Assembly: GCA_003058495.1 (NCBI GenBank)
Contig: QBVC01000032.1
Span: forward strand, 1 to 64,000
DNA: 64,000 bases
Direction of reading: 5' to 3'
From: a gamma proteobacterium symbiont of Ctena orbiculata
GTDB lineage: Bacteria > Pseudomonadota > Gammaproteobacteria > Chromatiales > Chromatiaceae
The notes under the pieces were generated by a model. The model did not search any database, was not told the DNA's origin, and worked only from the letters and a program-made list of their open reading frames with translations. Position numbers and translations under genes: made by a program. Each line of letters begins with the position of its first letter. The stretch's first letter is position 1. Positions 1 through 64,000 of this stretch are shown one piece after another.

Positions 1-3000
1 TGAAGCTGTCGCTGAGGTTTTCCGTACCGTCGTGGGTATAGCTGAAGGTACCGTCGCCATTGAGGGTCAGGGCGCCGTTAGTGGCATCCGTCACCAGGCT
101 TACCGCTACCGGGGTATCGACCAGGCCGGTGTCGTTGTTCAATACGGTGCTGAAACCGCCGTCCAGGGCGGTAGCTGTGCCACCCTCAGCCAGGGTGATA
201 TTGTCAGCATTAGCAACAGGGGTGGTGTCGCTGACCAAAGTAAAATTAATGGTCGCCGCAAGGGTGTTGGAGTCTGTATCGCCGTCGTTGACGGTGACGC
301 TGAACGCCGGTGCCGTCTCATCGCCATTGTCGACAAACTGCACCAGGCCACCCGTCAGGTCGGCGCTGGTAAAGGTGGTAATGGGCGTTCCGGGAGCACC
401 GCTCGACTGAAAGTAACCACCTGAGATACCACTCACTGTGTAGTTGAAGGCGGTATCGTCCGCATCGGTGATGGCAAAGTCGGCATCACCGAGAGTGAAG
501 GTCTGGCCTTCATCCAAGGTGAGTCCGGCACTCGTGATCAGCGGTGCATTGTTGCTGCCGTTGACGGTAATGGTGACCGTCGCGGTAGCGAAACCTCCGT
601 TGCCGTCACTGATCTGATAGCTGAAGCTGTCATCCACGCTGCCACCGGCGCCCAGTCCGTCAAACTGACCGTTGGTGTTGTAGGTATAGCTGCCATCGGA
701 TTGAAAGGTGACTTGCGCGCCCGAAGCCAGGGTCAGCGGAACACCTGGGGTGTAGGCTCCCCCTTCGACCTGGGTTACCTGCAGTCCATCTCCCTCCGGA
801 TCGCTGTCCACGCCGGATCCGGAGTCATCCGTGATGGCGTTGCCTGAGACAAAGCCGCTTTCAGAGACGAAGTTGGCATTATCCGACGCTGTGGGTGCGT
901 CATTCTGCGGATTGACGGTGATCGTCGAAGTCGCGATTGGACCCGTCAGGAGCGAGCTGTCCTGGGCAAAAATATTGATCGTGCGGTCACCCGCTGTCGG
1001 GTCCTGAGACGTGTTCTCATAGCTGACACCCCGCAACAGGGACTGCAGATCGGCTTCCGGCATTACCCCGCCGCCATCCCTTGTGACATTGAAGCCGGTG
1101 CCATCGAAATCGATTACAAAACCAGTGCTGCCCACAGTGCGGGTTTGGATTTCACCCGTACCATAGGTGAAGACATATCCCGCTATTGTGATCTGTTCGC
1201 TGGCGCCATCCGGGAAACCCACTAGATTGATGCTCAGGTTCTGATAGGTTGTATTATCGACATCGCTGATCGTCGCGTCCGTATCCACCACATTGACAGC
1301 CCCGGCGTCTTCCGTGAAGGTGACAGCGAAATCTGTGCCCGTACCATCCGAACCGTTCAAATCCACCACCGGCGCATCATTCACCGAACTCACGTTCAAG
1401 GTGAGATTCTGCGTCACGCCGGCACCGCCGTCGCCATCGGTTATGTCGATGGTGACACTACGCGTGCCGCCGGCAGGATTCTCCGCATTGCTGTTTTCAT
1501 AGGTGATATTGCGAAGCAGCGCGGTGACCGCGGCGGGCGTCGCGTTTGCATTGAAGGCCACGGTCAACGGATTTATACCTGTGCCTCCGGTCACGCTCCC
1601 GATCACCAAACCGCTGTAGCTCACATCACTGCCGTCAAAGCCGATCTCACCGCCAGCCGTGCCCTGGTTGAATATGGAGAACCTGTCCTCCGCGGCCTGT
1701 AGGCCGCTATCGACCTCGACAGTGAGCGAGCCGCCTGCAAAATCACCCGAGTCGGGATCGCTTACCGAAACATCACCACCCTGCTCGATCAGAACCACAC
1801 CGTCCCCTTCCGTATAGTTGCAGACGTCCCCGTCGAGACCTGTTACACCGGGCGCGTCATTGACGGGCGTATAGCCGACGGTGGCCACCAGGGTATTGGA
1901 ATCGCTGACGCCGTCATTCACGCTGACACTGAAACCGGGAGCGACCTCGTCACCATCATCCACAAACTGCACCACGCCTGCGGTCAGATTCGCACTGGTG
2001 AAGGTGGATATTGGCGTACCGGGATTGCCGCTCAGCTGGAAATAGCCATCTGTCACGCCACTCAGGGTGTAGGTAAAAGAGGTATCATCCGGATCGGTGA
2101 TGCTGAAGTCGGCAGCCGACAGGGTGACAGTCTGACCTTCAGACAAGCTGATCCCGGCGCTGTCAACAGTCGGCGGCAGATTTGCCAGCTCCGCAATGTC
2201 GGTGGAGGTTAAGGCACGGCTGTATATCCTCACCTCGTCGATAAGCCCATTGAAGGGATTCACAATACCGGCACCGAAGTCATCGATCGATCCAATCTGC
2301 ATGTCATCGATGAAATCGACGCTGCTGAAAAAAGCCGAGGTACTTGAGCTGCCGTTCAAATAGGTAATCGCCGCACCTGTCAGCTGCACGCCATCGACAT
2401 AAAGATTGTTGCCGCTGCCGTCGACGGTTACCGCCACATGATGCCAGGCACCGTCATTGATAGGCGTATCTGCTTCGACATTCAGCAGAATCCCCGGACC
2501 CATATTTTCCACGAAGAAAAACAGCTCGCCATTGTCCACTCCCAGGTCCGCTTCGTTCGGGCTTGATCTGTCATAAATGGAAAAGATGTGCTGAACGGCT
2601 GAACTCGTGGTATTGATCCAGGCTGAAATCGTACCCTGGGTCAATCCCGAGAAACTGGAGACATGTGTCGATAGATTGACATAGTCATTGATGCCGTCGA
2701 GAGACAGTTTACCCTCGCCGACGATATCCGTAGCGTCATTGGTATCGATCGCCGCGCCGTTGCTCAGGGTTCCGTGATAGCTGTTGCCGCTCGAATCCGC
2801 AGCATTCGCATCAAACGCCCAGTGGCCCATCAAACCCGTTGTGATATCCAGTGTGTGTTGGTAGTTTTCTTGAAATGAAGCGCTCGGCGCCAACACCGTC
2901 TCAATGCTGCCGCGGCTAAATTCCAACTCCCAATCGCCGTTCTCATGGGAGAATCCAGTTAAGTCCGTGGAAGCGGCGACATCGGCGCCGGTCAGGGCGG

Positions 3001-3577
3001 CGAATTGCTCGATGAAGTGTTCACCGGATCTAGTGGCGGCAATATCGCAGCCATAGATCAACCAGTCGCCATCGTTGTTGAGCGCCTCGCCCCAGGCCGC
3101 AATCCGCTCCGCCGACTGTTGCAGTGCCTGCAGGTCGAGGCTCGCATCACCCAGCCGCATCTCCCCCTCACCACCGTGACTGATCAGGTGAATCGCATCC
3201 AGACCCCGGTATTCCGCCAAAATTTCACTGAGCTGGTCTATGCCGTTGCCGCCGGCGTCGAGCAGCACCACCTCGAAACCGCGGCCGCCGCTATCGCGAC
3301 TGACCAAATCATCGAGCAGGGATTGATAATCGGGTGTCGCCGGATCGATAATCACCAGTTCCCTGGTCGGTGAATCGGATAGACCGGATTGGGCTTGAGT
3401 GCCGGTCTGCAGTGCCGCTTCGATGACCTGGAGATCGGCTTCGTCATCCGCTTGCTCCGTATCGTTCGGGATCGGATCGACCGCAACGCCCACCAGGTCG
3501 GCGGAGAGCAGTAGGCGGGGCTCCAGCTCTTCACAGACCAGGGTACCGGATCGACTGTTGCAACGCCTGCGTCTCAT
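1..3577 (-). CDS. Giant DUF4347 / LamG / cadherin-like repeat surface protein (3' end off window)
   Basis: The start ATG at 3577 overlaps the previous gene's stop as ATGA, and the frame stays open for 1192 codons to the left edge. The N-terminus is arginine-rich, then carries LEPRLLLSADL near residue 18, the motif that often opens large DUF4347 adhesins. Residues about 70-240 are DUF4347-like (HLISHGGEGEMRLG; DWLIYGCDIA). A LamG/concanavalin-like domain follows at about 246-460 (GLMGHWAFD to VRIYSRALT). The rest is a chain of cadherin/VCBS-like beta units; two are close copies, about 472-570 and 1014-1112, sharing DGYFQ/GGYFQ and VQFVD.GDE.AP.FSV. No classical signal peptide is seen. By family these are exported, calcium-dependent surface or adhesion proteins. 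The HlyD-type genes directly upstream suggest one-step export (inference). Domain calls come from reading the translation. Partial at the C-terminus. Confidence 0.9.
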   Translation of the reverse strand, partial: MRRRRCNSRSGTLVCEELEPRLLLSADLVGVAVDPIPNDTEQADDEADLQVIEAALQTGTQAQSGLSDSPTRELVIIDPATPDYQSLLDDLVSRDSGGRGFEVVLLDAGGNGIDQLSEILAEYRGLDAIHLISHGGEGEMRLGDASLDLQALQQSAERIAAWGEALNNDGDWLIYGCDIAATRSGEHFIEQFAALTGADVAASTDLTGFSHENGDWELEFSRGSIETVLAPSASFQENYQHTLDITTGLMGHWAFDANAADSSGNSYHGTLSNGAAIDTNDATDIVGEGKLSLDGINDYVNLSTHVSSFSGLTQGTISAWINTTSSAVQHIFSIYDRSSPNEADLGVDNGELFFFVENMGPGILLNVEADTPINDGAWHHVAVTVDGSGNNLYVDGVQLTGAAITYLNGSSSTSAFFSSVDFIDDMQIGSIDDFGAGIVNPFNGLIDEVRIYSRALTSTDIAELANLPPTVDSAGISLSEGQTVTLSAADFSITDPDDTSFTYTLSGVTDGYFQLSGNPGTPISTFTSANLTAGVVQFVDDGDEVAPGFSVSVNDGVSDSNTLVATVGYTPVNDAPGVTGLDGDVCNYTEGDGVVLIEQGGDVSVSDPDSGDFAGGSLTVEVDSGLQAAEDRFSIFNQGTAGGEIGFDGSDVSYSGLVIGSVTGGTGINPLTVAFNANATPAAVTALLRNITYENSNAENPAGGTRSVTIDITDGDGGAGVTQNLTLNVSSVNDAPVVDLNGSDGTGTDFAVTFTEDAGAVNVVDTDATISDVDNTTYQNLSINLVGFPDGASEQITIAGYVFTYGTGEIQTRTVGSTGFVIDFDGTGFNVTRDGGGVMPEADLQSLLRGVSYENTSQDPTAGDRTINIFAQDSSLLTGPIATSTITVNPQNDAPTASDNANFVSESGFVSGNAITDDSGSGVDSDPEGDGLQVTQVEGGAYTPGVPLTLASGAQVTFQSDGSYTYNTNGQFDGLGAGGSVDDSFSYQISDGNGGFATATVTITVNGSNNAPLITSAGLTLDEGQTFTLGDADFAITDADDTAFNYTVSGISGGYFQSSGAPGTPITTFTSADLTGGLVQFVDNGDETAPAFSVTVNDGDTDSNTLAATINFTLVSDTTPVANADNITLAEGGTATALDGGFSTVLNNDTGLVDTPVAVSLVTDATNGALTLNGDGTFSYTHDGTENLSDSF

Positions 3578-4770
3578 TGCACGACGATCCTGGTCTCTAT
3601 ACCCAACCCAGCAAGTTGCTTCCGGTAGTTGTCAGCCACCCTGCGGTTTCTGAAATAACCCAGGGAGATATGCCCTTTCAACGACCCCCTGGCGATCACA
3701 TAGGTATCCTCCACACCCTTCTGCTTGAAGGACTCCGCCTTATGCAGCGCCTTTTTCAGCGGTAGCAGCGAATCCTGGGATATGACCAAGTAGCGCGCTT
3801 TGTTGCCAGCCTTTCGCTCGCCGTCCTCGGCGGCCAGACTGCCGGCCTGCTTCGAATCCGCTGCAGCAGTCTCGGGTATATCCGCCGCCTCGGTAGACGG
3901 CCTGCTGCCGACAGCCGCATCAGGCCCACTCTCCACGTTGGTGTCGGGCTCCATCTCCACCACTTTATCGAGAAAACTGACCTGGCAACGCAGCCCGCTG
4001 GTCAGGCTGTAGTCGTCATTGGGTATCTCCAGGCGGATGCGGAAGGTGCCGCTGGCCGCATCGAGAATCGGATCGACGATCTTGACCACCGCCTGATGAC
4101 TTCCACCGACAGGCAGCTCGGGTGTGACCAGGGCCAATTGACCGGTCTTGACCTTGCCCAGCAGGGTGATCGGCGCCACGACCTCGACCCGCAGGGGATT
4201 GATCCGGGCGATTTTGATGATGGGGCGCTCCTCCACGGACTCGCCCGGGTTGAGATAGCGCTCGACCACGATACCCCCGATTGGACTGCGTATGGTATGG
4301 CGGTTGTAGAGGGCCTCGGCCTGTTTCAGATCGAGTTCCGCGAGGAACTTGTTCTCTTTTGCCTGGGCCAGCCTGTAGCGGGTCAAGCGGGTCTCTGTCT
4401 CGACCTTGTCGAAATCCTGAAACGAGGAGAGATTTTTTTCGTGCAGCTCCTTGACCCGGCTCAACTGCCGCCGTCCGTAGGCGAGACTGACCTCCTGCAG
4501 ACGCACATCGCTGTTGATCGACGCCCTGGCCCGGGCGTACTCCAAGGCGGCCTGTTCGACCTCGGATTCCAGTTTGGCGATGACCTGGTGCTTCTCTATG
4601 CGGTCCCCCACATCCACGGAGACGGCCTCGAGGATGCCGTCGATGCGGGAGCTCAGCTCCACCGACATGGAGGGTTCGATGACGCCGTCAAATTTTTCGG
4701 ATCCCTCCGCAATACAGATTGTCGATAAGAGGCAACTCAGGCCCCCAAGCAGTAACCGCCATTTACGCAT
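3574..4770 (-). CDS. HlyD/RND-type periplasmic adaptor with C-terminal SPOR-like domain
   Basis: A 398-residue protein with an N-terminal signal peptide or anchor (hydrophobic residues 5-21). It then shows a membrane-fusion-protein layout: a first half-lipoyl segment near 40-70 (SSRIDGILEAVSVDVGDRI), a helical hairpin at about 70-155, the second half-lipoyl (TIRSPIGGIVVERYLNPGES) and a beta-barrel. The last 75 residues after a linker (about 325-398) look like a SPOR domain (YLVISQDS, YVIARGS, LGYFRNRRVADNYRKQL, IETRIVVQ). SPOR domains are known for binding denuded peptidoglycan, so the adaptor may be tethered to the wall or septum (inference). The gene overlaps the giant adhesin gene downstream by four bases (ATGA), so the two are almost certainly co-translated. 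A 250-base gap separates it from the M50 gene upstream. No clear ribosome-binding site is seen before ATG 4770. Confidence 0.88.
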   Translation of the reverse strand: MRKWRLLLGGLSCLLSTICIAEGSEKFDGVIEPSMSVELSSRIDGILEAVSVDVGDRIEKHQVIAKLESEVEQAALEYARARASINSDVRLQEVSLAYGRRQLSRVKELHEKNLSSFQDFDKVETETRLTRYRLAQAKENKFLAELDLKQAEALYNRHTIRSPIGGIVVERYLNPGESVEERPIIKIARINPLRVEVVAPITLLGKVKTGQLALVTPELPVGGSHQAVVKIVDPILDAASGTFRIRLEIPNDDYSLTSGLRCQVSFLDKVVEMEPDTNVESGPDAAVGSRPSTEAADIPETAAADSKQAGSLAAEDGERKAGNKARYLVISQDSLLPLKKALHKAESFKQKGVEDTYVIARGSLKGHISLGYFRNRRVADNYRKQLAGLGIETRIVVQ

Positions 4771-4913
4771 GTCGTTTTTTATTCACCCTGTTACCCACAC
4801 TCGCTGCAAGGATGATAGAGACAGGGTAAATTTAATGATTCTTATTCCCATTCAATATCACTATCTTGCTAGATATGTTTCGGGTGAAGGCTCCATTTCT
4901 TGACCCGCAAAGC

Positions 4914-4936
4914 GTGACAATCCATGCAAATGTCAC
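4914..4936. promoter_or_regulatory. Perfect inverted repeat, candidate operator
   Basis: GTGACA at 4914-4919 and TGTCAC at 4931-4936 are perfect inverted copies separated by 11 bases. The site lies in the 250-base gap between the M50-HlyD gene and the HlyD-SPOR gene, about 145 bases upstream of the latter's start. The position suits an operator for an internal promoter driving the adaptor and adhesin pair. The regulator is unknown; the spacing does not match the CRP half-site spacing of six. Confidence 0.4.
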
Positions 4937-5020
4937 AATTTACGACCCCTATTCCCAAATTCACTTGATTTTTGCAGGGTTTATTCCCGATGACCCGGCG
5001 AATGCCGCAACGGGCGCCTA

Positions 5021-7141
5021 TCAAATGTTAAAACGCTTGATAAACATCTGCCGCAGGGAACGGTACCATTGCCAGCCAAGGGGTTCCGGCGGGTGCTGAA
5101 AACGGACTGTCACCCGCTCTCCCATTCGGCTGATCCGGCGATTCAACTGCAGGCGTATCTCAAACACGGCCTCCAGGGGCCGCGTGCCATCGGTGTCGTC
5201 AGGATGGAGGGTGAATTCACCGCCCCCCTGGCTGCCCAATGCGGGACTGGGCAGCCGTTGCCGGGACCCGGGTATGTCGCGCAGCAGGGTGACAGGTAGA
5301 TCGACCTCAGGCCTGTCGGCGTAGCGTGCCCCGATGTTTCGGGTGGCACCGCGCACCAGGCCGATCGCCTGCTGCGACACAGCCACCCGGATCTCCGGCT
5401 GTCGCTTATCCAGCACATGGCCGATCAGCTCGCCCTGGCTGACGAACCGCCCCGGCAGATCCCCCGGCTGCTGCACCAGGAAAGTCCCCTCGACAGGACT
5501 GAGGAGCAGAAGCCGCTCCGCCTGCTCCCGTTTATGTGCAAGCTCGGTCTCCAGCAGGCGAATCTCATCCAGCAGAATCTCCGCTTTGACCGTTTTGCGC
5601 TCGCTGACGAGCACCTCATGCTCCGCGCGCAAGGCATTCATCTGTCCCGCCAGCCGTTTCAACTCGGTCCGAAGCAACGGATCCTCCAGCGCCACCAGGG
5701 GCTGGTTACGCTTAACCTGGGTGTCGGGTGTGGCCAACAGTTCCACAACCTCCCCTTCCGTGCCCGCCCTCACCTCGGTACCGTCGGGCGGCAGGACAAC
5801 CCCGACCGCATAGGTGGCGTGGGGAGCGGGAATGATGAGTAGAATCGACAGCAGCGAAGCCAATATCCCAGCCGTGGCCAGCACTGCCCGCCTGCGCCGC
5901 CTGGCAAGCCGCGGACTGACGAGGAGAAACCTCAGCTGTCTGATCAGGGGCAGCACGACCATACCGGCCAGGGCCCAGAGCGCAATCGCCCAGCCCACCA
6001 GGGGATAGCGCTCGGCCACGAACAGCATGATCGTGATCAGAATGAACCAGCGATAACAGAACGCGGCAATACCGTAGCAGATAAACCAGCCCCGTTCCCA
6101 GTCGTTGTGGGCCGGTGATTCCGCATCCTCCAGGTCGTAGAGATAGCGCTGTAGCAGATATCCCAGATAGCGGTTGGCCCGTGGCGAGAGGTTGGGGATG
6201 TCGAGCAGATCGGCGAACACGTAGTAACCGTCAAACCTGAGCAGGGGATTTCCGTTGACCAGCAGCGTGGAGAGACCGCCGATCAGCATCATGTTGTAGG
6301 CTGCGGCATTGAGCCAGCCAGGCCCGGTGGCCAGCCAGAGCCAGAGCCCGAGGCTGGCAAGCAGCAGTTCCGTCATGATCCCCGCCGCACCAACCGCGAT
6401 CCTCGCCCGCCGCTCGCTGAAACCGCCGGCTGCGGAGGCGTCCACATAAGGCATCGGAATCAGCGCCAGCAACAGCACCCCAACCTGATGGACCTCGCCT
6501 CCCCAGTGCTTGGTGGCAAATCCGTGCGCCGCCTCGTGGAACAGCTTCATCAACAGGTATGCCGACCCCATCAACAGCAGGTTGTCCGCCGAGAGAAGCT
6601 GGCTGGTCAGATTGCGGGTGATCTCCTGCCAATGCAGCGCCGCCTGCAGCAGCCCGCTCGACACCAGCAACAGCCACAACCCGAGCCCGACCCGGCTGAA
6701 CAACGGCTGGACCGCCGGCAGCAGCCCGCTCAGCACCCTGTCCGGATCCCACAGCGGGATGCGCAGGGAGAGCGGATTGCGCAGCTGTTGCAGCCACTGC
6801 CGCGGCTGTTTGCGGCGCTCGAGAATTTTCAGCCCATCGCCGTCGGGGTCACGCATGAGCACCCCACCGCCCTGCAGCTGCATCAGCAGGCGTATGAAGT
6901 CGTCCCGTGCCGGTGGCTCAAGCAGCCGCTGTTGCCCCTGATGCCAGATCGCCTCGAGCGTCAGCCTGCCGTCGAAGCGGCTGATCAGCTGGTAGGCCCC
7001 GGGGGAGAGGCGAAACTGGCGCTCGCTGACAGGGTCCTGCAGGAGATACCAGGTCTCGCCCTGATAGGGCTGCCTGCGGATCACAATCTGCGGATTGAGA
7101 CGGGGACGCGCAGCGGCGATCTGCTGCCAAAGTGCGTCCAT
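5021..7141 (-). CDS. Membrane M50 metalloprotease fused to HlyD-like adaptor, with PqqD-like N-terminus
   Basis: I chose ATG 7141 (706 residues) because it abuts the stop of the upstream gene (TGATG) and gives MDALWQQIAAARPRL; a GTG 63 bases earlier is also in frame. Residues about 15-100 resemble a PqqD-like domain (YLLQDPVSERQFRLSP; GAYQLISRFDG). A multi-span membrane region holds the zinc motif HEAAH at residues 202-206 and NPLLRFDGYY around 298-307, the site-2 (M50) protease signature. After the last membrane span, near residue 450, comes a HlyD-like segment: half-lipoyl (GTEGEVVELLATPDTQVKRN), coiled coil, second half-lipoyl (LLSPVEGTFLV), beta region. Intact metal ligands argue for an active intramembrane protease. 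The fusion suggests cleavage or handling of an exported substrate, plausibly the DUF4347 protein encoded downstream (inference). It ends 250 bases before the HlyD-SPOR gene. Confidence 0.9.
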   Translation of the reverse strand: MDALWQQIAAARPRLNPQIVIRRQPYQGETWYLLQDPVSERQFRLSPGAYQLISRFDGRLTLEAIWHQGQQRLLEPPARDDFIRLLMQLQGGGVLMRDPDGDGLKILERRKQPRQWLQQLRNPLSLRIPLWDPDRVLSGLLPAVQPLFSRVGLGLWLLLVSSGLLQAALHWQEITRNLTSQLLSADNLLLMGSAYLLMKLFHEAAHGFATKHWGGEVHQVGVLLLALIPMPYVDASAAGGFSERRARIAVGAAGIMTELLLASLGLWLWLATGPGWLNAAAYNMMLIGGLSTLLVNGNPLLRFDGYYVFADLLDIPNLSPRANRYLGYLLQRYLYDLEDAESPAHNDWERGWFICYGIAAFCYRWFILITIMLFVAERYPLVGWAIALWALAGMVVLPLIRQLRFLLVSPRLARRRRRAVLATAGILASLLSILLIIPAPHATYAVGVVLPPDGTEVRAGTEGEVVELLATPDTQVKRNQPLVALEDPLLRTELKRLAGQMNALRAEHEVLVSERKTVKAEILLDEIRLLETELAHKREQAERLLLLSPVEGTFLVQQPGDLPGRFVSQGELIGHVLDKRQPEIRVAVSQQAIGLVRGATRNIGARYADRPEVDLPVTLLRDIPGSRQRLPSPALGSQGGGEFTLHPDDTDGTRPLEAVFEIRLQLNRRISRMGERVTVRFQHPPEPLGWQWYRSLRQMFIKRFNI

Positions 7142-8889
7142 CAGCCCCACCAGCGCCACAGTTGCAGGCGCAGCCAATCGATCACGCGATGAGTGGCAAG
7201 CCACAGCAGGCTACGCCGGCCCGCGTCGATTTTGGCCACTCCCTGCAGTCCCGGCCGCAAATACTCATCCCCATCCGCGAGTTCCGCTTCGAGGGTGAAC
7301 AGATAGCTCCCTTCAATCGCCGCTGTCAGAGGCAGAATACGTTTCACATTGAATCCGTGATCGAGATGGGGGTAGCCCGCCAGGCGCAATCGGCCCGACT
7401 GACCGACCTGCACATCGGCGATATCCCGCTCATCGACCTGCAGCATGACCCGATAGCTATCGAGCGGCGCGATCTTGAACAGCTCCTCTCCCCGTTTCAT
7501 GGGGGCGCCGAGGGACTGGCTGAGGTCCCCGCTTACGATAACGCCTGAAAGGGGCGCCTTGATACGGCTCCTTTCAAGTTTCATCTCCACCAGTTCGAGC
7601 TCGGCCCGCAACTGCTGCGCCTGTGCCTTAAGCACGGTCACCTTGCTGCGCTCATGGGTTGCCATCGCCTCGCGTTGCTCGCGTTCCAGCTTTGCCAGCT
7701 CGGAACGCCATTTGGCCTGCTCAAGGGTCAGATCCTTGTCGTCCAGCCGACAGAGCAATGCCCCCTCGGCAACGATGTCGCCCGCCTTGACCGCAACATC
7801 CTGCAGATAGCCGTCAAACGGGGAGGTGATGACCCGCTGTATGCGGCCCTCCAGATTGGCCCGCGCATCGATCCGGTAATCACTCTTGACCACGCCGGAG
7901 AGAACAAGCATTGCCCCCAGACCGATCAGCCCCAGCTTCAACCACAGCCCCTGCGGACCGAGCCAGTGTTGCAGCCTGTTTCCCAGGCGTTCTCCGAGCA
8001 GGCGGTGAAGGGGACGCTCGTTACGCTGCTGTTGATAGAGCAGCAGCCCGATCAAACCGGCTGCCTGGATAGATTCCGCTTGTTCGGCAGGGGTGAACGG
8101 CTGCTCTCGATGGCGTTCAAGCAGAAGCGCGCCGACCGGCAGCCCTGCTGCCTTCAGCGGAATCGTACACAGCGTCGACCGACCGACCATCCCGGCCAGG
8201 TCCTGCTGGCAGCGCAGCAGCAGATCGCGCTCTGCCGTCACGGCAGGATAGTGCAGCAGCGCCTGTTGATCGACGGCCTCGAACATCGCATCCTTGATGG
8301 CCCGCACCAGGCCGGTTTCCCGCTTGATCTCGATCCTGGGGTAGGTGGCCGAGATCTCGAGCCGGCGCGGGTCCCCCAGTGCCAGGGTTACCCGGTCGCA
8401 CTGAAACCTTGCGGCGAACAGCTCGACAGCCCTCGCCGGGTCCAGCGGACCCTCGGTCAACCCTGCCAGCCAGTGGGCGGCGGCCGCCTCACTTCCGCCG
8501 GCCTGTTTCAACAACAGCCGCAACCAGTGCAGACTCCACTGCAGGGCCTGCAATGCCGCCTTCTGTTTGGCGGCCGGGCGGCGACTGATGCTCAATGCGA
8601 CGGCGACATTCGGCTCTCCACCCAAGATCAGCGGCATCGCTATATGGTCGCAGCCCCCGGTTGCCTGTCCGGCAGCGGGGACGATCATCTGCCTGCGGGT
8701 CTCGCGCGCCTTGAGCGCGGCCTTCAGCAAGGCCTTTCCCGGTTCCACCTCTTCCGGCCAGCGTACGACACTGATCCGCCCGTGCGCCTCGGCGCCTTTC
8801 TCGATGACAATAGCCGACTGGATGCCGCTGATTAAACGGCACAGTTGCTTCAACCACTGCTGTATCACCACCCGTGAAGATGCAGGCAT
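7141..8889 (-). CDS. GAF-domain HlyD-type membrane fusion protein
   Basis: ATG 8889 (582 residues, MPASSRVVIQQWL) is preferred over an in-frame GTG at 8952, since similarity to a cytosolic regulatory region begins here; the ribosome site is weak either way. The first 320 residues are soluble and include a GAF-like region (about 140-300; PLKAAGLPVGALLLERH). A single membrane span follows near 330-350 (LGLIGLGAMLVLSGVV). Then come HlyD features: half-lipoyl (VITSPFDGYLQDVAVKAGD), helical hairpin, second half-lipoyl (RIKAPLSGVIVSGDLSQSLG) and beta-barrel. A cytosolic GAF sensor joined to a periplasmic adaptor implies ligand- or redox-gated export (inference). It overlaps the M50-HlyD gene by one base, so the two are translationally coupled. 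It is the first gene of the cassette; its promoter should lie in 8890-9033. Confidence 0.88.
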   Translation of the reverse strand: MPASSRVVIQQWLKQLCRLISGIQSAIVIEKGAEAHGRISVVRWPEEVEPGKALLKAALKARETRRQMIVPAAGQATGGCDHIAMPLILGGEPNVAVALSISRRPAAKQKAALQALQWSLHWLRLLLKQAGGSEAAAAHWLAGLTEGPLDPARAVELFAARFQCDRVTLALGDPRRLEISATYPRIEIKRETGLVRAIKDAMFEAVDQQALLHYPAVTAERDLLLRCQQDLAGMVGRSTLCTIPLKAAGLPVGALLLERHREQPFTPAEQAESIQAAGLIGLLLYQQQRNERPLHRLLGERLGNRLQHWLGPQGLWLKLGLIGLGAMLVLSGVVKSDYRIDARANLEGRIQRVITSPFDGYLQDVAVKAGDIVAEGALLCRLDDKDLTLEQAKWRSELAKLEREQREAMATHERSKVTVLKAQAQQLRAELELVEMKLERSRIKAPLSGVIVSGDLSQSLGAPMKRGEELFKIAPLDSYRVMLQVDERDIADVQVGQSGRLRLAGYPHLDHGFNVKRILPLTAAIEGSYLFTLEAELADGDEYLRPGLQGVAKIDAGRRSLLWLATHRVIDWLRLQLWRWWG

Positions 8890-9033
8890 GCTCCGAAAAA
8901 CTCCAATGATTCCAGGGGGGCCGTAAGTAAGCATCCAACAGGCCCTAATCACTATTTTCGGTAATCCGGAGGATATCTTTACGCAGAGGCCGCTCGCGCC
9001 CCGCCTGACCGCCGCTGCGGTTGATGGTTGCTG

Positions 9034-9468
9034 CTAGTGATAGATCTGGCGAAAACCGGCTTCGGAGAAACCATTCATCCTGCGCTCTCCCACCAGGATG
9101 ATCGGTACGCCCCTACCCCCCAGTCTCTTATAGTCACGCCTGCCTTTTTGGCTCGTCTCAACATCGTATTCCACAAAGGGGATGGCATTTCGCTTGAAAT
9201 ATCGACGGGCCTTTTTGCAGTAACCGCACCTTTTCGTGCTGTACATCACCACCTTTTCACGAGCGGAAGCGGCACTGGACTTATACTTTGGCGCCTGATA
9301 GAGGTTAGGTTTGACCGTGACGGGCTCAGCCTCTTCCTCTGCCGGCGGCCGATCACCAAAATGGATCTTACCCTTCTCATCCCGCCACTGATAGATGGCG
9401 TCCGCACTGACGGATCCTGCCGCCATTACAATAAGCGTGAACCCCATAATCAAATGAAACGGTCTCAT
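9034..9468 (-). CDS. Periplasmic DUF4124-glutaredoxin fusion protein
   Basis: ATG 9468 is preferred because AAGGAAG sits five bases upstream; a GTG two codons earlier is also in frame. The 144-residue product has a signal peptide ending near ADA (residue 25). It then has a DUF4124 segment (IYQWRDEKGKIHFGDRPP) and a glutaredoxin fold with the active-site CGYC and the GGRGVPIILVG cis-proline region. Both active-site cysteines are present, so it should catalyse thiol-disulfide exchange or deglutathionylation in the periplasm. The combination is recurrent in gammaproteobacteria, but its substrate is not established. It precedes the export cassette on the same strand by about 145 bases. Whether it shares that transcript is unclear; it could help fold exported proteins (inference only). 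Confidence 0.88.
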   Translation of the reverse strand: MRPFHLIMGFTLIVMAAGSVSADAIYQWRDEKGKIHFGDRPPAEEEAEPVTVKPNLYQAPKYKSSAASAREKVVMYSTKRCGYCKKARRYFKRNAIPFVEYDVETSQKGRRDYKRLGGRGVPIILVGERRMNGFSEAGFRQIYH

Positions 9469-9550
9469 TGTCACTTCCTTTTTACACCATGAGCATGAGT
9501 CGCAGCACGGTCGACGAAAGTCGGGTTTCTGCTGCCTTGCAACGGCCTGA

Positions 9551-10588
9551 CTAGTGCCGCAACTCGAGCAGTTTCGCCGCCACTCGTCCCGACTCGAACA
9601 GTCTCCCCGCCATCTCTACCCCCGCCCCGATATCATCAACCTTATTGCCGAGGTAGAGCCTGACCCCCGCGTTGTAGAGAATGGCATCGAGATGCCGGTC
9701 GCTTTTTTGCGTCAGCGCATCCTCGACGATACGCGCGGTGGCATCCACCGACTCGCAGGGGTGATGAGGACGGTGACTAAATCCGAAATCGGCAGGATCG
9801 AGCATATATTGAGCGACCTTGCCGTCTTTATAGTCGGCCACGGCCACCGCTTCCATCGGCAGCTCGTCACAGCCATCCAGCCCCTGCACCGCCATCACCC
9901 GCTGCTGGCCCCGTTCTCCGGCGGCGCTGGCAAAGCGCTCGAGGAAGCTTTTATGGGCGGCGCCCAGCAGTGAATAGGGGGCGGCCGCGGGATTGAGCAT
10001 CACCTCGCAGGCGTGGAGAAAGGATCGATAGAAGAGCGTCTGGCGGATCGGCTTCAATCTCTCCACACCGTGCAGATAGCAGCTGGCGTGCAGATGGCCG
10101 AATCCCTTCTCCTCGATATCCCTCGATACCCGGGCAGGCTCCTGATAGGCGGGGATGCCCAACGCCTCCAACAGCCGCGCGGTGGTGACGCCATCCTTGG
10201 GCGGCAATCCGCTGCTGGAGTGCATCACCACCGGCAGACCTGCCGCGGCGGTGACAATCGCCGCCGCCAGACTGAGATGGAGGGCGTTCTTTCGCCCGTC
10301 GTAGGGGCCGTTGCAGTTCAGCAGGCCATCGACCCTGGGGGCGATCAGGGTTGCGCTCGCCTCCATGGCATCGAGAAAGCCCTTCAACTCCTCCACCCGT
10401 GCCCCCTTGAAGCGCATCGCGGTGAGAAAGGCCCCGACCTGGGCCGGTTGCGCCTCGCTGGAGAGCAGGAAGGTCAAGGCCTCGCGCGCCTCCTCGCGGC
10501 TCATATCCTTGGCCCCGCGGGGCCCCTTGGCGGTGGCGATCAGGCGTTTGCGAAACCGCTCGGCAGCCTTACTCCCCGGTTGTTGCAT
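9551..10588 (-). CDS. TrpD2/YbiB-like protein (anthranilate phosphoribosyltransferase fold)
   Basis: A 345-residue protein with the helical N-terminal domain and alpha/beta C-terminal domain of the nucleoside phosphorylase/TrpD family. The glycine-rich phosphate region is altered: LLNCNGPYDGRKNALHLSL replaces the canonical TrpD GTGGD-type loop, as in the TrpD2 (YbiB) branch. Members of this branch lack tryptophan biosynthesis activity and bind nucleic acid in E. coli. The start ATG 10588 has AGGAG eight bases upstream. No trp genes are nearby, which agrees with a non-tryptophan role. The gene lies 90 bases downstream of the haem-oxygenase-fold gene on the same strand and could be the third gene of an oxyR-led transcript (inference). 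Confidence 0.85.
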   Translation of the reverse strand: MQQPGSKAAERFRKRLIATAKGPRGAKDMSREEAREALTFLLSSEAQPAQVGAFLTAMRFKGARVEELKGFLDAMEASATLIAPRVDGLLNCNGPYDGRKNALHLSLAAAIVTAAAGLPVVMHSSSGLPPKDGVTTARLLEALGIPAYQEPARVSRDIEEKGFGHLHASCYLHGVERLKPIRQTLFYRSFLHACEVMLNPAAAPYSLLGAAHKSFLERFASAAGERGQQRVMAVQGLDGCDELPMEAVAVADYKDGKVAQYMLDPADFGFSHRPHHPCESVDATARIVEDALTQKSDRHLDAILYNAGVRLYLGNKVDDIGAGVEMAGRLFESGRVAAKLLELRH

Positions 10589-10678
10589 TACTCAGCTCCT
10601 GGCGAATCCCATGCCGCAGTGTCAAGGCTTTTTCAATGTATGTGCGGCTTGCCGCACCGGTTCTTGGCTTATGATGAC

Positions 10679-11929
10679 TCAGACCGCATCAGCGAAGACA
10701 AACGGCACACCCTTGCCGGCCTTGTAGTCCGACGCATTCACCACCCGGCTCCCGGCCACCTCCTGACGGGCGGACAGCAGGGCCTCCTCGATACGCCGGT
10801 CAGTGACATGGTAACGGGCATCGAGCCCGACGGCGTCGATGTCGGCACAGGGCTCGGTGAACAGCTGCCGGTAGAGATCGCTCATCATGTTGTAGCGGCT
10901 CGACATCAGCATATTGGTCGCCTGCTTGATCTGCTGCATGGTCTCCTGCTCATGGCCAAACAGGCTGGTCGCCAACATCACCGAGATGGCGTGCAGCACA
11001 TCGTATTGAACATGGGCGATGAAGACGATCAGGTGACGCTGGGTCAACGCCACGTCCTCCCGCCAGGCCCAGCGGATCATGCCGCCGAGCAGCAGACTGA
11101 AGAACTCGGGCACCCCCCACTCCATACCCAATCCCACGGACGCCATGGACTCCACCAGGCTGAACGAAGGGTGGCCGGCGAGCAGGCGCTGGGTGAGCAC
11201 ATTGTCGGCGACGCCGTGGAGCATGGGCACATCCTGCTTCTCGAAGGGGACGCCCAGGCCCTCGAAAAGCTGGCGGTACATGACGATGTGGGTGGTGGAG
11301 TTGAGCAGGCTGGAGAGATCCGGGTAGCGCTCGATGCTGTGGGTACCCACCCCGTACTCATCGGCCAGCAGCTGCGCCAGGATGATCTGCGCCAACTCCG
11401 ATACCCGTTCGTTGAGGCAGCCGTAGGGGAGAGGAATGAAACCGGAGAAGCGTCCCTGCGCCAGGGCCACGCACTGGCGGGTGTTCTTCACCTGGTTGAA
11501 GTAGTTGGTGGCGAAACCGCGCAATTGCGGCGCATCGAACCGGGCCTCGAAGATGCGCACGAAGCAGGGGTGGCTCCAGACCGGATGCGACATCACATGT
11601 TCATGGAGTTCGAGGAACATCGCCTGCAGCGCCCCCGGCCTGAACAGATCCAGTTCACCGAATCTGTTTGCAGGCTCCCTGTCGGCGATGGCCCGCATCT
11701 CGGCAAACAGCCTGTGCAGCGAATTGCCGTCCGCCTCCAGTTCGTCGATCACCCGGGTGAAGTCTTCCAGCTGACTCACCCGGAAGGCCTCGAGTACCTG
11801 TGCGGCGTCCAGGGAGAGCAGATCGGGCAGCGGATGCACCCCGGGCAGCAGGGTCGGGCTGCCGTCGCCATCGAGTTGCAGCAGATCGGAGAAGCGTCGC
11901 GTACTATCGCTGGAATTCGCGCTGGACAT
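10679..11929 (-). CDS. Iron-containing redox enzyme family protein (haem-oxygenase-like fold)
   Basis: A 416-residue soluble protein. After a variable 110-residue N-terminus it has an all-helical domain typical of the haem-oxygenase-like di-iron (HDO) group. Candidate ligands include LHEHVMSHPVW near 128-138, an EYGVGTHSIERYPD stretch near 190-203, and HLIVFIAHVQYDVLHAI near 315-331. Family members bind non-haem iron and activate oxygen or act on small molecules; the reaction here is unknown. It starts 12 bases after the oxyR stop, so the two are almost certainly co-transcribed, tying it to peroxide stress. Alternatives are a TenA/PqqC-like enzyme or a ferritin-like scavenger. Ligand assignment was by eye. 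Confidence 0.75.
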   Translation of the reverse strand: MSSANSSDSTRRFSDLLQLDGDGSPTLLPGVHPLPDLLSLDAAQVLEAFRVSQLEDFTRVIDELEADGNSLHRLFAEMRAIADREPANRFGELDLFRPGALQAMFLELHEHVMSHPVWSHPCFVRIFEARFDAPQLRGFATNYFNQVKNTRQCVALAQGRFSGFIPLPYGCLNERVSELAQIILAQLLADEYGVGTHSIERYPDLSSLLNSTTHIVMYRQLFEGLGVPFEKQDVPMLHGVADNVLTQRLLAGHPSFSLVESMASVGLGMEWGVPEFFSLLLGGMIRWAWREDVALTQRHLIVFIAHVQYDVLHAISVMLATSLFGHEQETMQQIKQATNMLMSSRYNMMSDLYRQLFTEPCADIDAVGLDARYHVTDRRIEEALLSARQEVAGSRVVNASDYKAGKGVPFVFADAV

Positions 11930-11941
11930 AATTATCGATCA

Positions 11942-12856
11942 TCAAAGTTTACGGACTATATTCGGCAACTGAGACTGGATGACACCTGCCAGGACCTCGA
12001 TAGCCTTCTTGCGTGGAAAGGTCTTCCTGTAGACAAACTGCACCCGGCGAAAGGCGTCCTTGATGTGCAGTTTTCTGGCGATGATCCCCGAATCGGTGGT
12101 CCAGCTCCCCCGAATCGCCAGGGCCGGCACCAGGGTGCAGCCGAAGCCGGCACCCACCAGTTGCAACAGGGTCTCCAGGCTGGCGGCCCGCAGGTCGGCC
12201 ATCTCGTTGTCAATGGCACCCTCCTTGATGCGGCAGACATCCATTACCTGGTGGGTCAGGCAGTGTCCGTCGGCGAGCAGCAGCAGGTTGATCTGGCTCA
12301 GATCACGGCGGCTGATCTCGTCTTTGTCGTAGAGCGCATGATTCCTCGGGTGGGCCAACCAGAAGGGCTCCTCGAACAGGGGCATCACCTCCAGCTCGGG
12401 TTCGGTCACCTCGGTGGCCAGGATCGCCACATCGATCTGGTGATCCAACAGGCGCTGGCTCAACATATCCGTGATCTCTTCAGAGAGAATCAGCCGCATC
12501 TGCGGGTACTGCTCCTTGAGCGGCATCAGGATCAGCGGTATCAGGTAGGGGCTGACCGTCGGGATGGCCCCCACCCGCAGCGCGCCCGCCAGGGGATCCC
12601 GCTGTGCCTGGGCCAGCTGCTTGATCACATCGGCCTGTTCCAGTATCAGCTTGGCGTGTTTTACGATCTCCAGGCCGATGGGCGTGGTGGAGACCGAGCG
12701 GTTGGTGCGTTCGAATATGGTGACGCCCAGCTCCTGCTCCAGCTTCTTGATCTGTCCGCTGAGGGTGGGTTGACTGATATAGCACTGCGCGGCCGCGTGG
12801 CCGAAATGCTCGGTCTCGGCAACGGCAATCAGGTATTTCAGGTCGCGCAGATTCAT
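11942..12856 (-). CDS. oxyR: OxyR-type LysR regulator, peroxide sensor
   Basis: With the start at ATG 12856 (MNLRDLKYLIAVAE) the product is 304 residues, close to the usual 305. It has an N-terminal winged helix (HFGHAAAQCYISQPTLSGQI) and a LysR effector domain. The redox pair is intact: Cys199 in ADGHC and Cys208 in MDVC, at exactly the E. coli OxyR positions, and SLETLLQLVGAG matches the following helix. It should sense hydrogen peroxide by disulfide formation and activate antioxidant genes. Unusually, the downstream neighbour is an iron-containing redox enzyme rather than ahpC, katG or recG. A palindrome (12907-12925) about 50 bases upstream suits autoregulation. An in-frame upstream start seven codons earlier is less likely. 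Confidence 0.93.
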   Translation of the reverse strand: MNLRDLKYLIAVAETEHFGHAAAQCYISQPTLSGQIKKLEQELGVTIFERTNRSVSTTPIGLEIVKHAKLILEQADVIKQLAQAQRDPLAGALRVGAIPTVSPYLIPLILMPLKEQYPQMRLILSEEITDMLSQRLLDHQIDVAILATEVTEPELEVMPLFEEPFWLAHPRNHALYDKDEISRRDLSQINLLLLADGHCLTHQVMDVCRIKEGAIDNEMADLRAASLETLLQLVGAGFGCTLVPALAIRGSWTTDSGIIARKLHIKDAFRRVQFVYRKTFPRKKAIEVLAGVIQSQLPNIVRKL

Positions 12857-12906
12857 GAGAGTTATCGGCTCAATCAATCACTGGACTGATAATACCTTAG
12901 TTGACC

Positions 12907-12925
12907 CTATCGTTGCCAATGATAG
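12907..12925. promoter_or_regulatory. LysR-type box upstream of oxyR
   Basis: CTATC at 12907-12911 and GATAG at 12921-12925 are perfect inverted arms around nine bases. This contains the ATC-N9-GAT form of the LysR-family T-N11-A box. It lies 51-69 bases upstream of the oxyR start, where LysR regulators usually bind for autoregulation. It shares CTAT/ATAG half-sites with OxyR operators, though the full four-half-site spacing is not present. Confidence 0.5.
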
Positions 12926-12946
12926 ATATCAATCAGATCCCGGCTG

Positions 12947-12977
12947 AAAAGGCCGCCCTGACATTGCCGGGGCGGCC
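12947..12977 (-). terminator. Candidate intrinsic terminator downstream of bacteriohemerythrin
   Basis: GGCCGCCC (12951-12958) and GGGCGGCC (12970-12977) form a perfect 8-bp stem with an 11-base loop. On the minus strand the hairpin is followed by TTTT. It lies about 235 bases after the bacteriohemerythrin stop and just before the oxyR promoter region. Confidence 0.55.
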
Positions 12978-13212
12978 CACCGATAACGGGGCCATGCGCT
13001 GGACCGACGTCTGACTCGGTTCATCTGCGGCTTGTTCCTGATTGCCGTCGACAGCTTGCTCGAGGCCTTCGGTTGCACCGAAGGTGTTGAGAATCTAGTA
13101 GCCCAACCCGGTATAGCTGCCTGGAATTTACTTGCGCCGGTAACCTATATCTCGATCTGGAGCAGAGACCTGTAGCTGCATCCAGTGAAATCCATGCGGA
13201 CCGGAAAGAGGG

Positions 13213-13677
13213 CTAATGGCGGAAAAACCTAGCGAGGGAACGCGATAAAAAACCGCGCTTCTGTCTGTTGCTGTCGAGATCGGACAGGGATGCCTTCACG
13301 CTGGCCACATAGGCGGCATCATCGTTTTGGATATGACTGAACAGCCATCTTGACAACAGGCCGTGCAGCTCTTCAGAGATATCCTCGCCCTCATCAAAGC
13401 GCTGCTTGAACTCGCCGACGCGCCTTATGAAGAGTTCATGCACACGCTTATGCGGTCGCGTGAACTCATAGCCGGCATCCTCCAGCAACGTCTCCTCGAA
13501 ACCGAAGTGGGAAACAGTATACTCCACAGTGTCTTCAATGACCTTGCCTATTACGAAGCGGTTCTTGGTAAACCTCGCATCGTCGAGTTTATTAATATAA
13601 TCGACGATCTGCTTGTGTTGACCATCGATGACATCGATACCCGTTTCCAGGCTTTTCAACCAGACCAGATGAGCCAT
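13213..13677 (-). CDS. Bacteriohemerythrin
   Basis: A 154-residue four-helix protein with the di-iron, oxygen-binding hemerythrin signature: GIDVIDGQHKQIVDYIN, then HFGFEE, HKRVHELF and FSHIQNDD, supplying the usual histidines and carboxylates. Bacteriohemerythrins bind O2 reversibly and serve in oxygen sensing, storage or delivery. The C-terminal extension is short and basic, and no signalling domain is attached. It is probably a single-gene transcript; the nearest upstream minus-strand gene is almost 500 bases away. Its position beside oxyR may reflect a shared oxygen/peroxide theme (inference). Confidence 0.93.
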   Translation of the reverse strand: MAHLVWLKSLETGIDVIDGQHKQIVDYINKLDDARFTKNRFVIGKVIEDTVEYTVSHFGFEETLLEDAGYEFTRPHKRVHELFIRRVGEFKQRFDEGEDISEELHGLLSRWLFSHIQNDDAAYVASVKASLSDLDSNRQKRGFLSRSLARFFRH

Positions 13678-14086
13678 GGGTTTTTACTCTCAACAATCTT
13701 CCGTAATACTGAAAATGGCCGTTCCACGAGCCAATCCCAGCCTTCCCGTTGAAGATTAATAACATACAGCGATGAGCCAGGTAAACACCAAACACGACAA
13801 AACACAGGCATTTCAGTAGTTTCTGAGCCAACTATAAGGTCACCTACTACCTTTTAATAGTTTAATTCCCGGCAAATACCCTGCAACGTCCGCCCCGATC
13901 CAGCCAGCACCGAAGACCATGACAGCGATCCAGGGCCTGACAGCACCAGGCAGACAATCCGCCAAGCGACCCTGATATTGAGTTGCTTTGAAGATGTGGA
14001 GAAACGCGAGCAGAGCGCTATCGATTGAGTTGAGCAATGCGGATCTATCCCAGGGGATAACAGGAGCAGGCGTGAAGACACAAATG
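13678..14086. other. Non-coding gap, no gene supported
   Basis: This stretch lies between the bacteriohemerythrin start and the terminator of the MopE-like gene. It contains only short overlapping minus-strand frames of 65-96 codons with no recognisable family and no good ribosome sites. The bacteriohemerythrin promoter should be here; I see no clear consensus. Confidence 0.5.
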
Positions 14087-14108
14087 AAAAAGGGGGCCGA
14101 AGCCCCCT
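14087..14108 (-). terminator. Intrinsic terminator of the MopE-like gene
   Basis: Read on the minus strand, GGGGGC, TTCG loop and GCCCCC form a perfect 6-bp GC stem (14092-14107) followed directly by five T residues (14091-14087). It lies about 50 bases beyond the stop at 14160. A textbook rho-independent terminator. Confidence 0.85.
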
Positions 14109-14159
14109 GTATGTCAATGCCATGGAGATGGCTTGCTGAATCAATCAGATCAACGGATT

Positions 14160-15212
14160 TCAGCTACGGGATTTACGCGATTTGCGATCTTCGTCGTCGC
14201 AGTCTTTCTGCTCGCGCTCTTCATCGTCATGCTCGTCTTCATCATCCTGTTCATCTTCGTCGTCACGCTCGTCTTCATCATCCTTCTCGTCTTCCTCGTC
14301 GTAATCATCTGATGAATCGTCGTCGTTAGCGTCATCATCCCGGCACAACTTCAGATGGTGGTGATCACGCTTGCCTTTGGATCGCCACCAAGGCATTTCA
14401 CACTCGTCGTCACCGCCATCACTGTTTTGACAGACACCGTCTGCGGAATCGGAAAGTCCGTTACAGTTGTTGTCGACTCCATCATCGCAGACTTCCAATG
14501 CCCCGGGATTGACATCCGCATTGGTATCGTCACAATCCACGGCGCCGCAAGCACCACCCTCGACACTGTAACCATCGGCATCACCATCGGTACACTCAAG
14601 CGGGCAGTCCACTGCATTCGAATCCGCGGTATCAACGAGGCCGTTACAGTTGTTATCGATCTCATCACTGCAGATTTCATCCGCACCAGGATTGATAGCG
14701 GGATTGTTGTCATTACAGTCTATGGCGCCGCAGGAGCCACCTTCCACCGCATATCCATCCAGATCCGAGTCGGTGCACGCAACAGGACAATCGACGGCGC
14801 CCGGGTCGGCAGCATCGACCATGCCGTTGCCATCGTTATCGATGCCATCGGTGCAATCTTCGGGGGCGCCGGGGTAGGCCGCAACGTTATTGTCGTTGAA
14901 GTCGGCCTCGGTACCGCAGCTTTCGCCTTCCGCATAGTAGCCATCGCCGTCACTATCGGTACAGGTCGTCGCCACCGGCGCGGGGCAGAAGTACTCATAG
15001 TTTCCTGTACTGTATGCACTCTTTGCCTGGTTATCCCCATGACAAGCTGTACAGCTGTCCGCCTGGTAGGCAGACAGCAGATCATAACCCATACTGTTGC
15101 AACCGTTGATGATATCGTCTTCCATATAACCGTAGGCGTTTACATCATGGAAGGCTGTTAACGAAAATGCGCCTAGCATCAAAGCAGCCAGGCTCTTCTT
15201 ACCAAATATCAT
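14160..15212 (-). CDS. Secreted MopE-type metal-binding repeat protein with one c-type haem motif and acidic tail
   Basis: A 350-residue protein with a signal peptide ending near VNA (residue 26). A short domain carries CTACH at 54-58, a single covalent haem c motif. Three repeats of about 62 residues follow (starting near 84, 146 and 208), each with a CTDSDGDGY-like start, DC(N/D)D.N...NPGA.E.C and D.IDNNCNGL. These match the putative metal-binding motif of Methylococcus MopE, and the D.D.DG loops also resemble calcium-binding sites. After a basic HHHL patch the C-terminus is almost pure Asp/Glu, including four DDEDE(R/Q/H)-like units, then a basic end. A good ribosome site (AGAGGAA) precedes ATG 15212. 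It is a single transcript with its own terminator. Role unknown: copper or calcium binding at the cell surface, possibly with electron transfer, is inferred. Confidence 0.85.
   Translation of the reverse strand: MIFGKKSLAALMLGAFSLTAFHDVNAYGYMEDDIINGCNSMGYDLLSAYQADSCTACHGDNQAKSAYSTGNYEYFCPAPVATTCTDSDGDGYYAEGESCGTEADFNDNNVAAYPGAPEDCTDGIDNDGNGMVDAADPGAVDCPVACTDSDLDGYAVEGGSCGAIDCNDNNPAINPGADEICSDEIDNNCNGLVDTADSNAVDCPLECTDGDADGYSVEGGACGAVDCDDTNADVNPGALEVCDDGVDNNCNGLSDSADGVCQNSDGGDDECEMPWWRSKGKRDHHHLKLCRDDDANDDDSSDDYDEEDEKDDEDERDDEDEQDDEDEHDDEEREQKDCDDEDRKSRKSRS
14211..14282 (-). repeat. Four 18-base tandem units encoding acidic tail
   Basis: Four 18-base units lie end to end in the 3' part of the MopE-like gene: 14265-14282 (DDEDER), 14247-14264 (DDEDEQ), 14229-14246 (DDEDEH) and 14211-14228 (DDEERE). 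Unit number could vary by slippage between strains. Confidence 0.8.
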
Positions 15213-15669
15213 TATTCGATTCCTCTAATCCAATTTTTAAAGATAGCGTGGCGCTGCGATTCATCTGACCTGGCAGCAGCCACATCGGACAAGGCAGTGA
15301 TCAGCGATGAGTTTTAGAGGTATCGGAAAACAACACCAATCGTCGTCCTGCCGATGCACAACCAAGCTAGACGGGATAGTGGCGAGATAGGGCGATTGCT
15401 TCTGTGAGCTCAAACACAATATCCTGGGAGTTTATTCCCACTTTTGTTAAATCCCACAATAAATCACAGATTGCCATTTGGCCGGGGAGGGACGCTCAGT
15501 ATCTAATGTAACCTGTGGTGATTAACCGCTTTCTATTTAAACATCGTTTAGAGTTGATGCCGCGGCAATTCATTCCCCGATAACCACCATGACAGGTCTC
15601 AACACCACAGGGATCAGCGTTCTATGCGCAGCAGCAAGGCCGTGGGTGACTAATCGACAGGATGAGGAT
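15213..15669. other. Intergenic region upstream of MopE-like gene
   Basis: No gene is supported. The 5' leader of the MopE-like gene lies here. The only pattern noted is a direct repeat TCCCAC at 15436-15441 and 15452-15457, 16 bases apart, which might be a regulator half-site pair. Confidence 0.4.
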
Positions 15670-16767
15670 TCAGCCCTGCCGCTCCACATCTTGTTTGATC
15701 TCATCGAGCTTGCGGAAGACCTGCATGCTGTGCTCCTCCATCACCTTCAGGGATCGCATCAGTGCATTGATGTCCCGTTCGCCCTGCAGCAGCTTGAAGA
15801 CCTCGCGGGTGGTCTCGTGAACAACCTCGTGGGGATGTTCGAGATCCCTGTAATAGGAGGATGAAGAGAAGAATTCGTTACCCTCGCCCTGGTCGTACCA
15901 CTTGCCGAGTCTGCAATTGTGGTGATCGACAAAATCGAATGCCGGTTCACCCTGATTGACCGAGAGATAGGTATTCACCTTCCATAGCAGGTGGTCGAGC
16001 TTTGCCAGTCCCATGAAGACACTGTCGGTGGTGGTGGAGATGTCGCTGAAATAGCCCTTCACCTCCGCGTTTATCCGCGCCAGGTTCTGTTCGAATCCCT
16101 TCACATCGACCTGCACCTGGCTGATGTATTCGATCAGGCGCGTGGAGTCTCCACCCACCGACTCCACGTTCTGTTGCATCGACTGGATAACATCATTGGT
16201 CTCGCTGATTGCCGACTGGGTCTTGTCGGCCAGGCCGCGCACCTCGTCGGCGACAACCGCAAAACCCCGCCCCTGCTCTCCAGCCCGCGCAGCCTCGATG
16301 GCCGCATTCAGGGCCAGCAGGTTGGTCTGTTCCGCAATCCCCTTGATAAGTGCCAGGATCGAGCTGATCTCGGTGGCGCGGGAGGACATGCTTTTCACCG
16401 AACTCTCGGCATTGGTGGAGAGCGTTGCCAGATTGTCCAGCGCCTCGGTGATCCTCGAGATATCGGTGGTCAGGCCGGCGAAGTATGAACGTACGTTATT
16501 GGCGCATCCGAGGGTGAGTTTCGCCGACTCCACGGAGCCGGCAAGATCGGATTGCACAATCCCCAGCCCAGCCTTCAGTTGCCTGTTCTCAAACTCCATC
16601 AGATCATTGAGTTGAGATTCGCCCGAGGTCTGCCGCTGATGCGCCGCAAGGGCCTGCGACTGCTCCTCCTGTAGCCGCTGCAGCTCGGCGAGCTTCAGCT
16701 GAAGTTTGCCGTTTTCCGTCTCCAGCTGCCCGATCCGCAGCCGTTCCTTAGCATTCCACCATGCCAT
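15670..16767 (-). CDS. Soluble methyl-accepting chemotaxis protein with C-terminal CZB zinc domain
   Basis: ATG 16767 (365 residues, [10 protein letters not shown]) is preferred over ATG 16788 because GAGGG lies eight bases before it. There is no membrane span or signal peptide. An N-terminal coiled coil (about 8-55) leads into a chemoreceptor signalling hairpin with the highly conserved tip ([35 protein letters not shown]). The last 110 residues form a CZB domain: [19 protein letters not shown] followed by HPHEVVHE supplies the three His and one Cys zinc ligands. CZB receptors sense zinc or hypochlorous acid through the Zn-bound cysteine and signal to CheA or a diguanylate cyclase. No chemotaxis genes are nearby, so it likely joins a remote cluster. 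Confidence 0.92.
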
Positions 16768-17195
16768 TTTCGTTCCCTCGTATTCCATTTGTGCAGTGTG
16801 TGATTTCGCTATCGTCCGTTTTTCATCAAGCTTTAATCCCAGGTATTGAACGGATCCGGTATGGGCAAGCAGAGATAAGATTTTGTGACCCGCCGGCCTG
16901 GACAGCAGCCAGGCTAAAACGGGGCTATCGGCTTGACGCCCAGAATACCGATTCCGGGCAGCTCCGGATCCGGCCTGGTCCTATGGAATAGCCGGAAAAT
17001 CCAGCTATATTTACCCCATGATGTATGGCACGCACTAGCGGATTGCTACAGCTGTTCAAATCCGTCAACGGAGACGAAATCCTGACCGACCGCCGGCAAG
17101 AGCCGTACCATATCGAATAATGCGATCCAACACCCACACCTTGGGTACTCTTCAACTTATAATTGCAGCGCAAAATCTACCGGGAGCCATTGGGG
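16768..17195. other. Intergenic region between divergent genes
   Basis: This region separates the CZB receptor (minus) from the membrane-anchored unknown protein (plus). It must hold both promoters. Small frames in it have no recognisable family and no ribosome sites. I see no repeat or operator. Confidence 0.5.
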
Positions 17196-17963
17196 ATGTT
17201 CATAAAGGAAGTCACCTTACTGCTTGTATTTGCGGTTATTATTATCTTCATCAGACACAAAAGGCGCCTCAGGGAGAATCCACCCAAGGACGACGATTCA
17301 CAGCAACATATCGACATGGCCTTGTCTCTCGGACAAGGCAGCGAGGGTGAAATCGACCCCGATCCGAAGCCGGCATCGAATGAGACCCTCGCAGCCCTTG
17401 AAGCCCGGGGGATCAAGCTCGATCGTGCGCTGACGGAAAGGGAAGCTGATCATCTGCTGGGTCTGTTCGAGCCAGCCGGCCACCGTCAGCTCGAGATCCT
17501 CAAGCACTTCAAGATCCCCTGTCCGCCGGAGATCAACAAGACCGAGGCCAACTACCATATCCAGACACTCTTTTCCGACCCCGCCAATGTGGATGAGTGG
17601 AATCAACGGCCTGCGACCTCGAAAGTCAAACAGGGCATTCTCTTCATGGGCGGTCAACCCAAGCCTCACTTGACCCAGGTAGAGGCCCAGTCGATGCTGG
17701 TGGATTACGGGATGGAGAATCCGCACCGGTTTCTTGAATGGAAGCATATTGACAAGCTTTTTCTCACCGTCAACGATGCGGATACCCTTGACCACTACAA
17801 CACGAGAAAGATCACCTGGAAGCGGTTTTTTCAGCTCTACGACGCCCTTAAGCGCTCCGGCTTTGCCGCCAGCGATATCAGTGCAGACTCTATTCACTGG
17901 CAGGCCAAGCGCAGCGATCTGGAACAAAAGTCGGCCAGCGATCAGGATGACTGTGCGGCCTGA
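17196..17963 (+). CDS. Membrane-anchored protein of unknown function with triple helical repeat
   Basis: ATG 17196 is chosen (255 residues) because GGGAG lies about 10 bases upstream and the next residues form one membrane span (VTLLLVFAVIIIFI); an in-frame start 33 bases earlier would put polar residues before it. After a polar linker to about residue 55, three similar units can be aligned: TEREADHLLGLFEPAGHRQL, NKTEANYHIQTLFSDPANVD and TQVEAQSMLVDYGMENPHRF. Each has an (x)xEA....L pattern then a Pro/Asn turn. I do not recognise the family. The architecture (short N-terminal anchor, cytosolic helical part) suits a scaffold or division/envelope factor, but that is inference. It is transcribed towards the PgsA-like gene, 230 bases away. 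Confidence 0.75.
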   Translation: MFIKEVTLLLVFAVIIIFIRHKRRLRENPPKDDDSQQHIDMALSLGQGSEGEIDPDPKPASNETLAALEARGIKLDRALTEREADHLLGLFEPAGHRQLEILKHFKIPCPPEINKTEANYHIQTLFSDPANVDEWNQRPATSKVKQGILFMGGQPKPHLTQVEAQSMLVDYGMENPHRFLEWKHIDKLFLTVNDADTLDHYNTRKITWKRFFQLYDALKRSGFAASDISADSIHWQAKRSDLEQKSASDQDDCAA

Positions 17964-18196
17964 TCCCATCCGCCCCGGAGATTCAAGCAAACATGGACGA
18001 CCAGTCAGGCCTGGCCGAGACCATGGCGCTGCAGTGAGAGCCCCCCTATTCCCCTGTCAACCGATATGGTCCTAGCGAAGCCCTGAATAGATCATGGGGT
18101 CTCTCAAGGTTTCCTAGTCAACTGGCGGATTATCGGCACTCGGGTGCTTTGCATGGCTACCCTGACTCTGTTGCTGGCGAATCTGAGGTTATGAAC

Positions 18197-18775
18197 ATGA
18201 AAGCATGGCTGCCAAATGCGCTGACTCTCTCGCGTATCCTGTTTCTCCTGCCGATCATGGCCCTGCTCGAGGGATCGACACCAGGGGCGCGAATCTGGGG
18301 TTTTGCACTGTTCCTGGCTGCCAGCTTCACTGACGGGCTGGACGGCTGGTTTGCCAGGCGGTATGGCTGCGAAAGCAGTATCGGCATCTTTCTCGACCCT
18401 CTCGCCGATAAGATCTTCGCCAATCTGCTGCTGCTTTATCTCGCAAGCCATCACCCCACGTGGATACCCCTATGGGTCGCGTTGCTGATGCTTGCCCGTG
18501 AATTTGCGGTGCAGGGATTCCGCAGCATGGCGCCCTGCCTGGGGGTAGTGTTGCGCACCGGACAGATGAACAAATGGAAACTGGTGTTCCAGCTGATTGC
18601 CATAGGCGCCTGTATGGCTGGACTCGCATGGGAACAGGCAAGCAGGCTGATGCTGATAATAACCTGGCTCGCTCTTGGACTGATGCTCTTGACCGGGATC
18701 TGGTCGATGCTCGCGCTTTTCTGGTCAAACCGTGATCTCTGGCAACGCCGGCCATTGCGGATGGAGCTGCGCTGA
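18197..18775 (+). CDS. CDP-alcohol phosphatidyltransferase (PgsA-like)
   Basis: Start ATG 18197 (192 residues, MKAWLPNALTLSRIL) has GAGG eight bases upstream; ATG 18191 is too close to it. The family signature D-G-x2-A-R-x8-G-x3-D-x3-D is complete (DGLDGWFARRYGCESSIGIF then LDPLADK). The protein has about five to six membrane spans. It most resembles glycerophosphate phosphatidyltransferases, which join CDP-diacylglycerol to glycerol 3-phosphate, but another acceptor alcohol cannot be excluded. It may be a second PgsA paralogue, because the housekeeping pgsA is usually beside uvrC and no such context is seen. It converges with the periplasmic binding protein gene 42 bases later. Confidence 0.85.
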   Translation: MKAWLPNALTLSRILFLLPIMALLEGSTPGARIWGFALFLAASFTDGLDGWFARRYGCESSIGIFLDPLADKIFANLLLLYLASHHPTWIPLWVALLMLAREFAVQGFRSMAPCLGVVLRTGQMNKWKLVFQLIAIGACMAGLAWEQASRLMLIITWLALGLMLLTGIWSMLALFWSNRDLWQRRPLRMELR

Positions 18776-18817
18776 GCCAGCAATGCATGGGAGAGTCGAC
18801 AGGGTACGGTCCGGCTA

Positions 18818-19837
18818 TCACCTGTCCCAGGCATAACCTCTTATCGTATCGCTTGTGAGCAATATATTGACGTCAGGCTTTATCCCCAGCATGCTCGCGC
18901 GTTGCAGGTTGATCATGGGTATACCGTTGCTGCTCGGCCGTATGGGTATTGAGCCTGGAGAGGTCCCTTCAAGCAGGATCCTTCTCGCCATATCACCTGC
19001 CAGCAGACCCTGTTCACGACCTGACACCGCGACGGCGCATAAAGTGCCGCGTTCGACGCGGGACTGCCAGAAGGAGAAATCGGGCAGCCGGCTGTTTTCC
19101 ACGATCCAGCGTTGAATCACTTCGTAATCGACATCTGACCCGTTCTCGTCCTTGATGTTGAATACGCCCAACATTGCAATTGCATCCACGCTATCCTGTA
19201 AATAGCGGACCTTGTCTTTAAACTGCTGCAGGGTCTCGATCAGGATCCATTCTGTTATCTCGATCTCGGGAAAATCACGGATATCGCTGCGGATACGACC
19301 CATCACACCTTTCCAGGTCGGGTCGGAGTCGACGATAACAGCGATCCGCTTTATCCCGGGCGAGAGCTGCAACAGGAGCCTTATCGTGGGATTGATATGT
19401 TCGTACTCCATGACGCCCGTGACATTATCGGCACCGACGAAATCATACTCGGAGGGATCCCTGTTGACCGCACTGAAGACAATCGGAATATCGCTGTTTA
19501 CATATTTTTGAATCAGATATTTCTGGGCGTTGTCGTCGTTGGCATAGATCAAGTGAGGCCTCCACGCCTCGATAATGCGTTCGGCCTGCACGGCTTTTGT
19601 TTTGATTTCAGATGGATTACTGTTGCGTTTGGTATCGAGCTCCACAACCCTGTATTCCACATCAAGGTCGGAGAGCACGGATTTGAATCCCTGGAATTGC
19701 TCCCTATTCCATTTCCAGGATGCGTGATAACTCATCACATGGAGGATTCTAATTCCCTCCCGATGGGTATCAGCGAAGACCGCTCCCGCACTGACCAAAA
19801 GCGCGAATAAGCAGGATATTGCCAAATATCTGGACAT
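18818..19837 (-). CDS. Orphan periplasmic ABC-type substrate-binding protein, paralogue 1
   Basis: ATG 19837 (339 residues) starts a clear signal peptide (MSRYLAISCLFALLVSAGAVFA) with AGAGAAA upstream; earlier in-frame starts add a non-hydrophobic leader. The mature protein is a two-lobe Rossmann-type binding protein of the ABC_sub_bind kind (ILHVMSYHASW; ANDDNAQKYLIQK; PIVFSAVNRD). It is paralogous to the protein at 35732-36700: both share SYH, DTKR, IIE.W.P, DDNA.KY.IQ and PFVF/PIVF. No ABC permease or ATPase lies nearby. Instead the gene is divergent from the five-sensor histidine kinase, so it probably presents a ligand to that or another signalling protein rather than importing it (inference). 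Confidence 0.88.
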   Translation of the reverse strand: MSRYLAISCLFALLVSAGAVFADTHREGIRILHVMSYHASWKWNREQFQGFKSVLSDLDVEYRVVELDTKRNSNPSEIKTKAVQAERIIEAWRPHLIYANDDNAQKYLIQKYVNSDIPIVFSAVNRDPSEYDFVGADNVTGVMEYEHINPTIRLLLQLSPGIKRIAVIVDSDPTWKGVMGRIRSDIRDFPEIEITEWILIETLQQFKDKVRYLQDSVDAIAMLGVFNIKDENGSDVDYEVIQRWIVENSRLPDFSFWQSRVERGTLCAVAVSGREQGLLAGDMARRILLEGTSPGSIPIRPSSNGIPMINLQRASMLGIKPDVNILLTSDTIRGYAWDR

Positions 19838-20226
19838 GCTAATTTCTCTTCGACTACAACACGACTCGAAGATATCCCTATCGGCGCAAATCGAATTCAA
19901 GCCAGGCCTGAAAAAGCTAACTAACTGAATTAAAGATTATTATAGCAGTCATTTATGCATCGCCCGGCAACTGCCGGTCACGCGCGACGCCAGTACCTGG
20001 AGAAGTCGAGCTGAATTATCAGGCACTAGACTGCAGCCAGCGGTGGCTGGGCGGTTCAATCCGGCTGTTATGCGGAAGCTAAAATAGCTTGCATTTCCTC
20101 ACGGCCTTTGCTCAAACTTGACTTCAAGCCACTGACTGCGCCGCTGCAGCTTGGACAATAATAAACATGGGACGGATGGTGTTGTTGATGGGGTGCCTGA
20201 ATCCTCCCTGAACCGGCAAGGGACAT
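19838..20226. promoter_or_regulatory. Divergent control region between binding protein and hybrid kinase
   Basis: This 389-base gap must carry promoters for both genes. It contains a perfect palindrome AAGCTA-AAA-TAGCTT at 20076-20090, about 137 bases upstream of the kinase start, and a 6-bp hairpin CAGCCA/TGGCTG near 20035-20050. The kinase start is preceded by AAGGGA. No sigma-factor consensus is convincing. Confidence 0.45.
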
Positions 20227-23200
20227 ATGGATATAGCACTAGCACTATTGAAGCGAATCGAAGGATTGTTCGTTATTCTGCTGCTCATGACCGGTAGCTG
20301 TCAGGCTGCAGAGGTGCTGACCATCGTGGGAAGCCGCAATATTCCACCCTTCAGCATGCTCAATCGTGAGGGCGAACCTGTCGGCGTAGGGATAGACATC
20401 TGGCGACTCTGGTCAGAGAAGACCGGGATTCCGGTGCGCTTTCGTCTCACCGACATCGCCAGGTCGCTGGAAGAGATGAAGGATGGCCGCGCCGGCCTGC
20501 ACGCCGGTCTTTTGCAGTCGCATGAGCGTAGCGCCTGGCTCGACTTCACGGATCCCTTCCTGGTGACTCCAGCCTATCTCTACCATCTCTTCGAGGAGGG
20601 TGAAGGAAGTTCGCTCAACGACTTTTCCGCTTCCCGGATAGGCACCCAGGGCCCCATTCCCCAGCAGTTGTTCAACAGGCTCTTTCCCCGGGCAACCCAG
20701 GTGGTCTTTGAAAATATCCCGCAGATGATAGAGGCGGTGGCGGCGGGCGAACTCGACGCCTTCATCGCCGATAGGCCCTCTTCCGATTTCGCCCTGCTGC
20801 GTCTCGGCATGCGCGGCGACTTCATAGCCATGGACAAACCGCTTTTCCAAGTCTCCCTGCGCGCCGCCTTACCCAAGGGAAGAGAAACGATGCTTGAGCG
20901 TGTCAACAAGGGGCTGGCGGCAATCAGCCGGGAAGAGATGCATGCCATCCTCGCCCGCTGGGTCGATCAATCCGCACGCCTGGCGATCGATCTACCCCTG
21001 CAATCGAACCTGAAACTGAGCCCGCTGGAGAAGGCCTGGATTGCACGGCACAAAACATTGCGTATCGCCATCGATCCCGATTTCGCGCCCTACGAGTTCA
21101 TCGATGAACAGGGCCGGCATCAGGGGGTGTCCGCGGATATGATCCGACTCATCGGCCGTAAGCTGGATATCGATTTCAAGCTGGTACCGACAGCGGGCTG
21201 GGAGCAGACACTGGCGTTGGCGGCTGATCGGCAGATCGACCTTCTCACCCTGGCAAACCGCACCCCGGAAAGAGAGGAGTACCTCGATTTCACCGAGCCC
21301 TACCTGATTTCGCAACGCCATATCATCACGCGGCGGCTGCACAACGCGATCCACACAGAAGCGGATCTACCGGGCCACACCCTGGCACTGCCGGTCGGTT
21401 ACTCGATAATTCCCCTGGTGCGCGAACATTGGCCAAGCGTCAAGATCAAGGAGGTCGCGGATATTCCGACCGCGCTGCAGCAGGTTGCCTTCGGCGCTGC
21501 GGACGCCACGATCCTCAGCAGCGGCGTGGCGGGCTTCTGGCTGGACCGTAAAGAGATCACCAATCTGAGGGTGGCCGGAACCCTGGGTCAACCCAGCATG
21601 CTCTCCATTGCCAGCCGCAACGACTGGCCCGAACTTTCGACCATACTGCAAAAGGCCCTGCGCTCGATTGATGAGAAGCAGAAAAATACCATCCGCCGCG
21701 GCTGGATCTTCCTCGATGAGATCCATCAGGACCGGATCCAGCTTGGCCTCACAAGCGAGGAGATCGATTGGATCGCGCAGCATCCGGTGATCCGGGTCGG
21801 GGTCGAAACCCAGGCGCAGCCGATCAGCTTCATGGATTCGGAGGGCAGCCACAGAGGGCTCTCCGCCGAATACCTGAAGCTGTTTGAAAAGCGGCTCGGA
21901 CTGACCTTCAAGTTGGTAACCCAGCGTAGCTGGTCGGGCCTGCTCGACAGTGTCCAGTCCCACCGCCTGGATATGATCGGCACGGTTTCGTTCACCGATG
22001 AACGCCAGCAGTACATGCGTTTCACCCTGCCTTATTACGTCGCGCCCACCAAACTCTATCTTCGCAACGATGAGATTCGCATCCGAACATTCGATGATCT
22101 CAAGGGCAGGACGATTGCGGTGGAAAAGGACAACTGGTTGCATGAGCGGCTATCGGTAGACTATCCATCGATGCAACTGCTGGTTGTGGAAAACACCCTG
22201 CAGGCGCTGAAAGCCGTCGCATTTGGACAGGCCCATGGCTATATCGGCATGCACAGCGTTGCCGATCGCATGATCAACCAGCACGGGCTGGAGAGCCTCA
22301 AGGCGCTGCCCCTCGCTGAAGGGGTAAGAAAGGCCGAACTGCGCATGGGCGTGAGAAAGGATTGGCCGATATTGGCAAGGATAATCGACAAACTTCTCGC
22401 CGGCACCACCCCTGAAGAACACAGGATGTTGAAACAACGCTGGCTCAGCGAGGCGTATGAGGAGAAGCTTGGCGCCGCTCTGGTTCTGAGCGGGGAGGAG
22501 CGGCAATGGCTGTCACAGCATCAACAGATCGATATCGGTGTGATGAACGCATGGCCGCCGATGGACTTCGTTGACAACCAGGGCAACGCCTCCGGCATAG
22601 GCGCCGATATCATCGAGGCGTTAAACAGACGTCTGGGCGGGGTGCTGCGCCCACTCCCTGCCGCCTGGAACGAACACTATACCGCAGTCAGGGAGATGCG
22701 CCTGCCAGCCCTCATGGGCATAACACCAACCGCCGAACGCATGGGAGACTTCCTTTTTACCGCTCCCTATCTGACCATCCCTCACGCCATCGTGACGCGC
22801 AAGGATCATCCCGCTGCACGGCAGATCTCCGATCTGTCGGGACAAAGGGTCGCCTACGAGAAGAATTTCATGGTGGGGCAAATTATTACCCAACGCTATC
22901 CCGGGATAACCCTGATTGAATACAACGACACCAGTGACGCTCTCGATGCCGTCTCCCGGGGTGAAGCGGATGCCTATATCGGCAACCGGGCGGTGGCGCT
23001 CTATCTGATCGAACATGAGCTGATTTCGAATCTCAAGATTCAGAGCAAGACAGACGAGACCGTCTCCGTCAACGCCATCGGTGTACGCAAAGACTGGCCT
23101 GTTCTACGCGACATCCTGCAGAAGGCGCTATCCACACTGAGCCGTGGTGAGCACAGGAGCATCCTCAAAAAATGGGTGCCGATCTCGCAACAGGAGGCGA

Positions 23201-26200
23201 CCGCATCCGATGCGAAGCTTCACCTGCAGCTGACAGCGGAGGAACAGGCCTGGCTGGACAAACACCGGGAGATTCGTATCGGCATCGATCCCAGCTGGGA
23301 ACCCATCGAGTTTATCGACAGTGAAGGGGCGCACCGGGGAATCTCCGCCGATTTTCTCTCCCGCATACGCGATATCCTGGGTATTGAGTTTACCTATTCC
23401 CCATCCCTTAGCTGGGCGCAGGTAATGGAGGGCGCCAAGAGCGGCGCCATCGATATGCTGCCGGCACTGACACCCTCGTTCGATCGCGCCGAGTATCTCA
23501 ACTTTACCAAACCCTATCTGCACTTTCCCTTCATGGTCTTCACCCGCAGGGACGCCCCCCTGATCACCGGCATCGACGATCTGGATGGCCTCAGCATCGC
23601 GGTGGAACGCGAATATGTCACCGTCGAGTATCTGCAGCGGGACTATCCGCAGCTGATCCTCAAGCAGATGGACACCACGGGCGAGGCCCTGCAGGCGCTT
23701 GCCGCCGGCGAAGTGGACGCCTACATCGGCAACCTGACCCTTGGCAGCTACCTCATCGACAAGCTGGGCCTTGGCAACCTGAAAGTCGCCGCCCCAACCC
23801 CCTATGCCAATGACCTCGCCATCGGTGTACGCGAAGATTGGCCGCAGCTGCATTCGATCCTGGACAAGGCCCTGGCGAAGATCGATGAGAACGAGCGCCG
23901 TCGCATACGCCAGCAATCACTCGCCATTCGCTACGACGTCGAGATGGACTACACACTGCTCTGGCAGGTGCTGGCAGTGGCTACCACTCTGCTGCTGATC
24001 TCGCTGCTGTGGACGGCGCAGATACGGCGCCAAAAGGCGGCCCTGGCGGTGGCCAAATCGGAGGCGGAGCAGGCGAACCGCTTCAAAAGCTACTTTCTCG
24101 CCAACATGAGCCATGAGATCCGCACACCGATGAATGCGATCATGGGCTTCAGCCACCTCGCCCTGCAGACAGCGTTGACACCGCGACAATTCCACTATCT
24201 CGACAAGATCAAGAGCTCATCCAACACCCTGCTCGGGGTGATCAACGACATCCTCGATTTCTCGAAAATCGAGGCGGGGAAGCTGGAGGTCGAGAAGATC
24301 CCCTTCTCCCTGGATGAGGTACTGGAGAACCTGGCCGGCCTCACCGCCATGCGCGCCGAGGAGAAGGGGCTGGAGATTCTCTTCAACCGTGACCTGATGA
24401 TCCCCGCAATGCTGATCGGTGATCCGCTGCGCCTGGGACAGGTACTGATCAACCTGACCGGAAATGCGATCAAGTTCACCGACCAGGGTGAGATCATGGT
24501 CAGCGCCCAGCTCGAGCGCGATACCGACGCGGGGCCAAGAATCGGGTTCAGCGTTCGCGACACCGGCATCGGCATCGAGCCGGCCGAGCTGCCGCGCCTG
24601 TTCCAGCCCTTCACCCAGCTCGACGGCTCCACCACGAGACGCCACGGCGGCAGCGGTCTGGGACTCAGCATCTGCAAGCATCTGATCGAACTCATGGGGG
24701 GGGAACTCAGGGTTGACAGCCGTCCCGGTGAAGGCAGCAGCTTCAGCTTTGTCATCCCCTTCGGCAGCAGCGCCGCGACGACCAGAGAGGCATGGATACC
24801 CGATACCGACCTGCGCGGCGTGAGGGTTCTGGTGGTGGATGACAATCCCACCGCACTCCAGCTGCTCAGTGAACGCATGACTTCATTCACCTTTGATGTG
24901 ACCTCAACACGCAGCGCCAAGGAGGCCCTGGCACTGTTGATCCGGGCGGATCGCAGCGAGCGCAATCCCTTCCGCCTGGTACTCCTCGACTGGCAGATGC
25001 CGGAGCTCAACGGCATCGATGCCGGTCGCCATATCAAGCGGAACAGTGACGGGCTCTCATCCGTACCGGCGGTGATCCTGATCACCGCCTACGGCAGGGA
25101 AGAGGTCATGCTGCAGTCGGAAGCAGCGGGACTGGATGGCGTTCTGATCAAGCCGGCCAGCCCTTCGATGCTGTTCGATACGGTAATCCGCGCCTTGAGC
25201 GGAAAGGATGATCGCAACAACGCCCCCACGGGCATCACCGGCCCCGGCCCGCGACTCTCCGGCAGGGTGCTGCTGGTGGAGGACAATCTCATCAATCAAC
25301 AGGTGGCGCGGGAGCTGCTCGAAGGCATGGGCCTGCTGGTAGACACGGTTGGCAACGGGGAGCAGGCGATCGAGGCAGTCGACAAATCCCCGTACGACCT
25401 GGTGTTGATGGATCTGCAGATGCCGGAGATGGATGGTTATGAAGCGACCCGGCGCATCCGTGACGACGCCAGGTTCAAACAACTGCCCTTGATCGCGATG
25501 ACTGCCCACGCCATGGCCGAAGAGCGCGAACAGTGTCTTGCCGCCGGTATGAATGAACACATACCCAAGCCGATCGATCCGGCCCATCTCTACAACGTGC
25601 TCAGCCAATGGCTGAAAGCACCTGCTTCACAGCCGGATCGAGCCCCCGAAATCCATGCGCATCAGAGCAGGATCGACTTACCCGCCCATCTACCCGGCAT
25701 CGATCCGCATTGGGGGCTGGAGCGTGTCGGCGGCAATCGCCGCCTCTACCTCAGCCTGCTCATGGAGTTCGTCAGCAACCACGGCCAGGACCTGGCGATA
25801 CTCGATGGCTGTCTCCAACGGGGAGAACTCGAAAGTGCCAGGCACAAGCTGCACACCCTCGAAGGCGTCAGCGGCAATATCGGTGCGCAGCGCCTGCAGC
25901 AGGCAACGAAAGAGCTGCACTATTCATTGAGCAACCCCGGAGACGGCGAGATCCCTGACCTGCCTGAGGAGTTTCGCCAGGCCTTTGCAGAACTCTTCGA
26001 TGGATTGCGCGCTTATCTGGCAGCGTCCACCGCATCCCAATTCAAACCGATTTCCGATCCTGCACCGGCAGCACCAGGGGAAACCGATATCAACGAGCAG
26101 TTGAAATTACTCGATGATATGCTGGCGGCAGGCGATGCGGATGCAAAAGAGCTGGTTCAATCGTTGAGCTCCGCGCTGAAGCAAATGATGGGCGAGGAGA

Positions 26201-26292
26201 GCAGCAGCCTTTTGGCGGAACAGATCAGAAACTACGACTTCGACCTGGCCAGGGAGACCCTGGCAGCCCTGTTCGAGAAACCAAGGAAATGA
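20227..26292 (+). CDS. Hybrid histidine kinase with five tandem periplasmic SBP_bac_3 sensor domains
   Basis: A 2021-residue BvgS/EvgS-like sensor. A signal peptide or anchor (residues 1-27, ending CQA) is followed by five solute-binding domains beginning near residues 28, 279, 522, 768 and 1016. Each opens with (I/V)xIGxxxxxxPxxFxDxxG.xxG.sADxx and contains xxYLDFTxPYL-like strands. A membrane span lies near 1245-1265. HisKA has the phospho-acceptor in [12 protein letters not shown] near 1295. HATPase_c follows with [17 protein letters not shown] and [11 protein letters not shown]. Two receiver domains (VLVVDDN near 1534; VLLVEDN near 1682, DLQMPEMDG) precede an HPt domain with LHTLEG near 1880. 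BvgS and EvgS carry two such sensor domains; five is far beyond that. It is followed four bases later by an REC-HD-GYP gene, its likely phosphorelay partner. Ligands unknown; amino acids or similar small solutes are typical for the family. Confidence 0.95.
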
Positions 26293-26296
26293 TGCG

Positions 26297-27388
26297 ATGC
26301 TAGCAGGTAAGCCGAAAATACTCCTCGTCGACGACGAGACACTCTATATCGATATTCTGGTCGATCTGCTGAAGAACGACTACACCACGGTGGTGGCGAA
26401 AAGCGGTGTCCAGGCGCTCGAACGGGTTGCCGATGATCCGCTCCCGGACATGATACTGCTGGATATCCTGATGCCGGGCATGGATGGCTACGAGGTCTGC
26501 CGCCGCCTCAAGGAGAATCCGCGCAGCAGCGGGATACCGGTGATATTCCTGACCATAAAAAGTGAAGTCTCCGATGAGATCACAGGCTTCGAACTCGGCG
26601 CCGTCGACTACATCGCCAAACCCATGAGTCCGCCCATCGTGCGCGCCAGGGTGAAATCCCATCTGGCGCTGCACCGGGCCCAGCAACAACTGGCAAATCA
26701 GAACCTGGCGCTGGAACAACGGATCAGGGAACGCACGGAAGAGATCAGCCGCACCAAGGATGTCGCGATCTTCTGTCTGGCGAGCCTGGCCGAGACACGG
26801 GACAGCGAAACCGGCAAACATATCCTGCGCACCCAGAACTACATCAGGGTATTGGCGGAACACCTCAAGGATCACCCCCGCTTTTGCGATTATCTTCAGT
26901 GTGACGACACCATTGAAATGCTGGTCAAGACATCCCCGCTGCACGATATCGGCAAGGTCGGCGTGCCCGATCGCATCCTGTTGAAGCCGGGCAAGCTGGA
27001 TGCGGACGAGTGGACGCTGATGAAACAGCATGCCGAGTTCGGCCATAACGCCCTGTTGCGTGCGGAGCAGGAGCTGGGAAGCACCGATTTCCTGCAGATG
27101 GCCAGGGAGATTGCCTATACCCATCATGAACGTTGGGACGGCAGCGGATATCCACAAGGCCTGAAGGGTGATGCAATTCCCGTATCCGGCCGCCTGATGG
27201 CGGTCGCCGATGTCTATGATGCGCTCATCAACAAGCGCGTCTATAAGGATGCCTACAGCCATGAGGAAGCCGTGGAGATCGTCAGGGAGAGCGCCGGCAG
27301 CCATCTCGACCCGGACATGGTGGATGCCTTTCTCCAGCTCCGGGATGAATTCCTGAGAATCGCAAGCCTCTATCGCGACAGCGGGTGA
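26297..27388 (+). CDS. Response regulator with HD-GYP c-di-GMP phosphodiesterase domain
   Basis: A 363-residue two-domain protein. Receiver residues 1-125 carry VDDE, the acceptor Asp in MILLDILMPGMDG and the Lys in DYIAKPMSPP. A coiled-coil linker (130-165) leads to a complete HD-GYP domain: HDIGKVGVPDRI and HHERWDGSGYPQGL. HD-GYP enzymes hydrolyse c-di-GMP to GMP or pGpG, so phosphorylation should lower c-di-GMP. The start at 26297 lies four bases after the kinase stop, with AAGGAA upstream. Operon logic makes it the output of the five-sensor kinase, by direct transfer from the kinase HPt (inference). The next gene starts one base after its stop. Confidence 0.95.
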   Translation: MLAGKPKILLVDDETLYIDILVDLLKNDYTTVVAKSGVQALERVADDPLPDMILLDILMPGMDGYEVCRRLKENPRSSGIPVIFLTIKSEVSDEITGFELGAVDYIAKPMSPPIVRARVKSHLALHRAQQQLANQNLALEQRIRERTEEISRTKDVAIFCLASLAETRDSETGKHILRTQNYIRVLAEHLKDHPRFCDYLQCDDTIEMLVKTSPLHDIGKVGVPDRILLKPGKLDADEWTLMKQHAEFGHNALLRAEQELGSTDFLQMAREIAYTHHERWDGSGYPQGLKGDAIPVSGRLMAVADVYDALINKRVYKDAYSHEEAVEIVRESAGSHLDPDMVDAFLQLRDEFLRIASLYRDSG

Positions 27389-27389
27389 C

Positions 27390-28229
27390 ATGGACGATCC
27401 GCTGATCCTGCTACTCGACAACGGCTCCGTGCAGCCGGAGTCCACCCGAAACCTGCGGCGCCTGGCCGAAGCGCTGGGGCAGGCGAGCGGTCGCACCATC
27501 CACCCTGTATCCCTGCGGCACGCGGACAGGATCGCCGCTGAGGCGTTGGACGGCAGGGCCGCGCAGACACTGGGGACCTTCCTCGGCGAACAGCTGGGAC
27601 TCGGGGTTCGCAGCTTCCTCGCAATACCCCTCTTTTTCGGTCCCAGCCGGGCGCTCAGCGCCCTTGTCCCGGAGCTGGTCGAGTCACTGCAGTCGGCGCA
27701 GGGCCCGTTCAAGCTTCGCCTCGGCGACCCGCTCTACCCCCTGCCAGCGGGCGAACCCAGGCTGGCGAGGATACTCAGGGACCAGATCGATCCGCTGATT
27801 CCGCAGTCAGCCAAAGCCCGCGTGGTGCTGGTCGACCACGGTTCGCCGCAGCCGGCTGTAACCGAGGTCCGGCTGCGCATCGCCGAGGAGCTGCACGCAA
27901 TGCTGCCGTCCGGGGTCGCCTTCCGCCAGGCGGTGATGGAGCGTCGCGAAGGCAAGGAGTACGATTTCAACGGCGAGCTGCTCGAACGGGTGCTCGATCG
28001 CGAGGCGCAACGAGGCATCGACAAACCGATCATACTCTCCCTGCTGTTCATCTCCCCCGGCAGGCATGCGGGCCAGGGAGGCGATATCGCGACCATCTGC
28101 AGCGACGCGCAGCGGAAGCACCCCGGCCTGAAGATCCATGTCAGCCGGTTGGTTGGAGAACATCCGTACTTGATCGAAATCCTGCGTGATCGATTGCACC
28201 GGGGATTGAGTGCGGCGCAGGAAGCTTAA
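27390..28229 (+). CDS. Tandem CbiX-like chelatase protein with degenerate first domain
   Basis: A 279-residue protein made of two CbiX/SirB-like chelatase halves. The second half keeps both metal/catalytic histidines: VLVDHGSPQPA near residue 150 and FISPGRHAGQGGDI near 225. In the first half the matching positions are LLLDNGSVQPE (His to Asn) and LFFGPSRALSAL (His lost), so that half is probably structural. CbiX-type enzymes insert cobalt, nickel or iron into sirohydrochlorin. The gene starts one base after the HD-GYP stop and is surely in the same transcript, an odd partner for a phosphorelay. No cobalamin or sirohaem genes are nearby. It could be a genuine chelatase or a tetrapyrrole/metal-binding sensor. 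Confidence 0.82.
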   Translation: MDDPLILLLDNGSVQPESTRNLRRLAEALGQASGRTIHPVSLRHADRIAAEALDGRAAQTLGTFLGEQLGLGVRSFLAIPLFFGPSRALSALVPELVESLQSAQGPFKLRLGDPLYPLPAGEPRLARILRDQIDPLIPQSAKARVVLVDHGSPQPAVTEVRLRIAEELHAMLPSGVAFRQAVMERREGKEYDFNGELLERVLDREAQRGIDKPIILSLLFISPGRHAGQGGDIATICSDAQRKHPGLKIHVSRLVGEHPYLIEILRDRLHRGLSAAQEA

Positions 28230-28276
28230 ACCTATACTAGGGAAAAATCACAATCACTCCCAAAAACCACAAAACC

Positions 28277-29173
28277 ATGACAGACCCAGGCCACCAATAC
28301 TACGCCATCGTCTTTGCCGATATCGTGGACAGCACCCGAATGTACGAAAGTCTCGGTGACAGGCGCGCCAAACAGCTGATTACCGACCTCGAGGAGGTGA
28401 TCGCGAGGGTTGTGATGGAGACCGGCGGCGACGTGGTGGAGGTTGTCGGCGATGAAGTCATGAGTCGCTATCTCCAGGTTGGCGATGCGGTGGAGGGCGC
28501 CTGCCTTATGCAGGAACGGGTCGATGAATACGCAAAGCGCACCAATATGACCCTGTCGGCAAGAATCGGACTCCACTACGGACCGGCCATTGTCGAGGGC
28601 GGCCGAATGTATGGTGATTCGGTGAATGTGGCTGCGCGCATGGCGGCGATCGCCCAGTCCCAGCAGATCATCACCACCGAACAGGTGGTGGATCAGCTCT
28701 CGGATGTACAGCGACAGATCGTGCGCCGATTCGACAAAGTGAAGATCAAAGGCAAGCAGGGGCAGATGGTTATCTATGACCTTCTGTGGCGCAAGGATGA
28801 TGTCACTTTCATGCACACTTCACCGCGCACCCAGACTACCCTTACCAGGGTATTGATCCTGGAGTACGGTGGCAAACGGATTCGGTTCCTGCCGCAGCAG
28901 GGCACGATCCGCATCGGGCGGGAGAGCCATAATGAGCTGGTGGTTACTGCCGCCGCCGCCTCCAGGACCCATGCCGTGGTGGAATACAGCCGGGGAAAGT
29001 ACGTGCTTTCGGATATCAGCACCAACGGCACCTACCTGACCACCCAAAACCAGCAGTCGCTCTATCTGAGGCGCGAAACCGTGCCCCTTTTGGGGAGCGG
29101 CAAGATCGGCCTGGGCGAGCCGGTGACGAATGAGAATCAGCAAGTCATCAAATACTACTTCCAGGAGGTTTGA
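28277..29173 (+). CDS. Class III nucleotide cyclase with C-terminal FHA domain
   Basis: A 298-residue soluble protein. Residues 8-170 form a class III cyclase domain: metal-binding Asp residues in FADIVDST and VVGDEVM, and NVAARM for transition-state contacts. At the purine-specifying position where adenylyl cyclases have Lys (K-x-x-GD) there is Glu (VEVVGD), as in guanylyl cyclases, while the second position (GRMYGD) is Arg, matching neither class. Residues about 190-290 form an FHA domain (IRIGRESHNEL, SRTHAVV, DISTNGTYL), which binds phosphothreonine peptides and suggests control by a Ser/Thr kinase. No kinase is nearby. The gene stands 47 bases after the CbiX-like gene; the ribosome site is weak. 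Confidence 0.88.
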   Translation: MTDPGHQYYAIVFADIVDSTRMYESLGDRRAKQLITDLEEVIARVVMETGGDVVEVVGDEVMSRYLQVGDAVEGACLMQERVDEYAKRTNMTLSARIGLHYGPAIVEGGRMYGDSVNVAARMAAIAQSQQIITTEQVVDQLSDVQRQIVRRFDKVKIKGKQGQMVIYDLLWRKDDVTFMHTSPRTQTTLTRVLILEYGGKRIRFLPQQGTIRIGRESHNELVVTAAAASRTHAVVEYSRGKYVLSDISTNGTYLTTQNQQSLYLRRETVPLLGSGKIGLGEPVTNENQQVIKYYFQEV

Positions 29174-29289
29174 GGTTCCGATACAGCCCCCTGTACAACT
29201 GTGAACGGCGCCAAGCTTTTAACTCGGCGGGAGAAACCTTTTCACCCTTTTCGACCCTAAAGCGATCTCGGATCCTTTATATTTCAAAC

Positions 29290-32200
29290 ATGTCCTACCC
29301 TGCCACTATCCGCCGACTGCCCCTGAGGGGGATACTCTTAGGCCTGCTGCTGTTCTCTCATTGCCTGGTCGCATGGGCGGAAAAGCCCAGCCACGACCCG
29401 GAGCGGAATCTGCCGCTCACCCAGGAGCAGCTGGAGTTGACCCGCACCCGGATCAGCCAGGACGCCACGCTGGAACAGGTACACAAGGAGAAGGTCCTGG
29501 AACTCCTCGAGCAGACCCAGAGCTGGTTGCAGCAGACCGCCAGGATCAGGGGCGAGATCGCACACCTGGAACAGCAGATCAAGGAGGCGCCGGAGCAGAT
29601 ACAGACGCTGCGGGCAGGGATCAATCAGGGCCATGAAGAAGACGACGGGCTGGATAGGTTCATCCAGTCGTCCGGTCTTGCGGCATTGGAGGTGCGGATC
29701 AGCCAGGAGGAGCTGAACCTTACCCAGGCGCGGGACGATCAGAAGAGCCAGCTGGAGGAACTTTCGACCCTGTTCGCCGGCAGCAAGCAGATCGGTAGCG
29801 AGATTTCGGCAAGCAGCGAGTCGATGGCGAAAATCCGTTCCGAAATCGAGGGCCTGCCGCAGAACGAGCTGAAACAGATCAGGCAGGCCAGATTGATGTC
29901 GCTGCAGGTAAGGGAGGCGATGCGCCAGGCGGAACTGGACATGCTCACCCTGCGCCTGGGCAACCAGAGTCTGCTGACTAACCTGACCCAGGCCAAGCGG
30001 GATGCGACAGCGGTGCGGATCAGCCGCCTGCAGGCGAATCTGAAACAGCTCAATCAGGCGGCCGCGGAGATCAGGGAAACCGAGGCCAAGCAGGCCAGGC
30101 AGGCCGCAGAACAGCTGGAACAGGAGACAGTCACCCTCCCCCTGCCGCTACAGATCATCGCCCAGGAGAACGCCAAGACCCGCTCCGAGCTCGAGCAGCT
30201 GGTCTACTGGGAAAAGCGGGTGCAGCAGCAATTGACATCCACCAAGCGCAAACTGGTACAGATCCAGACCGACTTCGGACACAGTCGGCAACGGGTCGAG
30301 GTGGTCGGCGGCAGCGAGGCGATAGGCAAGATGTTATCCCGTCGCCGCGCCGCACTGCCCTCCCTGAGAAGCTACAGCCGCTCTTCCGCCGAACGCAAGT
30401 ATGAAATCAACAAGGCCACCGACCGCCAGATCGAGATCGAGGAACTGCTCCTCCAGCGCGGCAATCTGACCCAACACGTGGAGACCATCACCCGGTCGCT
30501 GCTCGAGGGGCTCTCCGACCAGGAAGCGCAGCGCTTGAACAAGCAGGCCTTCTCCCTGGCAGGCGCCAGACGCGAGGCGCTCAACGAATTGCAGGAGGCG
30601 TACGGCCGCTACATCGGTCAGCTGACCGCCCTCGATCTGTCCGAACGCCAGCTGCTGGATCTCTCGGAATCCTATATCGACTATATCGACGATCAACTGA
30701 TCTGGATCTCCAGTGGCGGCCTGCGCAATATTTTCGATCCCGCCCAGCTGCTCGCCAGTCTGGGTTGGCTGGTTTCACCCCAGCACTGGCGGGAACTCGG
30801 GGCCGATCTGGTAAGCGCCAGCCGGCACAACGTCCATACCGCGTTCATCGTCCTGCTGCTCTTCCTTTTCGTCGTCTGGAAGCAGCCATTCGCCAGGCTT
30901 CAGATACCCGTTCTCGCCAGGGCGACGCGCAAGATCAGCACCGATTCGATCCGCCTCACCCTGAAGGCGCTCTTCTACACCCTGGTGAAGATCTCCGCGC
31001 TCCCCGTTTTGATGATCGGCGGCGGCCTGCTGCTGCTATCCCTGCCGACAGCAGCGCCCTTTACCCTTGCCATTGCCACCCCCCTGATCAGGGTCGGCAT
31101 TACCTTGAGCGCCGCGCTTTTGCTCTATCAGCTATGCCTGCCTGAAGGCATCGGCATCCGCCATCTGCGCTGGAACAGCAAGATCTGCCAATCGGTCGCC
31201 CATGAGCTGCGCTGGGCGATACCGGTGGCGGCTCCGCTACGCTTCCTGATTGCGCTGGGCGCGGGGGACAGCCTCCCCGCTGAGGCGCTCACCCTGAGCA
31301 GCATCGCAACCATTGCGCTGATGGTCGTATTCATCCTCTTCACCTATCGTCTCTTGCGCAAACAGGGATCTCTGATGGTCGCCTGGAGCGGCATCAATCC
31401 ACACGCCCTGTTGCTGCAGCTGCATTTTCTCTGGTTCCCCTTTTTGGTTCTCATCGGTGTCGGCCTTGTCTTCACCACCGGGATCGGCTACATGACGCTC
31501 ACCCTCGGCCTGCTCGAGCGCGTCGAATTGACGATCTGGTTTTTTATCGGCTTGTACACCCTGCGCGAGCTGCTGCTGCGCTATCTGTTCATCGCTGAAC
31601 GCAGATTGCGCTACCAAAACGCCCTCCAGCGACGCCAGGAGCTACGCGCCCAGCGAGAGCAGGAGCAACAGCAGATCGATGATGAAAGCAGCGTCATAAC
31701 GGCAGAGATTCCGGAACTGAACTTCGAGGCATTGAGCGAACAGGCAAAACGTCTGGTGCGATTCGGCTATCTGCTGGGATCCGTGGTCGGCGCCTGGTTG
31801 ATATGGTCAGACCTTCTGCCCGCACTCGACTTTCTCGACCATGTCCAGCTGCCCATCAACACCAGCACGATGATTGACGGCGTGCTCACGGAAACGCCGT
31901 TGACGCTGCGCGATATCCTGTTTGGCCTGATCATTCTCAGCGTAACCTTCCTTGCCGCCAAAAACCTGCCCGGGGTGCTGGAGATCACCCTGTTGCAGCG
32001 CCTGCCGCTTGAATCCGGCGCGCGCTACGCATTGACCATGCTGTTGCAGTATCTCATCGCCGGCGTCGGCCTGATCATGGCCTTCAGCATCATCGGCTTT
32101 CAATGGTCCAAGATTCAGTGGCTGGTGGCCGCGCTGGGTGTCGGCCTCGGTTTTGGCCTGCAGGAGATCGTCGCCAATTTTATCAGCGGCATCATTCTGT

Positions 32201-32715
32201 TGTTTGAACGGCCGATACGGGTCGGTGACGTGGTCACCCTGGATACGACCACCGGCGTCGTCTCCCGCATCCGCATTCGCGCAACCACCATCACCAACTA
32301 CGACAAGCAGGAGCTGCTGATACCCAACAAGGAGTTCATAACGGGTAGGGTCATCAACTGGACCCTGACCGACAAGGTCAACCGCATCATCATCACCGTC
32401 GGCGTCGCCTACGGCAGCGATGTCAACAAGGCCATGGCACTGATGATCGAAACAGCGGAGGAGAACGAAAACGTACTCCAGGATCCAAAGCCGGTAGCCA
32501 CCTTCGAGGCATTCGGCGACAGCTCCCTGACCCTGCTGCTGCGCGCCTATCTCGGCTCCATGGACAACCGCCTGGCGACGATAACCGCACTCCACGAAGG
32601 GATCAACAAAAAATTCCTCGAGGCCGGCATTGAAATCCCCTTTCCGCAACGCGATCTTCATCTGGTCAGCGCCGATCCGCTGCGGGTCAACGTCGAGCCG
32701 ACTAAAGAGTTTTGA
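29290..32715 (+). CDS. Large mechanosensitive channel, MscK/KefA type
   Basis: ATG 29290 (1141 residues) directly starts a signal peptide (LRGILLGLLLFSHCLVAWA); an in-frame TTG 120 bases earlier would place a long polar leader before it. After a long periplasmic coiled-coil region (about 30-460, the porin-like domain of MscK) come roughly eleven membrane spans. The C-terminus holds the MscS pore and upper domain (GLGFGLQEIVANFISGIILL; RPIRVGDVVTLD; LLIPNKEFITGRVINW). These channels release solutes on hypo-osmotic shock; MscK-type ones are also modulated by ions. It is 116 bases downstream of the cyclase gene on the same strand and likely has its own promoter. It converges with the GGDEF-EAL gene. 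Confidence 0.93.
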   Translation: MSYPATIRRLPLRGILLGLLLFSHCLVAWAEKPSHDPERNLPLTQEQLELTRTRISQDATLEQVHKEKVLELLEQTQSWLQQTARIRGEIAHLEQQIKEAPEQIQTLRAGINQGHEEDDGLDRFIQSSGLAALEVRISQEELNLTQARDDQKSQLEELSTLFAGSKQIGSEISASSESMAKIRSEIEGLPQNELKQIRQARLMSLQVREAMRQAELDMLTLRLGNQSLLTNLTQAKRDATAVRISRLQANLKQLNQAAAEIRETEAKQARQAAEQLEQETVTLPLPLQIIAQENAKTRSELEQLVYWEKRVQQQLTSTKRKLVQIQTDFGHSRQRVEVVGGSEAIGKMLSRRRAALPSLRSYSRSSAERKYEINKATDRQIEIEELLLQRGNLTQHVETITRSLLEGLSDQEAQRLNKQAFSLAGARREALNELQEAYGRYIGQLTALDLSERQLLDLSESYIDYIDDQLIWISSGGLRNIFDPAQLLASLGWLVSPQHWRELGADLVSASRHNVHTAFIVLLLFLFVVWKQPFARLQIPVLARATRKISTDSIRLTLKALFYTLVKISALPVLMIGGGLLLLSLPTAAPFTLAIATPLIRVGITLSAALLLYQLCLPEGIGIRHLRWNSKICQSVAHELRWAIPVAAPLRFLIALGAGDSLPAEALTLSSIATIALMVVFILFTYRLLRKQGSLMVAWSGINPHALLLQLHFLWFPFLVLIGVGLVFTTGIGYMTLTLGLLERVELTIWFFIGLYTLRELLLRYLFIAERRLRYQNALQRRQELRAQREQEQQQIDDESSVITAEIPELNFEALSEQAKRLVRFGYLLGSVVGAWLIWSDLLPALDFLDHVQLPINTSTMIDGVLTETPLTLRDILFGLIILSVTFLAAKNLPGVLEITLLQRLPLESGARYALTMLLQYLIAGVGLIMAFSIIGFQWSKIQWLVAALGVGLGFGLQEIVANFISGIILLFERPIRVGDVVTLDTTTGVVSRIRIRATTITNYDKQELLIPNKEFITGRVINWTLTDKVNRIIITVGVAYGSDVNKAMALMIETAEENENVLQDPKPVATFEAFGDSSLTLLLRAYLGSMDNRLATITALHEGINKKFLEAGIEIPFPQRDLHLVSADPLRVNVEPTKEF

Positions 32716-32838
32716 GTTTTGAGTTGGCTGGACGACACTTCTTAATCCTTGGTCGCTCGTTACGCCATCCGCCACAATAAATATAGAATGAAAGAATCAA
32801 AAATGCCGTGAGCGAAGCGAACCCTTCAACTCAAAACT
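32715..32838. repeat. Small element bounded by 12-bp perfect inverted repeats
   Basis: AGTTTTGAGTTG at 32715-32726 and CAACTCAAAACT at 32827-32838 are perfect inverted copies in the gap between the convergent mscK-like and GGDEF-EAL genes. The left arm is preceded by another AGTTTTGAGTT at 32708, overlapping the mscK-like stop codon. Inside, CGCTCGTTACGCC and GTGAGCGAAGCGA are partly complementary. The layout suggests a short non-autonomous element or REP-like unit, but it may also act as a bidirectional transcription stop. Confidence 0.55.
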
Positions 32839-32915
32839 AAAAACTTCTCAAAGATACAGGCGCTCAGCCCGAGCAGGTTGGACTATCAGCCGATCAAACA
32901 GGATCGGCAGCATTA

Positions 32916-35735
32916 TCAAAGATTGCCGGAGATGGAGACGCCCAACTCAACGCCATCACCCTGCATGCGCAACATATCCACCAGCTTTCCGGCTGGCAGC
33001 GGCTTGCTGAACAGATAACCCTGGGCCATCTCACAACCATGCTGTTCCAGAAACCGCAGCTGGCTTTCCGTCTCCACGCCTTCGGCAACCACGCCAAGAC
33101 CCAGGCTCTGTGCCATGGCGATGATCGCGGAGGTGATGGTCACATCGTCTTCATCGTCCGGGATATCCTTGACAAAGGTGCGGTCGACCTTGAGGTTGTC
33201 CAATGGGAAGCGCTTCAGATAATTAAGCGAGGAGTAACCGGTCCCGAAGTCATCCACCGAGATACTGATGCCCATCTCCTTGAAGTCATTCAAGGTGGTT
33301 ATGGTCTCGTTGACGTTGCGCATGATTACGCTTTCGGTAATCTCCAGCTCCAGGTACTGGGGATTCAGTTTCGTGTTTTTTAGCGCCTTGGCCACCTTCA
33401 TGCTCAAGTCGCGTTGAATAAACTGCATGCCGCTCAGGTTGACGGCGATGCGGATCGGGTTATACCCCGCATCCTGCCACTCCTTGTTCTGTCTGCAGGC
33501 CTCGTTCAGCACCCACTCGCCGAGCTCGATTATCATTCCGGTCTCTTCCGCAATCGGAATGAACTCGACCGGCGAGACCATGCCGAGCTCCGGCTCGTCC
33601 CACCGCAACAGCGCCTCGGCGGAGACAATCTGTCCGGAGGCGAGATCGATCTGCGGTTGGTAGTAGAGCTCCATCTCATTATAGGCGAGGGCCTTGCGCA
33701 ACTTGCCCTCCAGTTTCAGGCGGGTGGTCGCCAGTATGTTCATCTGCTCGGAATAGAACTGAAAATTGTTCTTTCCCACCGCCTTTGCATGGTACATCGC
33801 GGTATCCGCGTTCTTCAGCAGCTCCTCGACATCGTGTCCATCCCTGGGAAAGATGGCGATACCGATACTGGGGGTGACATAGACTTCATGCCCGTTCAGA
33901 TTATAGGAGCGCGCTATCGCATCCTGTACCCGCTTCGCCACCACGGCGGCGACTTCCGGTTTCTGGATATCCTCGAGGAGCACGGTAAATTCGTCGCCTC
34001 CGAGCCTGGCGATATTGCGAAACTCGATGTCGTCGCCTATGCCCCGGCCGACATAGTCCGTCTCCCTGAGCTGCGCTTCCAGGCGGCTGGTGACATTGAT
34101 CAGCAGCATATCGCCTATATCGTGCCCCAGGGTGTCGTTGATGCGCTTGAACTCATCAAGGTCGAGATAGAGCACGGCACCCACGCGGTGGTGCCGCTTG
34201 GCAATCTTTATTGCCCGTGACACCTGCTCCTTGAAGGCCTGGCGATTCGGCAGCTTGGTCAGGGAATCGCTATATGCCAGGGTTCGGATTTTTTCATCCC
34301 ACTGTTTGCGCTCGGTGATATCCCTGGCAAATACGCTCAGGGTGAACATTTCACCGATCTTCGAACAGGAGATGGCCAGGTCGAGGGGAAACTTGCGACT
34401 GTTGTTGTCCCTGCCTTCAACCTCCAGGCGTATCCCGGTCGGATGCTCGGTCGATCCCTTGAACATGGGCTCCAATGCTTCCGTCGTCTCCAGCAGCGAC
34501 TTGTGGGTGAGAATGAGTTGAAACAGATGCAGACCAAGGACGTCCTCTTCGGTATAGCCGAACACCTCGATAGCCTGCTGGTTCCAACTCAGGATCATGC
34601 AGTTGGCGTCAGCCGTTATAACCGCATCGAACGCGGTATCGATGACATGCGAGAATCTTGCATCCTCGGCCTCGATCGCGGCGTTTGCCTCGTCTTCCTG
34701 CAGCTGCGCTATGCGCTTGTTCCGATAGACCCCTATGGCCAGCCCCAGGATCAGCAGAGACAACATCCAGACCGCCAGCACCTTCCACCAGTCTATCACC
34801 TGGGGTTTGATCCTCTGGTTCACCGAGAGCACGAAATCGACACCGTATATGTCGATCTTCTGCTGGTAGTTGAGAGTGCTGAGATCCACGGCTATCTTGG
34901 CGATATCGGATTTTGTGATCGCCGGCATGATCCCGGCCGCCTTGAGATGACTGTTGTCATCGAGTGGTTCGAGTGAGAGTCCGAAGTTGATACCCGGCCC
35001 GATCAGCCCTTCGACAATGCGCTCAAGCTCGATACAGAGCACGGCCATACCATTGAACATTTCCAGCCTTTCATGGGACTTCTCCGGTGGGTAGCGGCCC
35101 AGGTAGACAGGCTTCAGGACGAAATATTGTGCCTTGCCCGAGCGACTGATTTTGACCGGGCCATAGGTGACAATCTCACCGCTCTTGATCGACTGCTGCA
35201 GGGTATCATAGGCGCCCGGCTGTCGGCTCAGGTCGTATCCCAGGACATTGGCAGAGCGCGGATCCATGGGCTCGATAAAACTGACCGGCAGGTGGTAGTT
35301 GAGACTGCCGATCTCCGGTTCGCTCTCATGCCAATCATCCTTGAGACGAAAACTGACAAAACCCTGCTCCCGCATGCGCGCCTCGAACTCGTCCCGCTTC
35401 TCTTCCTGTATTCGCGTCATCTGCAGGATGGTACTGATAAACGGGTAGGCCTTGAGCATCTCCTGTGAGAAAGAGGTCTGTTCGGCAACACTGATGAAGT
35501 CGCTTGAATGGTAGAGCCCCACCAGGGAGGTCAAGACCGTCTCCAGGCTGGAGATACGTTGCGTCAGGGTACGGTGGATCTCGCCCGCGCGATCGTTGAA
35601 CTCGTTATCGACGGCATGCAGCTCCACCCAGATTGCAAACAGCAGGGACAGCCACGAAAACAGGGTTATCGATAGCCATAGAACGACTGCCCGATATCCC
35701 TTGAAGACCTTGTCCCTTGTGCGGAAATACATCAT
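32916..35735 (-). CDS. CHASE-PAS-GGDEF-EAL c-di-GMP enzyme
   Basis: A 939-residue inner-membrane protein. A first membrane span near 16-38 and a second near 315-337 flank a periplasmic CHASE-like sensor (YPFISTILQMTRI; FEARMREQGFVSF). A PAS domain (about 365-475) is followed by GGDEF with an intact active site (RLGGDEFTVLLED) and EAL with SAEALLRW, ITESVIMRN and DDFGTGYSSL. Both catalytic sites look competent, so it could make or degrade c-di-GMP depending on the signal. Just before GGDEF there is an unusual insertion (DYVGRGIGDDIEFRN). Its ATG at 35735 overlaps the stop of the upstream binding-protein gene (ATGA), so the two products are translationally coupled and probably act as a sensor pair. 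Confidence 0.93.
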   Translation of the reverse strand: MMYFRTRDKVFKGYRAVVLWLSITLFSWLSLLFAIWVELHAVDNEFNDRAGEIHRTLTQRISSLETVLTSLVGLYHSSDFISVAEQTSFSQEMLKAYPFISTILQMTRIQEEKRDEFEARMREQGFVSFRLKDDWHESEPEIGSLNYHLPVSFIEPMDPRSANVLGYDLSRQPGAYDTLQQSIKSGEIVTYGPVKISRSGKAQYFVLKPVYLGRYPPEKSHERLEMFNGMAVLCIELERIVEGLIGPGINFGLSLEPLDDNSHLKAAGIMPAITKSDIAKIAVDLSTLNYQQKIDIYGVDFVLSVNQRIKPQVIDWWKVLAVWMLSLLILGLAIGVYRNKRIAQLQEDEANAAIEAEDARFSHVIDTAFDAVITADANCMILSWNQQAIEVFGYTEEDVLGLHLFQLILTHKSLLETTEALEPMFKGSTEHPTGIRLEVEGRDNNSRKFPLDLAISCSKIGEMFTLSVFARDITERKQWDEKIRTLAYSDSLTKLPNRQAFKEQVSRAIKIAKRHHRVGAVLYLDLDEFKRINDTLGHDIGDMLLINVTSRLEAQLRETDYVGRGIGDDIEFRNIARLGGDEFTVLLEDIQKPEVAAVVAKRVQDAIARSYNLNGHEVYVTPSIGIAIFPRDGHDVEELLKNADTAMYHAKAVGKNNFQFYSEQMNILATTRLKLEGKLRKALAYNEMELYYQPQIDLASGQIVSAEALLRWDEPELGMVSPVEFIPIAEETGMIIELGEWVLNEACRQNKEWQDAGYNPIRIAVNLSGMQFIQRDLSMKVAKALKNTKLNPQYLELEITESVIMRNVNETITTLNDFKEMGISISVDDFGTGYSSLNYLKRFPLDNLKVDRTFVKDIPDDEDDVTITSAIIAMAQSLGLGVVAEGVETESQLRFLEQHGCEMAQGYLFSKPLPAGKLVDMLRMQGDGVELGVSISGNL

Positions 35736-36700
35736 GAATTGACTTTCTTGGCCTTTCTCAGCAATGACTCGGGAAACCTGATTCCGCTCGTATCAAGGAT
35801 TGCATGGTTGATCCAGATATCCCATTTGCGGTTGGAGACGATGGGGATTTCCGTAGGTTTGGTCCCTTCCAGAATCGCCAGCGCGGCCAATCCGGCCCAC
35901 TCTCCGTGCTCCTCCGGTACTTTCGTCAGACCGAGTATGGTGTAGGGCATCATCCAGCCGTGATTGGTCAGGGACAGGGTCTTGGTCGCTTTCACCACGT
36001 GTTCGGTTACAGATTCCAGATTCCAGTCATTGATACCGGAGTTACTGCCGATGACGACAAAGTCGTACTCCTGGGCTTCGCTGTAGGCGGCCAGCCAATC
36101 GCTGGTTGAATTCACCAGTCGATGCTCCAGCGACAGGTTGTACTTCTCCGCGGCGCGCTGAAAGCGTTTCAGGTTCTTTTTTTCCGTCAGGGTGTTCGCG
36201 CCGATATAGATCGCCCGATGGGCGCCGCCCTGTATGTTTCTTGCTTTCTCGAACAGCGCATCGATGGGCGCCACTTCAACCATGCCGGTGGTATTGGTGT
36301 AGGGAAAGCCATATTCATCCACATTCCAGTTGATGCCGCAGAAGACAAATGGAACCCGGTGGTCCTTGTAGAAGGGCTGGATGACATACTTGGCGGCGTT
36401 GTCATCCGCGGTGATCACCACGTCGGGTTTCCAGCTCTCGATGATACCTTTCGCTGTCAAGGCCGCGCTCTTTTTCGAGGCCTCGTCCTTGTGCCTTTTG
36501 GTGTCCATGTCGAACTGCTTCAGGTCGCATTTACCGTCCAAGGTCCCGCGCAGCCCATTCTCAACGCCGTCCGACCAGGCATAACCGGAATGGTAGGAGG
36601 AGATAAACAGGCATTTGCCGGCCATTGCTTGAGTGGTACCAACCAGCAGCAGGATGGGAAGGCAGGCCAGGATACGTTTAGCTGTTCTATTTGCAGCCAT
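35732..36700 (-). CDS. Orphan periplasmic ABC-type substrate-binding protein, paralogue 2
   Basis: ATG 36700 (322 residues) has GGAG ten bases upstream and begins a signal peptide (AKRILACLPILLLVGTTQAMA). The mature part resembles the ABC_sub_bind family: FISSYHSGYAW, DMDTKRHKDE, ITADDNAAKYVIQ, PFVFCGINWN. It is a clear paralogue of the 18818-19837 product. There are no transporter genes; instead the stop codon overlaps the start of the CHASE-PAS-GGDEF-EAL gene. The likely role is to bind a periplasmic ligand and report it to that c-di-GMP enzyme, much as other periplasmic proteins gate signalling receptors (inference). The ligand is unknown. Confidence 0.9.
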   Translation of the reverse strand: MAANRTAKRILACLPILLLVGTTQAMAGKCLFISSYHSGYAWSDGVENGLRGTLDGKCDLKQFDMDTKRHKDEASKKSAALTAKGIIESWKPDVVITADDNAAKYVIQPFYKDHRVPFVFCGINWNVDEYGFPYTNTTGMVEVAPIDALFEKARNIQGGAHRAIYIGANTLTEKKNLKRFQRAAEKYNLSLEHRLVNSTSDWLAAYSEAQEYDFVVIGSNSGINDWNLESVTEHVVKATKTLSLTNHGWMMPYTILGLTKVPEEHGEWAGLAALAILEGTKPTEIPIVSNRKWDIWINHAILDTSGIRFPESLLRKAKKVNS

Positions 36701-36893
36701 ATTCAACTAACTCCATGTTTTATGGATTCGAAAAATAATAATCAGATGGGGTTTTCGAGATATATCGGCAGGGAATAGAAAACTTTACAAATCAGACACT
36801 AAATGGGAATTCTACGCATAAGATTCCTATTGGCGGCCATCCTCCTGAGTTTGCTTGAAATTATGGCTGAAACCACGAACCGAACAGGCCCAT

Positions 36894-37445
36894 TCAGCTG
36901 GCCCGATGATGCAGCGATGCAATTTCCCGGATCAGGTCCGGTGCCTGTTCCAGCTGCCTGACACGCTTCCATAACCGTTCAGGTCGGTATTGGTAGAGAT
37001 CGAGCAGTTCGTCGGCGGGGATCCATTGCAGCTCCCGCCGCTTCTTGAATCTTCCCGTGGAATCGTCCCGCCACTCCCTGTTCAGGCTCGCCACATCCCG
37101 GTAGGGAAATTCGATGAAATAGGTCCTCCAGCGTTTGGGAGGGAGGCGGCTGCACCACCAATCGGGATGGCGCGAGAGGGTTTTTTCAAACAACGCCTCG
37201 ACGATCGGGATCTGATCATTGACCTGGTCGGCGTCCCGGCATGCCCGCTGCAGATCCTCGCTGAAATACATGGTTTCCGTCTCTTCGACAAACTCCCTCA
37301 CCGCGGTCCGCCTAAACCCCTCACCCTCCCCGAGACCACCGCCGAAATCGATCAGGTAGCCGGTTTTGCGGCCGCTGAAAGTCGACTGAAAGAGGAAATG
37401 GACAGCGGCCTGGTGAACAGCGAAGGGAATCACACCGGCTCCCAT
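36894..37445 (-). CDS. Nudix hydrolase family protein
   Basis: A 183-residue protein with a recognisable Nudix box starting GGGLGEGEGFRRTAVREF and ending VEETETM (G-x5-E-x7-R-E-x2-E-E-x-x). The glutamates that bind metal are present, so it probably hydrolyses a nucleoside diphosphate linked to another moiety; the substrate is unknown. The surrounding sequence (WWCSRLPPKRWRTYFIEFPY) is less usual for bacterial Nudix enzymes. The ribosome site AGAGGAGG lies eight bases before ATG 37445. It is divergent from the unknown gene at 37633. Confidence 0.82.
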   Translation of the reverse strand: MGAGVIPFAVHQAAVHFLFQSTFSGRKTGYLIDFGGGLGEGEGFRRTAVREFVEETETMYFSEDLQRACRDADQVNDQIPIVEALFEKTLSRHPDWWCSRLPPKRWRTYFIEFPYRDVASLNREWRDDSTGRFKKRRELQWIPADELLDLYQYRPERLWKRVRQLEQAPDLIREIASLHHRAS

Positions 37446-37632
37446 ATCAAGGCCTCCTCTCGAGTGAATCGGGATAGATCAAAACCGCCCCGGCAGAGAT
37501 CTATTGCACCTGACGATCATACTCAAACATTAGTCCATCACTCGCCTTTTTTTCGCCTCCTTCCGCCGATCACCGACGGTCCCTTCACCCACCACCTTGC
37601 CGACTCGCCGATTCCTGACCAAAATTCCGAGT

Positions 37633-38517
37633 ATGGTTACCGAAACCTACAGTCGCCGCCTGCTCTCGCCCTTTCACGGATTACAACAGGTAATCTCCGT
37701 TGAGGGCGGTATCGCGGAGAGTATGGATGGCTGGAACTGGAAACTCTATGTAGCCGATGAGAGCATTGTCAGCCACACCGGCCTTTCGGAGATCGTGTAC
37801 GGCAGCTGGAATCCGTACCACGGCCTCAGCCGCTCACGCATCCGTGGCGCGATGCCGTCATCCATCATAGAGCAGATGGGCGACCGCCTGCTGCAGGCGG
37901 TCGAACGCCATGCCGATTCCATACCCTTCGCGAGCCTTGATGAGTTCGAGTTGTGGTTGCTGGACGAAGAGAGCGGCAAACCACTGGCGCTCCTCGACAG
38001 CGCCCTCGCGGACGACACGCTTGGGTTTCACGACAACCCGACCTGGCACCCTGGCGGTCAGGCGGGCAGGGGATTCTGTTCCGAATCGGGCAACGCCGAG
38101 GACCTGATCCGGCTGATCAAACGCGCATCCGGGAAACCGTCGGCGGCGGTCTGGATCAAACGCAAGCGTGACGGCACGGGCAGCGACCAGTACGGCGCCC
38201 ACTATCCCAGCCGGATGTTCCCGGCGCTGCTGCTTCGCGAGCGCTGGGAGGATATCAAGCAACAGCAGTTGGTCTCCGATTTCCTCAAGTGGCAGGCCCC
38301 CTGGCTACTGCAGCTGCCGCTCAACCCCGAGACCCGTGTCCAGCTCGAGGAGGCGGCCTGGGATCGCCCGTTTGAAACCAGCCGCGTCTACCGCCTGTTT
38401 CCGGAGATAATCGATGAGAAGGGTTTGACGACCACCCGCGTCAAGGCCCGGATGATGCGCCACGACGCCCCCGCGCAACAGGTCAAAGAACCCTTCTATC
38501 CCTTCGTCAACGAGTAG
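37633..38517 (+). CDS. Conserved-looking hypothetical protein
   Basis: A 294-residue soluble protein starting MVTETYSRRLLSPFHGL at ATG 37633. I do not recognise the family. It is rich in aromatic residues, has no signal peptide or membrane span, and shows blocks typical of a globular enzyme or binding protein (SEIVYGSWNPYHGLSRS; DEFELWLLDEESGKPLALL; FHDNPTWHPGGQAG; GAHYPSRMFPALLLRERW). The frame is well used and no strong competing frame exists, so it is likely real. The start is uncertain: 36 bases upstream is another in-frame start, and the ribosome site is weak for both. It converges with the patatin-like gene 66 bases later. Confidence 0.7.
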   Translation: MVTETYSRRLLSPFHGLQQVISVEGGIAESMDGWNWKLYVADESIVSHTGLSEIVYGSWNPYHGLSRSRIRGAMPSSIIEQMGDRLLQAVERHADSIPFASLDEFELWLLDEESGKPLALLDSALADDTLGFHDNPTWHPGGQAGRGFCSESGNAEDLIRLIKRASGKPSAAVWIKRKRDGTGSDQYGAHYPSRMFPALLLRERWEDIKQQQLVSDFLKWQAPWLLQLPLNPETRVQLEEAAWDRPFETSRVYRLFPEIIDEKGLTTTRVKARMMRHDAPAQQVKEPFYPFVNE

Positions 38518-38552
38518 CCTTGGGGTTACCGCTGCGGGCTTTAATGGGCTGT

Positions 38553-38574
38553 CCCGCTGTGCGGATTGAGCGGG
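38553..38574. terminator. Weak hairpin between convergent genes
   Basis: CCCGCT (38553-38558) and AGCGGG (38569-38574) can pair with a 10-base loop. It sits between the convergent unknown gene and patatin-like gene. There is no T-run on either side, so a terminator role is tentative. Confidence 0.3.
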
Positions 38575-38583
38575 CAAATCCAC

Positions 38584-39540
38584 TCAGCGATCAAACAGGC
38601 GCTCCAGCGCGGGACGCATGCGCTTGACCTCCCTGAGGCCCTCCTCGATAGCCATCTCCGCCTCGTCGAATTCCATCAGTCCCAGCCTCGACAGGCGCGG
38701 TGTCAGTATCACCTCCGGTGGATCACCGGCCATGCGGCTGCGGGTTATCCGGTCCTGCATGATATTGATCGAACTCGCCAGCACCTCATAGAGCCCGGGA
38801 ACGCTACGGCTTTCGCCCAACAGACGGGTCTTCAGTTCCTGCTTGCGCGCAGAGAGGCCGCTCATCAGCTGCCCGGTTATGCGGCCCCAGAGATCATTTT
38901 CAAGCTCTCCCTCCACCGCCGCGGCGGCGCTGCGTCGACTGCCGCTTCCATTGCGCAGATGCTTGCCGAGTATGTCGCCATTGAGATTGACCGCAATCAC
39001 GATATCCGCGCCCATGGCGCGGCAGAGTGAAACGGGCACGGGATTGGCCAGACCGCCATCCACCAGCCATCGCCCCTGATGCTGCAGCGGGGTGAACAGC
39101 CCGGGCAGGCTGATCGAGGCCCTTACCGCCTCCATCACCGGTCCCTGGCGAAACCAGATCTCCCTTCCCGTCTCCAGATCTGTCGCCACCACACCCAGTT
39201 GACGCCGCAATCCCTCGAACTCGAGATCCTTGACATAGCGGCTGATGAAATCGGTCAGCCTGTCCCCCTGAATCAACCCCCCGCCCAACAGGGAGGGATC
39301 GAGAAACCTGATCATCTCTTTCCAGCTCAGGGAGCAGGTCCAGCTCTGCAGCAGCTCCAGCTTGTCCGCGGCATAGGCTGCGCCCACCAGGGCGCCGATG
39401 GAGCTTCCGCTGACTATATCGGGCTCGATGCCCAGTTCAGAGAGGCCGTTGATGATCCCTATATGCGACCAACCCCGGGCCGCACCGCTTCCCAGTGCCA
39501 GACCGACCTTGATTTCCACCTTGTCACCACCCTGCACCAT
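38584..39540 (-). CDS. Patatin-like phospholipase (RssA-like)
   Basis: A 318-residue cytosolic protein of the patatin family. The oxyanion loop is GLALGSGAARGWSHIG, the nucleophile Ser lies in GSSIGA (G-x-S-x-G) and the catalytic Asp in VDGGLANPVP. These form the Ser-Asp dyad of lipid acyl hydrolases. E. coli RssA has the same short layout; the physiological substrate is not known, with membrane phospholipid turnover the usual suggestion. The C-terminal third contains a positively charged helical part (GLSARKQELKTRLL). It appears to be a single gene, with the HAD gene on the same strand 62 bases upstream. Confidence 0.9.
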   Translation of the reverse strand: MVQGGDKVEIKVGLALGSGAARGWSHIGIINGLSELGIEPDIVSGSSIGALVGAAYAADKLELLQSWTCSLSWKEMIRFLDPSLLGGGLIQGDRLTDFISRYVKDLEFEGLRRQLGVVATDLETGREIWFRQGPVMEAVRASISLPGLFTPLQHQGRWLVDGGLANPVPVSLCRAMGADIVIAVNLNGDILGKHLRNGSGSRRSAAAAVEGELENDLWGRITGQLMSGLSARKQELKTRLLGESRSVPGLYEVLASSINIMQDRITRSRMAGDPPEVILTPRLSRLGLMEFDEAEMAIEEGLREVKRMRPALERLFDR

Positions 39541-39601
39541 CGCTACACCGCACTGCCTCGGTTCGGCAGGCCCCGGCTAACGAGTATACAGCAGGCTGCA
39601 T

Positions 39602-40282
39602 TCAGGAGATATCCAACGCATGCAGCACGCGCTGCTTCAGCTCCAGGGGCTGGCGGGAGATCAAGGCGGCGGGGACGCCGATTTTCTTGGTCAGGCGCTG
39701 ATAGCTTTCGAAGCCGAATGAGACCATGAAGGGGTGCATCCCGGAACCGATGGCGGCCACATAGTCGCACTTCTCATCACCCGTGGCATAGGCACGGGCC
39801 GGATTGATCTTGAGACTCTCGCGGATCGCCTGAAACGCGCTGAGCTTCTGCTTTCTCAACGGCAGGTGAATGAGAAAGTCGAGCCCCCCCACGTCGACCC
39901 CATTGCGCCGATAGAGTCGGTGCAGTGTCTTTTCCGGCTCATTGGTGATATTGCGGGTGATCATGCCCACCCGAAGCTCGGGTTGCGCGATCAGTCTGTT
40001 GATCATCCCCCCCATGCCCTCGAACAACTGGGCGCGCTCCCGGTAGATTTCGGTGAGGGTGTTGATCAACGCGATCCGCTGCTTTTCCTTCAGCTGCTTT
40101 CGCAGGTTTTTCGGCAGCTCCTTCAGGCCGCCGATATATTTAAAGATCTTGCGCCGATCCTGAAAACGCTCAATATCGCCTATATCCATATTGTGCGTCT
40201 TGAACGCGAGGTTGATCGCCTCAAACGCGTCGATGGTGGTGCCATCCGCATCGAGAATTATGAGACGGTGGTGCTCGAACAT
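39602..40282 (-). CDS. HAD-superfamily hydrolase
   Basis: ATG 40282 (226 residues, MFEHHRLIILDADGTTID) puts the HAD motif I DxDGT at residues 11-15; an in-frame start 81 bases earlier would overlap the methyltransferase gene and is less likely. Motif II lies near MITRNITNEP, a Lys near RKQKLSAF, and motif III/IV near YATGDEKCDYVAAI. The cap region is helical and basic (RRKIFKYIGGLKELPKNLRK). Members remove phosphate from small phosphorylated substrates; the substrate here is unknown. It begins 14 bases after the methyltransferase stop and is likely in the same transcript. Confidence 0.85.
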   Translation of the reverse strand: MFEHHRLIILDADGTTIDAFEAINLAFKTHNMDIGDIERFQDRRKIFKYIGGLKELPKNLRKQLKEKQRIALINTLTEIYRERAQLFEGMGGMINRLIAQPELRVGMITRNITNEPEKTLHRLYRRNGVDVGGLDFLIHLPLRKQKLSAFQAIRESLKINPARAYATGDEKCDYVAAIGSGMHPFMVSFGFESYQRLTKKIGVPAALISRQPLELKQRVLHALDIS

Positions 40283-40296
40283 GCGCAGATCCCGAT

Positions 40297-40953
40297 TCAA
40301 CAAAAAACCACCTCGGCATGGGTCCCGAAACGGCCGATTCGACTCGCCTTCACGCAACGACACTCGGTCCAGGCATCGATAATATGCCGTTCGGCCCGGC
40401 GGTGGGTGTCATCCATGAGGATGATGCAATCCCCTGCCAGATGGTCGATCATGGTCGGCAGCAGTCCGTAGCGCCCTCCCGGATTGCTGCTCGGCGGACC
40501 GTCGCATACCACCAGTGCTATCCTGTCGATCTCAAGCTCCCGCGGCATGCGATACCACCTGTATCCCCCGTAGTCGACCAGGGGGGCGTGGACCAGGGTG
40601 ACATGGGAAAAACCGAGGTAGTCGAGGATCCTCTGCAGATGGTCATGCCAGGTTTTGTTGTGTTCCAGGACGATGAACTGGCGATCCGTCGACCTGCACA
40701 ACATCGCCACCAGCAGCGTAGTCGCACCCGAGCCGCATTCGAGAATCGCACCTTTAGAGCGCACTACGTGCCCACCCACATGGCGCAAGTAGGACAGTCC
40801 GGCGGCATAGCCGAGATTGCCCCAGGCCAAGGCCAGCAGCAGAATATCCAAGCCGCCCGGCGTTCGATTCGGCCGCCGACCCGAGAAGCGGGCAGCCACC
40901 TTTGCCAGCAAGCCCGCCTTGAGGGGAAATAACCTGTCTCTCAACCAATTCAC
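40297..40953 (-). CDS. SAM-dependent methyltransferase-like protein
   Basis: A 218-residue protein with a class I methyltransferase Rossmann core. The SAM-binding motif I is GAILECGSGATTLLVAML, followed by an acidic strand end (FIVLEHNKTW) and motif IV-like VVCDGPPSS, then IILMDDTHR. The order fits the Methyltransf_24 type found near surface-polymer genes. The N-terminus is basic and amphipathic (MNWLRDRLFPLKAGLLAKVA), which may place it at the membrane. Substrate unknown. It leads a two-gene unit with the HAD hydrolase and is divergent from the small protein at 41118. Confidence 0.75.
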   Translation of the reverse strand: MNWLRDRLFPLKAGLLAKVAARFSGRRPNRTPGGLDILLLALAWGNLGYAAGLSYLRHVGGHVVRSKGAILECGSGATTLLVAMLCRSTDRQFIVLEHNKTWHDHLQRILDYLGFSHVTLVHAPLVDYGGYRWYRMPRELEIDRIALVVCDGPPSSNPGGRYGLLPTMIDHLAGDCIILMDDTHRRAERHIIDAWTECRCVKASRIGRFGTHAEVVFC

Positions 40954-41117
40954 AAGATAACCGCAGTAATAGCCAACAACATGTAAAGAGATCTTAACCT
41001 AGTGCTGTTACAGTCATATTGCGTGAATGACGTTTGACTGTTCCAGAGTCTGTTAACACTCGTTCGATTGCCGCCGCGCTGCCGGAAACAGCGGCCTGCA
41101 ATGACAGGGGGGAGAAG

Positions 41118-41297
41118 ATGATTGAATGGGAACGTTTAGACAAACAGGAGCAGATCAAGCTCCGGGATGCCTTCGGCCACTATCTCGACACGCTTCCACC
41201 CACCTGTTCACTCGACATGAAGATTGCCCGCTTTCAGGAGTGGTTGAGCCAAAAGGGGATTCGTTACCCCGACCGGATCAAGGCGGAAAGCAGCTAG
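41118..41297 (+). CDS. Small hypothetical protein (59 residues)
   Basis: ATG 41118 follows a near-perfect ribosome site (GGGGGGAGAAG). The 59-residue product (MIEWERLDKQEQIKLRDAFG...) is charged and mostly helical, with no cysteine pair or membrane span. Its stop shares a CTAG tetramer with the stop of the convergent gspB-like gene (41294-41297), so the two genes overlap tail to tail by four bases. Function unknown; the excellent ribosome site and compact layout argue that it is real. Confidence 0.72.
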   Translation: MIEWERLDKQEQIKLRDAFGHYLDTLPPTCSLDMKIARFQEWLSQKGIRYPDRIKAESS

Positions 41298-42193
41298 TAC
41301 TTGTCCCGCAGCAGCCGAACCAGGCCGCTGCCGTAGTCGACGATGATGCCGTCGCGGTTGATCTCGTGGAGCCGGTAGCCGCTGGCGCCCAGGGTATCGC
41401 CCTCGCTGTAGCGGCGCATGTTAATGATGACAAACCGCTGGGAAGGCGCTTCGTTATAGACGTGGATTGTGGTTTTGAGCTGCTCCAGCTTCTCGCGCAA
41501 TCCCTGCTCCAACTCCCAGATCAACGGGATCTCAGGCGCTACCGCCGTTTCGTTTTCACTTTCATCCGCCACCGCCGGTTCGACGGCATCGGGCATTGCG
41601 CTATCCGCCTTGACTGAAGCATCGGCCTGCTCCGGGTTGATGCTGACGCCTGGCGGCCTGGCGATCGCCACCGCGGGTGGTGGTTTGGGCTCTGCAGGGC
41701 GTGGCACAGAGGGCGATCGATCGACAGGCACAGCCGCTCGACGCTGCGCCGGCCTCGCCGGTGCGACAGGCCGCTTGGGTGGAATCTGCTCGTTTCTTCG
41801 CTGCGGCTTCTCGCTCAGCACGGCCTCGCTGACCAATGGCTGCTGATTGGGACGACTGCTGCTGCGGATACGCTCGGCGGTCAAGCGATTTCCTTTCACC
41901 GCCGGTTGATCAGCCTGAGCCGTCTCTGCCCCGCCAGGCTGTGTCGAGGTCGACCGGGGTCCGTCAGCCGGGATTTGCACCTGCCTGTTCTGAGCCGGCG
42001 GGGCCTCACCGCCGCCGGCACGCAACAGCAGCCACAGGGTGACCAGAATCAATAGCAGCACCAAAACGATCGACAGCAGCAGTATCGGCATCGACCCGCG
42101 CTTGGCGGGCAGCTGGGTCTGCGGCAGGATATGCTCTTTCCCCGGCTGTCTCTCTTGCGAGGCCCTCTCCAGTGCATCGAGTATGGAAGACAT
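41294..42193 (-). CDS. gspB: General secretion pathway protein B-like
   Basis: A 299-residue bitopic protein. Residues 1-12 (MSSILDALERAS) match the start of ExeB/GspB proteins, a membrane span follows at about 35-60, then a long Pro/Ala/Gln-rich periplasmic linker to about 225. A compact C-terminal domain (HVYNEAPSQRFVIINMRRYSEG; LHEINRDGIIVDYGSGLVRL) corresponds to the T2SSB domain. In Aeromonas, ExeB works with the ATPase ExeA to insert the secretin ExeD through peptidoglycan. The start lies one base after the gspA stop. No other type II secretion gene is in the window, so the main gsp cluster must be elsewhere or absent. Confidence 0.9.
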   Translation of the reverse strand: MSSILDALERASQERQPGKEHILPQTQLPAKRGSMPILLLSIVLVLLLILVTLWLLLRAGGGEAPPAQNRQVQIPADGPRSTSTQPGGAETAQADQPAVKGNRLTAERIRSSSRPNQQPLVSEAVLSEKPQRRNEQIPPKRPVAPARPAQRRAAVPVDRSPSVPRPAEPKPPPAVAIARPPGVSINPEQADASVKADSAMPDAVEPAVADESENETAVAPEIPLIWELEQGLREKLEQLKTTIHVYNEAPSQRFVIINMRRYSEGDTLGASGYRLHEINRDGIIVDYGSGLVRLLRDKY

Positions 42194-42194
42194 C

Positions 42195-44006
42195 TCAGCC
42201 CCCCGTCCGCAGCAATACCGGTTTCGTGGAATCGGCCACGCTACCGTTCAATTGAATCAATGTCTGCTTGCCGACCACACCATCCGCGATCAGGCCCCGG
42301 GCGCGCTGAAAACGCATCACCCGCCGCTGTGTCTCGAGATCGAATTCTGCATTCGTTGGATCGAAACGGGTCTCGATCCCCTCGATACGGTCCAGCATCG
42401 AGATCAACCATGCCACATCCTGACCCACCTGTCCGATACTCAAGCGCTCGCTGCTGAGCTTGGGCGGGCGCCACAGGATGATGTAACTGCCGCTCCAGAG
42501 CTGTGCTATCTCCGAGCGCGGGAACTCAAAGCGGCGGCCGTTCAGGTCGAGGGTCACCAGATCCCCGGTGAGTGCGGTGGCAACCACATTGTAGTGCTGG
42601 CCGTCATCCATGATCAGTTCCAGCACCGCCGGCCTGTCATAGTAGACCAGGCTTTGCCAGGAACCGCGCCCGTAGATGCAGCTCAAGCCCACCTCTTCCG
42701 CCTTGTCACAGGCGGAACGCGCTTCACCCTCGAGGGGATAGACGCGCTGCCAATAGCCGAACAGGGTGATGAAGGCGCTGTCCTCCCCCCCCATCATGCT
42801 GCTCAATCCGGGTTTTTCCTCGACGGCCCCCGGCTCCCCCGCGGGCTCCATGGACGCTGCGAGCAGATCCTCTGCCGACGCCGGGGTGGCGGGATCCGCG
42901 GTCTTCAGCGCCAGCCCTGGTTGGGTCGGCGCTGCCGTTTCGGGCGCTGGGGGCCGCGGCGGTGCAGCTGCGGACTCTGCAGCCACCGCAACCTGTTGCC
43001 GCCTGGCTGCCGCTGGCGTCGATTGCGCCTGGGTTGTTGCCGCTTGAGGCGGATTCCCGGACGGCACCGCGGATGAAGAGAGCGAGGGGAAACCGGGCAA
43101 CAGGCGATCGACGTCCCAGAGCAGCAGCCCCGCCAGGGTGCAGCCAAGCAGCGCCACAGCGATCCAGGCCCAGATCAGCTGGCGCTTGCCGCGCTCCCCC
43201 AGGCCGCTCAGTTCGCCGTAGACCTGGGCGAGCATGCGCCTGGTTATCTGTTTGCTGTCTTTGGCGTAGGCCAGCAGCATGCATCGATGACAGAGGATGT
43301 TGATCAACCTGGGAACACCGCCGCTGTAGCGATAGATGCTCTGCAAGGCGCCGGCGCTGAACAGGGACTGCGTCAGACCGGCCACCCTGAGGCGATGCAG
43401 AACATAGGCCCGGGTCTCGGAACGGGAGAGCGGGGTCAGGTGATAGCGTGCCGTCACCCGCTGCGCCAGTTGTCGCAATCTCGGCTGTTGCAGCAGATCC
43501 TTCAGTTCGGATTGACCGACAAGGATGATCTGCAGCAGTTTATGCTTCTCCGTCTCGAGGTTGGTCAGCAGCCGGACCTGTTCCAGCGACTCATAACTGA
43601 GATTCTGCGCCTCATCGATGATCACCACGGTGCGCCGACCCTGACTGTGGCTCTCCAAGAGAAAGGCATTGAGAAAATCGACGATCTCCTTGATGCTGTT
43701 GCAGCCCAGGGGGTAGAGGATCTTCAGTTCATCACAGATTGACGCAACCAGTTCCAGCGGGCTCAGGCGGGGATTGAAGATGAATGCCACATCGACGGCC
43801 CTGGGCAGTTCCGCCAACAGTTTGCGGCAGAGCAGGGTCTTGCCCGTGCCGACTCCGCCGGTAAGCTGCAGAAAACCGCCTCCCTCGGTCACCCCATAGA
43901 GGAGATGGGCGAATCCGTTGCGGTGCCTCTCGCTCAGAAAGAGGTACTTGGGATCCGGTGTGATGGAGAAGGGATCTTCAGTAAGTCCGAAATATTCCTG
44001 ATACAT
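42195..44006 (-). CDS. gspA: ExeA/GspA-type ATPase with C-terminal peptidoglycan-binding domain
   Basis: A 603-residue protein. The N-terminus MYQEYFGLTEDPFSITPDP is diagnostic of ExeA-type AAA ATPases. Walker A GGVGTGKT is at 50-57 and Walker B VVIIDEAQN near 130. A membrane span lies near 273-296, then a low-complexity Ala/Pro linker. The periplasmic part has a C39-like non-catalytic region (SLVYYDRPAVLELIMDDGQH) and a peptidoglycan-binding domain at the end (RRVMRFQRARGLIADGVVG). It uses ATP to open or remodel the wall for secretin assembly with GspB, which follows one base later. The long upstream AT-rich region probably holds its promoter. Confidence 0.92.
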   Translation of the reverse strand: MYQEYFGLTEDPFSITPDPKYLFLSERHRNGFAHLLYGVTEGGGFLQLTGGVGTGKTLLCRKLLAELPRAVDVAFIFNPRLSPLELVASICDELKILYPLGCNSIKEIVDFLNAFLLESHSQGRRTVVIIDEAQNLSYESLEQVRLLTNLETEKHKLLQIILVGQSELKDLLQQPRLRQLAQRVTARYHLTPLSRSETRAYVLHRLRVAGLTQSLFSAGALQSIYRYSGGVPRLINILCHRCMLLAYAKDSKQITRRMLAQVYGELSGLGERGKRQLIWAWIAVALLGCTLAGLLLWDVDRLLPGFPSLSSSAVPSGNPPQAATTQAQSTPAAARRQQVAVAAESAAAPPRPPAPETAAPTQPGLALKTADPATPASAEDLLAASMEPAGEPGAVEEKPGLSSMMGGEDSAFITLFGYWQRVYPLEGEARSACDKAEEVGLSCIYGRGSWQSLVYYDRPAVLELIMDDGQHYNVVATALTGDLVTLDLNGRRFEFPRSEIAQLWSGSYIILWRPPKLSSERLSIGQVGQDVAWLISMLDRIEGIETRFDPTNAEFDLETQRRVMRFQRARGLIADGVVGKQTLIQLNGSVADSTKPVLLRTGG

Positions 44007-44143
44007 AGTGGCAGGTAAATTCTCTATTTTTCCACCGGATATTGGTCATCCACCCTCGCTCTCGCAGACCCGGTTGACAATCGATTGCCATCGCTCACAA
44101 CCCGAGTATACCTAAACACTTCCGGATAGCTTTCGGCAAGTTG

Positions 44144-44163
44144 AATGAGAGCTAAATCTCATT
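44144..44163. promoter_or_regulatory. Perfect palindrome with CRP-like spacing upstream of gspA
   Basis: AATGAGA (44144-44150) and TCTCATT (44157-44163) are perfect 7-bp inverted arms around six bases. The TGAGA-N6-TCTCA core has the same geometry as CRP-family sites (TGTGA-N6-TCACA) with one base change per arm. It lies about 138 bases upstream of the gspA start in AT-rich DNA. A CRP/FNR-family operator is a reasonable guess. Confidence 0.45.
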
Positions 44164-44498
44164 TTGAGAAATTAGTGATTAAATTTTCCGCTGGCGCAGA
44201 AAAGGAATCAAAAAAAATGGTTTGAGTGTTGTCAACAGGGGTAAATATTCAGCGGAAATTGCCGACTAAATAATTGAGTCGAAAGGGTTGCCATCCGTTT
44301 TCATGCTGCCGTCTCAATGCTGAAAAACGGGCTCCGAGTCCGATGCGGAAGGCAACCTCTGATGTGAAGCAGTTAATTTATCACGAACGAAATAGGCAAT
44401 TTATCACATATATTAACCAATACTCTTCAATATTCGCTTGTAATATATTGATATTTTGCTAATTTTCTAAGTACAAATGACCGTTTGAGCCTACGACA

Positions 44499-44699
44499 AT
44501 GACTGGACTATATAAAACACGCACCTGCAGAGAGTGCCCCCATCAGATCATCAATGGAATCGCCTGCGACTGGCAGCCCAACGAGTGCCCGATCCAGGTT
44601 GAAAAGAGACAGCGCCAGAAAGCCTCCAAGACCAAGGCCTTCTTTTTGACCAATCTGCTCATCGCCGATGATTTTGACGCGGTTCGCAGCAGCAACTAG
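44499..44699 (+). CDS. Possible small cysteine-rich protein
   Basis: A 66-codon frame. The product has four cysteines near the N-terminus (CRECPHQIINGIACDW then NECP) in a C-x2-C-x9-C-x5-C arrangement that could bind zinc or an Fe-S cluster, followed by a basic segment (KRQRQKASKTKAFFL). The region upstream is AT-rich, and the ribosome site is poor. It is the only plus-strand frame with convincing composition in this gap. I do not recognise a family. It may be a small regulator or a chance frame. Confidence 0.42.
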   Translation: MTGLYKTRTCRECPHQIINGIACDWQPNECPIQVEKRQRQKASKTKAFFLTNLLIADDFDAVRSSN

Positions 44700-44838
44700 G
44701 ATCTGTTGACCAGAGACAGAAGAGCTGTCTGGCCTTAGCGGCCGGACATCGAAACCCCGCGACCGGAACAGGGATGCCGCGCAATCACCCCCGGCATGCG
44801 CGCGCAGCCGACAAGAAACGGTCCCGGGCGGAATCAGA

Positions 44839-47800
44839 TCATCGATCGAAGGTGTAGAAAAAATCCCCGGACTGGGTACGCCCGGTTTCCGCCTCCAACT
44901 GCCAGCGGTCCGTCAGATCGTAGCGCATGCGTATCTTGGTCTCGCTGGTTGCCAGTTCATTGACGTATTGCACATAGAGACGCGGCGAAAGATAGGTACC
45001 CGCGACCAGCGCCGCCTCCTCCAACGAACTCCCTGTCTCCACGCGCAGCTCCTCCAGACCCAACTGCCTGCCCAGTTCCGTGGCCACGCTGCTGGCACCC
45101 GTCGCCTGCATGACCGCCAGCACGCCTGCCGTCTTGCCCGAGGACTCGCCGCCGGGGCGTCCGGTAACGATGTAGGAGAGAATGTCGGATTCCGCCATGG
45201 AAGGGGTGGAAAAGAGCTTCAGCTTTGGCTTTTTCATGGTCCCGGTAATGCGTATCCCGGCGGTGATCTCATCGATCTCCCTGACAGCCCGCACATCGAG
45301 ACCGGGATTATCCACCGGCGAGTCGGCGAACAACGCATATCCCCGTTCGATCTTGAGATCCTGGCCATAGGCCTGATAGACACCGTCGGTAATTCCCAGC
45401 CGTCCACGGCCGACCACCGGACGTCCGGGTTCGTCGATGATCATCAGGCCGCCGTTGAATTTTCCCCTCAGTCCAAAGCCGTCAAAACTGACCCGTTTTC
45501 CAAGGCTGAGGTGTATCTCGGCATGCAGCGGCGTATCGGGCTGCTCCTGCTCCGTCTCCTCGTCGCCGACGACCACCAGGTCGGAACTCCCCGATACCGC
45601 CGACTCCGGCAGGGTGCGCGGACGAATCCTGGCAAAGGGGATATGAAGCCTGCCCTGGAGCAGACTCTTGCTGGCGCTGTGTTCGAAACTGAGATTGGGC
45701 GAGAGCGCCACCTCCGCCTCCGGCACGTCGACCAGGGTCCAGGCCTCTCCCTCGATCTTGTAGCTGGATGGAAATCCATTCTGCGCATCCAGGCGTGTGG
45801 TTCCCGACAGGGAGAGTCTTCCCTTGCCGGAGCGCAGGCTGGCATCGAGGTTGAGGGTCTCCAGATCGGAGGTCTCCAGGCGCAGGTCGATGTCGCGCAG
45901 CTCTATCCCCAATTGGGGAATATCGACCGCCCCCTGATCAAGGGTCGCCCCCCCCTTCACCCGGGGTGCCGCCAAGCTCCCCTCCATTGACAGATCGAGG
46001 TTCAGCCCGCCGCGGCTGTTCTGCAGCTGGGGAGAGAGGGCGGTGAGCATAGCCAGATCATCGATGCCGCCCTTGACACGCCCCTCCAGGGGCTGCTGTT
46101 CCAGGTTCAGATGCCGCGGATCGATCCCCGGCAGCCGCAGCTGCAGATCGAATCCGCCCAACTGCTGCAGCGGCAGTTTCGCCTCGGCCCGCAGTCCCGC
46201 CGGGTCGAGGATCGCGGTGGCCCGGCTGGCAGAGAAATCGACCTGTTCCTGGCCGCCGCCCAGGGGGAAGTCAAACCCGCCACGGGGGACCTGGAGTTCC
46301 GCCCTGGCCCTGATGGCGCCCGCTGTATCGACGCTGAAATCGGCCTCCAGCTCCGCCACGCCGTCAATCCGCGTCTCGTCAGGCAGCAAGGGCTGGAGCA
46401 GTGCCAGCGGGAGCCGGTTCGCCGCCACCCCGCCCTCCCAGGCGCCGGCCCTTGCATCCAGTTCGCCGCAGATCCGGGCTTCGCCGGCAACCAGGCAGAA
46501 GGGCGCCAGGGCATACTCCGCGCCCTGCAGCCGATAGGCCATGGCCGATTCCAGCTGCCAGGCCCCTGTTTCGGGCGATACCAGTCTCAGCCGTTGCAGC
46601 TCACCCTGCCAGCCCCCTCCCTCGCCCAATCCGGAGAGCCCCGCCAGGGAGAGCTCAGGCACCTGCTCGCCCACCAGATCGAGCTGCAACCGATGTTGCG
46701 GGATGCGCCCCTGGATATCGACAGTGAGGGATTGCCAGGCCCGGCCGAAGGCGCTCAACCCCTCCGCCTGCAGGGCCACGGCGACAGGCTGTTGCGCGGC
46801 CATCTCGAGATCGACCTCGGCCTTGAGTTCCGCGATCCGGTAATCCTCCAGTTTCAATCCATCGGCCTTCAATCCAGCCTGCAGGCTTGGTGCCTGGAGG
46901 GTGCCCCCCAGGGCGCCGTCGGCCTCGAGTGCCCCGGAGAGTCCCGGCCAAAGGGAATCCAGCTGCGGGGCGTCCACCGACCATCTCATCGCCAGACGCT
47001 GACCCAGGCTGCCGTCGGCCTCGATGCGATTGTCGCCGCTGACCAGCTCCAGGGCCTGCAGGGTCAACTCACCCTGCCTGAGTGTCAGCTGCCCCTTCCC
47101 GGACAGCGGGTAGTCACGCAGCGAGCCCGACAGGCGCTCGAGCTGAAACAGCGCATCGGCCCCCGCCTCGCCGAGCACCCCCCGGGTGTTGAGATCGAAG
47201 GCCAGGTTGCCGGGGAACATGGGCTGGACGAACGCCGGGTCCACACCCTCCCCGGTCAATGCCATCTCCCAGGAGAGTTCCGGGCTCCAGACCAGCCTGC
47301 CGTCACCCTCGATACGGCCCTGCTGCAGCCCGATCGAGAGGGCATCGAGATCGACCCGCTCCAGGGAACCCTGACCGGTTGCATCGAGCTGCACCGCCCC
47401 CACCTCCGCCCTGGAGGCCAGCATCGAAAGCTGATAGCGATAGTCATCGAGCTGCCCCTGCAGCTGCAGCCGGCCGCTGTCGCTGCTGATATCCGGCGCG
47501 TCCGCGGTCAACGGCCAGCGCAGCCCGCGCCAATCGAGATCGGCCGAGAGCTCGCCCTGCGCCGGCAGATAGGCGCCCTTGGCCTGCAGATCGAGGCCTT
47601 GGGAATTACTCAGCTGCAGACCCTCGAGGCGAACGGCGCCCCGATCGTAGGCCGCCTCGATATCGGCCTTGAGCTCACCGACCCGGGACTCCGCTAGCCG
47701 CAGTTCACCACCCAGGTCGACCGTTTCGAAACTGCCGCCGGCCTGCAGCCGGGCCGTCAGGCTTGCCGGAAACGCCTCGACGAAGGGGGCCAACTCAGCC

Positions 47801-48603
47801 TGCTCCAGGTCCAGCTCGGCACGCCACTCGGCGGCATCCAGGAGATCCGATAACAGCAGCTCCAGCCTCCCCGCAACGGGCGGTGCGAGCCGCTGCTCGA
47901 GCCGGAGTCTCTTCAGATCCCCACTCAGCCGCCCCTCGCCCGCCAGCCTGGGGCCGTTGTCCAGGGAGTGTGACCAGGCGAGATCGATGGCCATCGGCAA
48001 CAGGGCCCCCAATCCCAGGCTGCCCTGCAGCGAGAGCGAGGATGAAAATCCCTCGGCCTCGAACTCGGTGATCGCCAGGGCACCCGCCCTGGTTGCCGCG
48101 GAGAGGCGGAGTCGGTCTATCCTCAAGGGATCGCCCTCCTCCCCCCGCAGCAGCTCAAATCCCCCGGAAGAGAGTTTGCCCAGCCTCACCTCGAGGGGCA
48201 GCCTCAGGCCCTCAAAGGATGCATCGGCGGCATCCTCGTCAGGGGCCTCCGCGGCGGCCGGCAGTTGCAGCCGGCTCTCGGTGAAGGCGAGTTCGGCGAT
48301 ATCCAGCTGCAATCCCAACAGCCGGACGGGATGCCAGTCCAGATAGATACGCTGGCTGCGGAACCCAAGGCCGTTCCCTTGGCGGTAGACCAGTCCGCTC
48401 AACTCGAGCGGCCCCGCCAGGCGTCCCTGGAAGCTATCGACCTGGAGATCGCCGGGGGCCAGGCGCTGCGCCAGATGGTAGAGCCGCCTGCTGCCGTCAT
48501 GGGTGTATATCAGGTAGTAGAGCATGGAACAGAACAGCAGCAGCAACAGCAGCAGGGAGAGGGAGAGGGTTTTGGCAACCCTTTTCACGCCGATCCCGCT
48601 CAT
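44839..48603 (-). CDS. tamB: TamB-like translocation and assembly module inner-membrane component
   Basis: ATG 48603 (1254 residues, MSGIGVKRVAKTL) overlaps the tamA stop by four bases (ATGA) and is preferred over an earlier in-frame start inside tamA. A signal anchor (SLSLLLLLLLFCSMLYYLIY) is followed by a long run of beta-strand repeats forming the hydrophobic groove typical of AsmA/TamB proteins. The C-terminal DUF490 domain is clear (RVSFDGFGLRGKFNGGL; RGRLGITDGVYQAYGQDL; YIVTGRP; YLSPRLYVQYV). TamB spans the periplasm and works with TamA in outer-membrane protein insertion and phospholipid transport. Length is close to E. coli TamB (1259). Confidence 0.95.
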   Translation of the reverse strand: MSGIGVKRVAKTLSLSLLLLLLLFCSMLYYLIYTHDGSRRLYHLAQRLAPGDLQVDSFQGRLAGPLELSGLVYRQGNGLGFRSQRIYLDWHPVRLLGLQLDIAELAFTESRLQLPAAAEAPDEDAADASFEGLRLPLEVRLGKLSSGGFELLRGEEGDPLRIDRLRLSAATRAGALAITEFEAEGFSSSLSLQGSLGLGALLPMAIDLAWSHSLDNGPRLAGEGRLSGDLKRLRLEQRLAPPVAGRLELLLSDLLDAAEWRAELDLEQAELAPFVEAFPASLTARLQAGGSFETVDLGGELRLAESRVGELKADIEAAYDRGAVRLEGLQLSNSQGLDLQAKGAYLPAQGELSADLDWRGLRWPLTADAPDISSDSGRLQLQGQLDDYRYQLSMLASRAEVGAVQLDATGQGSLERVDLDALSIGLQQGRIEGDGRLVWSPELSWEMALTGEGVDPAFVQPMFPGNLAFDLNTRGVLGEAGADALFQLERLSGSLRDYPLSGKGQLTLRQGELTLQALELVSGDNRIEADGSLGQRLAMRWSVDAPQLDSLWPGLSGALEADGALGGTLQAPSLQAGLKADGLKLEDYRIAELKAEVDLEMAAQQPVAVALQAEGLSAFGRAWQSLTVDIQGRIPQHRLQLDLVGEQVPELSLAGLSGLGEGGGWQGELQRLRLVSPETGAWQLESAMAYRLQGAEYALAPFCLVAGEARICGELDARAGAWEGGVAANRLPLALLQPLLPDETRIDGVAELEADFSVDTAGAIRARAELQVPRGGFDFPLGGGQEQVDFSASRATAILDPAGLRAEAKLPLQQLGGFDLQLRLPGIDPRHLNLEQQPLEGRVKGGIDDLAMLTALSPQLQNSRGGLNLDLSMEGSLAAPRVKGGATLDQGAVDIPQLGIELRDIDLRLETSDLETLNLDASLRSGKGRLSLSGTTRLDAQNGFPSSYKIEGEAWTLVDVPEAEVALSPNLSFEHSASKSLLQGRLHIPFARIRPRTLPESAVSGSSDLVVVGDEETEQEQPDTPLHAEIHLSLGKRVSFDGFGLRGKFNGGLMIIDEPGRPVVGRGRLGITDGVYQAYGQDLKIERGYALFADSPVDNPGLDVRAVREIDEITAGIRITGTMKKPKLKLFSTPSMAESDILSYIVTGRPGGESSGKTAGVLAVMQATGASSVATELGRQLGLEELRVETGSSLEEAALVAGTYLSPRLYVQYVNELATSETKIRMRYDLTDRWQLEAETGRTQSGDFFYTFDR

Positions 48604-50324
48604 AGCTCCGGCCCTATGACGATGTGCAGCCGCCACTGCGTCTCATCCTCCACCCTGCCACGGGCGATGTCGATCCTCACGGGACCGACGGGGGAGCGCC
48701 AGCGGGCGCCCAGGCCGAGGCTGTATGCAGTCTCGGCCTGGTAATCGGGGTCGTATGCATTCCCCGCATCCGCGAACAGCGCGGCGCTCCACTTGCCGCT
48801 GAGATGGCGCTCCAGTTCAATGCTGCCGACGGCGAAATTGCGGCCGCCGATCACCTCATCGTTGTCATCCCTTGGGCCAAGATCCTGGTAGCCGAAACCC
48901 CGCACCGTATTGTCGCCGCCGGCAAAAAAGCGTTTGCTGGGGGGCAGATCGGTCAACTCGTCAACCCAGGTGGCGCCGAGCTCGAGGCGGCCCAACAGCC
49001 GCCAGTCACCTTCACCCAGACCGCGGATAAACTTGCCCGCGGCATAGAGCTGAAAGAAGTCGGTGGTCGAGAGCAGCGAATCGGCCGCCCCCTCGAGGCG
49101 AAGCTCCAGCCGCTTGCCGCGCTGGATATATTGTTTGCCGTCGCTCTTGACCCGCAGCCAGGTGATGCTCGGCACCAGCAGGCGCGAGCTGTCCTCCTGC
49201 TCGCCCACCTCGAAATCCTCGTAGCTGTACTCCAGCCCAAGGCTGCGCCGCCAGCCGCGATCCAGGCTGATGGAGTGGGTGGCGCTGAGCAGCACCCGAT
49301 CGCCCTGGTTGGTATCCGAATTGAAGTGTTCAAAGGAGGCGCCAAAACTGAGCAGGTCCACGGATGGGCGCTGCAGGGGGATGGTGTACTCCGTGCTCAG
49401 GGTGCTCAGCGGTTCCGCAATCTGCAGCTCACTGCGCATTCGGTGCCCGTTGCGGCCCCGCCGCCGGTTTTTCCAATCCAGGGTCAGCCTGGGTCCCATG
49501 TCGGTGGAGTAGCCCAGGCCGATGCGGTAGCGGTTGCGCTTGTTGGGTTTCAGATTGACATCGACGGGAACCCGGTCGCCCTCGCGCAGGTCGCGCCGGG
49601 TCACCACCTCGACCTGCTTGAAATATTCGGTATCGATGAGGTCGCCCTGGAGGTTGAGCAGCGCCTCCTGACTGAAGGGATCGCCCGCGTTGAAAGGTAT
49701 GAAGCGGGCAAGAAACTCCGGGTTCATGACATCCTGGTGCATCCTCACCTCTCCAAAGCGCAAGCGCATGCCGGTATCGAGATGGAGTTTGACGCTTGCT
49801 TCGTAGCGCTTCAGGTCCACGCGCAGCTGGTGGACTAGATAGCGCGCATCGAGATAGCCCTGTTCGATGATGTCGGCCAGGATCCGCTGTTTCGCCAGGT
49901 CGTAGCGCGTCTGATCCGCGACGTCGCCGATCGACATGGGAAAACGTTTCACCAACTGCGGATCGTCGGCGCCTTCACCGAGCAGGCTGAAATCGACTGC
50001 GCTCAGTTTCAGCGGTGGTCCCGGCTCCACTTGGTATGACAACAGGAACCCCTGGTCGGTGCGGACCAGCGAACCATTGACCCCCGGCTTGAAATAGCCG
50101 AAGGGGCGTAGGGCCGCTCCGATCTCCGCCTCCGCCTTGTCATGCAGCAGGCGAAGCCGGGCGGCGTTCAGCGACTCCCGTTGCCGCTCGCGCGCCACCG
50201 AGAGATAGGCGAGGACATTCTCCTCGAGTTTTTTTTCCAGGCCATCGACCTTAACGACCACATCGAGGGCGTGGAGAGGCAAGGGGCATAGAACCCAGAT
50301 CAAGATGAGAATTAGCCGCCGCAT
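48600..50324 (-). CDS. tamA: TamA-like Omp85 outer-membrane protein
   Basis: A 574-residue protein with a signal peptide (RRLILILIWVLCPLPLHA). Three POTRA domains span about 20-265 (RPFGYFKPGVNGSLVR; ILADIIEQGYLDARYLVH; RFIPFNAGDPFSQEALLN). A 16-strand barrel follows, including the conserved lid-loop motif NTVRGFGYQDLGPRD and the last strand ending WRLHIVIGPEL. E. coli TamA is 577 residues. It forms the translocation and assembly module with TamB, encoded directly downstream with a four-base overlap. It likely assists insertion of outer-membrane barrels and may serve autotransporter-like adhesins. Confidence 0.95.
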   Translation of the reverse strand: MRRLILILIWVLCPLPLHALDVVVKVDGLEKKLEENVLAYLSVARERQRESLNAARLRLLHDKAEAEIGAALRPFGYFKPGVNGSLVRTDQGFLLSYQVEPGPPLKLSAVDFSLLGEGADDPQLVKRFPMSIGDVADQTRYDLAKQRILADIIEQGYLDARYLVHQLRVDLKRYEASVKLHLDTGMRLRFGEVRMHQDVMNPEFLARFIPFNAGDPFSQEALLNLQGDLIDTEYFKQVEVVTRRDLREGDRVPVDVNLKPNKRNRYRIGLGYSTDMGPRLTLDWKNRRRGRNGHRMRSELQIAEPLSTLSTEYTIPLQRPSVDLLSFGASFEHFNSDTNQGDRVLLSATHSISLDRGWRRSLGLEYSYEDFEVGEQEDSSRLLVPSITWLRVKSDGKQYIQRGKRLELRLEGAADSLLSTTDFFQLYAAGKFIRGLGEGDWRLLGRLELGATWVDELTDLPPSKRFFAGGDNTVRGFGYQDLGPRDDNDEVIGGRNFAVGSIELERHLSGKWSAALFADAGNAYDPDYQAETAYSLGLGARWRSPVGPVRIDIARGRVEDETQWRLHIVIGPEL

Positions 50325-50601
50325 AAACCCGCTGACACCCGCCCTATGGTTCGCCCGATCAAGGCCGTTGACTAGCGGCCTGATCTGTCTATAGAAATTT
50401 TCAGCCCGGTACGCAGATCAACATGACTCTGCAAAAGTTAATGATATTCAGAGTGTTGCTGCAGACTTGAAAGAGATGTGGATAGTCTGGGACATAGGTT
50501 ACCAGCCAGGCTGTTGGCTGCAAACCCGGGGCGGCTGCGCAGCGGTCGATGCGGTTTATCGAGTGGCCGGGGCAAGGGTGCTAGCGGGCCCGGGCCCTGG
50601 T

Positions 50602-53600
50602 TCAGTCATCGGCCGTCTCCATCGGTAGCCGCCTGGTCGTAGCCAGTAATCGGGTCATCTCATCCACGGCCAGGGGATGACTGAAGTAGTAGCCTTGCGC
50701 CTCGCTGCAACCCTCTTTGATGAGGAACGACTTCTGCTCCTCGCTCTCGACCCCCTCGGCCAGGATTTGCAGATTAAGGCTTTGACCCAGGGCGATGATG
50801 GCCCGGGTGATGGCGATGTCATCCATGTCGATCGGGATATCCCTGATGAAGGATTGATCGATTTTCAGGCGCGTCAGGGGAAAGCGTTTCAAGTAGGCCA
50901 AGGAAGAGTAGCCGGTACCGAAATCGTCGATCGCGAGCTCGATCCCCAACTCACGCAGCTGTTGCAGGATCGAGACCGATTGCTCCGGATCGCGCATCAG
51001 GAAACCCTCCGTCACCTCGAACTCCAGCCACTCGGGCCGGCAGCCGGTCTCGGCGAGGATAGTCTGCAGGGAGTGCAGCAGCTCCTTGCTGCTCACCTGT
51101 TTCCCGGAGAGATTGATCGCCAGCCTCCCCGGACGTATCGCCTGCCGCTCCCACGCCACCATCTGCCTGCAGGCAATGCGCATGACCGTCTCGCCCAGGG
51201 GCAGGATCAGACCCGTATCCTCCGCCAAGGGGATGAAGCGCGAGGGTTGAAAGAGACCCATCTCAGGGTGCATCCAGCGCACCAGCGCCTCCACACCGAT
51301 GATCGCTCCACTCCGGGTATCGACCTGGGGCTGATAGTGGACAGCCAGTTCGTTCTGCACCAGGGCGCGGCGCAGACTGGCTTCGAGAAAGATGCGTTCG
51401 AAGGCCTGCTCTGTCATATCCTCCGTATAGTAGTGGAAGGTATTCTTGCCCTCGTCCTTGGCCCTGTACATGGCGGTATCCGCATTCCTCAACATGGTCT
51501 CCGCGCTCTTGCCATCCTGAGGGTAGACACTGATCCCGATACTCGTGGTGATGAAGAGCTGATGACTATCCACCCTGATCGGCATCTCGAGGGAACGGAT
51601 GATCTGCTGCGCCATCTGCGCCGCATCCTGCGGCCTGTTGAGCCCCTCGACGATGAAGGTGAACTCGTCACCCCCGAGACGGGCGATGGTATCGTCCTCG
51701 CGGACGCTCTGTTTGAAGCGCTCGGCCACCTGATTCAATACCCTGTCACCGAATGCATGGCCAAGACTGTCGTTGATCTCCTTGAATCTGTCCAGGTCGA
51801 CGAAAAGCACCGCCATCTGCAGTCCGCTGCGCCTTGCCTTGCTGATCGCCTGCTTCAGGCGCAACAGGAACAGCGCCCGATTGGGCAGGTTGGTGAGGGG
51901 GTCGTGATGGGCCAGATGCTGCAGATCGTCCTTCTGCTGCCTCACCTCTTCGAGCAGATCCAGGTGCTCGGTGATATCCCTGGCCACCTCGATGACACCA
52001 CGCAGGCTGCCGTCCGGGTTGAGCAGGGGCGATGCGATCACCTCAACCTTGCTCAAGGATGACCGCGCTTTCGAGACCGGCCGGCTCAGGATCGCCGAGG
52101 CCTGTTTGCCCACCTGCAATACCCTGTGCACCGGGCAGTCCTGGATCAGGTTGCCCCCCGCGGGTGCGGAAACAAAGGGCAGATCGAAATAGTGCGAGAT
52201 CTTGCCCGGTTTGACATGGAAATCCCTGAGGCGGGATTTCACGCTCTGATTCATCAGCTGGATCCGCAATTCCCTGTCGATCACCATCACCGAATCGCTG
52301 ATACTGTCGATGACGCTCTGCAGAAACTCCCGATCCTCCAGCACCTGCTGCTCCATGCGCAGCCGATCGGTGACATCATGGGTCAGCCCCAGGTGCTGGA
52401 CCACCTTGCCCTGGGCATCCATGATCGGTACCGAATGGGTCTCCAACCATGCCTTGCCGCCCGCGAGACCGGTGATGCTGTAGGTCAGCGTTCCCCGCTG
52501 GCCATTGAACACCCGCCGGTTGAGTTTTTTGAACTGCTCACGATAGGGTTCGTCGACCAGCCTCTCCAGCGACGCCTCCCTGAGCTGCGCCATATCCTCC
52601 GCCTCGAGAATTTCCAGTCCGGCGGGATTGATGCTGAGCAGCCTGCCGTCTTCATCCAGGGTGGTGACCGAGGCCGGCTCCGCATCGACCAGCCGGCGCA
52701 GATTCAGCTCGCTGCTGCGAAGCTCGGCCTCCATGTGTTTTCGCTCGGTTATATCCTCCACGAAGGCGATGGCAGCCTTCACCCTTCGGTCCTCGCCGCG
52801 CAGTGTCACCGCGCTGAAGTGGGTTGGGATGTTGTGACCATCCTTGTGCCGCAGCTCGATGTCGTAGCTGCGCCGGTCGGTGGTGGCGATCTTCGAGGTC
52901 TGCTCGATGAAAATATCCCGATTCAGATCATCGACAAACGCCAACGGCGTCCTGCCCACCATCTCACGCTTGCTGTAACCGAGCAGTTCCATCAGCCGCA
53001 TGTTGACGTCGACGGTCTTGCGCGCGGGATCGATCAGCCACATCCCCTCGGGCGCGGCGTCGAACACCGTGCGATAGTGGCGCGCGCTTTCGATCAAGGC
53101 GTGGGTCCGGATGCGGACCAGGCGCCGCATGTGGAAGATCACCCCCAGCAGCGAGAGCACCATCATCGCGATTAGACCGAACAGCAGCAGCAGCTGGTGC
53201 CTGGATATCCACTCCACCCAGGCGGGCAGGCGCCTGAATTCCTCATACAACATGCCGTCGATCCGGCTGTTGGGCCCGAGAAATCCGAGTTCCACGAAGA
53301 TCGACTTGATATGCTCCCAGCGCTCGGGATTCATATAGCCGATTTCCACAAGCAGGGGTTCAATCAGCTGTTGCGACATCGTCGCTTCGTAGAGCAGATG
53401 TTCCCGGGACATCCCCTGGGTATTGTATTTTTCCAGAATCAGGTCGACGATCTCTTCGGCGTGGGTCAAGGCGTAGTTCCAGCCCGCCAGGGTGGCGAGG
53501 CGGAATGCCTCGACCCGCTGCGGATTTTCCGCTATCTCCGACTCCCGGGTGACCAGGACATCGCCGTAGAAATCGAGACCGTAATCCATCGGCATGATGA

Positions 53601-54243
53601 AGTGGGGCTCGACACCCACTTCCCGCAGCAGATAGCCCTGGTCGGTGACGTAGGCATTGAAGGCGTCGACCTCGTCGCGCAGCAGCGAGGTCGCATCGAA
53701 ATTACTTTCGAGCCGCTGAAACGCCGTCGCCCCCAGCCCCCCTCTCTGGAGCATCGCCTGCAGCGCCGCATCCTGCCAACCCTGCCCCAGCATGATGCGT
53801 TTACCGGCAAGATCGGAGACTGTCTGGATACCCGAGTCGACCCTTACCAACAGCGCATAGGGGCTATGCTGATAGATCGCCGCCAAGGCGACCACCGGAT
53901 AACCCCGGGCGCGACTGATCGCTACATCCGCGCTGGTAACGGCGAACTCCGCGTCCCCATCCAGCAAGACATCGAGGGGCGAACGCTCGCCGCCGTGTTC
54001 GCGTATCCGCACATCGAGTCCCGCCTCTCGGTAGTATCCCTTTTCGAGCGCCGCATAGTAGCCGGCGAATTGGAACTGGTGCTTCCATTTCAACTGCAAC
54101 TCAACCGTCTCCAGCTCATCGACCGAAGCGATCTCCTCGGCGCCGGCCGTATTGCCAGGCAGCGGGTGGAACAGGACAAGGAACAGCAACAGGCCGCAAC
54201 GCCAGGGATTTGTAGCGAACAGGCTGATCAACGGGCTAATCAT
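50602..54243 (-). CDS. NMT1-PAS-PAS-PAS-GGDEF-EAL c-di-GMP enzyme
   Basis: A 1213-residue inner-membrane sensor. After a signal anchor (GLLLFLVLFHPLPG) the periplasmic part at about 45-330 is an NMT1/THI5-like binding domain (LQLKWKHQFQFAGYYAALEKG; TSADVAISRARGYPVVALAA), a fold that usually binds thiamine-pyrimidine precursors or sulfonates and nitrate-like solutes. A membrane span follows at 350-371. Three PAS domains occupy about 385-760 (FDAAPEGMWLIDPARK; DEDGRLLSINPAGLEIL; DSISDSVMVIDRELRI). GGDEF (RLGGDEFTFIVEG) and EAL (GVEALVRW; DDFGTGYSSLAYL) both have intact active sites. It is a single gene. It adds a third case in this window where a solute-binding module is wired to a c-di-GMP enzyme. 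Confidence 0.94.
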   Translation of the reverse strand: MISPLISLFATNPWRCGLLLFLVLFHPLPGNTAGAEEIASVDELETVELQLKWKHQFQFAGYYAALEKGYYREAGLDVRIREHGGERSPLDVLLDGDAEFAVTSADVAISRARGYPVVALAAIYQHSPYALLVRVDSGIQTVSDLAGKRIMLGQGWQDAALQAMLQRGGLGATAFQRLESNFDATSLLRDEVDAFNAYVTDQGYLLREVGVEPHFIMPMDYGLDFYGDVLVTRESEIAENPQRVEAFRLATLAGWNYALTHAEEIVDLILEKYNTQGMSREHLLYEATMSQQLIEPLLVEIGYMNPERWEHIKSIFVELGFLGPNSRIDGMLYEEFRRLPAWVEWISRHQLLLLFGLIAMMVLSLLGVIFHMRRLVRIRTHALIESARHYRTVFDAAPEGMWLIDPARKTVDVNMRLMELLGYSKREMVGRTPLAFVDDLNRDIFIEQTSKIATTDRRSYDIELRHKDGHNIPTHFSAVTLRGEDRRVKAAIAFVEDITERKHMEAELRSSELNLRRLVDAEPASVTTLDEDGRLLSINPAGLEILEAEDMAQLREASLERLVDEPYREQFKKLNRRVFNGQRGTLTYSITGLAGGKAWLETHSVPIMDAQGKVVQHLGLTHDVTDRLRMEQQVLEDREFLQSVIDSISDSVMVIDRELRIQLMNQSVKSRLRDFHVKPGKISHYFDLPFVSAPAGGNLIQDCPVHRVLQVGKQASAILSRPVSKARSSLSKVEVIASPLLNPDGSLRGVIEVARDITEHLDLLEEVRQQKDDLQHLAHHDPLTNLPNRALFLLRLKQAISKARRSGLQMAVLFVDLDRFKEINDSLGHAFGDRVLNQVAERFKQSVREDDTIARLGGDEFTFIVEGLNRPQDAAQMAQQIIRSLEMPIRVDSHQLFITTSIGISVYPQDGKSAETMLRNADTAMYRAKDEGKNTFHYYTEDMTEQAFERIFLEASLRRALVQNELAVHYQPQVDTRSGAIIGVEALVRWMHPEMGLFQPSRFIPLAEDTGLILPLGETVMRIACRQMVAWERQAIRPGRLAINLSGKQVSSKELLHSLQTILAETGCRPEWLEFEVTEGFLMRDPEQSVSILQQLRELGIELAIDDFGTGYSSLAYLKRFPLTRLKIDQSFIRDIPIDMDDIAITRAIIALGQSLNLQILAEGVESEEQKSFLIKEGCSEAQGYYFSHPLAVDEMTRLLATTRRLPMETADD

Positions 54244-54494
54244 AAACGACGCAAAATACAGACGACCCCCTCACGGTCTCCACCACGGCCTTGGCGGCAG
54301 CAATTTTGTAGCGGACGACTGCCCAGTTGAATCAGCCAAAAGAGCCGACCGATCAGGGCTTATCCATAGAGAAATACTTAGTTAGAAACATCGGCTGGGA
54401 ACCGGGATGCTTTAAAACGAAGACGCTGAAGGGGCAATCGGGCGGGATGCGATGATTATCCAGATCGGCGTCTGTTCGATTCAACCCTGCCCTG

Positions 54495-55799
54495 TCAGGC
54501 GATATCGAGACGCAGTCTAGCCTGGATCTCCCTACCGGCTTGCTCGGCCACCCCCGCCCGTTCGGCAAATTGCCGCCAGTCTCTCACCACCTCGCCGACC
54601 TCTGCGACAATCGCCTCCGCCCGCCCCCGTTTCATCGAAGCCGTCCTGGCGCAGGCCTTGAGGTCATCCAGGGTGAAGCCGTCACGCTTGCCGTTGACCG
54701 TCATCTGATGGGTTGCCGTCCACAGCCCATCAGGATTGAAGCTGTGGGTCATGTCGAACGCCGGCGACAAAGACCAGGCACCCGATTTATCCATCAGAAA
54801 GGCGATATTCTTGACATGGTCGTCCTGGTTGCGGCCGATGATGTTGAACACCATGCGGCGAAACTGCTCCTCGATCGCCTGCATCGGCAGCCCCAGACGA
54901 CGTATCACCATCAGCGCCTGTTCGTAACTGTAGCCCCCCGCCCTATTGAAATCGTAGTGGGCCATGGCGCATAACGATTGCATATGCAGCTTTTCACCGC
55001 CGTCGAGACGGTCGAATCGCTTGCTCATGAAGTGTCGCCGCCCGCCCTCTTCGAGGAGTCGGGATTCGTTCATCTCGATACCGCACCGACGCGCCATCAG
55101 GTAGTAGGCATACTCTATGGCGCCATACCCCTGTGGATCCTCGAGCTCCTTGTCCCGGTTACCGCTGACCCCGTCAAACTTAAGCAGCCAGTACTCGAAT
55201 CCCTCGCCGGCCGTCACCTGGCCGGAGCGAACCTCGTTGGTGGCGGGATTCCAGGCGATCACCGCTTTCGCCCTCGCGCCGCCGGCGGAGGTGCCGACAC
55301 GCAGGATATCGCTGAGCGCCTCCCCCTTGTGGGCATGGGCAAAGGAGTGGCGCAGGCCATGGCGCTCGCTGAGCACCTCTGAAGCCAGTTCAACCAATCT
55401 GTCTATCTCGATGGGGCTCGCGTGCCGGCCGCCGGGCCCGATGATGGGCGCGAACTCCAATCCGCCCATGCCACGCCGTCCGATATAGCAGAGGCGTTCA
55501 ACCGCATTGAAACTGTCGCTGTCCCTTCCCTGGGAGGCCAGCCAGGCATCGATCAGAAGGTTCCCGAACCTGTCCGGCAGTGAGTCCGCCAGCAGCCCGG
55601 GCAGTCCGTGAAAGGTCTCCCTGGGGAGTTGGGGAAAGCTGTAGAGACGGTTGGAGAGGGGCATAGTGAGCGGTGCGACCTCGATCCCGCTGCGAATAAA
55701 GGCCTGATCATATTCAAACACCGCCGTCTCCTCGCCATCCGCCAGGGAGACCGCACCGATGGTGCGTCCCCAGAGGCGAACCTCGGCCAGGGTGGTCAC
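54495..55799 (-). CDS. hipA: HipA-type serine/threonine kinase toxin
   Basis: A 434-residue HipA-family kinase. Conserved features are the N-terminal couple domain (LPGLLADSLPDRFGN), the regulatory Gly/Ser loop VGTSAGGARAKAVIAW, where HipA-type toxins are inactivated by autophosphorylation, the catalytic loop NIIGRNQDDHVKNIAF and the metal-binding SPAFDMTHS. All catalytic residues appear intact. Known HipA proteins phosphorylate glutamyl-tRNA synthetase and cause dormancy; related HipA-like kinases use other tRNA synthetases, so the target here is open. It overlaps the hipB stop by four bases (ATGA), giving translational coupling, and is controlled through the palindromes upstream of hipB. 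Confidence 0.93.
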   Translation of the reverse strand: MTTLAEVRLWGRTIGAVSLADGEETAVFEYDQAFIRSGIEVAPLTMPLSNRLYSFPQLPRETFHGLPGLLADSLPDRFGNLLIDAWLASQGRDSDSFNAVERLCYIGRRGMGGLEFAPIIGPGGRHASPIEIDRLVELASEVLSERHGLRHSFAHAHKGEALSDILRVGTSAGGARAKAVIAWNPATNEVRSGQVTAGEGFEYWLLKFDGVSGNRDKELEDPQGYGAIEYAYYLMARRCGIEMNESRLLEEGGRRHFMSKRFDRLDGGEKLHMQSLCAMAHYDFNRAGGYSYEQALMVIRRLGLPMQAIEEQFRRMVFNIIGRNQDDHVKNIAFLMDKSGAWSLSPAFDMTHSFNPDGLWTATHQMTVNGKRDGFTLDDLKACARTASMKRGRAEAIVAEVGEVVRDWRQFAERAGVAEQAGREIQARLRLDIA

Positions 55800-56146
55800 T
55801 CCTCATCTCCCCAGCGCCATGGCTCATCCACTTCCCCGGCTTCACTGCGGGAGGAGGCGCGCACCCGGACCTTGCCCTTGCGCTTCAACAGATCCATCGG
55901 ACGCTGCATCCTTTCGGGAAAGAGCAGATCCAACCCCGGCAGCATATCCAACACCCGCAGCAGACGGATCATGCTCGACATCTGCGCCGAGGCCCCCGAC
56001 TCGATCCGTTCCACCGTACGCTTGGCAATGCCCGCCTGCTCGGCCACAGCCGCCTGGGTCAGCCGCAATTCGAGGCGTCGCTGCTGCAACCGCTGACCGA
56101 TCGCCTGCAGCACCGCCTCATCCGAGAGTAATTCAGATATATTCAT
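55796..56146 (-). CDS. hipB: HipB-type XRE antitoxin
   Basis: ATG 56146 (116 residues, MNISELLSDEAVLQ) has GGCGAG just upstream; a GTG three codons earlier is in frame. The XRE helix-turn-helix is at about residues 12-70 (RLQQRRLELRLTQAAVAEQA; GIAKRTVERIESG). The C-terminal tail after residue 85 is charged and probably contacts HipA. As in E. coli hipBA, the protein should bind palindromic operators upstream and repress the operon. Two TATCG-N10-CGATA sites at 56187-56206 and 56270-56289 are the obvious targets. Confidence 0.92.
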   Translation of the reverse strand: MNISELLSDEAVLQAIGQRLQQRRLELRLTQAAVAEQAGIAKRTVERIESGASAQMSSMIRLLRVLDMLPGLDLLFPERMQRPMDLLKRKGKVRVRASSRSEAGEVDEPWRWGDEE

Positions 56147-56186
56147 ACTCGCCACATATTACGATTTATCAACGTTATTTTACATA

Positions 56187-56206
56187 TATCGTAAATTATA
56201 GCGATA
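56187..56206. promoter_or_regulatory. hipBA operator candidate, proximal
   Basis: TATCG (56187-56191) and CGATA (56202-56206) are perfect inverted arms around ten bases, 41 bases upstream of the hipB start. The same arm sequence and spacing recurs at 56270-56289. E. coli HipB binds TATCC-N8-GGATA sites, which are similar in sequence. Part of AT-rich DNA that likely contains the promoter. Confidence 0.65.
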
Positions 56207-56269
56207 AATGAATTAATTATTGATTTTCGCTCTTAAAAAATGTCGACTTGTTGTCCCCATTCCCGGCTA

Positions 56270-56289
56270 TATCGTCATTTTTAACGATA
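56270..56289. promoter_or_regulatory. hipBA operator candidate, distal
   Basis: TATCG (56270-56274) and CGATA (56285-56289) repeat the proximal site's arms with an identical ten-base spacer length, 83 bases further upstream. The right arm continues into a second palindrome, CGATATT-C-AATATCG (56285-56299), so up to three half-sites are clustered. This multi-site layout fits HipA-HipB dimers looping or filling DNA. Confidence 0.62.
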
Positions 56290-56460
56290 TTCAATATCGC
56301 AGTCCAGTCTCGTCCTTGGCAGGATGGGGACCGATATCCACAGCCATTATCTCAACCCGCAGGTCACTTTCGATCGCCTCTATGACCGGGTTGGCGTGCC
56401 TATCCTCTGTCGCAGATTCGACCTGTGTGGAGAAGCGCTGCCTGCGGAGGAGTGATTATC

Positions 56461-56617
56461 AGTCCGCAAATGAACGCTAATAAACGCAAATGACTTTTTT
56501 AATCCATGGTTCCAATGGCCATCTGTCGGAAACCTTGCTCTAGTAGTATTCACCAAACGGATGCCATGAGGCTTTGCTGAAATACTATTAGCGTTTATTT
56601 GCGTTCATTTGCGGACT
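56461..56617. repeat. Inverted pair of a dispersed 31-base repeat
   Basis: The left copy (56461-56491) begins AGTCCGCAAATGAACGC, and the right copy (56587-56617) is its reverse complement with 29 of 31 matches. The two mismatches are swapped A/T positions inside the copies. A third copy occurs at 62749-62779 in the same orientation as the left copy. The 157-base unit between hipB and marC has a layout like a small non-autonomous element or paired extragenic repeats. Confidence 0.75.
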
Positions 56618-56668
56618 CAAAAAACCCATTTGCGAAAATTTGCGGTTTATCCTGCTTTTTACCCGCTG

Positions 56669-57268
56669 CTACAGTGTTGCGACAAAATCGCGAATCCCGT
56701 CCAGCAGCATCTGGCTGGCGAGGATCACCAGAATCATGCCCATCAGCCGCTCAAGCGCCAGTGAACCGCGGGTACCGATGAGCCGCAGCAACGGGGACGA
56801 GCCAAGCAGCAGAATCGTCGTACCTATCCAAGCCAGGAACAGCGCCACCGTCCACTCCCCAATGCGCCCGGGTTGGCTCGAGCTCAACAGCAGCAGTACG
56901 GCGATGGTCGAGGGCCCGGCGATCAACGGTACCGCCAGTGGCACGATCAGCGGATCCTCATCGACCGCCTCGTCGCCATGATCGGGCCTGCCGGGAAAGA
57001 TCATCCGCAGCGAGATGATGAACAGCAGCACCCCACCCGCGATATTCAGTGAAGGCTCGGTAAGACCGAGGAATGCCAGCAGGGTCCCGCCGGCGAAGAG
57101 AAAGCCGAGCAGGATGAAAAAGGCGATAACCAGCTCCCGGGCGACCACCCTGGTTCGCCGTGGCTGATCGAGCCTGGAGAGCAGCGCATTGAATACCGGC
57201 AGATTGCCGAGTGGATCCATAATCAGGAACAGGGTGACAGCCACCGATGCTATCTCGTACCAATTCAC
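56669..57268 (-). CDS. MarC family integral membrane protein
   Basis: A 199-residue protein with six predicted membrane spans. Start is GTG 57268, supported by AGGAGG eight bases upstream. Family landmarks are FLIMDPLGNLPVFNALLS near residue 15, LNIAGGVLLFIISLRMI near 75 and PLAVPLIAGPSTIAVLLLL near 110. MarC/UPF0056 proteins were once linked to multiple antibiotic resistance, but this is not upheld and their transport substrate is unknown. It sits on the same strand as the lhr remnant and the 111-residue gene, about 50 bases after the latter's stop. Confidence 0.9.
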   Translation of the reverse strand: MNWYEIASVAVTLFLIMDPLGNLPVFNALLSRLDQPRRTRVVARELVIAFFILLGFLFAGGTLLAFLGLTEPSLNIAGGVLLFIISLRMIFPGRPDHGDEAVDEDPLIVPLAVPLIAGPSTIAVLLLLSSSQPGRIGEWTVALFLAWIGTTILLLGSSPLLRLIGTRGSLALERLMGMILVILASQMLLDGIRDFVATL

Positions 57269-57318
57269 GCCCTGGCCTCCTGGCGGGTGGTTATCGTTTA
57301 CGCTTCAAGGCGCCGCTC

Positions 57319-57654
57319 TCAATCCATATCCCATAGCTGTTTGACATTCTCGACAAACTCACGGGGATTCTTCGGGGTAAACCTGAGTTGTTTGAAAAGG
57401 CCGTTTCTTCTAACCAGCCCCACATGCTCGAACAGATCTGCGAGATCCAGTTTCAAGGCGAACAGGGAAGTCCTGATCACCGGCGGTCTATAGGTCTCAA
57501 TCGAGACCAGCTCATCCCTTCTGATCACCAGGGTCTTGGTAACAAAGGGGAATCTGCACAGCAACTCGATCCTGTCCGGGTAGATGGCGTAGCGGTTCTC
57601 GAGACTCCGCTTCGCAGGCATCGATACGTATACGGGTGCGTCGCCGGATTTCAT
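57319..57654 (-). CDS. Hypothetical protein, 111 residues, possible PH-like fold
   Basis: ATG 57654 is preceded by AGAGG. The product has no signal peptide or membrane span. Alternating hydrophobic strands (YAIYPDRIELLCRFPFVTKT; LVIRRDELVSIETYRPP) followed by a C-terminal helix (NPREFVENVKQLWDMD) recall small bacterial PH-like domains, but the resemblance is weak and I give no function. It begins 16 bases after the stop of the lhr C-terminal part and may have been in the lhr operon. Confidence 0.68.
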   Translation of the reverse strand: MKSGDAPVYVSMPAKRSLENRYAIYPDRIELLCRFPFVTKTLVIRRDELVSIETYRPPVIRTSLFALKLDLADLFEHVGLVRRNGLFKQLRFTPKNPREFVENVKQLWDMD

Positions 57655-57670
57655 CTGCCTCTTTCCCTCC

Positions 57671-59422
57671 TCAAAACAGCGGGCCCTGTTGCGGCTTGTG
57701 ATAGTTCGCCGGATGCTGCCTGCGCGTCAGCAGGTTCTTTATATGCCAGTGCTCGCTCGCCGGCACGGCATCGTCGATCGTGATCTCGCCCGCCTGATTG
57801 ATTGCGATGGGCTTGCCGTCCCGGTAGAGAATGCGGTGACCCGCCTGGGCGGCGATCCGTCTGCCGGGGGTGATGATGCCGGTGAGATTCAGCGGATCGG
57901 CGCTGCTGAGGGTGATCAGCTCCTCGGCATCGCTTCGTCTGCGCACCTCGCGCAGCAGACTCACCGCCTCGGGCAGGGCGAAGTGCTCGCCGGCAAAACC
58001 CTGCACGAAACGCCCCCCCCGGATTTCACCCCGCGCCTCGAGTCTGCGCAGGCAATAGAGAAGCTCGCGCCAGGTCGGCAGACCGCTCTCCCGCTCCAGG
58101 AGTTTTCTGAAGACAACCCCGTAGCGGGTAAGCAGGACCCGGGCAATCTGTTCCACCCGCTGCCCTTCATCCGCCTGTTGCAGCGGCGCCCGTATCAGCG
58201 ACCAGCGTCCACCCGAGGCCAGGGGCGCCTGCAGCGGCGGTCGGCGCCGGCTGCGCCTGCGGCTCTTCTCCGGCCTGATCATGGCGCGCAGTCCCTGAAA
58301 CTGATCGGAGTTGACCAGGCCCCAGGCGACCAGTTCGCCCAGTGCGTTCTCCAGTTGGGTCTTCAGCAAACCGGTCTGCTGCTGCAGGTCATCGAAGAAA
58401 CTGGCGCCCCACTGCTCCAGCACCTCGAGCACCTTCGAGGCGGTCGCGCTCAAGCCTTGCGGCAGTTCGCTTTCACGCTGACACCAGAGGGCGAGATTGG
58501 AGCGGAAGATGAATGCCAGGGGCGTGGACTTGACCGCCGGATTCTTGCGCCTGCTCTCCTTGGCATCGGCGGGCAGCCGTCGCAGCCAGGCAAGCTTGCC
58601 CGAAGCGCAGAGCTGATCGAGCTCGCTGGAGAAGTAGGGCTGCAGCCTGGCGGGCAGGATCTCCTCCTCCCAGCTTGCGGCCGCAAGGCTGACGCCCTCG
58701 AGCTGCTGCATCACCCGCTCCAGGGCGGCGACACCCTGGGACGGCTCGTCCAGTCCCTGCCAGTTGAAGAGGAAGCGCATGAAATCAGCCGGGCTCACCG
58801 GCTCGATCTCGCTGCGCAGACGTTTCAGGGTATAGCGGTGGATGCGTGCCAGCAGGCCGCGCTCGCACCACTCGAGCTCGTGCTGGCGGGGATCGAAATG
58901 GCCCTGGATGACAAAGCCCTCCTGTTCCAGCATCCTCAACGCCTGCTCCACATCCCCCGTGGAGAGACCGCCGGCCCTTGTCAGCCGGGACAGGGTGACC
59001 GGCCCCAGGCTCTCCAGCCGGCTGCGTATGATTTCGGTGACCGCCGTCTCGCGGCTGGCCGCCTCATCCGCCGGCAAGGCCTCTATCACCGGCGCCATCT
59101 CGTGATCCGGGAAGATCGAGCGCACTGCCAGCAACCGCTCCGCGGCAACCCAGAGCATCTCAGCGCCCAGGGACAGCCTTGTCGCACGCTGCCGGCGCTG
59201 CAGCTCGGCAAGCAGGCCGTACCAAGGCTCGAGATCCGCCGCTGGGATCTCGTCCTCGGCGATGAAGCCGGTGATGGTCAGGGCGTCGTGCAGTTCGTCC
59301 GCGCTGCGCGGCTGCGGCCAGGCCTCCCGCTTCACCTGCTGGATCGCCTCGGGACTCAAGCGACCGATCTCCGCGGCGCTCTGCGGATCCATGTGGCGCC
59401 GCTGCGCTACCGCCAGGGCGCG
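57671..59422 (-). pseudogene. lhr: lhr C-terminal part, frameshifted from its N-terminal half
   Basis: This frame carries the continuation of a large Lhr helicase. Reading upstream of ATG 59392 in the same frame gives [10 protein letters not shown], which matches the RALAV segment that in intact Lhr proteins follows a conserved RWRWN block. From 59392, 573 codons follow with winged-helix-like units and the Lhr C-terminal region (RALAV..., ALPEAVSLLREVRRR, LSSADPLNLTGII, GHRILYRDGKPIAI). No ribosome site precedes ATG 59392, and the stop of the N-terminal half lies 15 bases upstream in another frame. The part is therefore probably translated poorly or not at all, unless reinitiation occurs. Intact Lhr is an RNA/DNA helicase used in DNA repair. 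Confidence 0.82.
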
Positions 59423-61584
59423 GCGAGCAGGGCCTGGATCAGGATCCCCTCGACGCTCTTCGCCTTCAGATAGCCGGCCGGTTCCTCCAGGGGGAAGCTG
59501 TGGGTCGGCCCCAGGGAGAGGATCAGGTTGTCCTCGTTGGCCGCCGCCTGCAGCTCGAAGTTGAAACGGCGGCAGAAGCGCTTGCGCAGGGCCAGACCCC
59601 AGGCCTTGTTGATCCTTGATCCGAAGGGGGCGTGGATGACGAAGTGCATGTCCCCGGTCTCATCGAAGAAGCGCTCGAAGACGATCTGTTTCTGCGTCGG
59701 TATGACGCCGAAGAGGGCCTTGGTCGCCGCCAGGTACTCGACCAGCTGGGATGCGGCAACCGGATCGAGCTGCTGCTCCCGCTCCAGGTAGTCCAACGCC
59801 GCCTGCTGCCCATCGTCCAACAAGCCGTCGAGGATCTCCCGCAGGCGCGAAACCGCCAGGGAGAGTTCATCGGTGCGTCCCGGCGCCTCGCCGAACCAGA
59901 AGGGGATGGTGGGGGGCAGGCCTCGGGCGTCCTCGACAAAGACCCTGCCCTGTTCGATCTTCAGCATGCGGTAGGAGAAGTTGCCGAGCTGGAAGATATC
60001 CCCCGGCATGCTCTCGAAGGCGAAGTCCTCGTTGAGGCTGCCGACGAAGAGCCCCTCGGGCTGCAGGATCACGTCGTAGTCGAACTGATCCGGAATGGCG
60101 CCGCCGTTGGTCAGCGCGGTGAGACGGGCGCTCCGGCGCGGCCGCAGCACGCCGTTGACCGCATCCCGGTGGAGGTAGTCGCCCCTTCTTCCCCGCCGGG
60201 TATGAAAACCCTCGGAGAGGATCTTCACCAGCTCGATGAAATCCTTCTCCGCGAGATTGTTGTAGGGGCGGGCGGAGCTGAATGCCCGGAAGAGCGCCTG
60301 CTCGTCCCACTCCCGGGCGGATACCTCGGCGATGATCTGCTGCGACAGCACATCCAGCGGATGCTCGGGAATCGGGATGCGGTCGAGCTCCCCCCGGCGG
60401 ATCGCATCGAGCATCGCCACCGACTCCACCAGGTCGTCGCGGCTGAGGGGGAAGAGCCGCGCCTTGGGGGTCCCGCTGAGCTGGTGCCCGGAACGTCCCG
60501 CCCGCTGCAGCAAGGTGGCGATGCTGCGTGGCGAGCCCATCTGACAGACCAGGTCCACATCGCCGATATCGATGCCCAGTTCCAGGGAGGCGGTCGCCAC
60601 CAGGGCGCGCAGGGATCCCGATTTCAGCCGCCGCTCGGCATCGAGCCGATGCTCCTTGGCCAGGCTGCCGTGATGGGAGGTCACCGCCTCCTCTCCCAGG
60701 CTCCTGGCCAGGGCCGCCGCCGCCCGCTCCGCCAGGCGGCGGGTGTTGACGAAGATCAGGGTGGTCCTGTGGCCCAGGATGAGCTGCTCCAGGCGGCGGT
60801 AGATCTCATCCCAGGCCTCGTTCGCCATCACCGCCTGCAGCGGCGATCCGGTCAATTCGATGGCGAGGTCACGCTGGCGAATATGGCCGGTGTCGACGAT
60901 GGTGCAGGCCTGCTGCCGCGGATCGTCGTGCTGTCCGGTGAGGTAGCGCGCCATCTCCTCGATCGGCTTCTGGGTCGCCGAGATGCCGATGCGCAGCGGC
61001 GGCCTCCGGCACAACTGGTTGAGCCGCTCCAGGCTCAAGGTCAGGTGGGCGCCGCGCTTGTTGCCGGCCAGGGCATGGATCTCGTCGACGATCACGCTGC
61101 GCACCCCGCGCAGCATCTCGCGCCCGGAGTCGGAGGTGAGCAGGATGTAGAGGGACTCCGGGGTGGTCACCAGGATATGGGGCGGGGTGCGCTTCATCAT
61201 CGCCCGTTCGGCGCTGCTGGTATCGCCGCTGCGCACCAGGGCGCGGATCGCCACGTCGGGGAAGCCGTTCTCCAGCAGCGCATCGCGGATCCCGTTCAGC
61301 GGCAGCTCCAGATTCTTGTGGATATCGTTGGAGAGCGCCTTCAGGGGCGAGACATAGAGCACCTGGGTCTCGTCGGCGAGGGGGGACGCCAGGCCCTCGC
61401 GGACCAGTCGGTCGATCGCCGCAAGAAAGGCGGCCAGGGTCTTGCCGGAACCGGTGGGCGCCGAGATCAGGGTGTTCCGCGCAGCCTGAATCGCCGGCCA
61501 GGCCTCCGCCTGGACCTCGGTTGGTTGGCCGAAATGGCGCTCGAACCATGCGCTGACCGCCGGGTGAAACTGATACCGAGACAT
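59407..61584 (-). pseudogene. lhr: lhr N-terminal helicase core, truncated
   Basis: ATG 61584 (725 residues, [19 protein letters not shown]) starts an Lhr-type superfamily 2 helicase. Motifs are intact: Q-like [15 protein letters not shown], Walker [53 protein letters not shown] and QRAGRSGHQ. The core continues through the winged-helix and Lhr-specific regions ([18 protein letters not shown]) but stops at QALLAAPWR. Intact Lhr proteins continue here through a RWRWN-containing block. The core alone could still be an active 3'-5' helicase, since isolated Lhr cores are. The GGAAGG before the start is unusually close. It is divergent from the SRPBCC gene. Confidence 0.85.
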
Positions 61585-61690
61585 CCTTCCATGATAGCCC
61601 CTATTTTCCTGCCAGGCTTGGAATCCTATACTCGAAACAGAGTTATCGGTATAACCAACAATTCTAACCGCTGCCGGAGGGACCCAAATC

Positions 61691-62692
61691 GTGACAACGC
61701 TGCTCATCGTTATCGCACTCATTGTCGCCATGCCGTTGATCTACCTTGCCACCCTGGACGGAAACTACAAGGTCAGGCGGTCATTGGCCATCGACGCCAG
61801 CCAAAAGACCCTCTTCGACAAGATTCGCGACTTCAGGAGTTGGTCGGACTGGAGCCCCTGGCTGATGCACGAGCCCGAGACCGCCCTCGCCTTCTCCGAC
61901 ACACCGGACCGGGAGGGGGGCTGGTACAGCTGGGACGGCAAAACCATCGGCGCCGGCAGGCTGACCCACGAAAGGTTCATCGGTGAGGAGCGCATCGAGC
62001 AGCGGATCGAGTTCAAGCGCCCCTTCAAGTCGGTGAGCCGGGTCTGGTGGGAATTCGAAGCGATCGACGAGAACACCACCCGGGTGCACTGGAACATGGC
62101 CGGCAGCATGCCCTTTCTGTTCCGGTTCATGGCGAAGAAGATGCCGGACTATATCAGCAAGGACTACGACACCGGTCTCTATCTGCTGCGCGGCGAACTG
62201 GAGGCGGAGGCGGAGGTCCCGCGTATCTCCTTCGAGGGACCCGCCGAACTCCCCGACCAGACCGCCTTGACGATCCATTTCGAAGGCCATCTGGAAGCCA
62301 TGAAAACGGCGTTTAAGGAGGGCTTTCCCAAGCTGGGCAGCTACATCGACGAGAACCAGCTGACCGCCACGGGCTATCCCTTCACCATCTATCACAAGGT
62401 CGACCTGAAGAGCATGCACTTCAATTGCGACCTGGCGATGCCGGTGGCCGGGGAGACCCGGTCCGCGGATTTTGAGATCAAATCCTATCCCGGGGGGCGC
62501 TACTACAAGACCACCTTGCAGGGCAGCTACGAGTTTCTCGAACTGGCCTGGTACCAGGCCTACGCCCACCTGCAGATGCAGAAGATAAAGCCCCTGCACA
62601 GAGAGCCCCCACGGGAGGTGTATGAGAACGATCCCGCCAGGGTGATCCACAGCAACGAGATCGTTACCTCGATCTATATTCCAATCAAATAG
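61691..62692 (+). CDS. SRPBCC / GyrI-like effector-binding membrane-anchored protein
   Basis: GTG 61691 (333 residues) is supported by GGAGGG nine bases upstream. One N-terminal span ([17 protein letters not shown]) is followed by a START/SRPBCC ligand-binding domain (about 30-160; [34 protein letters not shown]) and a GyrI-like/AraC effector-binding domain (about 175-333; [28 protein letters not shown]). Both are small-molecule-binding folds. Typical roles are ligand binding or detoxification, without a known substrate. Transcribed away from lhr across a 106-base gap that must contain both promoters. Confidence 0.85.
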
Positions 62693-62748
62693 TATTCTGG
62701 CTGTTCACACGATTGAGTGGCATAGCCAGTGACTTGATGACAGGGAAA

Positions 62749-62779
62749 AGTCCGCAAATGAACGCGAATAGACGCAAAT
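62749..62779 (+). repeat. Third copy of the dispersed 31-base repeat
   Basis: This copy begins AGTCCGCAAATGAACGC and matches the 56461-56491 copy at 29 of 31 positions. It lies in the gap between the SRPBCC-like and VWA-domain genes. No inverted partner is seen here, so it may be a solo remnant of the same element. Confidence 0.72.
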
Positions 62780-62808
62780 GTATTGTGCTGCCCATTTTAC
62801 AAATACCA

Positions 62809-62828
62809 GCCCGGCCTCCAGGCCGGGC
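62809..62828. terminator. Strong GC hairpin between convergent genes
   Basis: GCCCGGCC (62809-62816) and GGCCGGGC (62821-62828) form a perfect 8-bp stem with a TCCA loop. It lies between the convergent SRPBCC-like gene (plus) and VWA gene (minus). T residues nearby are few (CTGTTT on plus, GGTATTTG on minus), so it is a probable bidirectional terminator but without a classic U-tract. Confidence 0.55.
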
Positions 62829-62874
62829 CTGTTTCATCATGCATCAAGTAATAACCTGATGCCTCAATCCCGGA

Positions 62875-64000
62875 TCAATAGGCTGGTGCTTCCGCCTCAT
62901 AGTGAATCCCGCTGCGCGCCGCCTGATCGCGGATGGCGCCGTAGAGTTTGTGATCCAGCGAGCCCTTGGCTCCGCCCGACTTCTCCACCTCGCGCCTGAG
63001 ATATGCATCGCGTTTTGCCGAGAGGTCACCGATCTCCTTTTGTAACGCCTTTCGCTGCTCGGCCTTTTCAGTGATCAGGCTACGCTGCTCCCCGGGCGCC
63101 ATGGCGCGGATGGAGGCGGGCAGGTGTTCCTTTTCGATGGCATCGAGTTCGACCCGGCCGCTTGCGACATCGTCGACCAGCTCGCTGTCGCCGAGCAGAT
63201 TGGATCTCCCGCTCTTCGAGGCGTTGAAGGTGGCGCGGCGGGCGCGGGATGCCAGGGAGGCCGACTCGTGCAGCTTGTCCGCCGCTTCCTGTTTGCGGCG
63301 CTTCTTCTCCCGCACCTCCTCCGAGCCGTAGTAGAGACGGGTCTCGTCCAGCCGTTTCGAGAGTCTGGCCAGGCTCTCGTCGAAGGGGGTCGTGATCGCC
63401 ACGGCACCGCCGTCCTGATCGACCTGGGCGTACTGACCGAGTCCGGCAGCGGCGATCCTGTTCCAGACCAGCCGGGTCTGGGGACTGCTGCCGGCCTGGA
63501 TGGTGTTGACCACGATGCCCCGGGCATTGGCCTGCTTCAGGGTCTGCGGATATTTCACATCGTCCTGGTAATCCATGTGGGGCGGCGCATCCCCCACCAG
63601 GAATAGGACGCGATAGGCACCCTCCCCCTGGCTCCAGGAGATCCTGTGGAGCGCGTCGTGGAGCGCCTGATTGACGCTCTCCGGGCCGTCACCGCCCCCC
63701 GCGGCGCGAAGATCCATCAGCCTGGCGTAGACCGAGTCGAGATCCTCGGAGAGGTCCACCACCCGGGTCACATACGCATCGCCCCGGTCCCGATAGGCCA
63801 CCAGCCCCATCCTGATCTCCGGGGCGGGCCTTGCCTGGGCCATGGTGGAGGCGATGGACCAGATCTTCTCCTTGGAGGCCTGGATCAGGCCGCTCATGCT
63901 CCCGGTGGTATCCAGCACGAACACCAGCTCGATCCTTGGCGACTGCTGGCTATTGCCGGCTACCACCGGCACCTGAACCGGATCGGCCTGGGTTGGATTG
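62875..64000 (-). CDS. VWA-domain protein (5' end off window)
   Basis: The frame is open to the right edge, so the true start is outside. Visible residues before the candidate GTG at 63972 (NPTQADPVQ) look like the end of a signal or linker. The von Willebrand A domain occupies roughly the first 200 visible residues: MIDAS-like VFVLDTTGSMSGLI, GGGDGPESVNQAL and LFLVGDAPPHMDY, with the usual DxSxS changed to DTTGS. Binding of a divalent metal and protein ligand is expected. The C-terminal 150 residues are charged and coiled-coil-like (EKKRRKQEAADKLHES; LITEKAEQRKALQKEIGDL). Probably periplasmic or surface-exposed. Function unknown. Confidence 0.85.
   Translation of the reverse strand, partial: NPTQADPVQVPVVAGNSQQSPRIELVFVLDTTGSMSGLIQASKEKIWSIASTMAQARPAPEIRMGLVAYRDRGDAYVTRVVDLSEDLDSVYARLMDLRAAGGGDGPESVNQALHDALHRISWSQGEGAYRVLFLVGDAPPHMDYQDDVKYPQTLKQANARGIVVNTIQAGSSPQTRLVWNRIAAAGLGQYAQVDQDGGAVAITTPFDESLARLSKRLDETRLYYGSEEVREKKRRKQEAADKLHESASLASRARRATFNASKSGRSNLLGDSELVDDVASGRVELDAIEKEHLPASIRAMAPGEQRSLITEKAEQRKALQKEIGDLSAKRDAYLRREVEKSGGAKGSLDHKLYGAIRDQAARSGIHYEAEAPAY

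Follow-up and report, generated by a model that had tools for sequence, protein, structure and literature searches.

The window analysed here is a stretch of 64,000 nucleotides from a gamma proteobacterium symbiont of Ctena orbiculata, and its position 1 is base 1 of contig C20. At this end of the window lies a cassette of four genes with the following features:

7141 to 8889, minus strand: GAF-HlyD membrane fusion protein (HlyD_D23 1.3e-18, HlyD_3 2.7e-15; ORF from GTG 8952)
8077 to 8430, minus strand: GAF domain of this protein (Pfam, residues 175-292 of the ORF from 8952)
5021 to 7141, minus strand: PqqD-M50-HlyD membrane protease-adaptor (start ATG 7141)
6860 to 7042, minus strand: PqqD-like N-terminal domain (Pfam PqqD 0.0028 in the window fragment, below cut-off)
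6524 to 6538, minus strand: HEAAH zinc-protease motif (H206, E207 and H210 invariant in 76/76 sequences)
6230 to 6232, minus strand: Asp of the NPLLRFDGYY motif, presumed second metal ligand (D308, invariant in 76/76 sequences)
5261 to 5830, minus strand: HlyD/MexA-like adaptor domain fused to the protease (AlphaFold2 model, Foldseek, profile match)
4771 to 5020, minus strand: spacer where other loci carry a SecA-like gene (no SecA relic found)
3574 to 4770, minus strand: HlyD adaptor with N-terminal hydrophobic stretch and SPOR-like C-terminal extension (TIGR01730 3.5e-34)
2 to 3577, minus strand: 5' part of the giant LEPR/DUF4347/LamG/cadherin protein, truncated by the contig end
3473 to 3532, minus strand: LEPR-XLL N-terminal motif, proposed export signal (NF012209; compared with the N-termini of other giants)
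2849 to 3358, minus strand: DUF4347, caspase-like domain with His/Cys pair (PF14252 1.8e-52)

An earlier note on this DNA had described three HlyD-like genes followed by a DUF4347/cadherin giant, with overlaps of one to four bases between genes 1 and 2 and genes 3 and 4, and all four genes are confirmed on the minus strand, positions and overlaps included. The start codon of the PqqD/M50-HlyD gene and the stop codon of the GAF-HlyD gene (at 7141) have one base in common (TGATG), and the HlyD and giant genes overlap by 4 bases (ATGA). For GAF-HlyD, ATG 8889 is the likely start, because homologues open with MPASSRVV or a similar sequence. The HlyD assignments of the note hold, with strong Pfam matches in genes 1 and 3, whereas PqqD, M50 and GAF fall below the Pfam cut-offs in the window and the SPOR match of the third protein is weak (E 0.082). 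The GAF domain (E 0.013 in the window protein) reaches 6e-13 in homologues, and is clear in those at loci L142, L116 and L084. The C-terminal extension of the HlyD adaptor is common to four aligned rows of the window genus, and longer HlyD proteins occur elsewhere (for instance at L090 and L102), discounting the extension as a mark of the genus alone. Apparent HlyD-giant fusions at L033, L038 and L040 were discarded, as the frames cross masked stretches of N.

Since the window begins at the first base of its contig, the gene for the giant is incomplete. A C-terminal piece of a giant is present on contig C27, and we take it, on homology alone, to be the end of the same gene; the C20 and C27 pieces are not joined. 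The N-terminus exceeds the curated cut-off for LEPR-XLL (25.3 bits against 17), a domain that the earlier note did not name. Giants of cassette genomes, with open frames of up to about 15,000 codons, have the N-terminal motif LEPR(L/I/Y)LLSAD, and this shared sequence is probably an export signal. DUF4347 also scores far above its cut-off (177.9 bits against 24.6), with weak fold matches to caspases and to a solved DUF4347 protein, 9qpe. The latter is an Hcp3-Tce1 complex of Pseudomonas aeruginosa type VI secretion, which shares the family and the ..HG.. and ..YGCD.. residues; there, however, the protein (presumably PA0256, which we equate with Tce1) is a free-standing effector, whereas in the window DUF4347 is one domain of a giant. 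DUF4347 is mentioned for PA0256 in the accessible text of PMC8262886. The DUF4347 giant does adjoin the cassette, as the note had proposed, but the LEPR motif is the better link to it, because the linked giant at L148 lacks DUF4347 in its aligned stretch; DUF4347 was accordingly rejected as the defining mark of the substrate.

The association of the LEPR motif with M50-HlyD extends across genomes. In a class set of 274 genomes, M50-HlyD is present in 17 of 19 genomes with the motif and in 18 of 255 without it (p 1.4e-15, relatedness ignored), and in a second order in 8 of 9 motif genomes against 8 of 187 lacking the motif, genomes being treated as independent. These searches were confined to groups other than Planctomycetes and Verrucomicrobia, and the main count was made at E<=1e-3 because the looser E<=0.1 admits short ORFs resembling chance. 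At E<=1e-3, 18 of the 35 M50-HlyD genomes of the class set are without the motif, some of them having weak matches. Two class-set motif genomes, G246 and G110, gave no match to the M50 protease in the searches made; both carry a divergent LEQR form, and G110, which is fragmentary, has a match to the adaptor part only. Five order-set genomes with a motif ORF of at least 900 residues (G385, G414, G431, G472 and G517) were considered as cassette-free and rejected, a divergent M50-HlyD being present in each: G414, G431 and G472 are in the M50-HlyD profile by construction, and G385 and G517 are not, the gene lying on another contig in G385 and the match being split over two frames in G517. Among 29 other cassette genomes, chosen by hand and including at least five in which the motif had been seen beforehand, the motif reaches E<=1e-3 in 26. 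In 22 of the 26 cases in which the M50 gene lies on the same contig as an entered motif ORF, the two are within 10 kb of each other. A giant-like ORF is close by at only 43 of 80 named loci under a strict rule.

The conserved neighbourhood on which the earlier note had staked its case is found widely across many bacteria, with gene order conserved. GAF-HlyD and M50-HlyD are neighbours in 103 of 106 strong loci, and the remaining three are at contig ends; SapC and DUF3467 are among the partners. Neither an ABC ATPase nor TolC is present in the four upstream ORFs scanned (9034-12877) or in the seven scanned ORFs of C27, where the unscanned ORFs include several of fewer than 300 residues. Thus the ABC exporter that might have lain past the left edge was not encountered among the ORFs scanned there; beyond the giant are instead a PAS-GGDEF-EAL protein and ApbE, as at L035. 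TolC-type (OEP) genes adjoin some loci of relatives, and the window's own genome has four OEP genes and one weak partial match, all on other contigs, with none found adjacent. The missing ATPase is a trait of the window genus and of some other loci, but not of the cassette in general, as a SecA-like gene is present in 85 of 101 testable strong loci, a share that may be inflated, because the query used to assemble the set began with a SecA-bearing locus. We consider it probable that the window cassette is a derived form, without SecA, of a widespread ABC-free TolC/HlyD-type exporter for LEPR-marked giant surface proteins, operating by the route outlined below. Counting against this reading are the exceptions G246 and G110, the M50-HlyD genomes without the motif, the named loci with no giant-like ORF close by, and the missing motor of the window genus.

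An unlikely alternative is that housekeeping type I (ABC) or Sec machinery exports the giant. The cassette would then act like an adhesin-retention system controlled by c-di-GMP, its part being limited to anchoring, processing or releasing the giant at the surface. The GGDEF/EAL regulator adjoining the giant would suit such a role, as would the conserved hydrophobic segment at the C-terminal end of giants of the window genus. Likewise, a Vibrio LEPR-XLL giant of about 8000 residues is described, in the accessible text, with C-terminal RTX and serralysin domains (PMC10868602), an arrangement that fits ordinary type I export and counts against an ABC-free reading. However, three adaptors together with a SecA-like ATPase in most loci favour an exporter over an anchor, ABC genes seldom occur nearby (ABC_tran in 1 of 98 ORFs neighbouring relatives' loci), and the motif association is repeated in the second order.

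The domains of the protease-adaptor support the exporter reading, and the protein also bears on a second alternative. Its PqqD-like domain has a profile match to solved PqqD 3g2b (E 0.0033), and PqqD is matched by the N-terminal domains of 38 of 40 relatives (E<=0.05). Peptidase M50 features are present (HExxH and a downstream Asp), the Pfam M50 score of the window protein being below cut-off, and the second metal ligand is presumably D308, as in the M50 family. The fused adaptor domain resembles MexA/MacA-type adaptors in Foldseek (E about 1e-11 to 1e-10) and in profile matches to MacA/MexA. The best NCBIfam match is the daptide intramembrane metalloprotease NF041824 (151.7, not reaching the cut-off of 300), which covers residues 35-419, the PqqD-like and M50 parts; the window protein differs in having an additional HlyD domain and in being proposed to act on a giant instead of a peptide. 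In peptide maturation PqqD domains bind peptides, and with the daptide match this lends something to the idea that the cassette serves a different, small substrate, for example a peptide that PqqD/M50 proteins mature, with the giant a frequent neighbour by chance or shared regulation. Such a role is improbable given the genome-wide motif association and adjacency, and no peptide-maturation gene recurs nearby (in a survey of larger ORFs, two overlapping sets of 98 and 87 neighbours contain 2 and 3 radical SAM genes).

In the window genus the SecA-like gene was not found, only SecA frames of housekeeping size being present (contig-end fragments in G013), and the 250-base spacer contains no relic of it. 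SecA-less loci also exist outside the genus, which rules out a strict dependence of the system on SecA. In a tree of 114 M50-HlyD rows, the 14 of the window genus group together (SH-aLRT 100) inside a 103-row group (SH-aLRT 96), 83 of which have SecA; inner branches nearer the genus reach only 89-94 with this quick method and midpoint root. The M50-HlyD of the window genus thus appears to share descent with SecA-bearing loci, and loss is the likeliest explanation, on this tree, for the absent SecA-like gene. That the cassette is a decaying remnant of such a loss is very improbable, even with the motor missing, as M50-HlyD is strongly matched in 14 of the 22 genus genomes searched, with frames open where read, dS is 0.35-0.91 against a dN of 0.06-0.16 (three genes, two comparisons each), and SecA-less loci exist elsewhere. 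The dN/dS of 0.14-0.20 indicates purifying selection, and therefore that the cassette is still used.

Contrary to the earlier note, which knew of no described mechanism for this combination, the locus has been published. Kamneva, Poudel and Ward, in the text available, described in 2015 a secondary SecA_DEAD gene surrounded by genes for GAF-HlyD, M50-HlyD and HlyD, with no ABC transporter found and OEP sometimes nearby, and called its role "completely unknown", naming no substrate (PMC4452313); 'LEPR' and 'cadherin' are absent from the main text. The paper names META1p2402-2399 of the laboratory strain Methylorubrum extorquens AM1 as such a locus. The window cassette differs from that locus in having no SecA_DEAD gene, and the PqqD domain, the SapC and DUF3467 partners and the LEPR link are results of the present analysis. 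With type I secretion (HlyB-HlyD-TolC) the cassette shares HlyD-type adaptors, a giant repeat-rich substrate and, putatively, a TolC-type exit; no ABC transporter was found beside it, however, and the signal proposed here lies at the N-terminus, unlike the C-terminal signals of type I secretion in the sources available. Accessory SecA2 systems also have a second SecA-like ATPase, dedicated to surface proteins. In loci of the present type, by contrast, the SecA-like ATPase stands with HlyD adaptors and a membrane protease, and its match to a SecA chain of 778 residues is confined to residues 16-604, stopping before the last quarter of SecA. The machinery is therefore known in kind, and no paper linking LEPR-XLL to the locus was found in a search of mostly open literature, nor was the substrate class of LEPR giants found in print.

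In the exporter that we favour, the PqqD domain of the protease-adaptor would bind the LEPR leader of the giant, and the M50 site would cut it at the inner membrane; the signal is probably read and cut in this way, and cleavage and export would be coupled. The three HlyD adaptors would bridge the periplasm as a conduit leading to a TolC-type channel whose gene lies elsewhere; the giant would emerge N-terminus first, and in the window genus the conserved C-terminal hydrophobic segment may hold it. Energy would usually come from the SecA-like motor, and in the window genus the housekeeping SecA would be the simplest candidate driver. More tentatively, and at slightly less than even odds, the cassette may represent a separate way of secreting the largest proteins of bacteria, in which a PqqD/intramembrane protease/HlyD fusion reads an N-terminal LEPR leader and takes the place of the ABC transporter. 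Motors would be interchangeable (a SecA-like protein lacking the last SecA domains, or no dedicated motor), and a single machine would serve several unlinked LEPR giants in each genome. A conserved, widespread secretion locus that was left without substrate or role in 2015, in the accessible text of PMC4452313, thereby gains a class of substrates and, as a candidate signal, a short motif, which make its role testable at once, and the window genus, with its cassette lacking a SecA-like motor, provides a natural experiment. Such a system may account for the exit of proteins of 5,000 to 15,000 residues from the cell.

The cassette and the giant beside it were located by ORF reading as follows:

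2-8952, minus strand: four-gene cassette, the giant included

Domain searches assign gene 1 as GAF-HlyD, gene 2 as PqqD/M50-HlyD (the protease-adaptor), gene 3 as HlyD ending in a weak SPOR-like stretch, and gene 4, of which the window holds the 5' part, as a giant carrying LEPR-XLL (NF012209, the N-terminal motif LEPR(L/I/Y)LLSAD), DUF4347, LamG and cadherin-like domains. The four-gene set with overlaps of 1-4 bases described in the earlier note stands, all genes being on the minus strand, with overlaps of 1 base between genes 1 and 2 and 4 bases between genes 3 and 4. The giant is incomplete at the contig edge because window base 1 is the first base of its contig, C20. Contig C27 of the same genome carries a C-terminal piece, assigned to this giant by homology only, of 893 residues in frame, running off the contig start, followed by a PAS-GGDEF-EAL protein and ApbE, an arrangement also present in the related locus L035. 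Upstream of the cassette lie a glutaredoxin/DUF4124 protein, a glycosyl transferase family 3 protein, a 416-residue ORF without assignment and a LysR regulator. Neither an ABC exporter nor TolC turned up in the upstream ORFs or in the further C27 ORFs scanned and, as far as the contigs reach, the view that no conventional ABC exporter lies past the left edge is borne out.

Several other features were observed in the window, including a TamA-like protein (48600-50324; POTRA_TamA_1, Omp85) adjoined by a 1265-residue ORF that may be TamB (44839-48636), a hybrid histidine kinase of 2021 residues that has five solute-binding (SBP_bac_3) stretches (20227-26292), and a protein with three MopE-type copper-binding motifs (14160-15212). 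On contig C5 of the window genome, a DUF4347-like protein of 172 residues stands on its own (L002, 1357-1875); it has HTHG and GC residues, differs from the giant and is similar to effector-type DUF4347. In related loci, a similar N-terminal start (L035, 13273-16284; L048, 10709-13612; L049, 13030-14535) is joined to PAS-GGDEF-EAL, histidine kinase or GGDEF, which suggests a shared sensor.

The cassette is real and conserved, and is a variant of a published locus. Kamneva et al. 2015 (PMC4452313) already described the machinery; they proposed that SecA_DEAD is the ATPase and that M50 is the pore, and left the role unknown. Matches to M50-HlyD at E<=1e-3 occur in 24 of 56 relatives, some to the adaptor part only, and strong matches in 14 of 22 genus genomes; twenty of the regions were read. 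In a collection scan, from which the best 80 of 587 confirmed relatives were used, GAF-HlyD was found by the first profiles in 77 of 80 loci, all three misses being at contig ends. The SecA-like gene was found by the same profiles in 78 of these best 80 (one of the two misses at a contig end), a share that is no unbiased census, because a SecA-bearing relative headed the query that yielded the 80. Titles of the best 80 and labels of the M50 tree name Alpha-, Beta- and Gammaproteobacteria, Thermodesulfobacteriota, Myxococcota, Deferribacterota and Nitrospirota. A survey of 115 M50 loci, which counts near-copies (L046 and L104 are one and the same stretch), gave 106 strong loci, and the conserved neighbourhood on which the earlier note depended is found there, GAF-HlyD lying beside M50-HlyD in 103 of the 106 (3 untestable). 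For HlyD, 71 strong loci were positive, 17 negative and 18 untestable; for the SecA-like gene, 85 were positive (a share open to the same bias), 16 negative (12 in the window's genus) and 5 untestable, and it was seen in none of nine weak loci (6 absent, 3 untestable).

By a strict rule, 43 of the best 80 loci have a giant-like ORF no farther away than 2.5 kb upstream or 4 kb downstream; the rule overlooks some giant-like neighbours that had been seen, those of L127, L148 and L156. Short contigs account for many, not all, of the remaining loci; thus, a giant next door is common, not universal. Among 98 same-strand ORFs (120-760 residues) near the 80 loci, SapC was matched 12 times, DUF3467 7, OEP 4 and ABC_tran once. 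A second survey took ORFs from both strands and, once 25 longer ones of 112 had been set aside, covered 87 of about 380-740 residues; it again gave OEP 4, with ABC_tran absent from the 25 families listed out of 130. At the divergent loci L168, L169 and L173, TolC, two HlyD-type proteins and M50-HlyD are grouped, in L168 additionally with a giant beginning LEPRMMFDGA; TolC is adjoined by LEDR-starting giants in L179 and L183 and by a giant with LEPRIML in L181. An Omp85-family match was seen in 4 of 27 ORFs scanned near divergent loci. A SapC-family gene recurs inside the cassette in 20 of 106 strong loci, with DUF3467 near it in 30 of 106, and lies between the M50 and SecA-like genes in L118, L119, L126, L139, L143, L149 and L150. 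Just after the cassette of L189, a large ORF (12654-16001) has a weak BapA_N prefix-like match, a possible second adhesin.

The link between motif and cassette was examined with NF012209, a curated model made independently of this analysis, which at E<=1e-3 finds the motif in 19 of 274 class genomes. M50-HlyD (E<=1e-60) is present in 17 of these 19 versus 18 of the 255 others (p 1.4e-15, kinship ignored). In the order set (196 genomes around G308), the figures are 8/9 with the motif versus 8/187 without (p 2.4e-9), or 7/8 versus 8/187 with G308 removed (p 2.6e-8), kinship again ignored; because the genomes are related, all these p values overstate independence. Deinobacterium chartae, one of the 14 controls, carries LEPR-XLL. 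Among 29 cassette genomes from named loci, the motif is present in 26 at E<=1e-3 and in one further at 0.0016. This is a check rather than an independent test, as the 29 were hand-picked, in most cases because a giant-like ORF adjoined the cassette, and the motif had already been seen in five. The longest open frame with the motif, counted from stop to stop, has 15,371 codons, or 15,884 if a weak motif is allowed. Of the motif ORFs entered, 26 share a contig with an M50 gene, 22 of them within 10 kb. Some genomes have several motif ORFs, one of which sits 609 kb away from the M50 gene, as would be expected of a single machine that serves many giants. For instance, G273 has 5, G330 6 (two weak) and G141 2, and those of G273 and G141 that lie 609 kb off, or on a contig other than that of the detected M50 gene, may be orphan substrates.

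As to composition, N-termini of 56 sources were aligned on E.R and scored, and 53 passed; the score is itself tilted towards Leu-type at -1, Pro at +1, a hydrophobic residue at +3, and nearby SA, DA or AAD. Glu at -3 (46/53) is the sole column untouched by selection; the others are Leu at -1 (47) and +4 (50), Ser at +6 (43), Ala at +7 (51) and Asp at +8 (48). Since the set includes near-copies from the genus and counts one gene twice (L149/L208), these figures serve as a description of the motif, not as proof of it; the test is the set of NF012209 searches.

PqqD-type domains bind leader peptides, and we therefore propose that the PqqD-like N-terminal domain of the protease-adaptor would read the LEPR leader. 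This domain is found in 38 of 40 members at E<=0.05, with a profile match to solved PqqD at E 0.0033, and all 76 sequences compared have the same M50 residues. The protease-adaptor model (mean pLDDT 90.1) has an adaptor part similar to MexA- and MacA-type proteins; the 50 Foldseek matches shown are almost all such adaptors, so the fold search is uninformative on the PqqD or protease part. In the giant, pLDDT stays below 50 over residues 1-69, which hold the LEPR motif. Its DUF4347 model is poor (pLDDT 64), and matches to caspases (E 1.5e-4, TM about 0.3) and to the solved DUF4347 protein 9qpe make a protease role plausible only. A similar hydrophobic segment and then a charged tail end the giants of the genus, L048, L142 and L148, possibly as a retention anchor; the segment is not clearly seen in L168 or in upstream giants with ends read.

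All four SecA-like proteins examined with Pfam have SecA_DEAD, preprotein-binding and P-loop parts, and the wing/scaffold family is not listed for them. The alignment covers residues 16-604 of 778 in solved SecA, so the last quarter of SecA, which holds the two-helix finger, is missing. Among 56 relatives this short form occurs only in G022, G026, G032, G042 and G043, and it occurs in 16 of 30 motif- or M50-positive class genomes; genus genomes have SecA frames of housekeeping size, G013 contig-end fragments only. An M50 tree, built by a quick method with a midpoint root and with long branches flagged, places the 14 genus rows in a single group (support 100) inside a 103-row group (96), 83 rows of which carry the SecA-like gene. 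Nearer inner branches have support 89-94, and the starred branches require the SecA label to change at least four times. Loss of the SecA-like gene in the window's genus is the likeliest history. The dN/dS of three machinery genes is 0.14-0.20 (two comparisons), and thus the SecA-less cassette is under purifying selection.

In the literature searched, LEPR-XLL is mentioned in two papers, in passing only. The machinery was already known, and what is added here, as far as the literature searched tells, is a substrate class, a candidate signal, the PqqD domain and a SecA-less branch. The LEPR giants are a good candidate for the missing substrate of the locus, and the LEPR motif for its signal.
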